This document shows, one piece after another, positions 1 through 64,000 of a stretch of DNA of 64,000 bases. How positions within the stretch are numbered: the first letter of the stretch is position 1; the number at the start of each line of letters is the position of its first letter. A model generated the notes under the pieces. It did not search any database, was not told the origin of the DNA, and saw nothing but the letters and a program-made list of their open reading frames with translations. Made by a program: the position numbers and the translations under genes. The stretch is from Crossaster papposus (Eukaryota > Echinodermata > Asteroidea > Velatida > Solasteridae): NCBI GenBank assembly GCA_037893245.1, contig JBAIAA010000868.1, positions 279,528 to 343,527 on the forward strand, given 5' to 3'.

Positions 1-274
1 TATGCATTATTCATATCACGTGATAATGATGGACGGTTATAGGCAAATTGGTGCGAGGGTTACGCAAAACGTTACACGCCGCGATTGACCCGGCCGTGAT
101 GTGCATGTACATGTATTCGCATTTCTGTATCACTGTGGACGGAGACATGGCTTCCCTTACCGAACATGACATGTTCTCGTGTACAAAATGGTTAGAAAGT
201 CGAGCACTTTTTTCGTAAGGCTCCCATTTTAACCACAATTATTTTCCTGGGTTGAAATTTCCAACCAATATACC

Positions 275-316
275 CTATATTATACCCTAACCCAAACACT
301 AACCCTAACCCACATC
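275..316. repeat. Degenerate telomere-like CCCTAA words
   Basis: Several CCCTAA/ACCCTAAC words occur within about 40 bases, with interruptions. This resembles a decayed interstitial telomeric repeat, but it is too short and imperfect to claim a chromosome end. The rest of bases 1-600 shows only short ACATGTAC dyads (about 474-500) and nothing coding that I recognise. Confidence 0.3.
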
Positions 317-604
317 CTAACTCTAGCTTTTGAGTAATTTAAGTACAATCCAAAAATCTAATTCGTGAAATTCCTAATGGAGACCTAAATATAAATCACC
401 CTTTGGAGACCTTTTTACTCCCATTGTCCCCATTGTGTTCACGTCTCCAGAGGTACCGTATTTCGCACCATACAGTACATGTACATGTACATGTACTTTA
501 CATGTACATTGACACAGCAAATCATAGCTGCCCCCGGCGTTTATTTGTGACTGCGGGTGAATTTGTTGATTGAAACAACTTTGCTCTATGGTGAAAACCT
601 CCAA

Positions 605-1383
605 AGCCCCAGTCCCACCGAAAGCCGGATACGCTACGGATCAACCCGGATGCACTACGGTTCATATCCGGGGTCATCCGGAGTGGAACCTAAACCGTGA
701 TAATCCGGGACTATCCGGGACTATCCGGGGCCATGCATCCGGGGACATCCGGGGGACATCCGTAGTGAGTTCGGGAAGTCGAGCGTCACCCTGGATCAGC
801 ATCTAGCATCCGGAGTGGTCCGGGGCCATCCGGGAAGGGAGAGGGGGGTGGCGAAGAACCGTAGTGAAACCGTAGTGCGATCGTGATGATCCCTAGTGTA
901 TCCGGGATAAACCGTAGCGTAACCGTAGTGTAACCGTGTTTATCCGGGATGAAACGGGAGTTGGTTCCACTACGGTTCCACTACGGATCACCACGGATTC
1001 ACTACGGTGTCACCACGGTATTTCCCGGATGAACCGGGATGAACCGTAGTGTATCCGGGGTCATCCGGGGTGAACCGTGACACATCCGGGATGAACCGTG
1101 GCGCATCCGTAGTGAAACCGTGGCGGAACCGTAGTGAATCCGTGACCATCCGGGGTCATGGGGGAAAAACAGGCTTGAACCGGGGTGATCCGGGCCCATT
1201 CGTGGCAGAACCGTAGTCAAACCGTAGTAGAACCGTAGTAAGATCGGGGAACATGTCACTTTGTTTTTGATTGCCTTCCCGGACTACCCCGGATCAAACG
1301 TAGTTTCATCCGGGGTCATCCGGGGCGATCCGGGGCGATCCGTAGCGATCCGTAGCATATCCGGCTTCAGTGGGACTGGGGCT
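605..1383. mobile_element. Foldback element with CCGTAGTG/ATCCGGGG word arrays
   Basis: The ends are inverted copies of each other: AGCCCCAGTCCCACCG near 605 and its near-complement CAGTGGGACTGGGGCT ending at 1383. The similarity continues inward through GCCGGATA-GCTACGGATC. The interior consists almost wholly of degenerate short words (ATCCGGGG, CCGTAGTG, CGGGATGAACC) on both strands, so the whole unit can fold back on itself. No transposase is visible. I could not identify a target-site duplication. This looks like a non-autonomous foldback-type DNA element; the family is unknown. Confidence 0.6.
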
Positions 1384-1388
1384 ACTAA

Positions 1389-1735
1389 TTTATATGGTGG
1401 CCCTGAGGGATATCAAAAGTCGTGAACATTTTCGCGACAAATTTGCGACAACTAGTCGTGACAAAATTCGCGACTAGTCCTGAATTTTTTACGACTTGTT
1501 TTTGCGACTAGTCGTAAATATTTTTTCGCGAATAGTCGTCAATATTTTCAATAGTCGCGAAAAAAATTCGCGACTAGTAGCGAAAATATTCACTAATAAT
1601 CACGAATTATACGACTAGTCGCAAAAATATTCACGAACATTCGCACAAATATTAACAACCAGTCGCGAATAGTTTCACAACTACTCGCAAACAAATTCAC
1701 GACTTTTATGTCCCTCCATGCAGAGCCACCATAAA
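1389..1735. mobile_element. Second foldback element with CGACTAGTCG words
   Basis: The terminal inverted repeats are about 35 bp: TTTATATGGTGGCCCTGAGG at the left and the complement of TTTATGGTGGCTCTG at the right, each followed inward by a motif close to AAAAGTCGTGAA. The interior is built of the palindromic word CGACTAGTCG and degenerate derivatives (TTCGCGAC, TAGTCGCGAA). It starts only six bases after the previous foldback element. No ORF is present. Confidence 0.6.
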
Positions 1736-1739
1736 TTTC

Positions 1740-2410
1740 CCCTTTTATTTCAGGGAAAGGTAGTTTTTGCATTTAACTGTTGCCAAAATGAAGCACGACC
1801 TCACTAGATTTGAGGCTAATACTGACGTACTGTACGTTCGATACACTGTAATACAAAAAAACGCACCGCGCTGAAGCACCATAACATAGCGATGCTGCAG
1901 TGGGCAGACCCGCGGTACGGTACCGGTGGCTGTAGCTAGCTTGCACTGCCATGCCCCGGAAGATCGGACGTACGTACGTATGTACAATGCTATTAAAAGT
2001 CTGCACATTTCGCGCAATGCACGTACATTGTACATGTACAATATTGTACATGTACACTGTCTTGTGTACACACACACAGTATCTTATATTTGTGTATAAT
2101 GAATAATTCATGATGAGGCTCAAACTCGGTCGCTGATTGGATCCCTCGGAAAAGCGAGGGAGATTCGTCGAAAACTAAGGTTAAAGTTAACAATTGATTG
2201 CCAACTAGTGCTAGACCCATTGGGGAATCCAAAATCATGTACGTTTGTCAAACGTCGGTTCCAGTGCGAGTATGGATCCAGCTGCATTATGTAAACTACG
2301 CATGCGTGAGACACCAACGCACACGAAGTCGGGATTTGAAAAAGAGACAGCGTTAACGAATCTGCGCGCGTGGGCGCCGAAATAACACAAGGGTCTAGGA
2401 CTAGACTACA
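1740..2410. other. No gene recognised; palindromic GTAC-rich patch
   Basis: Apart from a CGTACGTACGTATGTAC run near 1969-1985 and an imperfect dyad of TGTACA words at about 2030-2060, I see nothing here. Open frames on the minus strand show no domain I recognise. Confidence 0.4.
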
Positions 2411-2579
2411 GGAAGCACGGATATCAGCCTATATAGTCTTTTGTAAGGCTTGTGTGAACCGCCTCGCACTAACCACTTGGTGATGACTATCACTCCCAAA
2501 TTTCAAAAGCATCTAACCAAGTTTGACTGAAATCGGCTAAAGAATATAGAAGAAAATACATTTGATATGCTTCAATATA

Positions 2580-3430
2580 ATGACCTCTACTGACCATTAG
2601 TTGACCAGTGGCCAAATTAATTAGATCAAGGCTGTGGGAGAAGCATTTCGTTATTTTGAAAAGAAAATTACCCCTACTGACCATTATGTGACCAATGGCC
2701 AAATTTTGACCCCTACTGACCATTAGGTGACCATTGGCCAAATTAATTAAACCAAGACTGTGGGAGAAGAAGCATTTCGTAATTTTGAAGAAAATGACCC
2801 CTGCTGACCATTAGGTGACCACTGGCCAAATTCTGTGAACAACTTTTACGAGTTAATTAAATCAAGGCTGTGGGAGAAGCATTTCGTTATTTTGAAAGAA
2901 AAATGACCCATACTGACCATTAGGTGACCAATGGTCAAATTCTGACCCTACTGACCATTAGGTGACCATTGGCCAAATTAATTGGACCGAGACTGTGGGA
3001 GAAGAAGCATTTCGTAATTTTAAAGAAAATGACCCCTGCTGACCATTAGGTGACCATTGGCCAAATTATCGGTGTACACCCTATATGAGGCTTGGTCCAG
3101 AGATATAACTGACCAAGTTTGACATGAATTGGATCAAAACTTCGGGAGAAGCAGCATTTCCTAATTTTGAAGAAAATGACCCCTACTGACCATCTGGTGA
3201 CCACTGGCCAAATTCTGTGAACAACTTTTATGAGGCATGGTCCAGAGATGTAACTGGCCAAGTTTGACAATAATTGGACCAATACTGTGGAAGAAGTAGC
3301 ATTTTGTACTTTTAAAGAAAATGACCACTTGTGACCACTAGGTGACGTTTGACCACACCTGCTGATCACTACAGATAGAACTCGGGTCAAGGAAGATCCT
3401 GTCCAAATTTGGTTGAAATCGGTCAAAGAA
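2580..3430. repeat. Tandem higher-order repeat, about 240 bp period
   Basis: The sentence CTGACCATTAGGTGACC followed by A(T/A)TGGCCAAATT recurs near 2590, 2673, 2713, 2798, 2913, 2951, 3039 and 3184, with a degraded copy near 3330. The pattern 2673/2713/2798 repeats as 2913/2951/3039, giving a higher-order period of about 240 bp. Units are joined by a conserved CTGTGGGAGAAGAAGCATTT stretch. Sequences resembling ATATCAGCCT lie on both sides (about 2421 and 3558), suggesting the array and its (GAAA)n tail belong to one element. Confidence 0.7.
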
Positions 3431-3476
3431 TTTGGCAGATATTGAATTTGGCAGATTTTTTTGTGAGCGTTTGCCC

Positions 3477-3478
<2 letters not shown>

Positions 3479-3544
<66 letters not shown>
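3479..3544. repeat. (GAAA)n microsatellite
   Basis: An uninterrupted run of about 16 GAAA units directly abuts the 240 bp repeat array, as tails of mobile elements often do. Confidence 0.95.
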
Positions 3545-3956
3545 GCGACGAATACAATATATCAGCCTGCTTCGCACGGCTGATATAATTCTTACTAATG
3601 CTTTAAAGTATGAGATGTATTAAGTCTATTGTTCAGTGGTACAGGCTACGAAGGAATGTGAAAGCTTTGTCCTGTCTGGTCTCCGTGTTGCGTAACCAAA
3701 CAATTGAATAAAGGTTGGGTAAAATGAGGGTGTTTAAAATGCCCAGTACATTCGACATCGAAGTCATTTGATGCCATACGTTCTTGTGCGTCGGGTGTGT
3801 CTATGCTAACTCCGCTAAAATGTCTTCCAGTGATGATACGTACATATTCTTGAGTAGGAATACGTTATATGTATACGAGATATGTTGTGTCACCTCAAGA
3901 ACTGACTCGCCAATTTATTTGATGGCGATTCAAACCAGTATTTTGGGACATATTCG

Positions 3957-4401
3957 ATGAGGATTTATACTCAATGAGGATTTATACTCAATGAGGATTT
4001 ATACTCCAATGAGGATTTATACTCCAATGAGGATTTATACTCCAATGAGGATTTATACTCCAATGAGGATTTATACTCCAATGAGGATTTATACTCCAAT
4101 GAGGATTTATACTCCAATGAGGATTTATACTCCAATGAGGATTTATACTCCAATGAGGATTTATACTCCAATGAGGATTTATACTCCAATGAGGATTTAT
4201 ACTCCAATGAGGATTTATACTCCAATGAGGATTTATACTCCAATGAGGATTTATACTCCAATGAGGATTTATACTCCAATGAGGATTTATACTCCAATGA
4301 GGATTTATACTCCAATGAGGATTTATACTCCAATGAGGATTTATACTCCAATGAGGATTTATACTCCAATGAGGATTCATACTCCAATGAGGATTTATAC
4401 T
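3957..4401. repeat. 18 bp minisatellite, about 24 copies
   Basis: The unit ATGAGGATTTATACTCCA is repeated almost without change; the first two copies are one base shorter and the penultimate copy has a T-to-C change. Because the period is a multiple of three, the array is open in one plus frame (repeating MRIYTP) and two minus frames. The plus frame runs on for about 20 residues of ordinary-looking sequence to a stop near 4464, but there is no other sign of a gene. Confidence 0.95.
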
Positions 4402-5111
4402 AAAGCGGCAGATACAGAGGTGAAGAAACTTCCTACACTCGTGGCTGATTTGGACCCCTTGTAACAGATCAGGAAAGGATGGAAAATAAGCAAGAAAAGG
4501 TAAAATAAACTTTTTATTCCCAACATTTGGCTTGGCTCTCAGCAGCTCATTTTGGCTTATTATTTTTAGCCCTTTTTTATGGTGTAAATAACTTGGCGTC
4601 AGTAGTCATTATTCCGTGTCGAAAGTATACCAGCCTTTTGTTAAACTCTGAACGGTTTCATTATCACATGTCAAACCAGACTCGGAACAAAACAAATTTC
4701 TGTTGGTTTTTCGGTCGGTTTTGCTACACGGGTATACGACAGGACAGCATGTGTGAGTTAGCTAATGTAAAGTACATGTACGTGTTGTACGTATACCAGG
4801 CCTTTTAAAGTTGGGCATTAGTAGTACATTTTAGAACCTTCGAACGTTTGACATAATTGTGGCCTATCTCCGTCGAAAATTATTCCCATTTACAAGAAAT
4901 TAAATTGTATTACATGTACATATTTTAAATCGCAAACCATCGCTTCGACCTTGCTAATGAAAAGGTTTATCCTCCCCATTTGTTTTCTTAGTCGTAATAA
5001 GTTCTTGGGCCATTTTCATTTTTGAATGTTTTAGAAAAACCTTGATGCAATTTGTTACATGCGGGTTGGCGCATCCGTTTTATTAGATTTTTGTTATTGT
5101 TGATATCCCAG

Positions 5112-5299
5112 GTTGTGGCAAATATGTGCAACAAGGTTTTTGGACGAACCACTCCATACGATCGAGCATGGCAGCATCTCGCCTCTACAACAAGGGCGCG
5201 GTGGCCAGAACCAGTGAGGACCATAGGAGAGCAGTCAGCCGGGCTGAAAACTGCATAAGGGCGTCGACACAGCAAAGAGACCTCCAAGACAACTGTTGA
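5112..5299 (+). CDS. Weak candidate terminal exon
   Basis: A plausible splice acceptor (pyrimidine-rich stretch ending ATCCCAG at 5105-5111) precedes a reading frame that contains an ATG at 5168 and ends at TGA 5297-5299. The frame encodes a 44-residue arginine-rich hydrophilic tail (MAASRLYNKGAV...QQRDLQDNC) with an amino-acid mix more protein-like than its neighbours. No family is recognised and no upstream exon was found. It may be chance. Confidence 0.18.
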
Positions 5300-5410
5300 G
5301 AGCTCTAGAGAAATTGTCGACATAGCTCTTACTAAGTTGTAATAAATATATCAATAGCAATTATTTCTGTGTCCATTGAGTCGTTCTTTTACTGTTAATT
5401 CTTAAAAGAG

Positions 5411-5428
5411 TGTACAGTTAACTGTACA
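5411..5428. other. Perfect 18 bp palindrome
   Basis: TGTACAGTTAACTGTACA is a perfect palindrome, with imperfect extension to AAAGAG/TTCTTT on either side. Function unknown. Confidence 0.6.
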
Positions 5429-7514
5429 TTCTTTAAAATAATCTACACTTTTCTGAATAGAGTGACGTCACAAGAGTAGTTTAATCCTGAATAAGTTGCG
5501 CTATTTGTTCACGGCTTGGTTCGGTCTATTGGGAGCTTATTAAACCACTGTTTTTTTGTTTTTACTTCTCCCCATAGGACTTCTGATGACACCTTCAAGT
5601 TTTAAACATCACGATAAACCTGCTCCAAACAGTTATCCATAAACAAGAGTTTAAAAGACCAAGACGAATCGGCATCGCCTTCCCGGCTACAACTGCACGT
5701 GTTGCTGATTTGACATAAGATTTGCATTTACACTTCTGGTGGATTTGTTGCTCTGTACAATAATACTCAAGAGTAATTCCAATGGAACAATTTATAGAAA
5801 CATTATAATTTTCACAAGGCAGACTGATTCGATCCTGTTAATGCCACCTAAAATACCTGTTAATAAACCCGTCCTAATAAACACATCACTTTTTTAACAG
5901 ATAAGCCCGCCCTGGCACAGCCAAATTATTTTCCAAAGGCCTATTCGATTTTATAACTAAAACGACAAAGGGCATAATAATCCTATAAAATTGTTATAAC
6001 CCTTCTAATCTAATTCAATCATGTTTAGTTTTATAATTTAGGTACTAAAATCTTGAAAGTCATGCATGCTATGGTCAGGGTTACTTATAATATTTATGCA
6101 ACCCTTTTTATTTCCCATTTTGTAATAAAAATACTTTCACAATTTTTAATGTTTTCAATTTGGAAAGTCCCAGTTGTATCCCTTTTTTAATCTGTTATGA
6201 ATACTGGTATTATTTTCTACCCGATAGCACTATTCAATTTCAGATCCCATTTCAACTGCGTCGTCGGGGAACTACATGATTTCGCTATTTTCAAACTATA
6301 GATTTTGCATTATTGCATTCGCGACTGGTAATTTATTTTTTACCAAACGGTTCTTTTCTGCATTTATTGAAATATTGTTTGCGTACATTTGCGATAATCA
6401 TGAACAACCAAACCAATATTCTGGAGAAAACCCACACAAATTATGAAAACCATGTCGGATAATAATAATTCAAGGCCGAAATTTAAAAAAAGTGTCAAAA
6501 GTTGTCTAGACAAACGGTGCATAAACTTCAACGCGTCGTCGACTATACGCACTTTCGGTTTGGCACTTTTCCCCAAGATTCAACGCGCTATAAAAAAGCC
6601 TATATGTTAAATCGCATGGGGGCGCATCGTATTGCAAAACGGGAGAATTATGACTGGACGCTTCTAATGAATTTGAATTTGATTAATTAAATACTCGCCG
6701 TTGGCCGATTGTTTTCTCTAATTCGAAAGCTCATAACAAATACAATGCTAGACAATTATCAATTTAATTTGAAAAGTATTTGTTAGGGTGCAACTTCCTA
6801 AAAGCAAGGACACACCAACTTTAACAACACCCAGTCATCATTCAATTTGGTTTATTTCTCTCGTCGATCCTTACTTTCCTTTTCGTTTATGTGCAACCAA
6901 TTGGACATTCAAAATCATTTGCACATTCAAAATAATTACATGCACATCACCGCAAGTAACATTTTATTAAAAGGGCAAAGATGACATTTTGCGTCGATTC
7001 CTCAAGTAGCTCAGCTATTCATATTCGATCTAGCCAGCCGACTCCAGCTATTTAGTGGGCTTAAGACCAATACCGTGATAACCTAAGACGTCTTTTCTTG
7101 GTTTCCTATGTAGCTCAGAAAGACGCCTTGCCCACATATCGTATCTCAGAAAGAAGTATTTCCCAGATATATATTTGGAAATCTGGGAAAGACGTGTTTT
7201 TGAGATGGACTAAGGAAACACTGAAACGCAGATGGTAAGTTTAAGCTTCGGCAGTAAATTACAAAAAGGCATATGGAAAAGCTCACTAATCCTTATATCC
7301 CAGAAAAAAATAACAGACAAACATTGTCAATGATTACTTTAAGCTTTCGTAGCAAAACGAGATAAATATTTTGAGGTAACGAAATAAATAATTGGAGTGA
7401 ACGAAATATATAATTCGAGGGAACGAAATAATTTTTCGAGGTAACGAAATGATATTACGAGGAACGAAATAAAAACAAATTTCATCATGCCTGTCCCTTT
7501 AGGCTGGGGCTCGG

Positions 7515-8250
7515 ATTCCGCATAACATCGCATATAACCATTGGTCTTGCATGTAAAGTTTAGTCTTGCAGGAAAACGTAGGTCTTGCGTGAAATTGTGG
7601 GTGTTGCACACAATTTTGGCTTGCATGTAACATTTTTTTCTTGCAGGCAAATTGTGGTCTTGCATGTACATTTTAGTCTCATTGTGGTCTTGCATGTAAA
7701 ATGTGGTCTTGCAAGTAAATGTTGGTCTTGCATGTAGATGTTAGTCTTGCAAGAATATTGTAGTCTTGCATGTGTGATGTCACACCCCTCAAAATCCACT
7801 TTTGGTGTTGGACAAGGTTTTATTGTTCAGGCCACTAAACTTCTCCAAATTGGTTCTTAACGGTGCCCAACTGCTATTTACGACCCTGTGTCGGAGATGA
7901 CCTAGATGCTTGAAATGTCATGCTCGGCAGTGGATTTTGAAGGGTGTGACACATGCAGGACTACAATTTTCCCGCAATACTAAAATTGACATGCAAGACC
8001 ACAATTTTACATGCAAGACCAAAATTGTGTGCAACACCAATAATTCCACGCAAGACCTACGTTTTCCTGCAAGACTAAACTTTACATGCAAGACTACAAT
8101 TTTCCTGCAAGACTAAAAGTTACACGCAAGACCACAATTTTCCTGCAAGACCAAATTTTACATGCAAGACTAAAATTGTGTGCAACACCAACAATTTTAC
8201 ACAAGACCTACGTTGTCCTGCAAGACTAAACTTTACGCGGAATTCTGCTT
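7515..8250. mobile_element. Foldback element with GCAAGAC-ACATGCAAGAC words
   Basis: The left arm (about 7535-7780) repeats TCTTGCATGTAAA/TCTTGCAGGAAAA. The right arm (about 7960-8235) repeats the complement (TTTACATGCAAGACYA). The arms meet around a loop of roughly 126 bp bounded by GTGTGATGTCACACC...CAAAATCCACT and AGTGGATTTTGAAGGGTGTG, themselves inverted copies. Words occur every 25-30 bp. No protein is encoded. Same design as the elements at 605 and 1389, with different words. Confidence 0.7.
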
Positions 8251-8284
8251 AACATTAACATTAGTGCTCTGGTACCACATAACG

Positions 8285-8455
8285 AACGAGGGGCGAGACA
8301 CAAAGGAGAACAAAGGAAACAAAAGCCCCTAGGTCGGCGGTATGAATGGAAAAATTCGGTCCTCGATCGACGGTGCAAGCGCAAAGCAATGGGGATTGGG
8401 TATAACAATAAATAAAGGAATAAAGGAAAACACGATATCGAGCCTCGATCGTTAT
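8285..8455 (-). repeat. Dispersed ~170 bp repeat, copy 1
   Basis: Read on the minus strand, this matches 25611-25790 on the plus strand. Shared blocks are GCGCAAAGCAATGGGG, AAGGAATAAAGGAAAACAC and the CCTCGATCG motif. Family unknown; the two copies are in opposite orientation and clearly diverged. Confidence 0.6.
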
Positions 8456-9800
8456 GTGGTTCACGACTACGTGTACTGGCACCCGCTAGCTAGGTGGAAT
8501 CGTAACTTTAGCTGGGTGTGTGTGTATATACTTGCTTGTTTGTCATTCCATGATGCTTTACGAATGTGTCGAAAAGGTTTGTTTCATGTTTCAAAAAGTT
8601 TTACATAAATCAGAAACCTTTTAATTCACTTTTAAATAAGGTTAGTGCATACAATGCAAAGCCATGCCAAAAAGGCAGCCTTCAGGAGACCTTTTTATTT
8701 ACTAGGCTGTCCCACTTTAATCTTTACATAATATATACACACAAATACACAATTATATATTCCGAGCTCGTCGGTTAGCTGATCATTTTATTTTAGTAAC
8801 ACGGAACACGGAAAAGTTTATTTGAAATTACCTATCAAGAGAGTGATCTGTTTTTACTCTGGCTTAATGTCGCAGCTAATACATTAGAGTTTAATTCCAT
8901 AGAAATTACACAAATCCAACCTCGATTGTTTTAAAGTTTGATGTCTCGAATTTCAAAATCTATAAGTTTAACAAGTTGCCATTGTTATCATTCTTAACAC
9001 TGTTAACTTTATACTCAAAATTACTCCAAATCCTATTCACTTCTAACAAAATGTTCCATATCCTTGTCGAAATGAACTTCTTGTAGGCATTAAACAGAGT
9101 AATTCTTGTTTCTAGGAAAATGAAAAAGTCTCTTCATTTGGAAAAATTACCCAGCCCTCGACTATTCATCGAGGCTATTGAAAACTGACTATTATGTATC
9201 ACTGCAACGTTTACATAAGATCAAACAAGATTTGGGTGCGTTTATCACAAACACAATTTGTCTTTTGCATTCAAAGTTACACGTCTTTTAACATAAAGGA
9301 AATAGTGGAATACAAGTTACACAGTGAACCACAAATATTAATTGTATACTTAATTGCAACCCCGGATTTGTTTATGAAACACACACACACCCAAATCGAC
9401 ACATCATTGCACCCGGCCCCCCCCCAAAAAAAAAACCAACAACCCACACACCACATTAACCAATTTCTTTCTTTAACCAACCTCCCATTTTGAACACCCA
9501 TGAACAAGTCTTATGGGTCGACAAATAACCCGCAATAAAATGGATTATTGGAAGGGAATACCTTCCAAAACCTGAAGCTCAAAAAAACAAAACGCACAAG
9601 AAAATGAAGTATCGCAATCACCCGTACCCGTGCACGAACAACAAACTGGTGCATATTTTAAGGACACAGTTTTTTCGGAAAGTAAACCCACTAAAGTGTA
9701 GATCAAAATTCAAATGTTCACATTATAATGTGCTCTCCACTTTCCAGCAAAGAACTTCAGCTTCGCACCATTGTCATAATTATAGTGCCTTTACCTTAAA
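8456..9800. other. No gene recognised; simple-sequence patch at 9378-9440
   Basis: Contains an ACACAC tract followed by C and A homopolymers around 9378-9440. Nothing else can be supported. Confidence 0.4.
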
Positions 9801-9805
9801 GTTTT

Positions 9806-10260
9806 TCACCTTTTCTTCTCTTCCCAATCCTGCAAAGTGAGTTCGTTTAAGATGAAAATCTCCGACCCCTCTGGAGCTCGATGCCACTCCTTTATCACTC
9901 TCAATTTGTCCTGGTAAGACTGAAGCTTAACCAGGATATGGGCTGGGCGACCGTTCTTGTCCCGTCCGTCCCCGGCCTGTGGGCACGTTCGATACGCGAA
10001 GGGCTTGGGTCCCAACAGAACATGGTATCGAAGATATTCGAAATCTTCTCTGCACAATTTTCGTTTTCCGACCTTGCCACTCCCACCGCGCGAAAGTTGT
10101 TTCGTCTTGCGAGCCGCTCCTGCTTATTAATGTCCAAACCCTGCTTGAACGGCACAGCTTTCATTGCCAACCCCTTTATTTTCGAGGGAACTAAACGATT
10201 TGTTGAGGCAGTTTTGTCGCTGCCTACCTCGTGTTTCCAAATGAATAAACCAAAATAATA
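9806..10260 (-). pseudogene. L1-like LINE ORF1 protein fragment
   Basis: Reading right to left, the minus strand encodes a basic segment (RLARRNNFRAVGV), then IFDTMFCWDPSPSRIERAHR, and after a frameshift near 10000 continues with GRPAHILVKLQSYQDKLRV and ...LNELTLQDWEEKKR. This order (a RRNN-[IF]R-[IA]VG strand, then IERAHR, then RP-x-ILVK and a final helix) matches the RRM-like core of L1/Transposase_22-type ORF1 proteins, which are nucleic-acid-binding chaperones of non-LTR retrotransposons. At least one frameshift breaks it and no adjacent ORF2 is visible, so it is a dead fragment. A TAATAATAA patch at about 10257-10280 lies just upstream. Confidence 0.65.
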
Positions 10261-10289
10261 ATAAAAATAATAATAATATATCCACTGCA

Positions 10290-11130
10290 TAGCTTTCCGT
10301 TATGATACTGCTGTTGTTTAGTCTTGAGTTATTCAGTAGATCATTATGTATTCTTGCTGTTTAATCAATTGAAGTTCCTGATAAGTGAATTATTGATGAA
10401 TGACTGCATGTTCATATTAACTTTACAATGTTTGTTGCATTCTTGCTAATAATTTGTTTGATGGTCTCACAAGTCGACCTGACATTTTTTTTCTATGTTT
10501 TGCCTGTTTTCAGTGCATGGCTATTCCGGCAGAATCGTGCGTTTTGGCCCACTTATAGTGGATACTATTAAATTGGCGATAAATAATTGTCCGACCACAT
10601 CCTTGTTCCGTTTGTTTAGCCCACTAGTTATTTCCTGATTGGCTCTTTTGTACCAAAAGATGAAGTAATCCTTCTAATGTTAAGAAATCAACGAATGAGC
10701 ATTGTCTCCCAAACTTGTACCAAGCACATCCAGCTAGATATAAGTGTCTGAGGTCGCCATGCCCCCTCAGAAGCGATCTAAGACCCGATGAGAAAGTTGT
10801 TTCCGAGTGCTGCCCGCTCTTCGTTCCGTTTCAAGTTGGTGAAACTTTCTTAATTTTAACTTCTCATCATTTGACTTGTGCTATGTTTGTACAGGTAAGA
10901 CTATCTTTTGTTGTTGCTTTTTTGTTGTAACGCGTTTTGCAAACAATTAAAGCGCACAGTGAGCTCTATCCCGTCGCAGTAGAGTGTGACATGCTTTTAA
11001 CCCATAAGCTTGATTACGTAAGATCCTCGAAAAAACTGCACGTAAATGACTTGTCTAATACATGTCCACGATACCAGAATGCAAGCCTTTTCATGTCCCA
11101 ACCACACTTATGTCTGCACTTGAAAGTTCC
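10290..11130. other. No gene recognised
   Basis: Unique-looking AT-rich sequence; short open frames lack recognisable domains. Confidence 0.4.
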
Positions 11131-11169
11131 GTATTATGACAAGCGGAATTAAATAAAAACCAAGACAAA

Positions 11170-11375
11170 CAATATCATGCAAGATTATTTTTGTATTCGT
11201 GCAAGACCCAACATTTTGTGCAAGACCCAAACAAAATTCGTCCAAGACGCAAATGTTCGTGCAAGACCAACATTTTCCTGCAATACTAAAGCTTACATGC
11301 AATACCAAAATGTTCCTGCAAGACACAAATTTACATGCAAGACCAACGTTTTTCTGCAAGACTAAAATTTAAATG
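11170..11375 (+). mobile_element. Single arm of the GCAAGAC-word foldback family
   Basis: The words CATGCAAGACC, TGCAAGACTAAA and GTGCAAGACC recur every 20-30 bp and the stretch ends in TGTGTCACAGG. That resembles the GTGTGACACATGCAGG junction at the loop of the 7515-8250 element. It therefore looks like one arm only of that family: a broken copy or a solo half. Confidence 0.55.
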
Positions 11376-11849
11376 TGTCACAGGGTTTTTATGATTGGAA
11401 ATCCTTATATTTATTACGGGTCCGCAGTAGACAAAATTCAAAATTTAAATGGTAACGAATTACAGGTCGATGTGACAATCGCACAAGAACAAATATTATT
11501 AGTAACACAAATATAACAGTTGTATTAACAAGAATTGACAATGTCACAGATTAAAACAAAGAACAGCAATATAAAAAGGATATTGATAATTCAATCCGAA
11601 CAAACGCGATGAGTTTACACAAACACGCGAGCGAATAGTTCACATGGATCACGCGACATGCGAACGAATAGTTCAGTTCAGAATGATGATAATCTAGATG
11701 AAGAAGAATCTGGATGAAAAAGAACGGACACAGAATCTAGACTGAAGTGAAAGATAAACTGGCAAGGGCAAACTGGAAAAAGATGACGAAGAGATGAACT
11801 GAGGAACTACAGATTACTGGAATTCTGAATGGGATGTTGGAAACAGTTG

Positions 11850-13095
11850 AATTGTGCCATGTGACTTCAAGATCGCTAAAGTAATTCCTGTATTTAAAAA
11901 CGGTGATCCACAACTTATATGTAACACCGTCCTATTTGTATATTACCATGTCTTTCTATAGTCCTAGAACGATTGGTAGCAAATCGTCTTAATTCATTTG
12001 TAATGAAGTACGATATCTTATCTAACTCTCAGTATGAATTTTGGAAGAATTGCTCGACCCAAATGGCTCAAGTCGACTTTATTGATAACATTAGTTCATG
12101 TCTTGATAAATTTTATCATAATGCGTTGTTCCTAGACTTTTCCAAGGCCTTCGATACAATATTGACCATAACATTTTGCTTTTAAAACTGAACACTAAGG
12201 TATGACATTAGAGGAGTGGCCTTCAAAAACAGTTTGCCCAATGGAAACAATGCACATCAACCCTTAAACCACATCAACCCATCAAATGTGGTGTTTCACA
12301 AGGCTTCATTTTAGGTCCTATACTTTTTCTTATTTATATTAATGATATTTGTAACTCTTCAAGTTTACTATTTTTCATTTTATTTGCGGATGATACCAAT
12401 TTCGTATACAGTCATGATAATTTAAAAGAGGCAGTCGATCATACGCTCAATAACGAACTACATCACACATCGTGTTGGTTCCAATGTAATCGGCTTTCAA
12501 TAAATAAAACAAAGCATGTTTCATGCTTTTCTTGAACACGGAGAGGAAAAGTAATATCAACGTATACATAAATAATTCAAAAATAAATCAAGTAAGTTCA
12601 TTTAAATTTCTTGGTGTTATTTAGGGATTTTGCGAGGACTAAAATGTATAATGCCAAAAAATATTTTATTTTCTATCTACAATACCCTGGCTCTACCCCA
12701 TCTTCAGTATTTGCTTGTTAGTCTGGGGTAATTTTTCAGATAACTCGAATGACTAAATTACTAATACTGCAAAACAAATTGCTACGAGTTATCACAAAGT
12801 CCGGCTCTAGAGACCACTCCGGACCCCTCTTTAAGAAACTCAACAAGCTCTCGATGTCTAATTTGTATAAATATCATCCGGTATCTTTATGTATAAATTT
12901 GAACATAATATTATACCCCGTGAAATCAAATCATTGTTTTAGAGGAATACCGAGGTCCACTTACACAATACTAAATCAGCAGATAAACTCCACATGGGGA
13001 AGGCAAAAACTACTTTATGTATTAAAAAAGTTAGACATCAAGGTCCACTGTTCTGGAATAAAATCACCCCAGTACCTAACTTTAGAAATATAAAC
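11850..13095 (+). pseudogene. Decayed CR1/Jockey-group LINE reverse transcriptase
   Basis: RT motifs appear in order across several frames: KVIPVFKNGDP (about 11879), an LERLVANRL stretch, LFLDFSKAFDTI (about 12130; the first catalytic Asp region), GVSQGF-ILGPI-FLIYINDI (about 12290-12350) and LFADDTN (about 12378; the catalytic [FY]xDD box as FADD). A C-terminal segment starting at 12749 (LLILQNKLLRVI) follows. Stops and frameshifts separate these blocks. No endonuclease domain is seen upstream, so the copy is 5' truncated, as LINE insertions commonly are. Clade is given only to the CR1/Jockey level. Confidence 0.8.
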
Positions 13096-13499
13096 GGTTA
13101 TAACAAATTCCTTCAGAATATTCTTATTTCCTGTGAAATATAATGTATTTATCCCGTAGCACGTATATAGTACATATATTTCATGTATATTATAATGTAC
13201 GTATTGCATTGAGCTTAAACATTCTTGTTTTTTAAATCTGAAATTCAGCTGTACTTTCAGCCAGTCATTTGTTTCATATTTGTTTCCTTTTCCTTGTAAC
13301 AATAGTTGTACATGTACATGTATTTTAATGCGTTAACTATAAGGAACCAGGCCACGTACAAGCATTTGCTTTTTGCCTGGTTTCTGCCATTCATTACCCT
13401 CTGTGCATTGTTTAAGAACTGTGTGACATTATTTATTGTGATGTATGGAAATAAAACAACACCAATACCAATACCTAATGAGGCCATATGCAAATAGCG

Positions 13500-14150
13500 A
13501 ATACATGTAGGGAAAATCCCATAGCCCTACATTATGATATTAACACAACTTGCTTATGCTCGATTCCTTCTTCCTGAGTTCCTGTTCGTATTTGGGCCCG
13601 ATAGATGGTTAGGCAATCCACCACACAACCCAATCTTAAAGTTATGCATCTTCAAACGCATTACCAGCCAAAACTTGCAAATGATGAGGAACTAGTGGAC
13701 TCCCAAATCATCCCAAATCATGCATATAGAAAGCCATTTGCTGGCTCTCCAGCTGGCCATTTTAAGCTCGTAGCCTGCTAGGCGCCAAAACTTGCCCCCT
13801 GGGTTAACCATGTGAACTGTTGAACAGTTCCACATGTTTAGTTACATTAATGTCTCACCTCGCGATGTGCAGGTCAACATTCTTATACTCCAGATTCCAC
13901 TGGAAAAGTCAATTTTGAGTCACGGGACTCTGTAAGTATGATTTTACCAGGTGCAGTTTTTCTTTAGATCGTAGGAGTCAACGTAGGTCAGATGGTATAA
14001 CGGGTTAAAAAGGACCTCAGCCAAAAACAAAGCAGTTCAACAACCTCTAGTGCAACCAATCTTGCACAATATTCTGAACATGATTAAAGGGGTACTATGT
14101 CCTGAAATTCTCCAAAATATCATATTTTGGATTGTTTATTTATCCTATAG
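13500..14150. other. No gene recognised
   Basis: Nothing beyond unique-looking sequence between two decayed LINEs. Confidence 0.4.
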
Positions 14151-14154
14151 TTAA

Positions 14155-15840
14155 ATGTTATTTATTTATATTTATTTATTTACAACCATCTTTATTGAGG
14201 GTAGCCCATCCAGCAGAAGCTGATCATTTAGGGCCCTCAGTACATACAAATACATCAAAACAATTAAGTAAAACCAAAACATTAAAAAATACAGATCATC
14301 TTAATTAGGACACTTAAGAAGAAATATAAAAAAATAAGACCAAATTGCACTAGGACTAACAACCTCCATCCCAGCTTGTCACATAATTTAAAATCATAAC
14401 AAAAGACGTGTGATATTAAAAAAACATAAACAAATTGAGATGCCAATAAAAACAAATTAGGGCGCCCCCCAACCTCCCCCAATTTACAATTAAAAAAAAT
14501 TTGCCCATTACACTTTGACTCTAGCAAAGCACAAAACAAAGTTTCACAACCATGTATTCAAATCTTATCCTCTTTCAGCAGCTTACGGAAAGAATAATAA
14601 GAACCTGAACGAGCGGCAAGAGGGACAATGTTCAAGTAAACAGCAGCTCTATAGCTGAAGCTATTTTTAAATAATTCACATTTACGTTTAAGAATTACAT
14701 AATTACCCTGTGTAATTGCCCTGGTCGTTGGTCAATCGCCGGGCTGGATCCTGATAAGCCTCTGGCACAGATAGTCGGGGGCAACACCAATGGCAGCCTT
14801 AAAAGCCTGGCAGCCAAGTTGAAAATGAATACGCTGGGCAACTGTCATTGTGTTAGGATTACTGAAGTTGAATTTGTTGGGGGAAAAGGTGGAAACTTAA
14901 GAACAATACGAAGTGCTCGATTTTGAAGTTTTTGAATTTCAGAAACAAAAGTACAAGTAGGTTTCGCACCCCACACCTTACAACAGTAGTCTATATGTGG
15001 TAAAACCAAGGCATTGTACAACGAAAAAGCAGTTGGCTGATTGACAAATTTTCTTGTTCTTGGCAAGCGAAGAGATAGCAGAATTTATTTTATTACAGTT
15101 TTTTAACATGTTCAGAAAAATTTAATTTGCTGTCAATTACTACCCCAAGGTGTTTATGAGAATCAACTTGTTGAATTATTTGGCCTGAAATAGCAATTTA
15201 GCCTGTAGCCATTTTGTCGAATTACAAAGGTCGGAGTTCAGTTTATTTTCAATGAGATCCGTGTTTTTATCACCATAATAAATGAGTGTATCATCTGCAT
15301 ATATGTCAATATTACAGTGATCGAGACATTTCGGCATGTCATTAATATACAGTGAAAAAAGCAGAGGCCTCAGAATTGATCCCTGTGGTATGCTAGATGT
15401 TATTGGGTTAACTGAGGAAAGTTTAGATTTATAACAGACTTGCTGTGTCCTACCAGATAAATATGACGATAACCAGTCAATAGCTGAAATAGATAAACCG
15501 TGAAATGAGAGTTTCTGTAACAGAATACTATGATTAACAATGTCAAACGCTTTTTGTAAATCAATAAATAAAGAGCCAATTAAATTACCATTGTTAATGT
15601 GATGCAACCAATTATCATGAGCAGGAGCTACTGCTGCAAGTGTGGAGTACCCAGGTCTAAAACCAGACTGATTAGGGGACAAAAGATCATTTGGGGACAA
15701 AAGATCATAAGGTATGGGAGGAGTTGCGAATGGACGGCTTTCTCAATAAGTTTAGAAACTAGGGGCAAAATCGATATTGGCCGATAGTTATTAAGCATCT
15801 TACGGTTACCTGCTTTAAAAATTGGAATAACTTTGGCCAA
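14155..15840 (-). pseudogene. CR1-like LINE, RT plus 3' tail
   Basis: Minus strand. The RT begins at 15840 (MAKVIPIFKAGNRKMLNNYR-PISILPLVSKLIEK), shifts frame near 15700, and continues SPNQSGFRPGYST, LFIDLQKAFDIVNH, SIPQGSILRPLLFSLYINDM and IYADDTLIYY (YADD catalytic box, near 15290). A downstream thumb/C-terminal block lies at 15066-14845 (LVLPHIDYC-KVWG, IQKLQNRALRIV). The 3' UTR runs to a TAAATAAATA tail at about 14160-14195, typical of CR1/L2-like elements. Several frame breaks make it non-functional. The endonuclease domain is missing. Of the three LINE RT copies in the window this has the longest intact RT reading frame. Confidence 0.85.
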
Positions 15841-15849
15841 CTAATGTTA

Positions 15850-16560
15850 AAAGAAAACTAACCTAATGCCCTACCGTCCCGAGAAAAGACGGGGGAAAAT
15901 ACCCCGGTTGTTAAAATCGGGCACGACGCTGTACGCATACGTTTTTCCTGTCGTTTTTATTCAATGTTCGATGCACATTGTGCGTTTCTAATAATATACA
16001 CACAGCGCGCACCAATGCACAAATATGTTTTCTTACACGTCCGGAAAAGGCGAACACTTATTGGTTGGAATCACCGTGACGACTACACGGTACACCCTAA
16101 CAGCTCGAGTTTTGTGGTCACTTTTTTGACCACCCGAAAAAAGGCCTTTAAGTTTATTTGTTAAGTTGTCCCAAAAAACATATTAGTCCCTTATGTATAA
16201 GTTTAAGTTTTTACCCAATGACCGCCATATAATTATTTCATAATTTCATAATTTGTCATCTTAGTACGAGTCAATATGTATTTTAAATTCACCATTTAAA
16301 GCCCTTGCGCGCTTCAAATGTAAAACTTCTCAAGCAGGAATGCCCGAATGCCCGATGCACTCCATTGACCGTTGTCTTAGAAGCTTAATGTTGAATGTGA
16401 TTTTGACGGCGGCATCCTACTGCTGAATCGGGTGGGCCCCAAATTATTCAAAATACATTCTCTTTAACAGTAGATTAATCTGCAGGCAAAGCAAGAAAAA
16501 AAAGGAAGGGAACATGAGTCTATTATTCATTGTCTTATATAATTCCAATTATATTGCAGG
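15850..16560. other. No gene recognised
   Basis: Unique-looking sequence between a LINE and the 710 bp element; nothing to report. Confidence 0.35.
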
Positions 16561-16565
16561 TAGTA

Positions 16566-17275
16566 GGTAATACGGGACTGTAGGTAATATGGGACGCATG
16601 AATTAAATTCGGCGCCTATTTAACTATAAAGCTTCAGAGACAAGAAATAGCACCCTCAATAGTTGCAATAACTCATTGCCATCGCTGCCAACATGGCTAA
16701 TTTGTTCGGGAACGGAGATCTCGGTGAAAAAATAATCAAAATTTGACAAGGTATGTTTAAGTTGACAGTATTTTTTTGCTCTGATCTAAAAATAGATATT
16801 TCATGGAATGTACTGATATTAAAAACTGACCAGAGGGTGAGCTGAATTCTTGACATATTTAGGATGCTTATGAAGTGTTTTGATTGTATTGAGGGTGTGG
16901 GGTCCTGTGTATAATTGTTTTAGGATTTATTATGCGTTAAATGGGAGCTCCGGTAGCGCAACAAGGTGCAGGTAATATGGGACGCGATATATGTGATAGA
17001 GCGGAATGAAATTGCATTTGAAAATTATATTACCATATACCATACGTCCCATATTACCTGCACTGCAGGTAATATGGGACCTTTGGTGATAACGTCATAA
17101 TTTGAATGTAACTGTCATAAATGGATACAACATGGTTTAAATTATATCATCAAAAGGAAGGGTAGTTGTTATTGATCCAATAACCAATGTTTCTTTATAA
17201 TGATTTTATCTAGCTTTATGCAAATTATGCAAATGAGCTTAATGGTCCCATATTACCTGCACCTACCCTAATTGG
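16566..17275 (+). mobile_element. 710 bp element with GCAGGTAATATGGGAC termini, copy 1
   Basis: The left end starts with GTAGGTAATACGGGACTG then GTAGGTAATATGGGACGC; the right end is GGTCCCATATTACCTGCACC. The terminal word (GCAGGTAATATGGGAC) also occurs inside, including a head-to-head pair near 17047-17080 (CCCATATTACCTGCA then TGCAGGTAATATGGGAC). A nearly identical copy in the opposite orientation lies at 32828-33540. No intact ORF. Interpreted as a non-autonomous DNA transposon; superfamily unknown. Confidence 0.7.
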
Positions 17276-17279
17276 GAAA

Positions 17280-18890
17280 TTATATTTTGCCAATTTCGGA
17301 TGAACTCATAAATTGCATAGACCTGATGCCGACGCCAAGATTGCTCGACTAAACTTTGGCGTATCACGCAGACTAAAGATAAAGTTACGCAGTGTCTGGC
17401 TGAAGACCATGAGCCTGCTAGTTGTTTAGATGGCCCAATAGTAGATGCACTTCTGGGCAGTTCTGGCGAATGTGCTCAGTGAGCAAGGGGCAATTCCACG
17501 CAAACAGCGTGACGCTTTGAATAGAGCGTGTAAAATGCGGCCAAGGCATGTAGCTTGTAGGGCGAGGAGTTGTCGCAATTTTCAAAAGAGAGGGTAAATG
17601 ACAGCTACACGTGTTTATCACCATGTGTTTTCATACAAAGCATTTTAAACGTAATTTCACTGCGAGCTTAGTAGCTAGTTTTAATGTGCTCAAAAATGAT
17701 CTAAGTGGAATCACTGCAGTCTGTTAGCCGAGACCATGTGGATAAAAAAAATCCAAAATCCCCAATCCCAAGGTCACCAGTTATTTACAATTGTTTGCAT
17801 TTTAATAACCAGTATAACAATGGCGCCCTCTGTTGACAAGTTTGGAAAGCTGCGTATATGAACAATATTGCTTAATACTATTGCTTACTAAACAGGGGCT
17901 CTACAGGGACATGGTTCGATTAAGGAGGAACTAGGGCGAGTTTTAATGCATCAAAGGATATGCAATTTATATAATTAATATGAAGTTTCCCTTCCCATTA
18001 AAATTCAGGCACCTTCCTACATTATACAAGCCCCTTCCCCAGCCTCAGTGTAAAGTTTCCTTCTTTTCTTATTTTTATTTAGTTGATTGCCATTTTAAAA
18101 CACTTTTTAATAGGGTGTCACTGTTCTTTGTAATAATAAAAAAATTAAAACAAAAAAAGTATTTCTGACATACTAATATAAATGAATGTAGTCCAAATGA
18201 ATAAACATACATGACCATAGGGTTTTCAAACTTCACCTTTAATAAATGTTTATTCGGACAAAAACAAGCGACTATAAATAATAAGATATCCGTACCAGTA
18301 GTACAAATACAGTATTTCATATCATTGTTTAAACTTAATAAATAATGACAGGGATTGCGATTGTGTAACTGGTGGAGCCAATATCTTTGATTATAAACTG
18401 CAATTAATTGTACAATTTTTTTTGTCAACAGTCAAATATTAAACATGTTCTCCACATCCCCATGGAGGGTAAAAAGCTTTGAAAACAATATATTCTCCAG
18501 CAAATGAACAGTTATCTGCACTGATGTATTGTTTAGGATTTATATGATTATAATCTAAATTCCAAATCCTTTGGAGTGTTGAAGGAGAAAATGAAACATG
18601 TTATAAACATTTATAGTCGGTGTAAAGTTAATATTAAAGATATCAAAACTGCTCTAAAACTCGAGTAGAAGAGAATGGTACAGTATTATAAAAGGGACAT
18701 CAACAATTGTCAAAAGCTCTAAAATATAAAATAATCCTCTCAGCATAAAAGCATTAATGGGACTTTTGCATAGCATCTTGGATGACAATTCTAGGCATAA
18801 GCAGATCATTTTGTACACACAAATACATGAACAAAAAAAACGCTGGGTAAAACTATTTTTGATTCTTTTGCTGGAACTGCAATTAGAAGG
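17280..18890. other. No gene recognised
   Basis: AT-rich, without repeats or domains that I can identify. It could be intron or 3' UTR of the minus-strand exon at 18897-19109, but nothing shows that directly. Confidence 0.35.
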
Positions 18891-18896
18891 CACCCA

Positions 18897-19109
18897 CACG
18901 CAATGAATTCAACCGTATAGCGGATAGTGATGCCACCACCAGCGATCTTCCATCCTCTTCTGTGTGGAGACGGTACATCGAGACGTGCACATGTAGAGAC
19001 CGTTGGTAGTTAGCTCTCTTCACATGGAGGCACAGAGCATCATTGTTTGGAGGCATCATACTCATAGACTCCATCACCATCTCCACTTTGTACAGGTTGT
19101 ACATTGTGT
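18897..19109 (-). pseudogene. Candidate exon with DALxLHxKRANYQ motif
   Basis: A splice acceptor (CCCACTTGCAG on the minus strand, AG at 19111-19110) precedes a frame encoding TMYNLYKVEMVMESMSM, PPNNDALCLHVKRANYQ and a tail ending in a stop. The motif PP-x-x-DAL-x-LH-x-x-RANYQ is one I associate with a conserved but poorly characterised metazoan protein family found in mobile-element-like gene models. After the motif the expected continuation is lost, suggesting a frame break. No partner exon is firmly linked. The assignment rests on pattern memory only. Confidence 0.35.
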
Positions 19110-19543
19110 CTGCAAGTGGGCAAATTATGAATTATTATAAATAACTGGAAGCAGAACTGTTATTTTGTTGGCCCGTAATGTTAGGACTAAGTGCTCGAAA
19201 AAGATTGCTCTAGGTTGCAAGGGTAATTTTGGAACGATAACAACCCTTTAAGAATTTAAAATTAATTGTCAACAATGAATGACTCATTTTTGTTTTGACT
19301 GTCCCGAAAACTCTATTTAAAACATGTTTAGTAGGCCCACCAAAAAACTAAATAACACAAAAAGTATGAGTCTGGGATTAAACCAAAATAATTCTGAAAT
19401 ATTCCTATTCCTATTTTATAACGGCATCTTACAAGTTCAGCCGGACAACAAGAATAATTTACACGAATAGGCACTTGAAAATTACCTTTGACAATTAACC
19501 CAGCGGTATAGGCCCTACAAAAAGTACAACTAGAAAGGCTACA

Positions 19544-19738
19544 TCATACATGATCCCTCCTTCCTACATCATAGTAATCATGTACGATGTTGGCATGCCG
19601 ATGTACATCTCTGTTTTTTCGGCAATTTCTGCTTGGGTCGATCACTCCACATTCTTCATAATATACGCTTATTTTCGTCCGAATCGCCGTCCCATCCAAG
19701 GAGCTCATGGCGGACGCCATCTTGCTAGCTGTACCCAT
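19544..19738 (-). CDS. Candidate first exon
   Basis: On the minus strand an ATG in a good initiation context (CAAGATGGCG) near 19718 opens a 57-residue hydrophilic frame (MASAMSSLDGTAIRTKISVY...) in moderately CpG-rich DNA. It lies about 0.6 kb upstream of the exon at 19109-18897, so it could be its first exon. There is no clear donor in frame and no recognised domain. Speculative. Confidence 0.18.
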   Translation of the reverse strand: MGTASKMASAMSSLDGTAIRTKISVYYEECGVIDPSRNCRKNRDVHRHANIVHDYYDVGRRDHV

Positions 19739-20039
19739 TGATCAGATCTCCATTTTGTTGTATGAGATCACCAATGGTCTAACCGTTGATCTCCATTATA
19801 TAGACTGGATAGGACACCGCGTATGTGTTTGTGCACGAACGCGTGATCCGAAACAATGGCGGCGCGCTTTCAGCAGTAGGGTAAACGTGGCATGTGTATT
19901 CACTCTGGAAACTATAGTCTTGCAGCCATCGTCCATATTATGGATTCCGTGGGAAACGCGTGAACATTTTGTTTTGAACATTGAAACTTGATCTTTGGAC
20001 TCTAATGAGTTGATCTAGATTTGGTGCCATTTTTTCGGA

Positions 20040-20450
20040 CACTGTTAACGCCTATTTTTATGCAAATTAGTTATGACGTCATAAAACGTCATAAAATTGA
20101 CTGTTTCACTCATTAAAAGACATATTTTACCATTATCACACAAACAAAACATACTTTAAAGGCATTTGTAACATTAATGTTGTTGTTAAGATTTAATATT
20201 TTCTTATGTTAGGTGTATAAAGTATAACACATGTTTTGTTTATGCATAAATTTACTTATTTTATGCAAATTAAGGATATTACATCAAATTAAATACCTCT
20301 GACGTGAAATAACATGTGGAATTGGCATGAAACAAATGCCTTTTGATCACATTTAAAACATATTACTTTTTTATTTTTAATCTTGCTTAACATCTGATAA
20401 TTAAATTGCATAATGTCCTTGTTTATGCAAATTAGGAATGATGGTGTGAA
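20040..20450. repeat. Left subterminal array of element A
   Basis: The word TATGCAAATTAG/A recurs near 20059, 20264 and 20424 in AT-rich DNA. The first copy is followed by TATGACGTCATA. This is the inverted counterpart of the right-hand 205 bp array. Divergence is much higher than on the right. Confidence 0.5.
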
Positions 20451-20658
20451 GTTAAATATTCAAAACATAAAGTGACATGACAAGTCAGCATGTTAAAAAT
20501 GCATACGAAAAATGCATACCATAATTCTATACAGATTATAGCAATGGGCATATAAAACATTAAGAGCAACATTGATAGGATGCCAGAATAATAAACCATT
20601 TTGACCTGTTTACAAAACTGTACGTATATACCCCAGAGAATATCAACCAAACCATCAA

Positions 20659-22186
20659 ATGTCCAAGATGTCAAAACTCAGCAAAAGCAAATCCAGCAAG
20701 AGCAAAAGCAAATCCAGCAAGAGCAAGAGCAAGTCCAGCCAGCCACCGTCTCCGTCTCCATCCAGTTCGTCTTCAAGCATACCCTGCGGGCAACGTTCAC
20801 CACTTGGCAGCGATGATGAATCTCTACCTCTATCCCTAGAATTAGACGATCAACCCGGCCCATCCAATTCTAGCAACGCACCACCGGTCTCCGGCTCCCA
20901 CCGTCTACCAGAGACAAAATTCAAAGAGGTGAAAGCCTTAGCAGTAACGATCAACATTTTGACTTCTGCTAAGGATTACCATAATCGACAGATACAATCT
21001 TTGTCCAAACATGTAAAGATCGCCACACCACCTCCATACCTGGAAACCAGGGTAAAGCCACCAAGACCACACCGATCGGTGCAACTCCAAAAATCGGTGC
21101 AACTCCAAAATTGCAGAGCCGTAAATCGCCGCTTTTTACAAAAGTCGCACTTGAAGAGTACGAACACCAACTCAACCTGGCGGAGTCGAAATACACCGAC
21201 ACAAGACGAGCTGCTCAGGAAAAGCTTGCTGAATACCAAGGCCAAGACCACCAAACAGCACAACAGTTGCTGGGTTTCTTCACAAGGCCCCGACGATCAA
21301 GAGGCATCAAAAGGAAACATCCCTACTAAGAATCTCTTCAACCACAATAAACCAAACGGTCTTTTTCAAGACTACCACAACTTCTCAAAAGAGATAAACC
21401 GTTTTTCTTGTTTACATTGTGCCCCATTTAATTTCCACACAGGAAAGCAATGGCAAGAAGAAACCTAAATAAAGAAAGAAAGAGATTCCTTAGCCAACAA
21501 AAATCAAACCTTTTCTCTGGCAAATGCAAAAGCAAAAAAGCCAAATCCAATCAACAACAACAACAATTATTAGCAGAACAATGCGAATCATTTATAACCA
21601 ACCTATCCAAAGCAACATTATCGCATACCGAGAAAATTGCTTTAGGAAAAGGCCTCAACTTCGTTCCCACTCCTGCTAAACCACAACGAACATCACTCGT
21701 GAGTGAAACACTCTCCGATACGCTAGAAACACCACCAACAAGGATGATTACAAAAACAAAGTCAAATCTTTCTCAGAGAAACTAGCCACCAGAGGTTACA
21801 ACCTCACGGAAATTGAAAAAGCAACAACCAAAGTATCGCATTCCGATAGAACCAGATTGATACACGGAACCGTAGTGAAAGACAAATCCAAACAAATTCC
21901 ACTTGTCTTCTCCACTACATACAACCCAGCCATCAACCACCGTGACTTGCATCAAGCAGTTAACAAACATTGGAACTTGATCCAAGGAAATTAAATACTC
22001 TCGGAAATATTTCCTAAACCCCCGTTCATTGCCTTCCGAAAAGCCAAAAACATCCGGGAAAAACTAATACGAGCCAAGTTACCACAACCACTCCCACCCA
22101 ACTCCGGCTTTGAAGAACTTATTGAACATGATCAAACCCTCAACATACTGCTCTCTTTACTAGAGGAACAACACGGAACCAACTAA
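20659..22186 (+). pseudogene. Element A ORF, Penelope-like fragments without RT
   Basis: An ATG at 20659 opens a Ser/Lys-rich N-terminus (repeats of KSKSSKSKSK, then PSPSPSSSSSS), followed by a frame break around 21070 (the continuation ATPKLQSRKSPLFTKVALEEY lies in another frame). A strong splice acceptor (pyrimidine tract ending TTCCACACAG at 21443) precedes MARRNLNKERKRF at 21450. Next come LSHTEKIALGKGLNFVPTP and, in another frame, LATRGYNLTEIEKA, IPLVFSTTYNPA, KHWNLIQG-stop, IFPKPPFIAFRKAKNIR, EKLIRAKLP and a C-terminal helix NILLSLLEEQ ending at 22186. The GKGLNFVPTP, RGY, TTYNP and FRxxKNxxxxLIRAKL motifs resemble regions flanking the RT of Penelope-like retroelements. The RT core itself is absent, and at least three frame breaks or stops are present. 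Confidence 0.5.
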
Positions 22187-22689
22187 AAGTACATGGCTTT
22201 GTTCCAAACACTTCCAATTCACGATCACTGATTGGACCACACCCAACCCACACACCCTGCGAGTTAAAACCGATTCCTTACCATGGAATCAACTACCTGC
22301 AACTGACGAGTGTCATAACAGTAAAGACACGAAAGCATGCTATTGCTAACACAAGAGAATTTGCGATTACAATTCTCCCCTCGCACCCCCAAATAAAATC
22401 ACATTTGATTTATCTTATACCAACAACGGTCATCTAGTCTTTCGTGTTCGCCCACTCCATTTATTTCGGACATAACGGGCCTAGACTAATTCATGCTTAA
22501 TTAAGCCATACAAGTCACAGAGAGAGAAATGTCACTGGATGGGAAAGCGCCATCATTCTTTTAACCGAAGAAGGAAACAAAAATATTAAAGTGTCAGGTT
22601 ATATGAACATATACCAGAAACATATTTCTCAACCAGGAACACAAAACAAAAGAGATTATTTAGCCATATCGTATAGCAAATAGCTCTCC

Positions 22690-23775
22690 AACATATCCAA
22701 TATGTTTTTTTAGAAACAGTGAATTTAAATGTTTTTATCAATGTCATGAACAAAATCAAATAGGGTTGGTATTTTACAGTCCCCCTGTAGCGTGTAAAGA
22801 GAACATATTGAAAACCCTCATGTAAAATATAGCAATTTATGACATCATACTTAATTTGCACAGTACACTTATAAGTGGTCCCAGAAAATGGCACCATGAC
22901 TCAAATTTCATCTATGGCTATAAGCTTTGTATTCCTGCATAGAAAACAAAATGTTCATGAATTGGGTTAGTATTTTACAGTCCAACTGTAGCGTGCAAAA
23001 AGAATATATTGAAAACCCTATGTAAAATAAAGCAATTTATGACGTCATACTTAATTTGCATAAAAGTACACTTATTAGTGCTCCGAAAAAATGGCACCAT
23101 GACTCAAATTTCATCTACGGCTATAAGCTTTGTATTCCTGCAAAGAAAACAACATGTTCATGAATAGGGTTAGTATTTTACAGTCGAGCTGTAGCGTGCA
23201 AAGAGAACACATTGAAAACCCTATGTAAAATATAGCAATTTATGACGTCATACTTTATTTGCATAAAAGTACACTTATATGTGCTCCGAAAAAATGGCAC
23301 CAAGACTCAAATTGTATCTATGGCTATAAGCTTTGTATTCCTGCAAAGAAAACAACATGTTCATGAATAGGGTTAGTATTTTACAGTCAAGCTGTAGCGT
23401 GCAAAGAGAATACATTGAAAACCCTATGTAAAATATAGCAATTTATGACGTCATACTTAATTTGCATAAAAGTACACTTATATGTGCTCCTAAAAAATGG
23501 CACCATGACTCAAATTTCATCTACGGCTATAAGCTTTGTATTCCTGCAAAGAAAACAACATGTTCATGAATAGGGTTAGTATTTTACAGTCGAGCTGTAG
23601 CGTGCAAAGAGAACACATTGAAAACCCTATGTAAAATATAGCAATTTATGACGTCATACTTAATTTGCATAAAAGTACACTTATATGTGCTCCTAAAAAA
23701 TGGCACCAAGACTCAAATTGTATCTATGGCTATAAGCTTTGTATTCCTGCAAAGAAAACAAAATGTTCATGAATT
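22690..23775. repeat. 205 bp tandem array, about five units, with CRE palindromes
   Basis: Anchors such as GCACCA(T/A)GACTCAAATT recur at about 22889, 23094, 23297, 23500 and 23703, a period of 203-205 bp. Each unit holds GGGTTAGTATTTTACAGTC, GCTGTAGCGTGCAAAGAGAA and ATTTATGACGTCATACTTAA. The first unit is the most diverged (ATGACATCAT in place of ATGACGTCAT). The array abuts the right terminus of element A. Confidence 0.9.
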
Positions 23776-23829
23776 TCCCACGGGATGACAATGGCTGCAA
23801 GACTACTAGTCGTCACGAGTAGTTATCGA

Positions 23830-25030
23830 GATTATCGGATTTTTATTCGTATGGGGGTATGAGAAATTTAAGCGCTCTGCCAAAAAAATCTCATTAAAAA
23901 ACATTAGATTAATTAACGAATAACAATAGGGAGCATGCAGTCTTAACACAGCCAGCTTTTTAACACTTTCTTGATTATGTAGGGCCTATAACCAAGAAGA
24001 ACTAAATTGAACCGCACAAGAGAAATTATATTTATATTTTAAATGTAAAACACATTTATTACAAAAAGAACATACAAAAACATGAAAGTGCATCTATCGT
24101 TGGTCCACATGAAAAAAATGACACCATTTAAACCCAATTCCGAATTATTTTCAAACTGTGGACAGCTGCAAAAAAAGTAGGGTTACAAATGATGTAACTT
24201 TGGAACCAATTAGAATTTGAATTATTTTTGTCCAATTTGAATTACAATGTTTGTCATTTCATAATTATTTATTATTTATTTATTTATTTATACAAAAATC
24301 CTTAAACTGGATAAAAAGATCAGCTGTTTTACACCAGTGTCCTGTGTATACAAATGTTATAAAAAGTAGGACAATTTAATATCAATTAAACTGTATTAAT
24401 AATAGTTTGACAATACGGCTGTCTATTTTTCGTGTCCACAAAGCAGAACACGCATTTGTTACCTTTCTAGTTCCAGCGCTTATTGCAAGTCTGTTTCCTT
24501 AATCTACTGTTACAATGGCGGCGCTACGTGTTGTTTGCTTGCCCCCCACCCCCCCCCCCCCCCCCCCCCTCCCCAGTTTTCCCTAACCTTAAGATTCAAA
24601 CCAAGTTGAAGTATGGTTGTGAGATAGAAAGTGAATCGTTGGTTCTCTGTGAACACATTTTTGGCCAATGAAAGCATTTCGAACATTAGTACCCTTCTTA
24701 TTCCTCCATGGGTAGACACATCAAACACGCCGCACATGCATTTTACAGCCATAGATTATGTTCAGCTAACGTCTGTATAATTATACAGCTGGCCAACGTC
24801 TTTGTGCATTGTGCAGCCAACCTCAGTCTTTGTTCATTATATTTGTTGATTACAATGTATACATTTGTGTATACATGCAATTTGATACATTTCTCATTCA
24901 GAAAACAGGCACGTGATGCGGGTTGCGCGCATGTACATGTACCTGTACATGTATGTGTTATAGCGCCCTCTCGCGTACCTCGTGCGTTTTCCGCGTTTAT
25001 TCGCTGCATTAAAATTGTTCCTCTCGTTCA
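23830..25030. other. No gene; LINE-like tail at 24255-24340 and poly-C at 24542-24570
   Basis: ATTTATTTATTTATTTATAC near 24270 followed by a GATCAGCTG-containing stretch resembles, on the minus strand, the 3' end of the CR1-like LINE at 14155 (GATCAGCTTC next to a TTTA tail). A C homopolymer-rich run follows a GCGGCG patch at 24519. An ACATGTACATGTACCTGTAC dyad run lies at 24929-24955. Confidence 0.4.
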
Positions 25031-25036
25031 TATTGG

Positions 25037-25203
25037 CCGAGTTCGGGCGGTCTGTTCTCGACACGCGTAACTTGTTCTTGCAAAACCCTGATGGATAGGT
25101 GGTGTGTGTTCTTGTTCCGAGTGCAATGTTTACGGGTCGCGTTCCCGCCGTTCGAGCGCGAGAACAGAGTTCGCGTGTCAAGAACAGACCGCCCGAACTC
25201 TGC
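25037..25203. mobile_element. MITE with ~40 bp terminal inverted repeats
   Basis: GAGTTCGGGCGGTCTGTTCT followed by (C/T)GACACGCG at the left is repeated inverted at the right (CGCGTGTCAAGAACAGACCG then CCCGAACTC). The whole element is about 165 bp, with an imperfect stem and no ORF. A target duplication was not found. Confidence 0.7.
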
Positions 25204-25610
25204 CTATAAGTCTTGTGTTTAGCCGTGAGTACCCATTAACTACCATAGTGGCAGCGTCGGTAACGTTCTAGTCCAAGCATTTTCAGCTAAAAAACTCAGG
25301 CGAAAGTGGCCAGGAAATGCCTTATATTGCACCACAGAGCATTTAAAATCAAACATTTCCCGGGCCCTTATCAAAGCGGGCCACGGACCCCACGCCGTTT
25401 GAATAAAATTCAATTTTTCGTAACAATTACAGAATATTTAGCGCAATCATTTTGCTGGATGCCTACAATAATTTTATATTCAAAAAGTAAGACAATTCTT
25501 AATAATTTGGTAGTAATTTTGTGTCGATGTCTGCAAACTCGATATGTACATGTACATTGTGCTAGGAACGTGTACGTGTACGTGTGTTGCAAGCGCTATA
25601 GTTCGTGAAT

Positions 25611-25790
25611 TGCCATTACGACCGAGGATTCCCTATTGTGTTTTCCTTTATTCCTTTACTGAAACCTAACCCCATTGCTTTGCGCTTATCTTGCCGATCG
25701 AGGACAAAGAAACCGTCCTTCGAGGATCTTTTGTTCCCATGGTTTTCTTTTGTTTTTCGATCCTCGATCGCAAAAGGAAACAAGCACGCG
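25611..25790 (+). repeat. Dispersed ~170 bp repeat, copy 2
   Basis: Inverted relative to copy 1 at 8285-8455. It shares GTGTTTTCCTTTATTCCTTT, CCCCATTGCTTTGCGC and CGATCGAGGAC. No tRNA-like promoter boxes were noticed. Confidence 0.6.
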
Positions 25791-25799
25791 TATGGTGGA

Positions 25800-26240
25800 A
25801 TTTTCCTCATTCGTGGATTGTCAACAGAGGGCGTTGTTTTTCACTCTCAGTCGTTGTTTTCCGATGAACAGGACGGCACAAAATGATCAATTTTCAGACT
25901 CAAGGTGATCTTTTGCGCTATTTTCTCTCTATCAGTTTTTGCAGAAAGAATGGCCAAAAACCCTGGCTCATTGTGGCCTATTGAAAGGACTAACATTTTG
26001 GTTTTGTTTATTTTTTACTTAAATTAGCAATTAATTTTGTTTGTCTAATCTTATTTAGCCGACCTTTCGCTATAGGTTTCAACATAAATGAATCTATGAT
26101 ACTATGGAATCGAACTGAACGGACGTGTTTTTTGCCTTGCTCCGTGAGAGTCTGAATTTCTTGCCAATATCTACTCCATCTCTTTATTAAACCTCGATTT
26201 TTTCACCGTCACTGCTCTATACCAGCAAACAGACTAAGAT
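25800..26240. other. No gene recognised
   Basis: Likely 5' UTR of the LINE ORF1 fragment that starts at 26248, because it leads directly into that ATG (context CGCCACCATG). No other feature is seen. Confidence 0.35.
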
Positions 26241-26247
26241 CGCCACC

Positions 26248-26636
26248 ATGCCGCCGAAAAAAGATAAAAATAAGGGCTCAAAAGTGTCAACCAATGTCCC
26301 GAGTACTGATCTTTTCGCGCCGAGCCCGTCAGATGACCAATGGCCGACCACAAGATCACGATGCCCCCCATCAGACAATGAGATCTCTTGCCTGCGGCGG
26401 GAAATCAAGAACATGGCAGCTGATCTTCATGGTAAGCTGATCAAGTTATTAATAATCAACGGGATCTACTCACTAGGATGGGAAAGATGGAAGATAATCA
26501 TAAAGAGATGGAGAAATCCATCACATTTACCAACAAATCTGTGGAAGATCTCCAAGCAACAAATATATTATTGGCCGAAGGGGCTTCCAAGATGGCAAAG
26601 CTAGTAAATGGAAGAGGTCCTGACAAAAGTAAATAG
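26248..26636 (+). pseudogene. LINE ORF1 N-terminal coiled-coil fragment
   Basis: The ATG at 26248 (context GCCACCATG) opens MPPKKDKNKGSKVSTN, a basic Ser/Thr-rich start, then a hydrophilic stretch to NMAADLHGKL. A one-base-type frameshift near 26438 switches to a frame reading DQVINNQRDLLTRMGKMED, then NHKEMEKSITFTNKSVEDLQ and ILLAEGASKMAKL, ending at TAG 26634-26636. Heptad-like spacing of L, M and V indicates a coiled coil. A basic N-terminus followed by a coiled coil is the layout of L1/Tx1-like ORF1 proteins before the RRM domain, which is missing here. Probably a truncated retrotransposon copy. Confidence 0.55.
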
Positions 26637-26984
26637 TCGCGTCGTGCCGTCGCATTGTCGCATTTTGACTGAACTAACCAGTGTTTCGCCAGTAAGTTGC
26701 GCACAAGACCTCATAGCGGGAGGCGAATGTGGGCTCATATTTTACCGCAACGGACGCAGCTAACGTGTGCCACGGCGGTGCCAACTTAATGAAGAATAGA
26801 GGGTATTTTACACCAGCTTGATCTGGAGCATCTCATTGAGACATTGAGAACGGGGTAGGTATGTTACTAGTTTACTGTTTTCGTGTCGTTGAGGTGCACC
26901 TAGGCTGTCTTTGTTTAAAGAACATCAGTCAGAATGAGTAACTGTCAAACATGTTGAGACTAAGTTAAGTCCGCTTAAATCAGG

Positions 26985-27813
26985 AAGACATCAACAACCT
27001 TAAGAGTACACATTGGATGGAGGCACAAGGCTAAATTTTAAAAAAGCCACAAGAAATTCATCGCTGGTAAAGGCGGTGGAGGGTATGATATTGACTTGCC
27101 GCGAGATGCAGGAATCACTGATTTGAAGAAGGCAGTCATCAACCTCTATTTCCCTCAAGGGAGAAATGAAGTTCAAAACCTCAACATTGCAGACTTACAG
27201 TCGTACCTCTAGACATCCAGTGGACATTTGTTGCAGCCCAGTCTAAACTCAGGAGACCCTTTCACCATGGAAAGTTATTGTGAAGAAGTTAATACTCACC
27301 CAGTCAGGATCTTCTACCACAGAAGGTAAGTATATGCACAGTTCAACTTCAGTTGAAGCATATTAACCTCACTATAAGTTTCATTGCTTAGTTATTTTAA
27401 TCATTTGCTCATTGGGTTCAGTTATTTTGCTAAACATTGTGAAGTGTTGTGTTGAAGTGAGGACCATAATGGCATTCGTTATAGAAAAGGGCAGAAATGA
27501 ATTACGATTTGCTGTTTTAAAAATGTATTTTAAAAAGTGTGAAATTTCTGGTTCCAACATAACATGCCAATAACTCTATGACTGTTTTATCCCAAATCTA
27601 TACCGGATTGAATAATGTCAGGTTTCATACGTTATCTTACAAAATTATGATTTTACAAAGTGCGTGACATATTATTTGTTGGCCAGAACATGTTTTGAAA
27701 AGTTCAGTATTTTCCAATTAAATCTTAATGTTTCCTGCTCCCTTTTAATTTGTATTTGATTGCAGAATGACTCGGACATAGATGAGGATGACAGCCTTCC
27801 AGATGTTTTTTAA
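26985..27813 (+). pseudogene. Spliced gene fragment with GGGxYDIDLPRDA motif
   Basis: A frame around 27005-27328 encodes an IGWRHK-like stretch, then GKGGGGYDIDLPRDAGITDL, KKAVINLYFPQGRNEV and, after one in-frame TAG at about 27211, SGDPFTMESYCEEVNTHPVR. It ends at a good splice donor (AAG|GTAAGT, about 27328). A pyrimidine-rich tract ending in TGATTGCAG (about 27764) precedes an acidic tail NDSDIDEDDSLPDVF with a stop at 27811. The phases of donor and acceptor do not fit cleanly, and there is a premature stop, so this is probably a pseudogene. IGWxHK and GGG-x-x-x-[IV]-x-x-x-x are reminiscent of N-terminal regions in gene models common in invertebrate genomes; the function is unknown to me. 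Confidence 0.4.
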
Positions 27814-27829
27814 AGTGGAAATAACACCA

Positions 27830-28980
27830 ATAGCAGCAGCAGCATCCGTAGGCCGTATGATGTGACTGAAAAGATGCCTAGAAAATGAGTTTCGTTTCGA
27901 CCCCACGGGTCTACTTTTTGAAGGCATATATAGTTTCTAGTAGCTATTTATAATAATATGCTAAAAGTTCTCCAAAAAATATCGTCAAACTTGAGTTATT
28001 CACTTGAGTTTTTCTCGCCTAGTTTTCATTAAATTGTTGCCCCAAAGCCACTTCGCCCCATACTTGTTCCCACTTAATGTACATGACTCAAACCAACTTT
28101 CCCCATATAACATGTACCTCACAGGACAACGTTTTGTTTGTGACAATAGCTTTTTACCCCTGTCTACGTATAATGCCTTTGGCTTGATGCATGGAGAAAT
28201 TATTTCTCCATGCTTGATGGGTGCCCAGAATTTTTGGATGTTCGGGGGGGGGGGGGGGGGTTCAGCTGTTCTGTGTAAGGCGAGCTTGTAATGAAATACA
28301 TAATAATAAAAAAAAAATCAAAAATAAGATCCACACTAAATCTATTGTTCGTCATTATATTCTTGTCAGCACTACACATTCTTCTGTGCTCACTTATGGA
28401 ACATAACATTGCAAAGTGACATTAAAATAAATAGAATCACATGACAATTGAGGATTAACAAATAAATGTTCACAATTTGTGGCCCTGTACCCATGTGTTG
28501 GTTGCTGTGGTCCACGAGTGATAGTGCCTGACCCACCCAACAGTTTCATTTTACACTGAATCTGTGAACTTACTGGGCATACTGAATTGTCTCTAAACAA
28601 TTATTGTGATTAAAGTCAATGTTGCAATAACATTTGAAATGACAGAAAGAGTGAATTGTATGCACAATTTGAATAAGTTTGTGTGAATTCCCATTTTTAG
28701 TACAATTAGTCAATATTTTCTCAAAAAGGGATATATTCATACTCCATAATGGATGTGTAGTTCCAATAAGTTTAAACTGGGTTACACTTTTCAATTAGAA
28801 AGAGCGTTGAAAATAAATTCAGTTAACTAAATGAAAATAAATAAAAGTGTCAACAAGAAATGGTCCTGACGTGTCTTAAATATCGTCAACCAGTTCATTC
28901 ATAACCAGTTCGAGCATAATTCTCTCAACTTTTCTATTAAAATTAAGTAAGAATTATAACAAATAAAACAATCACTGGAG
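27830..28980. other. No gene; hairpin and poly-G run
   Basis: GCATGGAGAAAT and ATTTCTCCATGC form a perfect 12 bp stem with one central base at 28189-28213. A run of about 19 G lies at about 28244-28262. The rest is AT-rich without recognisable content. Confidence 0.5.
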
Positions 28981-29002
28981 TTAGAACATTAATGTTACAA
29001 TT

Positions 29003-29160
29003 TTAACAACCCATGCGATATTTGGCAGATGATGTACATGGCTGGTAGGACGTGCTTCGAACTTTTGGTACACTGGCACTGGATCTGAGTAAATGCTTCT
29101 TTGGAGATCTGCCACCATCACTGCTTGTTTCTTGATTAGCAACTGCATATAAGGTTGAAT
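29003..29160 (-). CDS. Candidate 3'-terminal exon
   Basis: On the minus strand a textbook acceptor (CCCCTCTTGTTTCTCTCCAG, AG at 29162-29161) leads into a frame encoding STLYAVANQETSSDGGRSPK, then a Ser/Arg-rich tail KHLLRSSASVPKVRSTSYQP and a stop at about 29003. The long pyrimidine tract and immediate polar coding sequence look like a real last exon, but no domain is recognised. Upstream exons may lie beyond 29.5 kb, where a minus-strand frame runs through CpG-richer DNA at 29578-29913. Confidence 0.3.
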
Positions 29161-29169
29161 CTGGAGAGA

Positions 29170-31140
29170 AACAAGAGGGGAAATATACAATCAATAATGG
29201 ATTTTGGAACGTTACGAGAAAAAAATGAAAAAAAAAGGTCAATATAGCCCCACTTTGGTCATCATTTGTGCAGTTTGGCAATGGTGATGAAGCTGGACTG
29301 AAGCATATAAGCAGGAGTTATTCTATCCCCCCCTTCCTGTCTGGGCTGTCAAAATCGGGGTAGATCTGGTAACTAGAACCTCGGAAGCAGATTTTCCAGG
29401 GCCAAGGTAAGAGAAATGGTCAATTTTAGTTTGTCTATTCAACATACAATTTTAAGGTACAAAAATCTCCAAATTCAATATAGACACAATCTGTGCAGCT
29501 GGGGAAGCAGATTAATTCGTTCATTTTGACCTATACTATATATATATAGCCTATGTGTACATGACCTACCTGCATCTTTACTGTTTCGGCCTGTCTGACA
29601 TTGAGTAAAACTCAACCTCTTGGTTCCTTGCCAATAATACATATTCTAGGCGGCAATATATTACGGGACCCGATGGTGACAGCGAAACCGATCTAAGACT
29701 GAGTTTTGGGAGGCAAATGTGCTCTCTCCGACAGTGTCTCTGCACGTTTACGCTTCTCCGCTGCCATGCATATTGCATATTGTCTGGGATCAATAATCCA
29801 GCGGTAACAGGCAACGATTCCTTCTTATTCCTCCATGCGTAAACCCGATGTAGTGTCACGACTGTTTGGCTGGTTTTCACGACCATGCCTCGTACGACAG
29901 TTGTAGCACACATTTATGATGTAGTAGCAGGTCTAGGCTCACCAACTTCTCTGTCATTTTCACAAAGATTTTCGCGGCCGTAACATATTTTAAAGGAACA
30001 AAGCAACTGGTTTTATCACGGAGTCTTCGACACGCGACGATCGTGACATGGGCGACGCCATGATTGTTTTGATTCGCAATGATACAATGGCATATGACCT
30101 GAGTTGTGATTGGAGAATTCGGATCACGTGGTACCAGAGCGCATGGATTTAAACCTAATGTGACGCGCTATAGCGTAATACGACCATACACAAATGCCCC
30201 GTCGCTGTTGATCATTTAGTGCCGATTTTGGTCGATATTTACTCAAATTCGACAGGCGTTTTTGTGGAGAACTGTTTTTAATCATAATCTCCAGACAAAA
30301 CTATGTCCAAAACCAAAGAGTTATCTTAGACCAACGGGATGAAAAGAAAAATGTGTACACCGTACGGCCTACCACAGGAGGAACAACATCAGCAGCAACA
30401 GAAGAAATGACAGCCACAACAGCAATAGAAGCAACACCAATAATAACATCAAGGAAATACTACCACCATTGTTGTACAGAGACGTCGGATCCTGAACTCG
30501 ACAATGCGGGCGGTTAATTCCAGCAGCTTCAGTTTTTCCTCTCAAATAATTGGCCTGCGTTTGAATAAAGAGCTTATGTGCATTTATTTCCAATTCATAT
30601 TATTTGTTTCGTTTAACTGGTTGGAACCTTGTCAACTGTGTATTAATCAATGGTCTAGATAGTGTTGTAGTTGAGAATACACATTCACTATCCCTAGACC
30701 TCCTAATAAAATCAATGCAACCAAACCGAGGCTGAAAGGAAAAATAGTCTGTGACCTTCATTACATAATTGGAATCACTATTCATAGTTGTTAATGCATA
30801 TACATGTGTATTTATGTATGGTGCAAGGTAACTGGGTGACCTATTGGTATTGGCTAATAAAAAGTGGACACTCCACCATGATACCCTTTTACCTTACCCA
30901 ATCTGACGCCAAATATTTCAGATTTGTTATTTTGTTATATTACAATGGATAGAATGAGATTCTAATGGAGACAGGATGGGATTGATATTGGTTGTGGTGA
31001 TGGTGGAGGTGATGGTGTGTGGCCTCCCCTCCCGCCTTTAGCAGTGAGACATGGCGGCTTTGCAGTTTAAGTTAAACGGTAAAACCTCTAGAAATATTGG
31101 TAATCGCCAGATCATGAAAGTAATTTTCTTCTTTTGTCGT
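29170..31140. other. No firm gene; CpG-richer patch and trinucleotide-like tract
   Basis: The segment at about 29880-30200 contains more CpG (GGCGACGCCATG, GATCGTCGCGTG) than the surroundings and could be a promoter. A degenerate AACAGCAGC-type tract lies at 30375-30470. At 31051 an ATGGCGGCTTTGCAG start could begin a tiny plus-strand first exon with a donor-like GGTAAAAC at 31078, but nothing follows it. Confidence 0.3.
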
Positions 31141-31142
31141 CA

Positions 31143-31505
31143 TGCAATCCACAAGGGAAACTGACTAGGTACATTTTTAATACATTTTCAAAGTGGGCAA
31201 AGAAAATGGCAGGCGCGGGATTCGAACCTGCAAACCCTAGGAATATCGTACCCGCGCTCTACCAACTGAGATATCTTGCCTTATAATGTGGGCGGTCTCC
31301 CAAATTGTCAGTATCTTTGTTCGGGTGGGCGCTAGTCAGAAATCATAAACCAGGAATGGCGTGTAGCCAGGGATCACAACCGATTTTACGATACAACCTG
31401 GGAAGCGACATTTTGGGGATCACTCAATGAGGATACGACTTTTTAACAATCCACGAGGGAAACTGACTAGGTAAATTTGAAATAGGCCTACATTTTCTTT
31501 GTTCA
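31143..31505 (-). mobile_element. tRNA-like sequence between direct repeats (SINE or duplication)
   Basis: On the minus strand, 31283-31206 has an A-box-like TATCTCAGTTGGTAGAGC and a perfect B-box GGTTCGAATCC at tRNA-like spacing. The anticodon stem does not pair well and the acceptor stem is imperfect, so a functional tRNA is unlikely. Copies of a ~30 bp sequence, CAATCCAC(A/G)AGGGAAACTG followed by ACTAGGTA, lie on both sides (31148 and 31448). They are either a long target duplication or a local tandem duplication. Confidence 0.45.
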
Positions 31506-31509
31506 CTTT

Positions 31510-32225
31510 GGCCACAATAGATTATCATGATGAAGCTTCATCAAAATATGAGATCACCTTATCAACCTATAATTACAATAATAAATTAGTACAATAATTG
31601 TGGGTATCTGCAAGCCAAACAAGTTTTTGGTTAGAAAACTATCAGTAAGTGCTCGTTACATGGCTGCTTGTTTTCGCTAAGAAAGGTCAAAACAGTTATA
31701 TTTATAGAGAGCGGCAATTCATTTGAACCATGTATGTCACAACCCCATTAAAATCATGTACTTGATCTGTTCTGAAAACATGTATCTTATTTATGTCAAA
31801 ACTAACTGTTAATTCCTGCACGATTTCTTTAGGAAAACAAATAGCCACAGTCATCAATAATTATAGATAAAAATGTATTTACACACCCTATCGAAATCGT
31901 TATAGACCTCAGTATAATGATATGACGGTACAGTATGTTTATCAAGTTGCATGAAACAATTTTGGGTGGAGGGGTCATTCCAGACTACACATTCAATTCA
32001 TATATGACTCTGCAAAATGAGAAGAAAGAAATTCCCAAATTTTATTATTTTACTCAAACTACACTATATAGCTAGCTGTGTCACTCATTTGCAAGTCATT
32101 GAATGAAGACGACTTATGTATTAACGACAAATTCTCAAAATTGATCCCGTATATGCAACACAAACACAATGATCTTATCAATACCGCAGTAGTCTATTTG
32201 AAAAAGAAACAAGGAAAAGCCTCCC
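31510..32225. other. No gene recognised
   Basis: AT-rich sequence downstream of the last recognised exon of the minus-strand integrase-domain gene. It may hold its 3' UTR; no polyadenylation signal could be assigned with confidence. Confidence 0.3.
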
Positions 32226-32229
32226 AAAA

Positions 32230-35200
32230 TACATGCCGTACAGCTGTAGAAGGAAATACATGATATCTGGCTTGCCAGGCAATGCCGAGACATGACAAAA
32301 TGTTCTTGTTCTGTGTTGGTTCCATTCAATTTTGACATCGTCAAGTTCAGCGGGAATCATTGATGTGAAGCAAAACTTTAGGCATTCTCTGCAAGTCAGA
32401 TATTCCAATCAGCCTTTTACTAAGTATGGTGGACACAATAGGAGGGCGCTATTTGATTTGGGTAAACTCTGTGTAGTATTTACTCAATTTCACACTTAAT
32501 TGAGAGCTTGTTAATGTTTCTAATAAGAAATAAATAAAACGTTTATGAGGTTCATGATTTTTAAATGTTTGGAGTCTTTCTTGACCACTTACATTTGCAA
32601 AGGCGATGTACAATCCAGCACACCCTCACTCACCAACTGATGTAATCTGTCGACCCAAGTTCGACATCATGTTGAAGAGAGTTCTCCAGAAGCGTTCTAT
32701 TCGCTGTAAATTATTTTTCAAAAGAGGTCAAATGAGCAAGAAAAATCTCTTATCAGTTACATTGGCTATTGCATCACTTTGATTTGTCCCTTGGACATAA
32801 ATCACTGCATGTTATTATGCAGACAAGTAGGGTAGGTGCAGGTAATATGGGCCCATTAAGCTCATTTGCATAATTTGCATAAAGATAGATAAAATCATTC
32901 TAAAGAAACATTGGTTATTGGAATCAGTAACAACTACCCTTCCTTTTGATGATATAATTTAAACCATGTTGTATCCATTTATGACAGTTACATTCAAATT
33001 ATGACGTCATCACCAAAAGTCCCATATTACCTGCAGTGCAGGTAATATGGGACGTATGGTGATTTGTATATGATAATATAATTTTCAAATGCAATTTCAT
33101 TCCGCTCTATCACTTCTATCGCGTCCCATATTACCTGCACCTTGTTGCGCTCCCGGAGCTCCCATTAAATGCATAATAAATCCTAAAACAATTATACACA
33201 GGACCCCACACCTTCAATACAATCAAAACACTTCATAAGCATCCTAAATATGTCAAGAATTTAGCTCACCCTCTGGTCAGTTTTTAATATCAGTACATTC
33301 CATGAAATATCTATTTTTAGATCAGAGCAAAAAAATACTGTCAACTTAACATACATTGTCAAATTTTGATTATTTCTTCACCGAGATCTCCGTTTCCGAA
33401 CAAATCAGCCATGTTGGCAGCGATGGCAATGAGTTATCGCAACTATTGAGAGCGCTATTTCTTGTTTCTACTCTGAAGCTTTATAGTTAAATAGGCGCCG
33501 AATTTAATTCATGCGTCCCATATTACCTGCAGTCCCATTGACTAAAAGTTGACAATTTACCTTCACATTCAAGGGTTTGCTCAATTTCAATTAAACATTG
33601 CATTTGTATGTGTTTGCACCCATAAATGCATTACCATTTATACTGGTCAACAGTGGAAGTCTTCTAAACCACATAGACTTCAATTTCTATGTTTAACAAT
33701 AAAATCAATCAACAAAATAATCGAAGTAACTGCATATAAACAAATTTAGGTGCAACTAAAGTTCAGCTACAATAAGGTGCAGCACTTTTGTTTGCTTGCT
33801 TGCTCTTTTTCTCACAATGGGCCAAATACACTATTAATTAACGAAAACAAAAACCAAACCTGATAACCACTTTTAACCAATTAAAGGTTAAAATAATTTA
33901 TCACCTCGAGACAGCTTAATTATTGGGTTTTCGTAAAGTACGAAGACATGATTAGTGCTGGTGCTATCATTGGGTTTGATGTTATTTTGGTAAATAACTC
34001 AAACATGATAGAAATACGTTGTAATTTCGTTATCGGAAGCAAACTGATTTCTATTGTAATATACTATTGTAATATACTGTTGGTTTGAAATAATAATATG
34101 TTTTGAGATCAACCTCTGGCAATAAACTGCTCCGGCCTTTCGATACATAAAGAAAATAAACTCTTTGGGCCAATGCCTGAATATTTTGTCATGTGTCCTG
34201 TCGCATGGGGTGATGATGAGGGGAAGTGCTCTTAATCACACAAGGCTTTTTGTTCTGCTGGGCATACTCCGAATGAAATGCTGTTTGAATATTCGCAATC
34301 ATTACGTTTTCTGTACCCCTATCCATTTGGATACAGAGTGGCACTCCTGGTTGGGAAATGAGATCATAATATGAAATGTATTTTAACCCTAACACTGCTG
34401 ATTCCATGAATATCATAACGAATTTCCATAGGGGGTAGGGGTAAGTGGCTGTTCATCAGACACATTTCTACACCACAAAAATTATACCTTCTATCTCTGT
34501 TACATATTCCATGAAGTATGAAGTATGAAGTCACAACTTGTGGGTCCCTGTTTGTAGATACTACTCTAAGCCACATAATTCTACGGGAGAAGCTGAAGAG
34601 CAAGATAAAGTTGATGAAACAAAATGAAACTGTATTTTTCTCTTCAGAATAATGGTAATGCAATTCATCAAAACACAAACAAGGATTTCACTTGCAGCAC
34701 AACTACCGGTATTTATTTTTTCCTTCGTACAAAATCCAACAAAACCACAGAGTAGAAAAAAGAAAGAAAAAAAAGTAAAGAAAAAAACCCCGAAGGATTC
34801 GAACCCACCACCTTTGGACAAGGAGGCTGGTACATTATCTATCAGAGTACCGCATATCGTTGTCTGAAAACATTCAAATCACTTCATAGGCTTTTAAGTG
34901 GCAGGCTCCACTGCCTTGTAATTCAGACTAAACAATATATATATCAAAGTATTATCTCATTGATAACAATCTGCATATTTGGGACCATGTTTAAGGAAAG
35001 TAATGGAGCACAAGTCAAGTTCCTAGCTGTGGCCATTGGTAACAAAACTTATTCATCGAAATATATTTTATAACGGATGTTTCAAAGATTCCTGCCCTGG
35101 TTTTTGGACCGATAAAAGGTCATAATATAATTTGACCCAGCTCTCAGACAATCAGACACAATGCAGTGATACCAGTTCTCACCACTGTTCAAGTTAATCA

Positions 35201-35300
35201 ATTTGCAAAGCAAAATCTTACCTCTAAATTAAGTGTCCTGTCATCAGGCATGTTTCTGCGTAGATTTAACTTTCGCAGAATGCGATGCAAGGTTCTTAGG
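32230..35300 (-). CDS. Spliced integrase-core-domain gene (partial)
   Basis: Five minus-strand blocks fit one protein in order. (1) Exon 35300-35222, acceptor TTTTTAG, donor GAG|GTAAGA, encodes LRTLHRILRKLNLRRNM, a helix-turn-helix-like segment. (2) Exon starting 34592 after TTGCTCTTCAG: SRRIMWLRVVSTNRDPQVVT, integrase beta strands. (3) About 34385-34190: GVPLCIQMDRGTENVMIANI, containing the second catalytic Asp region (D-x-GTEN). (4) Exon 32703-32634, acceptor TTTACAG, donor TTG|GTGAGT: RIERFWRTLFNMM, carrying the catalytic Glu (RIE). (5) Exon from 32388: CLKFCFTSMIPAELDDVKIE, WNQHRTRT and GKPDIMYFLLQLYG. This matches a metazoan intron-bearing family with a retroviral-type integrase fold. 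The exon with the first catalytic Asp (HIDG-like) was not found and block 3 lacks a clean donor, so the gene may be decayed. Copy 2 of the 710 bp element sits in an intron. Confidence 0.6.
32828..33540 (-). mobile_element. 710 bp element with GCAGGTAATATGGGAC termini, copy 2
   Basis: Inverted, nearly identical copy of 16566-17275 (shared GAATTAAATTCGGCGCCTAT, TGGCAGCGATGGCAATGAGT and so on). It starts with GTAGGGTAGGTGCAGGTAAT and ends in CCCATATTACCTGCAGTCCC. It lies inside an intron of the integrase-domain gene. An internal TATGACGTCATC replaces AACGTCATAA of copy 1. Confidence 0.75.
33541..34160. other. Intronic sequence, nothing recognised
   Basis: AT-rich and lacking recognisable repeats; it lies between exon blocks of the integrase-domain gene. 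Confidence 0.35.
34792..34866 (-). repeat. tRNA-like fragment (SINE head or tRNA relic)
   Basis: The minus strand contains GGTGGGTTCGAATCC, a perfect B box, preceded by CTCTGATAGATAATGTACC, which looks like a worn A-box/D-arm. Stems do not pair well. Lies in an intron of the integrase-domain gene, next to an A-rich purine tract (34757-34790). Confidence 0.35.
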
Positions 35301-35309
35301 CTAAAAATG

Positions 35310-36150
35310 AAACGGTACAATGTAAACATGTTAACAAACTGATGAATTATCTTAGGAAAAGCCGATTGGTGGCACTGGGGTTAAGCATGAATGATTCTCT
35401 GAAATTGGGGGAAGGGGATGGGGTTGGGTGAACTTTATTTTCTAGTAGTTGTAGGATAATTAAATGCAACTGAGCTGTCAGATAAAATATTTTCTCACTC
35501 AACGTTATATGGTAGAAATATGTTCATCTTTAACTCCAGTGGCATCAACATGCTTCCGTAATATCTCTCCAAGAGTTTTTTTTTGAAAGATTGTACTTTA
35601 ATACCCCCAACCAAAATCAGTGAGGAACAGCAAATCTTGGCAAATAACTATCTATCTGTGATCAGAATTGTAAACCTATAAACACTTTGCACAACCTTTA
35701 AATTTGAGAATTTTGTTGGGAAATTACCGTGAAATATAGGGGAAGAAAATTTGTGTTTTGGGTGTTAGATGTTCTTGGCACAATGCACAGTGTATGGTAA
35801 CTCAAAGTGTTCGCATACATGTTGATTTCTACCGCATTTTGTACAGATATTGTCGACATAAATCTTAAAAAAATTACATGTAAGTGAATAATTCAAGCAG
35901 TTATATCCAATTGCAACAGTGCAATAGTGAGGTCCGGGGGATAAAAACGGTTGTGAACTTGAAATACAACACGCTAACATGAAACTATAAAAATCTGAAC
36001 ATAGAACTTAATGAACATACTACATAGGCCTATTTTGATAGTTGTTGGCAAACTGTCAGCGTTCTGTCTAAAGTAATGCTGATAAATGGAGCCCTGCAGA
36101 AATACAAATCCGGAAGTAAGAAAACGACTGTACTAGCACTGTTAAAAGGA
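35310..36150. other. No gene recognised
   Basis: Upstream of the first recognised exon of the integrase-domain gene; further N-terminal exons may exist but I could not find them. Confidence 0.3.
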
Positions 36151-36164
36151 TACCGTCCACTTCA

Positions 36165-36386
36165 CTGCAAAAACTGTGTTTAGCGAGTAAACACTTTTCT
36201 AAACACTTTCTCGCTATCAGTTTGTAAACATGTTTAAGTGCTAAACATGTTTAGCATAATGACGGATTGTGTTATTAGCCATTGAACGTTGATGTTTAGG
36301 AATTAGATGCGTGCATTTAGCTTTTAAACATGTTTACAAATTGATAGCAAGAAAACTGTTTCCTCGCTAAACACAGTTTTTAGAGT
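36165..36386. mobile_element. MITE with AAAACTGTGTTTAGCGAG ends
   Basis: AAAACTGTGTTTAGCGAG at 36170 is inverted at CTCGCTAAACACAGTTTT (about 36363-36380). The arms continue inward with CTCGCTATCA-GTTTGTAAACATGTTTAA against TTAAACATGTTTACAAATTG-ATAGC. There is no ORF. Subterminal GTAAACATGTTTA words are strongly palindromic. Confidence 0.65.
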
Positions 36387-36589
36387 GTTGGCAATGCAAA
36401 AAAGGATTCAGTAATGTATAATCTGAAGTTGTATCCATCTTCGATTCACTGGCACTGGAAAGAAAATAAGTCTGGTACCCGGTACAATTTATATGAAAAT
36501 TTGAATTTGTACCATCTTTTCCAAAAAGGGAGGGTTGGGTACCAAGCACTGACCTCTACACATGGACAGATCTTCATTGTTTCACACTC

Positions 36590-36645
36590 GAAGTCGGCGC
36601 GAACTGGAAGTGCAACATGGCGGACCCACGACATCACTCTGTGAG
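36590..36645 (+). repeat. Inverted repeat unit flanking the Harbinger element, left copy
   Basis: GAAGTCGGCGCGAACTGGAA, GTGCAACATGGCGGACCC recurs inverted at 38299-38343. The similarity extends to AATGAAATGTC(C/T)AGG. The right copy starts the region of the ORF1-like fragment. Confidence 0.6.
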
Positions 36646-37213
36646 CCAATGAAATGTCCAGGGGCCGGTTGCACCAACGGTCGTAAGTGCTGTACTAAAG
36701 TTACGAACGAAAATGGGTTGCATCATCGATGTCTTACGACATGTACTAAATTCCTTGCCGTACGCATTCTGACTTACGTGTGGTGTAAGACAACTTTCGT
36801 GCAACCGAAAGACATTACGACACAACTGTTGCACCATCACAACTTACGCATTAGTAGGACATGGATTTACGACATAAAATTACGTCTAGTTGGGAGGTGA
36901 CTTAAATAGTTAGGGTAGCCATACGCGGCAATATGTTTAGGTTAAAGTACAATGTCGTTTAGGATTTTGTTAAGGAAAATATTGAAAACAATACTTCTGC
37001 ATGTTTATTACCATTTGGTTGTAAAAGAAATAATTATAAAAAAATATTTAGCTTCACATTAGAAGAGTTTTTGTACTTAGATAACACGAATTTCGTGTAA
37101 AAAAACGGCTAAGCAATAAGTTATCAAGAAATCCTTCATAAAATCAGTAGCTGAGGGTAAAGAAGAACCAGACAACAACATTTAAAAGACGTTTTCTGAG
37201 ATTGCACATGGGA

Positions 37214-37645
37214 TTAACTGTTTAGATTTTGTTCAAATGCTTTAATTGTTTCTACTAAAAAACAATAATTATAGCAATGAGTACAAAACAAACAAAACAA
37301 AAACAGGGTCCAACAAAGTGAAATTGTTAAATCTACAACTCGGATTTGTTTTAATCGAAACGGAACACGGCGAGTCAAAAAGAAAGTAATTTTTTTCTTA
37401 AATGAGCGAGTGAGAACATGCTCATTATTGACATGCTTGATTGGTGTATCAAGGGTAATCCCTTCATGATTTGGATCATCATCAATGTCAGGCCACTCAT
37501 TGTCGTCGGGATGCTCATCCATCAGCTCTGCATACATCTGCCCATCTTTGTCTTCAAGAGGCAAACGTCTGGCGAAGCTGTGAAGCATAGCCGTTACAAC
37601 TATTATTTGGCAAACCTTTTCAATAGGCTGCAGTCTTAGATGTCG
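37214..37645 (-). pseudogene. Harbinger transposase C-terminal fragment
   Basis: Minus strand: LQPIEKVCQIIVVTAMLHSF (from about 37640) followed by ARRLPLEDKDGQMYAELMDE and an acidic region DEHPDDNEWPDIDDDPNHEG. The pattern K-[VA]-C-x-II-x-x-[CT]-A-x-LH-N/S is the C-terminal helix of HARBI1-like DDE transposases, which follows the last catalytic acid. The catalytic DDE core is missing from this copy. The frame runs on past the acidic tail to a stop near 37214. Confidence 0.6.
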
Positions 37646-37774
37646 AAGACACGCCCACCTACGTTTCCATACTCAAATGCATATTTTGGCACTGGTTCTT
37701 GCAATTTTCTTCGCAATTGGAAATGTTCAGGAAGGAACACGAGGCAACTATATGGAATTACTCACTCTTCAGAA

Positions 37775-37902
37775 AAAGGTCCAAGATGCTTAAGCTTCGT
37801 TATATGAATTTAAAGATCAATAAATTGAAGAATGACGGTAACCATAGCAAAGGACCCTGGGAATACAACCATTCTGATTATGATGAAATGAATTGGTAAC
37901 AT
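37775..37902 (+). pseudogene. Myb/SANT-like protein fragment of the Harbinger element
   Basis: The plus strand encodes KRSKMLKLRYMNLKINKLKN followed by DGNHSKGPWEYNHSDYDEMN and a stop. The spacing K-[IVM]-x-x-L-x-x-x-Y...K...N..S..G...W.[YF]....[DE]E[ML] matches the last helix and tail of Myb/SANT-like DNA-binding proteins encoded beside Harbinger transposases, which recruit the transposase to element ends. The N-terminal helices are missing. Confidence 0.45.
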
Positions 37903-38237
37903 ACATGCATTTGTAAACAATCACTAATTATCTGAATAAAACATAAGTGATTGAAAACATGCTGTGTACAGTTTCTATCTAATTTCGGGATTGCAACCAG
38001 CGTCGGTCCCAATACAGTTATAATTATACACTAGGACATGTCCTACGACGTGTCGTAAGATATGCATTTTAGGACAAGCCTATAAGCTTTTCGGTTCAAC
38101 CGCAGTTACGACATGTCTTAGGGTGGTCCTAAATTTTTTATCTTACGACAAGCATGTATGACATGTTTGGTGCAACCGGCCCCTGGTGTAAGGTGCAATG
38201 GGTACGGTACGTATGACGTAATGTTTATAAATAAAAA

Positions 38238-38633
38238 ATGTATAGAGTAAATCCACTGGCCTCTACACCTAGACATTTCATTGTAACACATAAGTTACGT
38301 CTTGGGTCCGCCATGTTGCACTTCCAGTTCGCGCCGACTTCAAGCGTTAGTGCGACGGCACGACGCGACGCAGTGTTGTCGTCTTTGGAATTCCATACTA
38401 ATGCGCCGCGTAAATGGCAGCAATGGAATTCGATACTTGCCAACTCGGCCTTGTTTCTCCTGCAAGATCTCCCTGCCGTCGATGTTGTCAAAAAGCGAGA
38501 CATGCGGGACTATGTCATGAAGAAAGCCTACGAATCCGGTGGCAGGCCCGTATTTCGTAACGAAGATTTATACATAAACGGCCAGAAGATCATAAGATCA
38601 TATCACAATCCAATGGTTTACCGGTCATCATAA
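38238..38633 (+). pseudogene. LINE ORF1-like C-terminal fragment
   Basis: An open frame of 131 codons. Its first third translates the repeat that flanks the Harbinger element and is unlikely to be protein. From about 38420 it reads ILANSALFLLQDLPAVDVVK, KRDMRDYVMKKAYESGGRPV, FRNEDLYINGQKI. The sequence of a [QED]-D-[LF]-P strand, a KR-x-x-[LM]-x-x-x-[ML]-x-x-A helix, a glycine turn and DxLYINGQ resembles the C-terminal domain that follows the RRM in L1-like ORF1 proteins. It is isolated, so a relic. Confidence 0.4.
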
Positions 38634-38659
38634 ATTATTTTCTGTAAATCAACGTAAAA

Positions 38660-39140
38660 ATTATGTGATTATTTGTTATTATGATTCTCTTGGAGCAAGT
38701 TTTGCCACATGTTTTTGTTCATTATTCGCTACGATGGCTTGTGTTTATAAGTTCATCTTGTTGGGACCTACCGTTTGTTACATCACTATGGTTACCACCG
38801 CCATTAGCTTTCACAATAACCTGACAGCTGAGGAATGTTATTTAGCGTTTACTAGGGCAATGGCTCATTTGTACTTCTTTATTAGGTTAACAATGGATAG
38901 TACCTGTGAACTATGCAGTAGTCAACGGCCATGCCACTAGCACGCCTTGCCCTTTGACATTTAGAGGATGACTTGGATTTCCATTAGCCTCTGTCATGAA
39001 ATGACGAAAATCAACCGAAGAGGGCGTTTTGCGGAAATTTGTCAATATGGCTTCCGAGCTCTCGCGTAAGACTAACGTAAGTAGCTATACCATGGAGGAA
39101 AGACAACAGATATTTAGTGAATTGCGGGGAAATACTTATT
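38660..39140. other. No gene recognised
   Basis: An open frame at 38665-38940 is hydrophobic and lacks a recognisable motif. Confidence 0.3.
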
Positions 39141-39144
39141 TTAA

Positions 39145-39378
39145 CCAGTTCGCGCCGGGATTATTTTAACATCGCCGAGCCGACGGGCGGGATTATTTTT
39201 AACGAAACTCGATCCGAAGCGTGTTCAGGCCTATAGTGCTGGGTAGCACACCCACGCATTTCCGGCCTTGCGCGCTGCCGACATACATTTCCGAACTTGA
39301 ACTTGGCGTATATATTCGTCATCCGTTTTGAATTTGGGGAAATTTTTGCGTTTATATTCGTCATCCGGCGCGAACTGG
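39145..39378. mobile_element. TTAA-flanked MITE
   Basis: CCAGTTCGCGCCGG at 39145-39158 is perfectly inverted at 39365-39378, and TTAA lies directly outside both ends (39141-39144 and 39379-39382). TTAA duplication is typical of piggyBac and of Kolobok-type transposons. Inside, GGGATTATTTTAAC is tandemly repeated near the left end and TATTCGTCATCCG near the right. Confidence 0.8.
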
Positions 39379-39384
39379 TTAATA

Positions 39385-40140
39385 AAAAATGGCCAATCAT
39401 AAAACTAGATTTTCTTTCCTGCACTTGAAAAGACCCGCCGTGTATTTATGCTCCTTAGAAAACCGGTTAGGCCCAATTAACATTTAAACAAAACAAAAAA
39501 TTCAGTGGCACTGAACTGAAGCTTTATTTGAAAGCCATATTTGAATGCCATACAGTAAACAAATTCTGGGGCCAATTCATACAACTTGATACATGTACAA
39601 GCAATATTATTTTTGTATTTTTAATTATTTTTTGACATCAAATATAAATTTGGGGCTTTACACACAAGCACTTGGTTCACATAATTACTATATGGACGTT
39701 AAACCTCAACATTCCTAATCCTGCAATGTTAATTTAAAAATCAGTTTTAAATACCGTCACATTAAATGTACAGACGCCTGTGAAATCTAGTAATATTTTA
39801 CCCTTTTATTGACTGAAACCTGACATTAAAAGAAGTTCGTAAATATTAAACTTGAATTTTTCAAGAATTATTCAATTGCGCCACGACCAATTAGGGAGCA
39901 CTCGGTCAATTGTGTGCACAATTTCTGGACGCCACCGTTTTGGTGTTTTTTTCGGACTAAGCTTACACCTAAATTGTTAACAGAGGGTAAATAGCAAGCA
40001 TTAATAACATTAACATGGTAAAGGTACAATGAATTTGCAGTTTGTCAACAAAGAAGTATGGCAACATTGCATGAGGAAAGTCGGCCCAACATTAACTGTT
40101 TATAAACAATGTAAACGTCGAAGTACAGCTATAGCTCTCC
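39385..40140. other. No gene recognised
   Basis: AT-rich sequence with no visible feature. Confidence 0.3.
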
Positions 40141-40143
40141 CAA

Positions 40144-40205
40144 AGGTCGAGTTGTCTCAACGGGCGAGTTGTCTCAACGGGCGAGTTGTCTCAACGGTCG
40201 ACTTG
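40144..40205. repeat. 17 bp tandem repeat, about 3.5 copies
   Basis: GTCGAGTTGTCTCAACG then GGCGAGTTGTCTCAACG is repeated, with the last copy altered to GTCGACTTGTC. Confidence 0.7.
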
Positions 40206-40539
40206 TCTGACATCTGCTAGCTACGCACGTACGTATATAGCGCAGCACGCTTTCACAAACTGACCATTTTTTCAGTCGCTGTTTCTTTCTCTTTCGTAAT
40301 TTTACGGTTTTGGATGACATTTAGCCTTATGCCTACGATTTATCCTTTCGAAATAACCACAGCCTTTAGAGCTCCGTCGTAAGCCATAAAGTTCTGACAT
40401 CGACGACACACGTGTTGCTGTTGGTAAGCGCCGCCATTTTGACAATTTTCCTCGCGTTGACCTTTTAGAAAGGTCATGACAGAGGCTAATGTCGCCCTTG
40501 CAGAACTTCAAACTAAATTAATCCAAAAAAAATGACACC

Positions 40540-42960
40540 GATAGACTCTCAAATCTCCGACTTAATCCTCTTATTTTCAATAACCAGTTTCCAGGGAACT
40601 CTGATAATGATCCCGAGAGTAATTATTTTGGCAACATACGTCAATCTTCAGATTCTTTTTTGTGTGATCAATTTCATGAAAGTTTTAAAACAAACTCATT
40701 AATAACACCTTTTCCACATTTCATCTGAATGCTAGACATTTCTACAAAGTTTTTGACATTATCTGCGATTATCTCGACCTCCTGAATTTCCAATTTTCTG
40801 TTCTTGGTTTTACTGAAACTCGGCTCCATAAAGATAATAATCCATTTGAAATCAATGAATACAATTTCTTATCAAATAATAGAAAAGATAAAGCTGGTGG
40901 ACGCGTTGCACTGTATGTACATGATTCCCTGGTATTCAACCTCAGAAATAATCTAACTATAGACAAGGATTGTTGTAAATCACTTTTTATTGAAATACCG
41001 CGTTCAGGGCAAAAGAATATTTTCGGTTTACATGTATTATATAAGCCACCTAAGGTTAATCCTGCTGCTTTTGTTGATGCATTTGATTATGTTCTTCAAC
41101 AAATTAACCAAGAAAATGGCAACTTATTATGGGCAACTTAATATAGATCTTTTGAAATACGATTCTCATCGAACTACTCAAAACTTTGTCAATAGCATTT
41201 TCAGTATTTATCATAGGCCGTTAATTAATAGACCTACTCGTTTCACGGACACGACTGCAACTGTTATTGATAACATAATTTCCAACAAAATCTATGGTGA
41301 CGTGTCTAGTGGAATTCTATTTACTGAAATTACAGATCATCTTTCTATCTTCCAGGTCTCATCTTTAATAGATGCTCACCAGACTCGACAGTGTACTAAC
41401 CAATTCAGAAAGGTTATTAACGCCGGTAATATCGCCACCGGTAATAAACCTATACTCGTCCCACGGACACGACTGCAACTGTTATTGATAACATAATTTC
41501 CCACAAAATCGATGGTGACGTGTCTAGTGGAATTCTATTCACTGAAATTACAGATCATCTTCCTATCTTCCAGGTCTCATCTTTAATAGATGCTCACCAG
41601 ACTCGACAGTGTACTAACCAATTCCGAAGGGTTATTAACGCCGGTATTTTAGTAACTTTTTCGAATGATTTAGTTGAAAATGATTGTGGTGAAATTTTAT
41701 CTTACGAGGATCCGAACCAGGCTTTTAATATGTTTATTATAAGTATACTTTGTTGTATGACAAACATTTTTTCAAAGCAAAAAGTTAAATCAAAAAAGAT
41801 CTCGAAGCTCAAAAGTTGGATGACGACTGGTCATCTGTAGAATTTAAACATAGCTAGATTGTATACAAAATATATTAGCAAACCAACTGCATTAAATAAA
41901 CAAAAGTATACAACTATACCGTAATAAACTAAACACACTAATAAAACAAGCCAAGGCGAAATATTATGAAAATAAATTTGACAATGCTAAAAATGATGTC
42001 AAAAAGACATGGATGATATTAAACTCATTCCTAATAATAAAACTGGTAATCGTAAACCAGAAATGAAGCTCAACCACGAGGGTAGACAAGTAAACAATCC
42101 CAATGAGATAGTTAACATATTTTATGATTATTTCACTAACATTGGCCTCTCATTAAAATAATAACATTCCCCGAACTAAAATGTCATACAGAGAAATGTT
42201 GAAAGGTAACTAACTTAAATCACTCTATTCTTATCCTACCGATCAAAAGGAGATCTGGGATATTGCTATAAGAACGGTAATAGTGCGGGATACGACGATG
42301 CAAGTCCAGATGTTCTTAAATCCGTTATTTTCCAGGTTAGTCGCCCATTATGTCATGTTTGTAATTTGTCCCTATCTAAGGGTATTTTCCCCAATAAACT
42401 CAAATCAGCAAAACTAACTCCTATTTTTAAACTGGAGATCGGTGTAAGACAGGAAACTACAGGCCTATATCTGTTTTATCGTGCTTTTCAAAATTACTTG
42501 AAAAACTAGTTTATATTAGAACATCTTCTTTTGTATCTAAATTTGACATCCTGTATAACGGTCAGTATGGATTATAGGAGTAATTATTCCGTTAAGTAAT
42601 TAATTAAGTAATTAAGTCCGTTATGGACATGATCCATAAGATAACTGAAGGTTTTGAGAATAAATGTATATATATTGGTGTCTTTTTAGATTTATCCAAG
42701 GCATTTTATACTATTAATCATGATATTTTGCTACATAAGCTCAATTTCTATGGTATAAGAGGGACTCCTTTAAACTGGTTTTGTAGTTATCTCTCCAACA
42801 GGAATCAATATGCTAAAATAGACTCATGTTACTCTTCTATGAGTACAATTACATGTGGAGTACCGCAGGGGTCTCTTCTTGGTCCATTGCTATTCTCATT
42901 ATATTTAAATGACACTTGCCAAAAACTAGTTTATATTAGAACATTTAAGACATTTGGCCT
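40540..42960 (+). pseudogene. CR1-group LINE with endonuclease and partial RT
   Basis: The APE-type endonuclease domain is visible as LGFTETRLHKDN (about 40803), NNRKDKAGGRVALYVHDSL, FIEIP, a YKPP stretch and, after a frameshift, DLLKYDSHRTTQNFVNSIFS, RPTRFTDTTATVIDNII and ITDHLSIFQ (the TxxxxxIDxI and TDHxPI motifs of this family). The RT follows with KLTPIFK, LDLSKAFYTINHDILLHKL (about 42688) and CGVPQGSLLGPLLFSLYLND (about 42854). It is cut off before the catalytic YADD box. A 188 bp segment is duplicated (41244-41432 and 41462-41650). Many frame breaks; no longer active. Confidence 0.85.
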
Positions 42961-43189
42961 GATGCATGTTGCCCGACCTCGGGCTCTATAGTATCGTCAG
43001 ATATTATCCAAATGTTAAACAAGATACATAGGGGGCCCAGTAATTCGGACTAACAAAATATAAATAATTAAAATAAAAACAATCACTGAATCAGCACTAC
43101 CTGACTACACCCATGAACGATTATATTTTATTTAAAAAATAAAACTAACGTTAAACTTAATTATTAATAGTTTAACAATAATTAATAAT

Positions 43190-43262
43190 AGTAATAATAA
43201 TAATAATAATATGGATTTATAATGCGCACTTCTCCAGAAAACCGATCAAAGCGCGTACACAA
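43190..43262 (-). mobile_element. SINE 3'-end fragment
   Basis: TAATAATAATAATAAT followed by ATAATGCGCACTTCTCCAGA, GATCAAAGCGC matches in layout the 3' end of the SINE at 53799 (AATAAT tail, TATAAAGCGCACATATCC, GATCAAGGCGCTGAACA), in the same orientation. Confidence 0.5.
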
Positions 43263-43713
43263 AAAGAAAACATTAGAAAATGAAAAATAAACATAATTGA
43301 ACTTAAATAAAACCCAATGAAAGTCTAAGTGAACAAGTGTGTTTTTTTCACCACAATGCATTTCTAAAAGGTCCCCACTGGCATATTAAATGTCTCTTAA
43401 AATTCACGTGGTGAACATATGACTAATTTGCATAAATCGTTAGTCCCTGCCGCGTCATATATTTATTCTAATATTTGGGTATATTTTTTTTTTTTTTTGA
43501 AAGGTTTAATTTGGTGATTCTACTTACATATCCTCGCGAGAACTCGTACGTAAACCAACACACATGCGCGAGTATTCCATTCGTTTACGAAGTCGTGAAC
43601 AAGAGAACAAAAATCAATCTCGAGTTCACCACTGGTAAACACGAGTTACCAGGAGATTAGAACGCCATTATACGACTCGTGAACTCGTGAACACGATGCG
43701 ATTGGAACGCAGC

Positions 43714-45116
43714 ATAAGTCATTAGTAGTTCCGAACGGTGAGTCCAAAGGGCGCCACCGTGCGGCGGGGTCGGGCAACGCAAATCTCCCGCATCCGTCGC
43801 CGGTCGTTTCCTTTTCGACCACCGTTCTGCAGGTAAACCTTTTCAAAGTTTTTCTTGTTTGGAGTACACAAATGTCATATAAATTTAAACCGGAAAGACC
43901 AAGGAATAGTTGTAATATTTTTGATAAGGCAAACTGATGGATTTTTACCCTAATTTTATGAGTTTTATTCTTACAAATTTTGGCAAGATGGCGACCCCGC
44001 CTGTGGAATTGTTATGGAGACCTCATGGCACTAAAAATGTGGTAACTTTCCCCAATTATTATTTTGGCCAGTTATGTAAATCCTTCTTGACAATGAGCGC
44101 CGTATTTAGTGTAGTGGAACCTATATGAAGCCAAGATTGCGGCGCACTAAACTGTAGCTCGCCATTTTACGCGCCATTTCAGATCAGCAAGTCTATCGCA
44201 TTTAATTTGTTGAAGTGGTTACTGTATTTTAGGCAAATTTGCCTTGTTTTGAGTCCCATTTTTTTCACCAAAAGCCCCAGTAAGTGGTATTAAAGTAGGG
44301 TGCTTATTGTACACAAATTATGTAGGTAAGCCCAAGTTAATGTGGAGTGTCAGACTGTAATCTATAAGTTTTGGAAAGCCAGTTCTGAGTTGTTATAAAA
44401 ACTCATAACTCGGTTGTGCTCGGTAAATAGCGCCCTCATTGTTCAGTAAAGTCGCTAACTATAAGTGAATGACTTTATGCTTGTAATTATGCCTGAGGAG
44501 TCAAAATGTTGAGGTGAATTGCCTTTATTTGTGGGGAATAAAGGACTTGAGCATATATTTGTCCCCCTTATATTTGCTTTAATGCATTATGTACTTGTAT
44601 TTGCATAGTAAGGCTAAACTGTCCGTTATGCTGATTTAGGGGTACAAATAATAGGTTTGAAATTTGGTCATATAAATAAGGTACATGTAGTTTTATCTGT
44701 ATTCTGGTCTGCTGAGAATATCGCACACGTAATATTTTCCGGCTTGATATTTGTTCTTGACAGTACCCACTTGGCCTAGAAAAATGTATTTACTCGTTCA
44801 CCTCTACAAGTAACAATTGTATTATTTAATCGCACAAGTTTACATCGTAATATGTTTATTTCTCTGATTTCATGTGTTAGGATTATACCCCGTACAGTGT
44901 ACTTATGATGCTTTTATTTGTATTTCTCTCCTCATGTGCTGTTTGATTTCGAATGCAAATCTCCCGACTCCGTCGCCGGTTGTTGCCTTTTCGACCACCG
45001 TTCTACAGCTGAATAAATCAGACAGCATCAGCCGAACCCAAAGTGCCGAGGGTTATTTAATACCCTCCCCCCCCCCCCCCCCCCCCTCGAGGGAACGACG
45101 CCAACCCCCTGCTACA
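43714..45116 (+). repeat. 5' LTR, with ~645 bp not present in the 3' LTR
   Basis: Aligned with 51512-52198, it starts near AAGTCATTA, then CCGAACGGTGAGTCCAAAGG, and ends CCCTGCTACA. Bases about 43853-44497 have no counterpart in the 3' LTR. A 55 bp block ending CGACCACCGTTCTGCAG lies at the start (about 43780-43833), and a second copy ending CGACCACCGTTCTACAG lies near the end (about 44953-45008). A poly-C tract is at 45066-45086. The exact start is uncertain by about 15 bp. Confidence 0.75.
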
Positions 45117-45118
45117 AG

Positions 45119-45134
45119 TGTCAGAAGTGGGATT
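45119..45134 (+). promoter_or_regulatory. Probable primer-binding site (tRNA-Leu type)
   Basis: TGTCAGAAGTGGGATT lies two bases after the 5' LTR end. It fits complementarity to the 3' part of a tRNA-Leu (PBS of the TGTCAG-x-AGTGGGATT kind), although the usual leading TGG is not intact. Confidence 0.5.
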
Positions 45135-45374
45135 GTCTGCAGCAGTGAGGCGTGGACTGCCCTATTTAACGGAGGCGGACTATTCAGTACCAAATTTTCG
45201 GTGCAAAGTCTATTACGATGTCAATGTCAATAAAGGTTCGTTAATTGTAAATTGCCGCTAGCTACCCTGCAGAGCTAGTGGACTAATGCAACAGGACTAT
45301 TGCAAGCCAGTGCTGAGGAAAACACAGTCCTCGCCGTGGTTGATGGTGTTGTTTTGCCCCCGGATAAAGGTTGA

Positions 45375-46230
45375 TTGGACACAGTGACATATGAACCAAT
45401 AGTCAAGCACGTGAAGCAAGAGACTGGACACTCCACAAGCATGTCAACTGTAGTCATGGCACCTGAGAGAAAAATACCCTCCTTCAGTGGCCAGAAGGAC
45501 CAAGCAGGAAACATACTTCCAGTGTATGAGTTTGCTACCGCAATCAGGCATGCTGTCACGCGCTAAAATGTGCCTGTGAACCAACAGAACCAGTTTCTGT
45601 TAGATGCGTTAAAGGCGGGCCCTAAAGTCGAGACGAAGGCTCGATTTGCTGCGGGGGCGCAAGTGGATGTGGTCCTCCAGTACAGGAAATTTTCGGAGAA
45701 CCACTCACTAGCAATGAACTGCAACGGCGGTTCCTGGAGCGTAGGCAGGGGAGTTGTGAATTTGTGAGGGACTTTGCTGTTGCCTTAAAGCACATCTTCC
45801 CCTTACAGCAGATCTTCCCTAAGGAGCCGGACAACATCATCCGGAAGCAGTTTGTGGATGGTCTGCATTCGAAGACTTTACGCGTCTCCGCTCGAGATCT
45901 TTTAGACAGGCGTGCAGATGTACCATTCTGCGAACTGAAGGACTAGGCCACGATGAAGCGAGTGGAACAGGGAGAAGCCTTTCAACGCGGCAGATAACCG
46001 ACCCGTGGCTGCCACTGTACAAGTCAAGCATGACACGGTGCAGAGACTGGCACAGCAGATGAAGTGGGTTATGCAGTCGCTACAGGCTCCCACCAGCCGA
46101 ATTAACAACTAGGTCTACGTTTGCCTGCTGGGCGTTTCCAACGGTGCTACAACTGTCACGATGAGGAGCATTTCGCGGGAGAATGTCCGAGACCCCGCCA
46201 ACATTATGGGCCACGATTCCCTTGGCCGAC
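45375..46230 (+). pseudogene. gag: capsid-like region and CCHC zinc knuckle
   Basis: Gag forms the particle that packages the RNA. The readable blocks are APERKIPSFSGQ, then LPVYEFATAIRHAVTR (45420-45565), then in other frames RRFLERRQGSCEFVRDFAVA, IFPKEPDNIIRKQFVDGLHS and LRVSARDLLDRRADVPFCEL (45726-45945), a shape typical of the gypsy gag domain. A zinc knuckle CYNCHDEEHFAGEC (C-x2-C-x4-H-x4-C) is at about 46143-46184. At least three frame changes and one in-frame stop interrupt it. Confidence 0.75.
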
Positions 46231-46404
46231 GTACTCGCCCATGGTGCATGATGGCCTATAAGTAGAGTTAATCCTGTTTTCAGTGTTGCACAGCCTACCC
46301 CACCTAGATTTCAAGCACCGGTAAACTACCACCCTCGGCTGCCAGGAGTCATTTAGTCGGCCGAGGAACAGCTGGCTTCAGACCCTTGGATCTCGAGTAG
46401 TAGG

Positions 46405-46640
46405 CGACTTATTCTGTTGTGGTGCTGTTTGGGACTACTTCACTGGAGTGCCTACTTGATACTGGGTCAATGGTGACCACTATAACATAAGGTTGCTACT
46501 GTACTATTTGTAAACAGAATGGATACCAGCTTCGGGACATCCCTTCTAGTTTTCAGTTACAATCTGCGAATGGTGCAAACAACCCTTATGTCGGCTTCAT
46601 TGGGTGTAACCTTGCCAGACAGACTGGTGCTGGTTATACG
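46405..46640 (+). pseudogene. Retropepsin-like aspartic protease
   Basis: The frame near 46411 reads SVVVLFGTTSLECLLDTGSM followed by VTTIT. LLDTGS is the active-site motif of retroelement aspartic proteases, which process gag-pol. A further strand block, FQLQSANGANNPYVGFIGC (about 46550), follows in a shifted frame. The flap and second half are unclear. Confidence 0.65.
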
Positions 46641-46989
46641 TGAGGTTAACAAATCTTCCACCGATACTCAAGGGATAATTGTGATGAGTGTTGGTCAACA
46701 ATAGTTGCTGCATCAGCACATGATCACCTAAAGGCATTCCACTCAAGTGCAAGCTGTGAAAGAGCATGGAGCAGGTCAATGACGGCAGAAAAAAAGCACT
46801 TCAAATTTGACACGACAGTTGTTCTAACCTGCCACCAGCCATTAGTCTAAAGTTTGCAATCGCCCGTGTTGTGAATGGTAAATTTGCGGAGGCCCTAAAC
46901 AAATTCAACTGACCCAGAGGCAATACTACCTCCCCACAGGTGCATCGTTCTCTGTTGACGGGACAGACGTATCCCCATACTTTTGTTTG

Positions 46990-47755
46990 GGCACTGTCCT
47001 GGTGATCAGTCTTTTTTCTTTTTTGCAGAGTGGCCACGACGCACAGTCTGCTTCGGTGAGTGCTAAATGTGGGAAAATGAAATCTGCAGTGTTGGGCGCA
47101 TTGGACTTGGGAGAGCGACTCACCCCAGAAGAGAAGACAAAGTTTGGCCTTCTGCTTCAGAAATATGATGGGGAATTCTCCAAACACGACTTTGACCTTG
47201 GCTATGCAGATGCATTAAAACACACGATTGTTACTGGGGACACACCACCCATAAAGCAACGCTATCGGTCTCTTCCTTCATCACAGCATCGAGAAGTCCG
47301 GCAACACATTCAGGAGTTATTGAAGGCAGGCATCATTCGGGAGAGCAAAAGCCCTTGGGCGTCCCCTATTGTAGTTGTGAGGAAGAAGGACTAATCCATA
47401 TGCTTATGTGTGGATTATCGCAGGCTGAATGCAGTGACGACCAAGAGCTCTTTTCCTCTGCCCCGGATTGACGAGTCCCTACAAGCCTTAGGAGGTATTA
47501 AGTATTTCAGTGTGCTTGATCTAAGATTCGTCACACGATTCGGGTTGTGGGAGTACGCAAGACTCCCCTTTGGCCTGCGTAACAGTCCAGCTACCTTCCA
47601 ACGGGTGATGCAGCGGTGCCTCGGTGACCAAGCCCTCTCAAGTCTTCTCATCTACCTCGATGATGCCATTGTGTACTCCGACAGCTCCGATGAGCACCTG
47701 GCTCGACTGGAGCAAGTTTCACTCGCATACAAGAATATGACCTGAAGCTAAAGAC
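46990..47755 (+). pseudogene. Reverse transcriptase of the Ty3/gypsy element
   Basis: The blocks are QRYRSLPSSQHREVRQHIQE, LLKAGIIRESKSPWASPIVV, a stop after RKKD, then CVDYRRLNAVTTKSSFPLPR, GGIKYFSVLDL, a short internal deletion that removes the segment after the first catalytic Asp, LWEYARLPFGLRNSPATFQR, and the catalytic box LIYLDDAIVYS (YLDD, about 47650). The order and wording are those of gypsy RT. The deletion after SVLDL and the stop at 47393-47395 inactivate it. Confidence 0.85.
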
Positions 47756-48500
47756 ACGAAAGTGCAGATATTTCAAGAGGGAGGTCAAGTACCTAGGGCA
47801 CCTTGTCACAACGGGAGAGAGTGTCAATCCTGACTCAGACGACATCAGAATCGTAGATGGATGGCTGGAGCCCAGTACCGTTACCCAGTTGCGCTCATTC
47901 TTGGGGTTTGCAGGTTTCTTCCGGAAGTTTGTGCAGGGATTTTCCACTATTGCAGGACCCCCTTCTGCAATACCTGAAGGGGACAACATGTACTACGACG
48001 TGGAAGTCCAGCACAGGACTCAATGAAATATAATTGAACGACTCAGCACGTGCCGCATTCTAAGCACTCAAACAGAAGTTGGTGGAAGCCCCGGTCCTGA
48101 GGTTTGCCGACTTTTTACTTCCCTTCACGGTCGAGATAGACGCCTAGACTTGCGGGCTAGGGGCAGTGCTGTCACAACAACAAGCTGATGGTTCGAGAGC
48201 GGTATTAGCTTTTAATACGGCACACAATCCCTGCGGCGTGCAGAACAACAGACAAGAATTACTCTGCTTTCCAGCTGAAAATGTCGGCCATCCGCTGGGC
48301 CATGTGCCAAGCCTTCCGTGACTCCATTGTTGGGAACAGATGCGTTGTGCTCACTGACCACGATTCTCCAGTATCTGGATACAGACAATCTGAGTGCCAC
48401 AGAGCTCCGATGGGTTCAACAGTTGTCCTCTCTTGATTTTAAGCTGAAATAATGCGCTGGGAGAAATAACCAGGCAGCTGACGCCTTGTCGCGACTTCAC
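47756..48500 (+). pseudogene. RT thumb/connection and RNase H region
   Basis: After a frameshift near 47740 the thumb and connection appear as TRKCRYFKREVKYLGHLVT, then QLRSFLGFAGFFRKFVQGFS. RNase H follows: FADFLLPFTVEIDA (catalytic Asp, about 48105), a stop, GLGAVLSQQQ, and at its end a ...QADALSRLH block (about 48475). Several stops and shifts. RNase H removes the RNA strand during cDNA synthesis in these elements. Confidence 0.7.
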
Positions 48501-48759
48501 CCAAAGCCTGAAAAGCCGAGAGATGCTCCACAACATGCACCTGAAGTGGAGGTGTCCTTCAGTGCCATCCCTGCCATTGTCGGATACCCCAATCCAGGGA
48601 CAGACTAGCCCCGTGTCATTCAATTCGAGTGCACGACGGTGAAGGACGCCTGAGCTTGCCGGGGTAAACCCCTATGAAATATAGACAACTACAACGGGAA
48701 GATGCGATTCTCCAGAGGGTCATGGTCTATGTTCAGAGGAATCAAAGACCAACAAAACA

Positions 48760-50430
48760 AGAGCGGAAGACCGACTAAGAGATGTAACACGCCTTCTTAA
48801 GAATTGGGGGCAGCTGCACTTGAAAGATGGTGTCCTTTTCCGCCGCTGGATGTCATCTAATCCTGTTCCCGGTGAGCGACTGGTTGTCCCGTCCTCTCTG
48901 GTAGAGACGGTCCTGAAGTGTTTCCATGATGATGCGGCCCACTTTGGTGTTCGCAGAACACTGCAGAGATACTCGCTGTAGACTTCACCGTGTTTGGAGC
49001 CCTCATATGATGGATACGAGGACCTCTTGATATTTATATATGTTTTCGCCAGGTACGCTTGGGCAGTGCCTACCCGAAATCAGCGTGCTCACACTAAGGC
49101 CTTGGTCAAACATGTCATAACCCCCTTTGGTGCACCCATTTCCGCTTGCACTCCGACAACGGGAAATGTGTTGATGCAAAGGTACACTGAAAACAAAATC
49201 TAGTCAATTTGAGTGAAAAATTAGTCAAGTAGGTTATACAAATTAGTCTTTTAATGTCTGACTAATTGTTCAATCTAAAATACTAATGGAAATATTGTTG
49301 ACTAATTAAACAAAATGATGTACTAATTTAAAATGTTCAAAGACTAACACGAATTTTATTAATACCAATTTTGCTGTGTGACTAATTGATCCATCGCTGA
49401 TTTACTAATGCGGTTAGTCTCCTCAATCGGACATGACGAACTAATTTTTAAATTACTAATCGATTGACTAATTTATTGCCAAAATACTAATGATTTTTTT
49501 TTCACCCAGCCCGCCCGAAAAAACCTTGCCAAAGTATATAAGTCGGTCAGTGTATTATTGACCCCCCCCCCCCCCTCCCTCTGACTAAAAGACTAATACA
49601 TTTTGTTGTTTGACTAATTAATTTTCTTGCATTACTAATTAATTTTCCTGCATTACTAATTAAATTTGAAGGATGACTAATCTCAAGAAGAATTAGTAAA
49701 ACTAAACCATTTTGAAAGACTAATTATTATTAGTCAATTAAGAAGTGAGTTGACTAATCTTTTGATCTGGTGACTAATTAAAGATTGGTAAAACTAAACA
49801 TAAAAATGACTAATTTTTGTTAGTCAACTGACTAAGTGAGGTTTTCAGTGTAGTCCAGGAACTCTGTGCCCTGTATGGAATTGGCCGCTCGCACACTACT
49901 CCCTACCACACCCAGGGGAATGGACAGTGCGTGCGGTTCAATAGGCCACTTTATAATCTCCTCGTCGCACTCCCTGTTGCAAAGAAGACCAGGTGGACAT
50001 CTAGTCACACTGTACAGCAACACCACTCATTCCGCAACTGGTTATGAGCCAGCGTATCTGATGTTTGAAAGGACAACACGCCTTCCTCAACATCTTTTGC
50101 TTGGTGTGAACCTTCCTCATCATGTGTGTCATCACAACTATGTGCAGAAGTATTGTAAGCAGATGGAGAAAGCTCGGGAGGTAGCCACTGCAAACCCGGA
50201 CAAGAGTGCTGCTAAACGGGAAGCCCATCATGAAAAAGACATCTTCGAACGCCCACTTGGTTGAGGCGAGTACGTGCTTGTTCGGGATGGATCACATCGG
50301 GGCAGATCCAAGATACAGGACTATTGGGAACCCGAGCCCTACATGATGGTGAAGCGCCAATAACATTTAGATCAACCGGTCTACAAGGTCCAGAACTCTT
50401 TATTCGAGAAAAGGTCCTCCATTGTATTGA
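48760..50430 (+). pseudogene. Integrase, split by a TA-flanked insertion
   Basis: The N-terminal zinc-binding region is hinted at by LVETVLKCFHDDAAHFGVRR (about 48897-48960). The catalytic core reads DLLIFIYVFARYAWAVPTRN and HVITPFGAP, then a shifted LHSDNGK-like stretch (about 49147). At 49183 it is interrupted by a 666 bp element and resumes at 49853 with ELCALYGIGRSHTTPYHTQG, then NGQC-RFNRPLYNLLVALPV. In a shifted frame, SATGYEPAYLMFERTTRLPQ follows, then QKYCKQMEKAREVA and a C-terminal GEYVLVRDGSHRGRSK, IQDYWEPEPYMMVK. This is a Ty3/gypsy integrase without a visible chromodomain. Stops and shifts occur besides the insertion. Confidence 0.8.
49185..49850. mobile_element. TA-flanked foldback/MITE with GACTAAT words, inside integrase
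   Basis: The ends CACTGAAAAC and GTTTTCAGTG are perfect inverses, and TA lies immediately outside both (49183-49184, 49851-49852), as for Tc1/mariner-type insertion. The interior is almost entirely copies of the words GACTAATTAA and ATTACTAATTAA, with (A/T)TTAGTCAA on the other strand, spaced 15-40 bp. A poly-C run is at about 49562-49575. No ORF. It has a younger look than its host because its ends are perfect. Confidence 0.85.
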
Positions 50431-50719
50431 GCTTAAACACTGCCCCTGTGAAGTCCATTTTAGAAACTCAGAAGCCAAGACTGAGCAGGATTCAGATTCT
50501 GACTCCGCAAGTGAATCCGAGTAGTGACAGCCGGTGGGGGAAGATACTAACGTGGGCAACAAATTATAATGGAGCTGATGATGCTGCCGCTGCAGTAGCA
50601 CCCCAAGTTACAGAGGGCCTATCTCCTGGTTGTTCCCTGACAGCACTTCCGCCACAGAGTGACTCTGTGGCTGAGATGAGTTACCCCAGCACAGACCGCT
50701 CGCACACAGATGGTATATG

Positions 50720-51510
50720 ATGCCAGCCTCACCAGATAAGCCAACACAAGTCTCTTCTCAAAACACTATCAGAGGGGACTCTTAAGGACATACATCGAGG
50801 CACAAGTGGCCCGGTCCCCAAAGGCCACTCAGGCGTTCTCGTCGCAAAACAAGGGTCGACCAGCAGTGCGGTACCAGTCAAGTGTTCTTTATCTGTTAAA
50901 CCAGGTCAAGCGATTGGTCACCAACGAACCGGAACCCGACTCTTCCGAAACGGAGTGACAGAACTATTGCAGGACCACTCCCTCTTCATGCTCCAGGGCT
51001 CGGACTGCTAGTTCGCGGTAGTTGGTAAATAACCGGTTGCACTGTGAGTTCTTGGACGGTGGAGGTGCAGTTTCACCCTTGAATCAGTGCGATATCTCAG
51101 GAGGATTTCACGTTGGTTTGGGGGTGGAGCGGCGTTTCAGTTACTGGAGAACCCACGGTGTTAGTTAGATAAACGTAGTTCTTGAGTTATTATTCTTTAT
51201 CACCTTTTTCTGAGAAGGTAGTTCACATAACTTTGAACTTTGAAGTTTGTTCTTGGTTACCTTTTACTTGTTTGTAGAAAGAAAAAAAGAAAGAAAACTG
51301 TTTTATGCACGCTGCTCTGTTTTTACTTGACAATCGTCGAGGGCGACGACACATTTGTGTTGGACGATTGTAGGGATCTGAGATTCGAGGCTAATCTATT
51401 TAGAATTGTATCGTTACCATTTTGCGCGAGTTTTCGTTTTCTTTGTACATGTATACAGAAGGATCACCTCTGTGTAGGCTGTTATACCGATGTCAGCTGT
51501 ATTTTTCGAA
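50720..51510. other. Region between integrase and 3' LTR, no domain seen
   Basis: Remnant frames and non-coding sequence. A purine-rich tract (GAAAGAAAAAAAGAAAGAAA, about 51278-51297) could be a polypurine tract but lies about 210 bp before the apparent LTR start, so I do not assign it. Confidence 0.4.
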
Positions 51511-51511
51511 G

Positions 51512-52198
51512 TAAGTCATTAAGTCCGAACGGTGAGTCCAAAGGGCGCCACTGTGCGGTGGGGTTGGGCAATGCAAATCTCCCGCCTCCGTCGCCGGTCG
51601 TTGCCTTTTCGACCACCGTTCTGCAGGTAAACCTTTTAAAAAAAGGAGTCGAAATGTTAAGCTGAAATGCCTTTATTTGTGGGGAATATAGGACTTGAGC
51701 ATATTTTGTCCCCCCTATATTTGCTTTAATGCAGCATGTACTTGAATTTGCACTGTGAGGCAAAACTGTCCATTGTGCTGGTTTAGGGGTACAAATAATA
51801 GGTTTGGAATTTTGTCTTATAAATAAGGGAGTTTTATCTGTATTCTGGTCTGCTGAGAATATCGCACAAGTAATATTTTCCGGCTTGATATTTGTTCTTG
51901 ACAGTACCCACCCGGCCTAGGGAAATTTATGTACAATTGTATTATTTAATCGCACAAGTTTACATCGTAATATGTTTATTTCTCTGATTTCATGTGTTCG
52001 GATTATACCCGGAAAAGTGTACTTTTATTTGTATTTCTCTCCGCATGTGGTTTGATTTCGAATGCAAATCTCCCGCCGGTCGTTGCCTTTTCGACCACCG
52101 TTCTACAGCTGAATAAATCAGACAGCATCGGCCTAACCCAAAGTATCGAGGGTTATTTAATACCCCACTCGAGGGAACGATGCAAACCCCTCGCTACA
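51512..52198 (+). repeat. 3' LTR
   Basis: Matches the 5' LTR from AAGTCATTA through CCGAACGGTGAGTCCAAAGG, GCCTTTATTTGTGGGGAATA, CTGTATTCTGGTCTGCTGAG and ATAAATCAGACAGCATC to CTCGCTACA. It contains the two 55 bp blocks (51572-51626 and, shortened, 52062-52108) but lacks the ~645 bp middle piece of the 5' LTR and its poly-C tract. Confidence 0.8.
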
Positions 52199-52375
52199 TG
52201 TGCCAGTGAGCAACTTTGTGAATTTGAAGCTCGTCAATACTGACTACTTGATGATATCTGGAGACAAGGTAAATGCGTGCAAATTATAGGGTATAATTGT
52301 AGTCATTTTTGACTTTTACTATATTTTCATAATCATTCAGTCATTTACATGCTTTCGATATATACTTATGATTGT

Positions 52376-52770
52376 GGTGCAATCTGAGGCGATTTCTGGC
52401 CACTTTCCGCTAATTTTTTTAGCCAAAATGTAAAATAAATATAAAGAGATAAAATGTAGAATTATGTAGAATATATTATATAAATATATAATACATATAC
52501 ATTTATTGATGAATGTGGGGCACACAACCCAAATTGGAAAATGTGAGCGCGGGGCGCGAAGCATTTTACGGCGTGAAGTTGGATTTTGGATTCTAACTGC
52601 TTTGTGGAGCAATCCGAGGCGATTCGTGGCCTCTTTTCTCTGATTTGTTTAGCAAAAGTTTTCAAGATTATATAGAGATATAATTATGCAGATTATAAAT
52701 ATATTATAAATATATCAAAGTTTATATATGAATGTGGGCCACACCCAAAACTGCGAGAATATATATAAAT
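52376..52770. repeat. Two diverged tandem units of ~235 bp
   Basis: GAGGCGATTTCTGGCC...TTAGCCAAAATGT...AATGTGGGGCACACA recurs as GAGGCGATTCGTGGCC...TTAGCAAAAGTTT...AATGTGGGCCACACC, with AT-rich TATAAATATAT fill. The second unit is shorter at its right end. Confidence 0.65.
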
Positions 52771-53211
52771 ATATAAAATATTTATAGCAAAACTGTCGCC
52801 AAAAAGATGAGTTTTTGGACAATGTCCTAGCTTAGGTTGGACAAACCATAGCTTCATGGACAAACCAACCTATACCCAGTACGAAATGTGGCATACCTTA
52901 TACACGCTCAACACTATTGTTACCTAACCCATCCCCCCTTGAAACCTAAAAGGAATTCCTGAGATTCCGGGAACGCAATGGTCAACACAAAAGAGGGGGG
53001 TTTTCTCTGCCACATATCGTGCTTCATATGTACCAACCAACTAACATTCTTACACAAGGTAATTAACAACATAAACATTCATCCAGATATACTGCAATAA
53101 AATGGTAATTGGCGGGAGGGGACATTACTGCCAATTCAATGACCACATGTCCACCAGGCGCGGGATTATTAATGGAACCTCGATGCCACTGCCAGGTAGT
53201 CCGAGTATCCG

Positions 53212-53775
53212 AGCACCGCCGTTTCTTAAGCGACATACAGTTGTGCGCATGTGTCATTTTCAAATCTAGATTAAATAAAATGAATTATTCATGAGCGGTG
53301 ACCCGCAACCGAGGGACGATAAAAAAAACCCGCAAATTACCAATGAATACTAACATTAGGGGCTTTTCAATTTTCATCAGTTTATTCATAAGAATATTCG
53401 TGATTTAATAAACCCCCAAAACCAAACAAAATTGGTATGACAAGCGCAAAATTTAAACTGAAATACAGACGCTCCGTTTCGTTAGGCATTAGGGGAAAGG
53501 ATGGTTTTCAGGACAAATCTGACAGTGAAGATGACTTTTTCCAAACTCAAACAATGGTTTGTATACAAAAGCAGATTGTGATCTCTTTGAATCATGTGTT
53601 TTTGTAGGAGCAAGCCCAACAAGTGATAAACAAAACTAGGTTTGAATCTTTATTTTTTTCTATCTTTAACGGAGTTTTCTGCAACGCGACATTGCGGCCT
53701 ATTTATGATACCCGTGTAAATAAGTCTCGCATATTGTTTAAGGACACGTTTGGGAATACGCGGTTCTAGATTTCG
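53212..53775 (+). repeat. Left outer arm of element B
   Basis: Inverted copy of 57400-57948. It includes AATCTAGATTAAATAAAATG, GGGGCTTTTCAATTTTCATC and CAAAGAGATCACAATCTGC-type sequence. Small indels and substitutions throughout show that the arms have been diverging. Confidence 0.85.
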
Positions 53776-53779
53776 AACC

Positions 53780-54290
53780 AGAGTGGGCAAATATCAGGCT
53801 GAATAATAATAATAATAATACAAAGTTCTTATAAAGCGCACATATCCTAGACACTAGATCAAGGCGCTGAACAAATTAATACCCCTGGTCACTGGGCCAT
53901 TTTCAATCCTTAAACCATCTCAGCTCCCTGGGGAGTATACAGCCTGTGCTGCAATATATGCGCTACTAGGCTAAATCAATCACAATAACCACCTCTGCCC
54001 TCACAGGTACCCATTTTTCCCCTGGGTGGGGAGAAGCAAATATAGTTAAGTGTCTTGCTCAGGAACACAAGTGTCACGACCGGGACTCGAACCCACACTC
54101 TGGTGAACAGAACACCAGAGCTTGAGTTCGGTGTTCTTATACACTCGACCACGACACCCTACAAAGTAGAGAGAAGACAATGAGAAGAAGGTACAGTTTT
54201 AGAGGTGGGAGGAAAACCCCAGAAGAATATCCTGGGGAAAACCCACTGTTTACAATTTTTAATTTGCCGCGTATTCGTCCCGAGATTTGC
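53780..54290 (-). mobile_element. tRNA-Leu-like SINE nested in the left arm of element B
   Basis: On the minus strand the unit starts by 54163 with GGGTGTCGTGGTCGAGTGTA (A box), an anticodon loop CTCAAGC (CAA, Leu type), a long variable arm and GTGGGTTCGAGTCCCGGTCG (B box). It then runs through a body (GTGTTCCTGAGCAAGACAC, GGGTACCTGTGAGGGCAGAG, GCGCCTTGATCTAGTG, GTGCGCTTTATAAGAACTT) to a TATTATTATTATT tail at about 53802-53820. Comparison with the right arm shows about 510 bp inserted here, slightly more than the SINE proper (53799-54163). tRNA-headed SINEs of this wording are widespread in deuterostome invertebrates. Confidence 0.85.
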
Positions 54291-54319
54291 CAACTAGTAA
54301 CCCTAAATTAGCCATATAT

Positions 54320-54960
54320 TGAGCCAATCTGTGAAATTTTTTAAAAGAAACTAATTTCAACTGATTTTGGTGGGTATGGGTATGGACAACTACCAAAAAA
54401 AGGAAGGAGGAATAGGGGTTGGGGAACTTTTTTTATTAGGGGTCAAAGGTCATTGACCACTGCCTAAATCACTAAAAATTATATTTCAGCAACAAAATAT
54501 GGTATATAGATGATCTTGGTGTCAAAATGCACAGAATTACAAAAGAAGATGACATCAAATAATTATTGACCCTTGGGACCAAATCCTGACCTCCGAAAAT
54601 GAGGTCAAAGGTCAAAAAAATATTTTATTACTAAAATGTCATATTTATAACAGGAAAATTATCATTAAATAAAAATGAGCACAAACAAATCGAAGAGACT
54701 AATTTTAACTTACGTGGCGGGTATGGGAGTTATTATTTATTTTAGGAGCAGAGGTCAAAGGTCATTGACCCTGGACTAAAATACTATAAATTGTATCTCG
54801 GCAACAACATATGTACTTGTATGATCTTGGTGTCAAAATGGTCATAATTACACTGGTAGAAAAATGTAAATTCTTGTGATATAAATGTAGGATACAAATT
54901 GACCGCCACATATGACCTTAAAGGTCAAAGGTCATTATTCGAAGCCCCATATTGAATACA
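54320..54960 (+). repeat. Left subterminal array of element B with DR1 motifs
   Basis: Units of about 320 bp contain AGGTCAAAGGTCA (near 54602 and 54752), GGGTCAAAGGTCATTGACC (near 54420) and AAGGTCAAAGGTCATT (near 54928), plus ATGATCTTGGTGTCAAAATG in each. AGGTCA-N-AGGTCA is the DR1 nuclear-receptor half-site arrangement. Confidence 0.75.
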
Positions 54961-54964
54961 CAAA

Positions 54965-55230
54965 GCACCACCCTAGAGATATACGTATAACATAAAACAA
55001 CATGAATTATGTCTTTGTTTAAGAAGTGATTACTCATAACACCTAGTTAGCCTTCATGTACCCTGACTAGTTACCCCAGTGAAGTGAGATGTCCCAAAAG
55101 TTTCCTATTAATAAGAAGAGGAGTTTGGTGCATCTTGCAGAGAGTCTTGTATACAGCAGAGAGATTCAGCACACCCTAAATCGGTATTTGGCGGCTTAAT
55201 CAAGGGCAAAGTGACTGGAACAACCGTATA
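54965..55230. other. Start of the unique centre of element B
   Basis: Non-coding or too decayed to read. It leads into the small ORF at 55231. Confidence 0.3.
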
Positions 55231-55604
55231 TGTACCCATTTAAAAGACTTTAAGGAGAGGGTTGAATTATTCAAGGACCAACTTAAAAAGCGCGGATACA
55301 CAAACGAAGATCTAGCCCTTCCTCAAAGGGGCGAGCCTTCCGCGGACTCTAAGCGTGAAAAAAAACCTGGCACTGGCACTGGATTAGTGAAAACGAATAC
55401 CTAAATACATGTAGGCTATTTGATACCCAACCCTTGGCATACAAACGGCACAAAAACATAAAATATGAACTTGTTCGATCTAGGACTAAAGCATCTCCAC
55501 AATCCAACCAAGAAGAAAACTACCTGGATGAGGAGAATGTGCAAATCCTATTGGAACTATTGGAAGAACAAAACAATGATCAAAAAAATGGCTCTCAAGA
55601 CTAA
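55231..55604 (+). pseudogene. Element B ORF remnant, tail like that of element A
   Basis: Frame 55231-55404 encodes CTHLKDFKERVELFKDQLKK, RGYTNEDLALPQ and a Lys-rich end with a stop. A second frame, 55446-55604, encodes RHKNIKYELVRSRTK, an acidic helix and NVQILLELLEEQNNDQ, ending at TAA 55602-55604. In element A the same order is seen: RGYNLTEIEKA, then FRKAKNIREKLIRAKLP, then LNILLSLLEEQHGTN with a stop. The RGY and KN[IL]xxxLxR motifs resemble Penelope-like retroelement proteins downstream of the RT. The part between the blocks is damaged and no RT or GIY-YIG domain is seen. Confidence 0.45.
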
Positions 55605-55609
55605 AACAA

Positions 55610-56800
55610 AATAAATAAGTCAAGATGCCTTCCTTTCGATCAATACCCCCCAAAAGCCGGTATTTGTCCTTGCAATCTGTCATATAAACCGACACACAAA
55701 TAAAAACAAGGAAAAAGAAAAGTAAACTGAAAGAATGGTGACTGATGAAGTGCATAATATAGCACACAAAATATGCCCTGCTCCCCTTCCAAAAAATGAG
55801 AGAAAAAGGGGACGGCATATTATTACTGGTAATAATCAATCACTGAGTGAACTAAAAACAAAGGACCACTGTTGCAATACACAAACCACACAAAAAAATA
55901 AAAAAAATAAAAAAAAATTAAGAATTACGCTTCGGAGAGGCCAGTCAAACAACCACCATCTGGCATACCGGGCATACCCACTAGATAACGTACAATTACA
56001 GATTTAACTCTGCCAGTCACAAATACAATCCATATGATACTTGTCAGCAGAACCGCGTCTCAAGAAAATAACGAAAAACACGGAGGGGTTCTCTTGAAAC
56101 TTGTACACGTAACCTCCCCCCCCCCCTCCTCCTACTGACTGCAATCTCGCAGAAAAAATGTGGCCAGAACTGACTTTCCAGAAGCGTATATCACTAAGAA
56201 AAAACTTACATTAAGAATTACGCTCTGGGCAATATAGTTACGCAACCACACTGCTGGCATACCAGCAAATCATAAATATACAGATTTATCTCTGCAGACC
56301 AGCAACAAACATACAATCCTATGATACTTCACGCAGCAGAACTGTTACAGCATCTCCAAAACAATAATGAAAACGATGAGAAATAGTTCTGACTTCTTCC
56401 ATAAACACCCTCCCCTTCCCATAGTAGAATGAGTTTTGATTCACTGCAGCTAACTCTGGGATTGATCAAACAAACAACAACAAATAAACTGATCATTCCT
56501 TGAAGTATGCCTACATAAACCGGTTTCCCTTTGCTATTTTTTTGCAAAAGCACTTCATCTTTAACTAAAAAACCTAATAGTCTCACAGAAAAAGAAAACA
56601 ATTCCACATAATTAGCCCAGCGTTAGACGTCCTTCAATTTAATGTCCTTCCCATGTGACCGAGAATCGTTTTAATAATACAAAACGTAGGCTGAATGTAT
56701 GATTACGCTCCTTCCCAAAAAACACCAAACATGATTATAAATTCACATATACTTTACATACACAAACTATTTGACACTAATGAACTTTAATCCCCCCCCC
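55610..56800. other. Unique centre of element B, right part
   Basis: Two similar blocks, AAGAATTACGCT(T/C)... with CATACC(G/A)GC and ACAGATTTA(A/T)CTCTGC, at about 55919-56010 and 56213-56300, form a diverged tandem duplication of ~295 bp. A poly-C run lies at 56116-56127. No protein domain recognised. Confidence 0.45.
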
Positions 56801-56804
56801 CGCC

Positions 56805-57380
56805 CAATTGCTCATTTTGACCTTTAACCTCGTATTTTGGTGGTGAAGAATCCATTTCATATTGTGTTTGTCTCCTAGGATAATTCTGTGCATTTGGACA
56901 CCAAGATCATCTAGGCCTATGAAAAACATACTGCTATTTTTGACCTTTGACCTCTTTTCTAAGGGTCAGTAGTTATTCTATGTCATCTTCTTTCATAATC
57001 CTGTGCATTTTGACACCAAGATCATCTATATACCATCTTTTGTTGCTATAAATATGACATTTTAGTAATACAATAATTTTTTGACCTTTGACCTCATTTT
57101 CGGAGGTCAGGATTTGGTCCCAAGGGTCAATAATTATTTGATGTCATCTTCTTTTGTAATTTTGTGCATTTTGACACCAAGATCATCTATATACCATATT
57201 TTGTTGCTGAAATATAAATTTTAGGGATTTGGGCAGGGGTCAATGACCTTTGACCTCTAATAAAAAAATAATTCCCCAACCCCTATTCCTCCTTCCTTTT
57301 TTTTGGTAGTTGTCCATACCCATACCTACCCAAATCAGTTGAAATTAGCTTCTTTTAATTTTTTTCACAGATGAACCTTA
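56805..57380 (-). repeat. Right subterminal array of element B with DR1 motifs
   Basis: Inverted counterpart of 54320-54960. TGACCTTTGACCTC occurs near 56940, 57082 and 57247, with a variant TGACCTTTAACCTC near 56818. CATTTTGACACCAAGATCAT is present in most units. Confidence 0.75.
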
Positions 57381-57399
57381 AGTTAGGGATACTAAACTT

Positions 57400-57948
57400 G
57401 GATTCGAAATCTAGAACCGCGTATTCCCAAACGATATGCGTATTCCCATTTGGACGGGCATCATGCTAAACCGCAATGTCGCGTTGCGGAAAACTCCGTT
57501 CAAGATGGAAAAAACTAAATATTCAAACCTAGTTTTGTTTATCACTTGCTGGGTTTGCTCTTTAGAAAACACATGATTCAAAGAGATCACAATCTGCTTT
57601 TTTATACCAACCATTTTTTGAGTTTGGAAAAACTCATCTTTACTGTTAAATTTGTCCTGAAAACCATCCTTTCCTTAATGACTAACGAAACGGAGCGTCT
57701 GTATTTAAGTTTAAATTTTTCGCTTGTCATTCCAATTTTGTTTGGTTTTGGGGGTTTATTAAATCACGGATATTCTTATGAATGAACTCATCAAAATAAA
57801 AAAAGCCCCTAATGTCAGTAATCATCGGTAATTTCCGTTTTTTGATCGTCCCTCTGTCATGAATAATGCATTTTATTTAATCTAGATTTGAAAATGGCAC
57901 ATGCGCACAACTGTATGTCGCTATACACAATGGCAGAAACAGCGGTGC
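57400..57948 (-). repeat. Right outer arm of element B
   Basis: Inverted partner of the left outer arm. It ends in GCGACATACAGTTGTGCGCA (complement) and GCGGTGC. A minus-strand open frame in this arm has no recognisable domain and is probably not a gene. Confidence 0.85.
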
Positions 57949-57971
57949 GAGGTTAACGGAGCCAGTGATAC

Positions 57972-57991
57972 CATGGAGCTATAGCTCCATG
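57972..57991. other. Perfect 20 bp palindrome beside element B
   Basis: CATGGAGCTATAGCTCCATG is perfectly self-complementary and sits just outside the right end of element B, flanked by ATACCATGG on both sides (direct copies). Confidence 0.7.
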
Positions 57992-57999
57992 TTATACCA

Positions 58000-60140
58000 T
58001 GGTGTGCATGGACATTTTGAACGGGTGTGGTTCGCAAACTGGGGTTTCATGGATTGATAACCCTTTTTTGTCAGTATTATATTATACCAAAAATTAGACA
58101 TCAGATCCTCTGATCCGATCCTCCTCCCTTCCTTCCTTTTCTCCACCTCCCCTCTTTTCCCCCACTTTTTTTCTCTGTTTTTCTCATTTTACCCGGGGGG
58201 CACGTGCCCCCGCGGCCCACCCCTGGATCCGCGCCCGCACGCCCTACCTACATCATAGCTCACGCGCCAGCATAACTGTATGCAGTATTTTAAGGCGGTC
58301 GTCGCCATATAATTTATGTAAATACGTATGTTCTTCGACGTCCACACACGTCAGAGCAGGAGCATGCAGAACAGGGATTTGGGACCGGGCTTTGTCTTCC
58401 CGACAATGAGCCAATCACATTGCAACGTGTGTTTTTCAACTTTTCTATAATAATTTAGACAGCTATGCATGTTTTCATAGTAATTTTGAAGTTATCATCC
58501 GTATTTATGGCCGTTTCATGGTTCAGATCTTCGTAAAAATAAAGTAAAACGTAAAAGCAAAGACCATACAACCCCGCGTGCTACGATCTTTGACAAAAAG
58601 TATTTTTTTTTACAGGAGTCTGATATTATACACCACGCCGGTTAAATATAGTTTAGCCAAACCCAAACAACGCCCCCTATTGTGTCCATATATAAAATAG
58701 TATAACAACAATCGAAAGTTAAGAGGCCCTCTAAACTTATTTTGTATATTATATTGTATATTTATTTGTATATTTCTGGTCATTCTAGCCAGTAAGAAGT
58801 TTGCAGCAGTTTTAATCTTATTCGATAATAATAATGACCGACAATAATATTAAAAAAAAAGAAACAACGGAAAAGTTGTATTTGCTTTAGAACTCAAATT
58901 TCCCAATTAAATTTTCGTAATTAAACTATATCAATTTATTAGCACAAAAAAGCTTGGTAGAGCGAGAAAAGCATCTTGATTCTGCTGCAGAGAGAGGCAG
59001 TCTTGTTCTACTTAAAGCCGTCTTTCAGAGAAGCTCTGCGCATGACGCTGCTCAAGGGTTCAGTGGTTGGTTCACTTCTGGGGAATTGCAGAACCGTGCG
59101 CATTTGTGGTTGGGATTTTATATGTGAATGAATGAGTTATTTTGTTACAATGAGTTTGTACACCAGAAACAGATAATATTTCCTTACCAAAAACCAACCC
59201 AATGTGTAATACCAACCTCAGTTTTAACATCTATGAAATTGAATTGATATTGCTAAAAGAGGGTGGGTTCACGTTTTCATCACACGTTTATGTATTTAAG
59301 CATTTCGTTCTAAAATGTCTTTAGTGCTAATGTTAAGTATAAACAGTTGTTTTGAGTATAAACAGTTAAAAATGTAGTAAAATGAAACGCCACTATACCG
59401 AACATTCGGCTATGCCAAACACTATCCTTGGTTCCATATTGTTGTGTACAAAAATACCAAACATTGTTGTTAAAAACAAAGTCAACGGATTAACAACATC
59501 TACCATACTTTACCCCCGATTGTGGATAATTCACACCTTAGCTCCATTTATCTGTATATTCGCATACGAGGTCGTGCACTAGAAATCTACAGTAAAATAA
59601 GAAAAAAACGAGATTTCATAGATGGTTGAAACAAGGCGCTCAATTCGAGCGATTCACAATACCTAGAAGCTGCCGTTGGAGGCGCAAATCCTGCTATACC
59701 CGCAGTGCATCATGGGGAAAAGTCGGCATCAGTTTGAAAAACGGTATTCATTTTGCATGAACTCATCAGTTTTTACGTCTTTTTTGGACGCGCACGATTA
59801 AAGTTCCATTTTTTTTCTGCAAATAACAATGTTTTAATCAACGACGCTTCCGGATACATTTATGTTTGTGTTGTACCTCGCGTGAACAATGAAGAAATAG
59901 ATATTTCACTACAGTATGATATACGGAAGAAGTCGACCGCAAAGTTTAAAAGTGGCTCTTTTGAGTCAAACGCTGGTGGCGCACTGCATTGTGATATCGC
60001 CCGAATTGTCTTCTGATTTGCATAAATAGTGCCGCGTGAGGTCGCTGTTTGCGCTGTATTTTTGCACTGCAGCGCGCGGCGTGGAATTCGGATGAATAAC
60101 GACGAACGCCATGCTGCACAAGGCTTCTGCTGAACGGCGG
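58000..60140. other. No gene; pyrimidine tract and GC-rich palindrome
   Basis: A C/T-rich tract at 58110-58180 leads to GGGGGCACGTGCCCCC (perfect 16 bp palindrome, 58196-58211) and a GC-rich stretch ending near 58240, which resembles a repeat 3' end. Nothing coding is recognised up to 60140; a plus-strand frame at 59753-60016 lacks motifs. Confidence 0.4.
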
Positions 60141-60149
60141 TAGGAAATC

Positions 60150-60219
60150 GCTATACCGAACGATCGATATACCGAACAAAATCTGTGGATCCCGTGGTGT
60201 TCATAACGGAGTTCCACTG
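60150..60219 (-). mobile_element. Single end of a pogo/Tigger-like transposon
   Basis: Read on the minus strand this is CAGTGGAACTCCGTTATGAA, then CACCACGGGATCC and GTTCGGTATATCGATCGTTC, next to a TA dinucleotide at 60220-60221. A CAGTGGAACTCCGTTAT-type end beside TA, with repeated TTCGGTATA words, resembles Tc1/mariner superfamily (Tigger/pogo-like) termini. The other end was not found. Confidence 0.35.
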
Positions 60220-60289
60220 TATCCTAACGCTACTTCAGCGGTTGTGTACAAAGGATGTATCCCTATCAGTACCGAGCGCGCCACCTGGG

Positions 60290-60537
60290 CTCAAAGTCGC
60301 ATGGACGTTCGCAACCAAGAGCTTGTATGTCCCCCATTATAATAGTCGTTAGTGACCAGCGTTCTCTGTTGGGCACGAGCTGCTATTGTTTGCAACTGAA
60401 ATGTGAACAGCGCCCTCTCCATTTGGGCAGCGCTGTGTGGTTTAGTATTGGTTTCAAACCGCTCAAAGAGACGCGCGCGCGCCCCCGAAAGGCGCTTCAC
60501 CTGCATACTCACGCCAGCCACTGACTTGGCCGCCATC
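60290..60537. promoter_or_regulatory. CpG-rich patch upstream of the piggyBac-like gene
   Basis: GC- and CpG-rich sequence (GAGACGCGCGCGCGCCCCCG near 60468) directly precedes the acidic N-terminal frame at about 60538. It could be the promoter of the transposase gene or of an unrelated transcript. Confidence 0.3.
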
Positions 60538-63109
60538 ATGGACGAAAACGCTTCTAGGATTTTGGAGGAAATCTTCGCAAATAGCGGTTTTAGATATGTC
60601 CGATGATGAATCTTCTGTAGCAACATCTGACGAAGTGATGGAGAGGCAACACAAACCTTTTCAACTTTGTCGGGAAAGCCAAACTACACGTAGGGAGGTT
60701 ACTAAAATTAAAAAGGGTATTCTCGAAATGTTTCGCATCCGACATTCACAGGCTACTGTAATGTAACCTTTGATTGTTGATGTCCTTTTGCAGGGAAATC
60801 ATCAAAAGCACTGAAGGTTTCAGTTTGCATTGCATAATCCAATGGAATCCAATAAGAAATTGATGAAAATATGGATTTAAATTTTTTTTATAGATGTTTT
60901 ATTAATTTTCTATTGATTGTAATTTTGTATCTATTTTTCTTTTTGTGTCCTGCGAAATAATAAATGAAATGAAATGAAAACAAAAAATGAGTGCAATTTT
61001 GTACCTGAATTATGCAAAGTCAAGTGTGATAATTTTGCATCCAAATCTAATTTCAGATAGGACTGCAAATGTAATGGTGACAAAAACAAATTCAAAATAC
61101 TGAATCGGGCCTTCAACTAATGAAATGACAGGCGGCAATAATAATCTTTAAAACGAGATTTAATTTCAGGAGATTTATTTTATTAAAAAAGTAGACTTAT
61201 TTCAGTGGGAACACTAGATACGAGCATCCAAAAACAGCATTGTAAGGACAGTTTGTCATTAAATGTAATACAACATTTGTGACCACCACCCCCCCCCCCC
61301 CCCACCCCCCCCCCCCCCCCCCCCACCCCCCAACAACAACAACAAAACAAGAAACAAACTACTTCATTTAATGAATGACCTTATTTGACACTGACGAATG
61401 GTCTCGAGCATCCTGTGAAATCAGCGCACCTGGTGTGCTGTTCTGTTTTAACAAAACTGATATTGTTTAGCAATTTCCAAAGATGGTTGGCCAACCGTCG
61501 TCCCAAAAAATACTAAACCTCGGATAAATCCGTTTGAGACCCCCCCCCCCCCCCTCCCCTCCCCAAAAGTCCCATTAACCTTTCTGAATGTTCCTGTTTC
61601 AGGTGTGGATGGAATAAAGCATGCACCTCTTACAGCAAGCGCCTATCGTAAAGAGACTGGCTGTACGGGAGATTTAAGTCACCTGTCGCCCATGCAAATA
61701 TTTCAGCTCTTCTTCTGCCAAGCATTGTGGGAGTTGATGGTGGATTAGACCAAATCGCTATGCCGACCAAACAATGTGTGCAGATGTGGCCATCATCAGC
61801 CTTCCTGGACTCTAACTACTGTTCCAGAAATTATAGCATTCGTGACCTTGCTTCTGTGCATGGGTTATCACAAAATGCCTCGCTACAGCATGCACTGGTC
61901 CAGGTCCGAAGTTCTGCGAAGTCCCCTGTATTCGGCGACCATGTTTCGCAATCGATTCACTGCAATCCTTCGATTTTTCCACCTTGCAACAACAGAGCTC
62001 AAACAGGTGATGCTCTCCCTGACAAACTGTCCAAGGTCCCGCCCGCTGCTCGACATTGTACTGCCATCCTTTCCTCGCATTTACAAGCCAGGCCGAAACC
62101 TCTCACCAGATAAGACAATGATCAAGTTTAAAGGCCGACTGGTTTCAAACAGTACATGCCACGAAAGTCCGCCAAATGGGGATTGAAATGTTTTTCATTG
62201 AACGAGTTAGAAACCGGTTATACATGTGCTTGGAAGGTGTTCACCGGCTCTCAGCCCACATCAAAGAAATCTAGTCGACCCTCCATTGGTTATGCTTCAA
62301 CACACCACCCGCCTAAAATTACATCTGCTGTGCATGTAGTCCTGGACCTAATGACAGGACTCAAACATAGGGGACATTTCATTTTTATGGACAATTGGTA
62401 CACTAGCCCAGCTCTCGTCTGCAAGTTGTCCACAGTAAAGTTTGGAGCTTGTGGAACTGCACGCTACACCACACTGGGGATTCCAGATTGTGCAAACCCA
62501 AAAAAAGTTACACACGAGAAGAGGTGCTGACCCCCAGTTTTACACTAAACTGTGCGTCGTTTGGCAGGATGCCAAGCGTGTAACTCTTCTCAAAATTGTT
62601 GGAAACTGCGATATCGACACGAAAGACAAAACAAGTTTGAGTGGACTTAATTCGTACGATCAAAAAACCTTCTGTCGTTAATGATTATAATACATACATG
62701 GGAGGAAGTGATCTCGCAGCACAAATGTGTCAGTACTACTCGCAAATCGATGAAATGGTGGAAAAGAGTTTTCGTGGCCATTCTTGACATCTGCTTCGTG
62801 AATGCTACCATTGTATACAACAACATCCCTACAAATCAGAACTTGACCACTTTGGATTTCAGGGTCAAGGTGATAGAAGAGCTTATTTCCACTTGGAAGC
62901 GCAACCCAGCTCAGCATGCCAGTCAAGTGTAACGTGGTTCCAGCCGCTTTCCGACTCGTCACTATCCTGTGAGAATTTTTGCCGGCAAAAAGCGCAACTG
63001 TGTTGTTTGCAGTACCAGAGCCAAGCGGAAACAAACTCGAACGAGTGGTAAACAGTGTGACAAACCAATGTGTGTACTACCATGCTTTGAGAAGTTTCAT
63101 AGTCTGTGA
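60538..63109 (+). pseudogene. piggyBac transposase gene, intron-containing and decayed
   Basis: A candidate N-terminal exon (60538-60757) encodes MDENASRILEEIFANSGF and, in another frame, an acidic DMSDDESSVATSDEVMERQ. A donor-like GTAATG is at 60758 and a strong acceptor (CTGTTTCAG) at 61602. From 61603: SHLSPMQIFQLFFCQALWEL, an in-frame TAG at about 61746, PEIIAFVTLLLCMGYHKMPR, FRNRFTAILRFFHLA, SPDKTMIKFKGRL (first catalytic Asp, SPDK), a frameshift near 62150, YMPRKSAKWGLKCFSLNELE, GHFIFMDNWYTSPALVCKL (second Asp, DNWYTSP), FGACGTARYTT, then after more shifts VVNDYNTYMGGSDLAAQM (third Asp) and KWWKRVFVAILDICFVNATI. The C-terminal Cys-rich zinc-binding region (CVVC...KQCDKPMCVLPCFEKFH) ends at 63109. 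The domain order is complete for piggyBac, but at least four frame breaks inactivate it. TTAA-bounded TIRs were not found. Confidence 0.85.
61285..61335. repeat. Poly-C tract in the putative intron
   Basis: Several long C runs broken by single A bases, followed by CAACAACAACAACAAAAC. A second C run lies at about 61539-61555. Confidence 0.9.
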
Positions 63110-63139
63110 TGAGCATTCACCTGAGCAAGTTTTATTGCG

Positions 63140-63194
63140 CCCCCACCCCCCCCCCCCCCCCATTATGTTGGAGTGATGGTGCACACACTGCTAG

Positions 63195-63230
<36 letters not shown>

Positions 63231-63300
63231 CGGGGGGGGGGGGGGGGGGGTGGGGCTGAGGGGGAGGGGGGGGGCTGGGGGGGGGGGGGGGGGGGCACTG
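63140..63300. repeat. Poly-C then long poly-G tracts
   Basis: C runs at 63142-63160 and near-continuous G from 63197 to 63295. The long Gly or Pro open frames across it are translations of homopolymer and not genes. Confidence 0.95.
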
Positions 63301-64000
63301 GTTGGATCGGGGGTTCCATCCACCGGTCCCTTACATGTAGGCCCAGGTCAATGAGGTGTTACATGGATCTAGGAGGCTTCTTGACTCAGGTCCATATGGC
63401 CCGGCAGGGCACGCCTTCAGGGGGGTTTGATTTTGCAGTAATATGACGAATGTTGGGGGACACATTAGTAACAAGTTGGTGGGGCGGCCAAGCAGACGGA
63501 TACACGGAGGGGGTGTGGGAAAGGATGTGGTTGGGCTATTTTGCTGGGGGAGGGGTGTGTGGTTGGCGGGAACTCCCACAGCGTCACATTTTTTGCATGC
63601 AGCAACGGCCAGGTTGAGGGGGGGGGTATGTGATATAGCGTAGTGGCAGGGACTGGGGGGGGTCTGGCTTGAACATGGTAGACGCGAAGAGGGGCCGCGT
63701 GTCAGACCACATACGGGGGGGGAGGGGGGGGTGTGTGAGGATGGGGTAATGGGTCTCTGGGTCCCCTTTGAAATGTCTTTGAGTGGTAGGGGTTATTAAC
63801 TACTATTGTTGGGACGGATGCACAAAGTGATGAATAAAGGGGATCGTACGTTGTGGGGGGGGTTGATGGGGGGGGTATAATTGTTCTTATAAGGGTTTAA
63901 TGTTCCCGATAAACCCATCTACATTGTGGGCACGGTTTTGGTCTATGGTATACGGACCTATAGTTGGGGTTATGGTACGGAGGGACTGTGATAGTTATAT
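63301..64000. other. G-run-rich terminal segment of doubtful quality
   Basis: This segment is strongly G+T skewed and studded with runs of 5-10 G every 30-80 bases (for example near 63619, 63655, 63714-63730, 63855-63875). Nothing coding is seen. It may be a genuine G-rich satellite-like region, or low-quality consensus next to an unresolved homopolymer. Confidence 0.5.

Follow-up and report, generated by a model that had tools for sequence, protein, structure and literature searches.

Closest described systems

Terminal inverted repeat (TIR) transposons with a 3-bp target-site duplication (TSD) include CACTA/EnSpm, PIF/Harbinger and Academ, and foldback elements include FB, TU and Galileo. 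For Penelope elements, reverse transcriptase (RT) ORFs lying between inverted terminal repeats have been reported (PMC3846280). The KolobokP composite-like transposons are composite DNA transposons whose hosts include echinoderms; they have long direct repeats and a DDD/E transposase (PMC9587614).

The locus we report here, element B, lies in a window of 64,000 nt, the whole stretch of Crossaster papposus DNA that was analysed. It is not one element but several mobile DNAs nested in one another: a palindrome contains a TIR transposon, B-core, which in turn contains a broken piece of an RT-bearing retroelement, T. A second transposon, element A, lies in the same window. T resembles the canonical endonuclease-bearing (EN+) Penelope-like elements (PLEs; Penelope/Poseidon, Neptune) in its tandem or partial-tandem copies, its 5' truncation and its probable RT kinship, but neither it nor its close relatives have a recognised GIY-YIG domain, no hammerhead ribozyme was found, and it carries a second ORF with a histone stem-loop behind it. 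With the EN-deficient PLEs (Athena, Coprina) and Terminons (PMC6431247) it shares an RT without EN and two ORFs; it may differ in its relation to telomeric repeats, as the five pieces read (four at contig starts or ends, one beside an array) contained no TTAGGG runs, but three of them are wholly inside T, so that their contigs break within arrays. B-core and A are like CACTA/EnSpm, PIF/Harbinger and Academ in their TIRs, 3-bp TSD and high copy number, but end in TAGT...ACTA, and no transposase was seen in them. B has the long subrepeated inverted arms of foldback elements (FB, TU, Galileo; Tetris, PMC4079207), from which it differs in consisting of two independent nested elements and in showing no FB-type transposase. 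Likewise, it shares with KolobokP a composite DNA transposon nature, but not the long direct repeats or the encoded DDD/E transposase.

Independent mobile elements nested in element B

The outer layer and the inner transposon comprise the following features:

53214..53784, forward strand: left arm of the outer palindromic element (from self-comparison and copies elsewhere)
57406..57947, reverse strand: right arm of the outer palindromic element (from self-comparison and copies elsewhere)
53210..53213 (left) and 57948-57951 (right), no strand: candidate 4-bp TSD of the outer palindrome, CGAG, from one copy only
53785..54286, no strand: insert interrupting the left outer side, with any remaining palindrome spacer; missing from the right arm
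54295..57394, forward strand: TIR transposon B-core, ends TAGT...ACTA, TSD AAC on both sides (54292-54294 and 57395-57397)
54295..54658, forward strand: left inverted arm of B-core; weaker subrepeats continue to ~54929
57038..57394, reverse strand: right inverted arm of B-core; weaker subrepeats start at ~56815
54602..54934, forward strand: three AGGTCAAAGGTCA motifs (54602, 54752, 54922), mirrored in the right arm at 56941, 57082 and 57244

The initial annotation had described B as a single giant inverted-repeat element. The symmetry that it saw is real and far beyond chance: the outer arms (53206-53784 and 57396-57955) are 83% identical over 591 columns with gaps (E 5.6e-154) and the inner arms (54327-54658 and 57038-57372) 93% identical over 335 columns (E 2.8e-115). 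Its ends, 53212 and 57948, agree with an outer element at 53214-57947, a boundary set by eye from the printed ends, with CGAG on each side. The unity of B does not survive: the outer arms and the inner transposon are found apart elsewhere in the genome, and such copies tell the layers apart. The outer arms are part of a compact, almost pure palindrome, present elsewhere as 36 inverted pairs with a spacer of 81-89 bp in 34 of them and of exactly 88 bp in 30. Homology to B in the 20 fetched copies (of 39 other matches listed) is solely within 54288-57398 and never in the outer arms (E 1e-10, pieces >60 bp).

We hold with high confidence that B consists of independent mobile elements nested in one another, in which B-core took up the T cargo and spread it, with A as a parallel. 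The copies demonstrate the nesting and the derivation of the cargo from T. A compact palindromic element of ~1.2 kb was struck centrally by B-core, with a 3-bp TSD; the B-core family had earlier taken up a 5'-truncated copy of T, probably through retro-insertion of T, and has since carried this passive cargo to hundreds of sites, presumably by cut-and-paste with a transposase supplied in trans. A is another TAGT-ended transposon, with different pieces from that retroelement clade. As a piece of genome archaeology the nest is ordinary, and it corrects a tempting misreading; the surprise is the parent retroelement of the cargo, since a histone-type signal follows one of its genes.

The exact 31-nt end of B-core occurs 283 times in the genome. 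Both ends were located by motif in 16 of the 20 fetched loci and in the window copy; L016 and L018 gave no right end and L021 a misplaced one. Counting identical flanks once (three duplicates) and leaving out the loci at which both ends were not found (L016, L018, L021, L024), an exact 3-bp TSD is present at 11 of 14 distinct sites, the fourth base being equal in 0 of the 11, and no TSD at the other three. Inverted repeats, fixed ends and a fixed-length TSD thus characterize B-core at 11 of 14 sites and A at both sites where its two ends were found. We infer DNA transposition of the two families from these ends, since no transposase for either was found in the sequences examined.

The RT is cargo from a tandemly arrayed retroelement

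55161..56725, forward strand: cargo, a fragment of retroelement T that lacks the 5' part and spans T1539-3355 with some internal gaps, 82-89% identical to T
55148..55574, forward strand: RT remnant in three frame pieces (55148-55213, 55225-55314, 55371-55574), by the RT-family profile

The cargo is collinear with T and comprises the C-terminal third of the RT and the 3' region, including T's own 3' end. The three peptide pieces noted at the outset are present in the order first given, in different frames, and are collinear on one RT-family profile (positions 496-517, 522-551 and 601-667; E 0.0047, 3.3e-4 and 2.1e-12); Pfam gave weak unrelated matches below cut-off for these broken pieces. An RT remnant is found in all 20 B-core copies, the RT core in the cargo of none, and none of the B-core or A transposons read was free of cargo. 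Intact T forms tandem units of ~6.58 kb, of which L039 (6576 bp) has an open RT, and 56 of 64 scored matches to the RT clade contain no stop. The T 3' end motif is followed by 42 different flank clusters among the 100 listed of 1401 matches, against 6 for a reversed-pattern control.

Element A carries other pieces of the same clade:

19915..23805, forward strand: element A, TIR transposon TAGTCTTGC...GCAAGACTA, candidate TSD CTA, with a piece of the A-type retroelement
20605..21329, forward strand: ORF1 of the A-type retroelement, decayed and split over two frames; open counterpart in L047
21353..21398, forward strand: histone 3' stem-loop downstream of ORF1 in A, scoring 30.4 bits, short of the curated cut-off (34)
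21450..22183, forward strand: A-type RT without core (RT profile 3-103 and 517-667)
22759..23775, forward strand: five 203-bp subrepeats in the A right arm, partly mirrored at 19911-20085

The RT of A is a different member of the T clade, and none of 75 candidates proved a database relative of its ORF1 at E 0.1. Both ends of A-type transposons were found at two sites only, with TSDs CTA (window) and ACT (L041); those of L040 were not located by exact motif. A piece of T also lies inside the A-type transposons L040 and L041, on the minus strand, opposite in orientation to the A-type retroelement piece in A. We judge the RT to be cargo of the TIR transposons, not a trait defining a TIR superfamily, because its piece is truncated at the 5' side and keeps the 3' end of the retroelement itself, and because two different retroelement pieces, oppositely oriented, are found in A-type transposons.

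The 5' cuts of the T cargo fall within ~10 bp of each other, at T1539 in B and T1528-1529 in L040/L041; this is odd for independent truncations and may reflect one shared origin. A free-standing T1528-3358 fragment as the dispersal unit was rejected from the sequence upstream of the cut: of the 100 listed of 746 matches, 71 have T-type sequence there (four of them variants), 26 B-type and 3 A-type.

The initial annotation had joined A and B in one superfamily on their architecture and protein. Their tails are indeed homologous, the intact protein of T, B's parent, matching the A tail at 32% identity over 158 aa (E 9.5e-21), and their DNA repeats do differ, with no DNA similarity between A and B-core at E 0.01. 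What stands of the superfamily is the shared architecture (TAGT...ACTA, 3-bp TSD, subrepeated inverted arms); the protein drops out as a defining part, the RT being cargo. That no named family has this combination was too strong a claim, given the Penelope arrangement cited above (PMC3846280), although the ends of A and B-core behave as DNA-transposon TIRs. A 17-kb extent for A (arms 16550-17274 and 32824-33559) was rejected, as each of these arms has CAGGTAATATGGGAC-like and GTCCCATATTACCTG ends of its own; a ~0.7-kb MITE present twice, in opposite orientations, would be a simpler reading of this pair.

Alternative readings

The view first proposed, that A and B arose by deletion from one new class of element whose long TIRs and RT move together, could draw on the same RT clade lying between TAGT...ACTA arms in both, and on the varying extent of the missing RT core among A copies (L038 versus L029-L037). 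We consider it very improbable: the intact unit L039 belongs to a head-to-tail array that lacks inverted arms, and the arms of A and B find no match in it, and one A-type family holds two retroelement pieces in opposite orientations. Slightly less credible still is B-core as a Penelope-type copy bounded by inverted pseudo-LTRs (pLTRs) from self-priming. Inverted pLTRs do surround 5'-truncated or internally deleted Penelope copies in Adineta vaga (PMC3846280); as the ends of B-core they were rejected, since its ends and 3-bp TSD are constant and the arms are missing from the parent T, and against them also stand the want of a hammerhead match and the same cargo in another TIR family. A single foldback transposon spanning the whole of B, like FB, TU or Galileo, would account for the two arm domains, the inner subrepeats and the flanking CGAG, but has a negligible chance of being right, as arms and centre occur separately elsewhere and do not move as one unit.

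A histone-type 3' stem-loop follows ORF1

In T and in the A-type retroelement, a histone 3' stem-loop lies 22-23 nt after ORF1 (43.6 and 35.2 bits; cut-off 34). Histone-type 3' ends are generally regarded as nearly private to replication-dependent histone mRNAs, and the literature matches listed contained no published description of such stem-loops in retroelements. Selection for the stem-loop is suggested because the same spacing recurs in two diverged families. We tentatively propose, at somewhat less than an even chance, that a PLE clade without a recognised GIY-YIG domain, arranged in tandem arrays, ends its ORF1 mRNA by a histone stem-loop, and that TAGT-ended TIR transposons repeatedly take up and disperse its pieces. 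If so, expression of ORF1 would follow the histone pattern, in S phase, and DNA transposons would offer a way around the genome to an RT lineage that lacks a recognised endonuclease of its own; through the stem-loop, the spread of such a lineage would be tied to the cell cycle in a way that can be tested. Recurrent capture by TIR transposons would also make RT genes mistakable for DNA-transposon parts.

Placement of the T RT

The T RT is probably a member of a Penelope-like clade in which no GIY-YIG domain is recognised. Against RVT_1 it scores 28.5 bits (cut-off 29.6) and its relative P0002 41.1 bits. Speaking against the placement, the profile best matches retron and group II RTs in PDB (E 0.0085 to 0.02), with telomerase only at E 0.10, and the NCBIfam matches of T, Drt3a and group II RT, are all below cut-off. 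T gave no match to a C-terminal GIY-YIG endonuclease, and no hammerhead ribozyme was found in unit L039 (E up to 1) or in the B and A regions (E up to 10). A regular expression for a GIY-like motif hit 4 of 91 homologs, all distant, and the nearest EN-bearing proteins, of RT+GIY-YIG type, are 31-32% identical to the T RT. In a 58-row tree, built without telomerase or Athena reference rows, the 46 rows lacking the motif fall on one side of a branch (support 100/97), the deeper part being unsure. Scans of viral and prokaryote contigs with the RT alignment confirmed 0 of 33 and 0 of 70 pattern matches, and a phage search gave no lead. The named relatives of the T RT are from starfish, brittle star and pearl oyster.

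Two minor components of B remain. The insert at 53785-54286 is unrelated to the arms, matches 43192-43263 weakly and has no Rfam match up to E 10; it may be a tRNA-type SINE. The AGGTCAAAGGTCA motif of the B-core arms is one that we take to be a nuclear-receptor DR1 site.

Layered organization of element B

The initial annotation described B as a giant inverted-repeat element. Its inverted symmetry is present and is distributed over two pairs of arms, as follows:

53206-53784 / 57396-57955: outer arms
53214 and 57947: refined ends of the outer element, flanked on both sides by CGAG
~53785-54286: insert breaking the left side of B
54327-54658 / 57038-57372: inner arms

These arms belong to different, nested elements. 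A search of the genome (G000; 1.02 Gb, 1841 contigs) with the inner arm yields 40 scored copies, the window's own included, and 1160 first-look candidates; the scored copies other than the window's show 97-98% identity. We fetched 20 of the 39 other inner-arm places for comparison: in all 20, homology to B is confined to window 54288-57398, and in all 20 the outer arms are absent. With the outer arm, scoring 40 of the 799 first-look candidates gave 77 arm matches in the genome. Among its 36 inverted pairs the spacer is 81-89 bp in 34, and exactly 88 bp in 30; the remaining two pairings, 1194 bp apart, connect neighbors inside one cluster on contig C459. Nine arms, including the window's, are unpaired. 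Compact outer palindromes devoid of the inner element are therefore common, the window copy having been split by insertions, and B is a nested structure rather than the single element first envisaged.

The inner layer, B-core (54295-57394), is a TIR transposon with the ends TAGTAACCC...GGGATACTA. Exact 3-bp target-site duplications (TSDs) are observed at 11 of the 14 distinct sites having both ends (AAC in the window copy), and the fourth base agrees at none of these 11. Genome-wide there are 283 occurrences of the exact 31-nt left end, against 0 for the reversed control. In the window the arms of B-core contain six AGGTCAAAGGTCA motifs (54602, 54752, 54922, 56941, 57082 and 57244), which we take to be nuclear-receptor DR1-like sites; copies of the motif are found in all 20 fetched loci. 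Together with an LxxLL motif in the tail of the reverse transcriptase (RT), they raise just the idea of a nuclear-receptor link.

The RT as cargo of TIR transposons

The three peptide pieces previously noted in B lie in different frames (55148-55574) and are collinear matches to one RT-family profile (positions 496-517, 522-551 and 601-667; E 0.0047, 3.3e-4 and 2.1e-12), which A also matches (3-103, 517-607 and 611-667; E 6.6e-18, 3.1e-31 and 1.5e-13). All 20 fetched B-core copies hold an RT remnant, and in none does the cargo include the RT core; one locus, L016, has a separate RT nearby.

The remnant derives from an intact retroelement, T. Searched at the protein level, the genome yields 64 scored copies of the RT clade, 56 of them free of stops and many arrayed at ~6.6-kb spacing. 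The sole T unit read whole (locus L039) measures 6576 bp, its twice-seen part being 100% identical, with open frames, counted stop to stop, of 679 (RT) and 218 residues. B-core 55161-56725 is collinear with T1539 to T3355 at 82-89% identity, with gaps; B's arms have no counterpart in the DNA comparison with T. The right border of the cargo, ...TTCCCAATAAACAC, has 1401 genome matches (control, 6). Among the 100 matches listed of these, 42 different flank clusters lie beyond it, one of them with 30 rows, most of these spaced in tandem at ~200 bp. Because many different flanks follow, this border marks the constant 3' terminus of a dispersed retroelement. Reading by eye, we saw no obvious TSD around the RT cargo.

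A ~200-bp tandem repeat containing T's 3' end motif is seen at C1:103642-104269 and C52:641728-648147. RT tandem arrays on contigs C700, C790 and C721 run to the contig ends, the contigs breaking inside arrays.

In and around A, the corresponding features are:

19915-23805: element around A's RT, ends TAGTCTTGC...GCAAGACTA, TSD CTA
16550-17274 / 32824-33559: two inverted arms separated by 16 kb, each with CAGGTAATATGGGAC-like ends

The left part of A has 39 further genome matches (95-100% identity), 13 of which end at window 20479. Ten loci not of this stopping kind (L029-L038, the window's own included) carry an A-type RT that lacks its core. In L040 and L041, which belong to the 13, a T1528-3361 piece lies on the minus strand (89-90% identity); L041 has the TSD ACT, and an exact-motif search for the ends of L040 found none. 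The TIR family of A can hold one or the other of two retroelement pieces, and one of these is also found in B-core; the RT in A-type transposons and B-core is therefore cargo, and not, as had been proposed, the defining protein of a superfamily uniting A and B.

We rejected the reading of 16550-33559 as one 17-kb element: since each arm bears CAGGTAATATGGGAC-like ends, the two arms are probably opposite copies of a ~0.7-kb MITE.

Affinities of the RT clade

Compared with 649 candidate proteins, A's RT tail has one match: P0002, a database RT protein with 64% identity that carries RVT_1. A search with P0002 gives 91 proteins at E <= 1e-3, itself counted, with named sources including Patiria miniata, Amphiura filiformis and Pinctada imbricata. 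Many of these, at 640-700 aa, end shortly past the thumb region; an LLxLLEEQ-like stretch (by regular expression) is present in seven of the 91 and a GIY-YIG-like motif in four. In a tree of 58 rows, a branch with support 100/97 sets apart 46 rows, all of which lack the GIY-YIG-like motif; deeper in the tree the branches are long and the arrangement is unsure. Retron and group II RTs head the PDB matches of the RT profile (E 0.0085 upward), with telomerase reaching only E 0.10; this ranking counts against a clear Penelope-telomerase placement. Taken together, the homolog search, motif counts and tree point to an RT clade without a recognized GIY-YIG domain, whose nearest EN-bearing relatives found here appear to be Penelope-like.

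A histone 3' stem-loop in the parent retroelements

The Rfam model RF00032 (score cut-off 34 bits) gives the following matches:

window 21353-21398: stem-loop in A, 30.4 bits (below the cut-off), E 1.1e-4 over the window
L039 4342-4387, reverse complement: stem-loop in T, 43.6 bits, E 1.7e-10
L047 2261-2306: stem-loop, 35.2 bits, E 3.2e-7

The stem-loop lies 23 nt past the ORF1 stop in A and 22 nt past the second ORF in T. L047 is a segment lying directly before an open RT of 707 aa, labelled A-type by its neighbors; in it the stem-loop follows by 23 nt an open A-like ORF1 (277 residues stop to stop). As L047 starts with an A-type RT tail, the A-type family too seems to be tandem. The A copies L030, L036 and L038 have the stem-loop at 30.4 bits; none is found in B, L040, L041 or L016, none of these being known to contain the ORF1 part. 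Because the ORF1 proteins of T and the A-type element show no significant alignment, and the DNA of A does not match that of T, the common stem-loop at the same spacing does not reflect simple recent copying. The subrepeats in the arms of A (19915-23805) also hold putative ATGCAAAT (octamer) and TGACGTCA (CRE-like) motifs, presumably of the kinds found in histone promoters.

In a genome search for the stem-loop, 75 places were scored out of 162,625 first-look ones, and many of the 75 lie in regular arrays; T's own is absent from the matches listed and a signal below the cut-off came from one of the 14 control genomes, so the search is uninformative on the frequency of T's stem-loop. The regular arrays, including those with stem-loops ~6 kb apart on contigs C726, C1191 and C136, are probably host histone gene repeats.

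Proposed mechanism and comparison with known systems

We propose that B-core moves by cut-and-paste, with transposase supplied in trans. T would have been captured through reverse transcription that stopped short of the 5' end, with a DNA break as a possible site, given that no GIY-YIG domain is seen. The ORF1 mRNA might be processed like histone mRNA.

Penelope elements are known to have inverted terminal repeats, to occur as tandem copies and to be truncated (PMC3846280, PMC11167929); EN-deficient Penelope-like elements have two ORFs and a telomeric location (PMC6431247). Telomeric repeats are not seen in five pieces here, three of them wholly inside T. Among the papers listed by a literature search, none is on a histone stem-loop in a retroelement.

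Elsewhere in the window, direct repeats ~7.1 kb apart surround a GC-richer stretch (43730-52206), which is likely an LTR retrotransposon.
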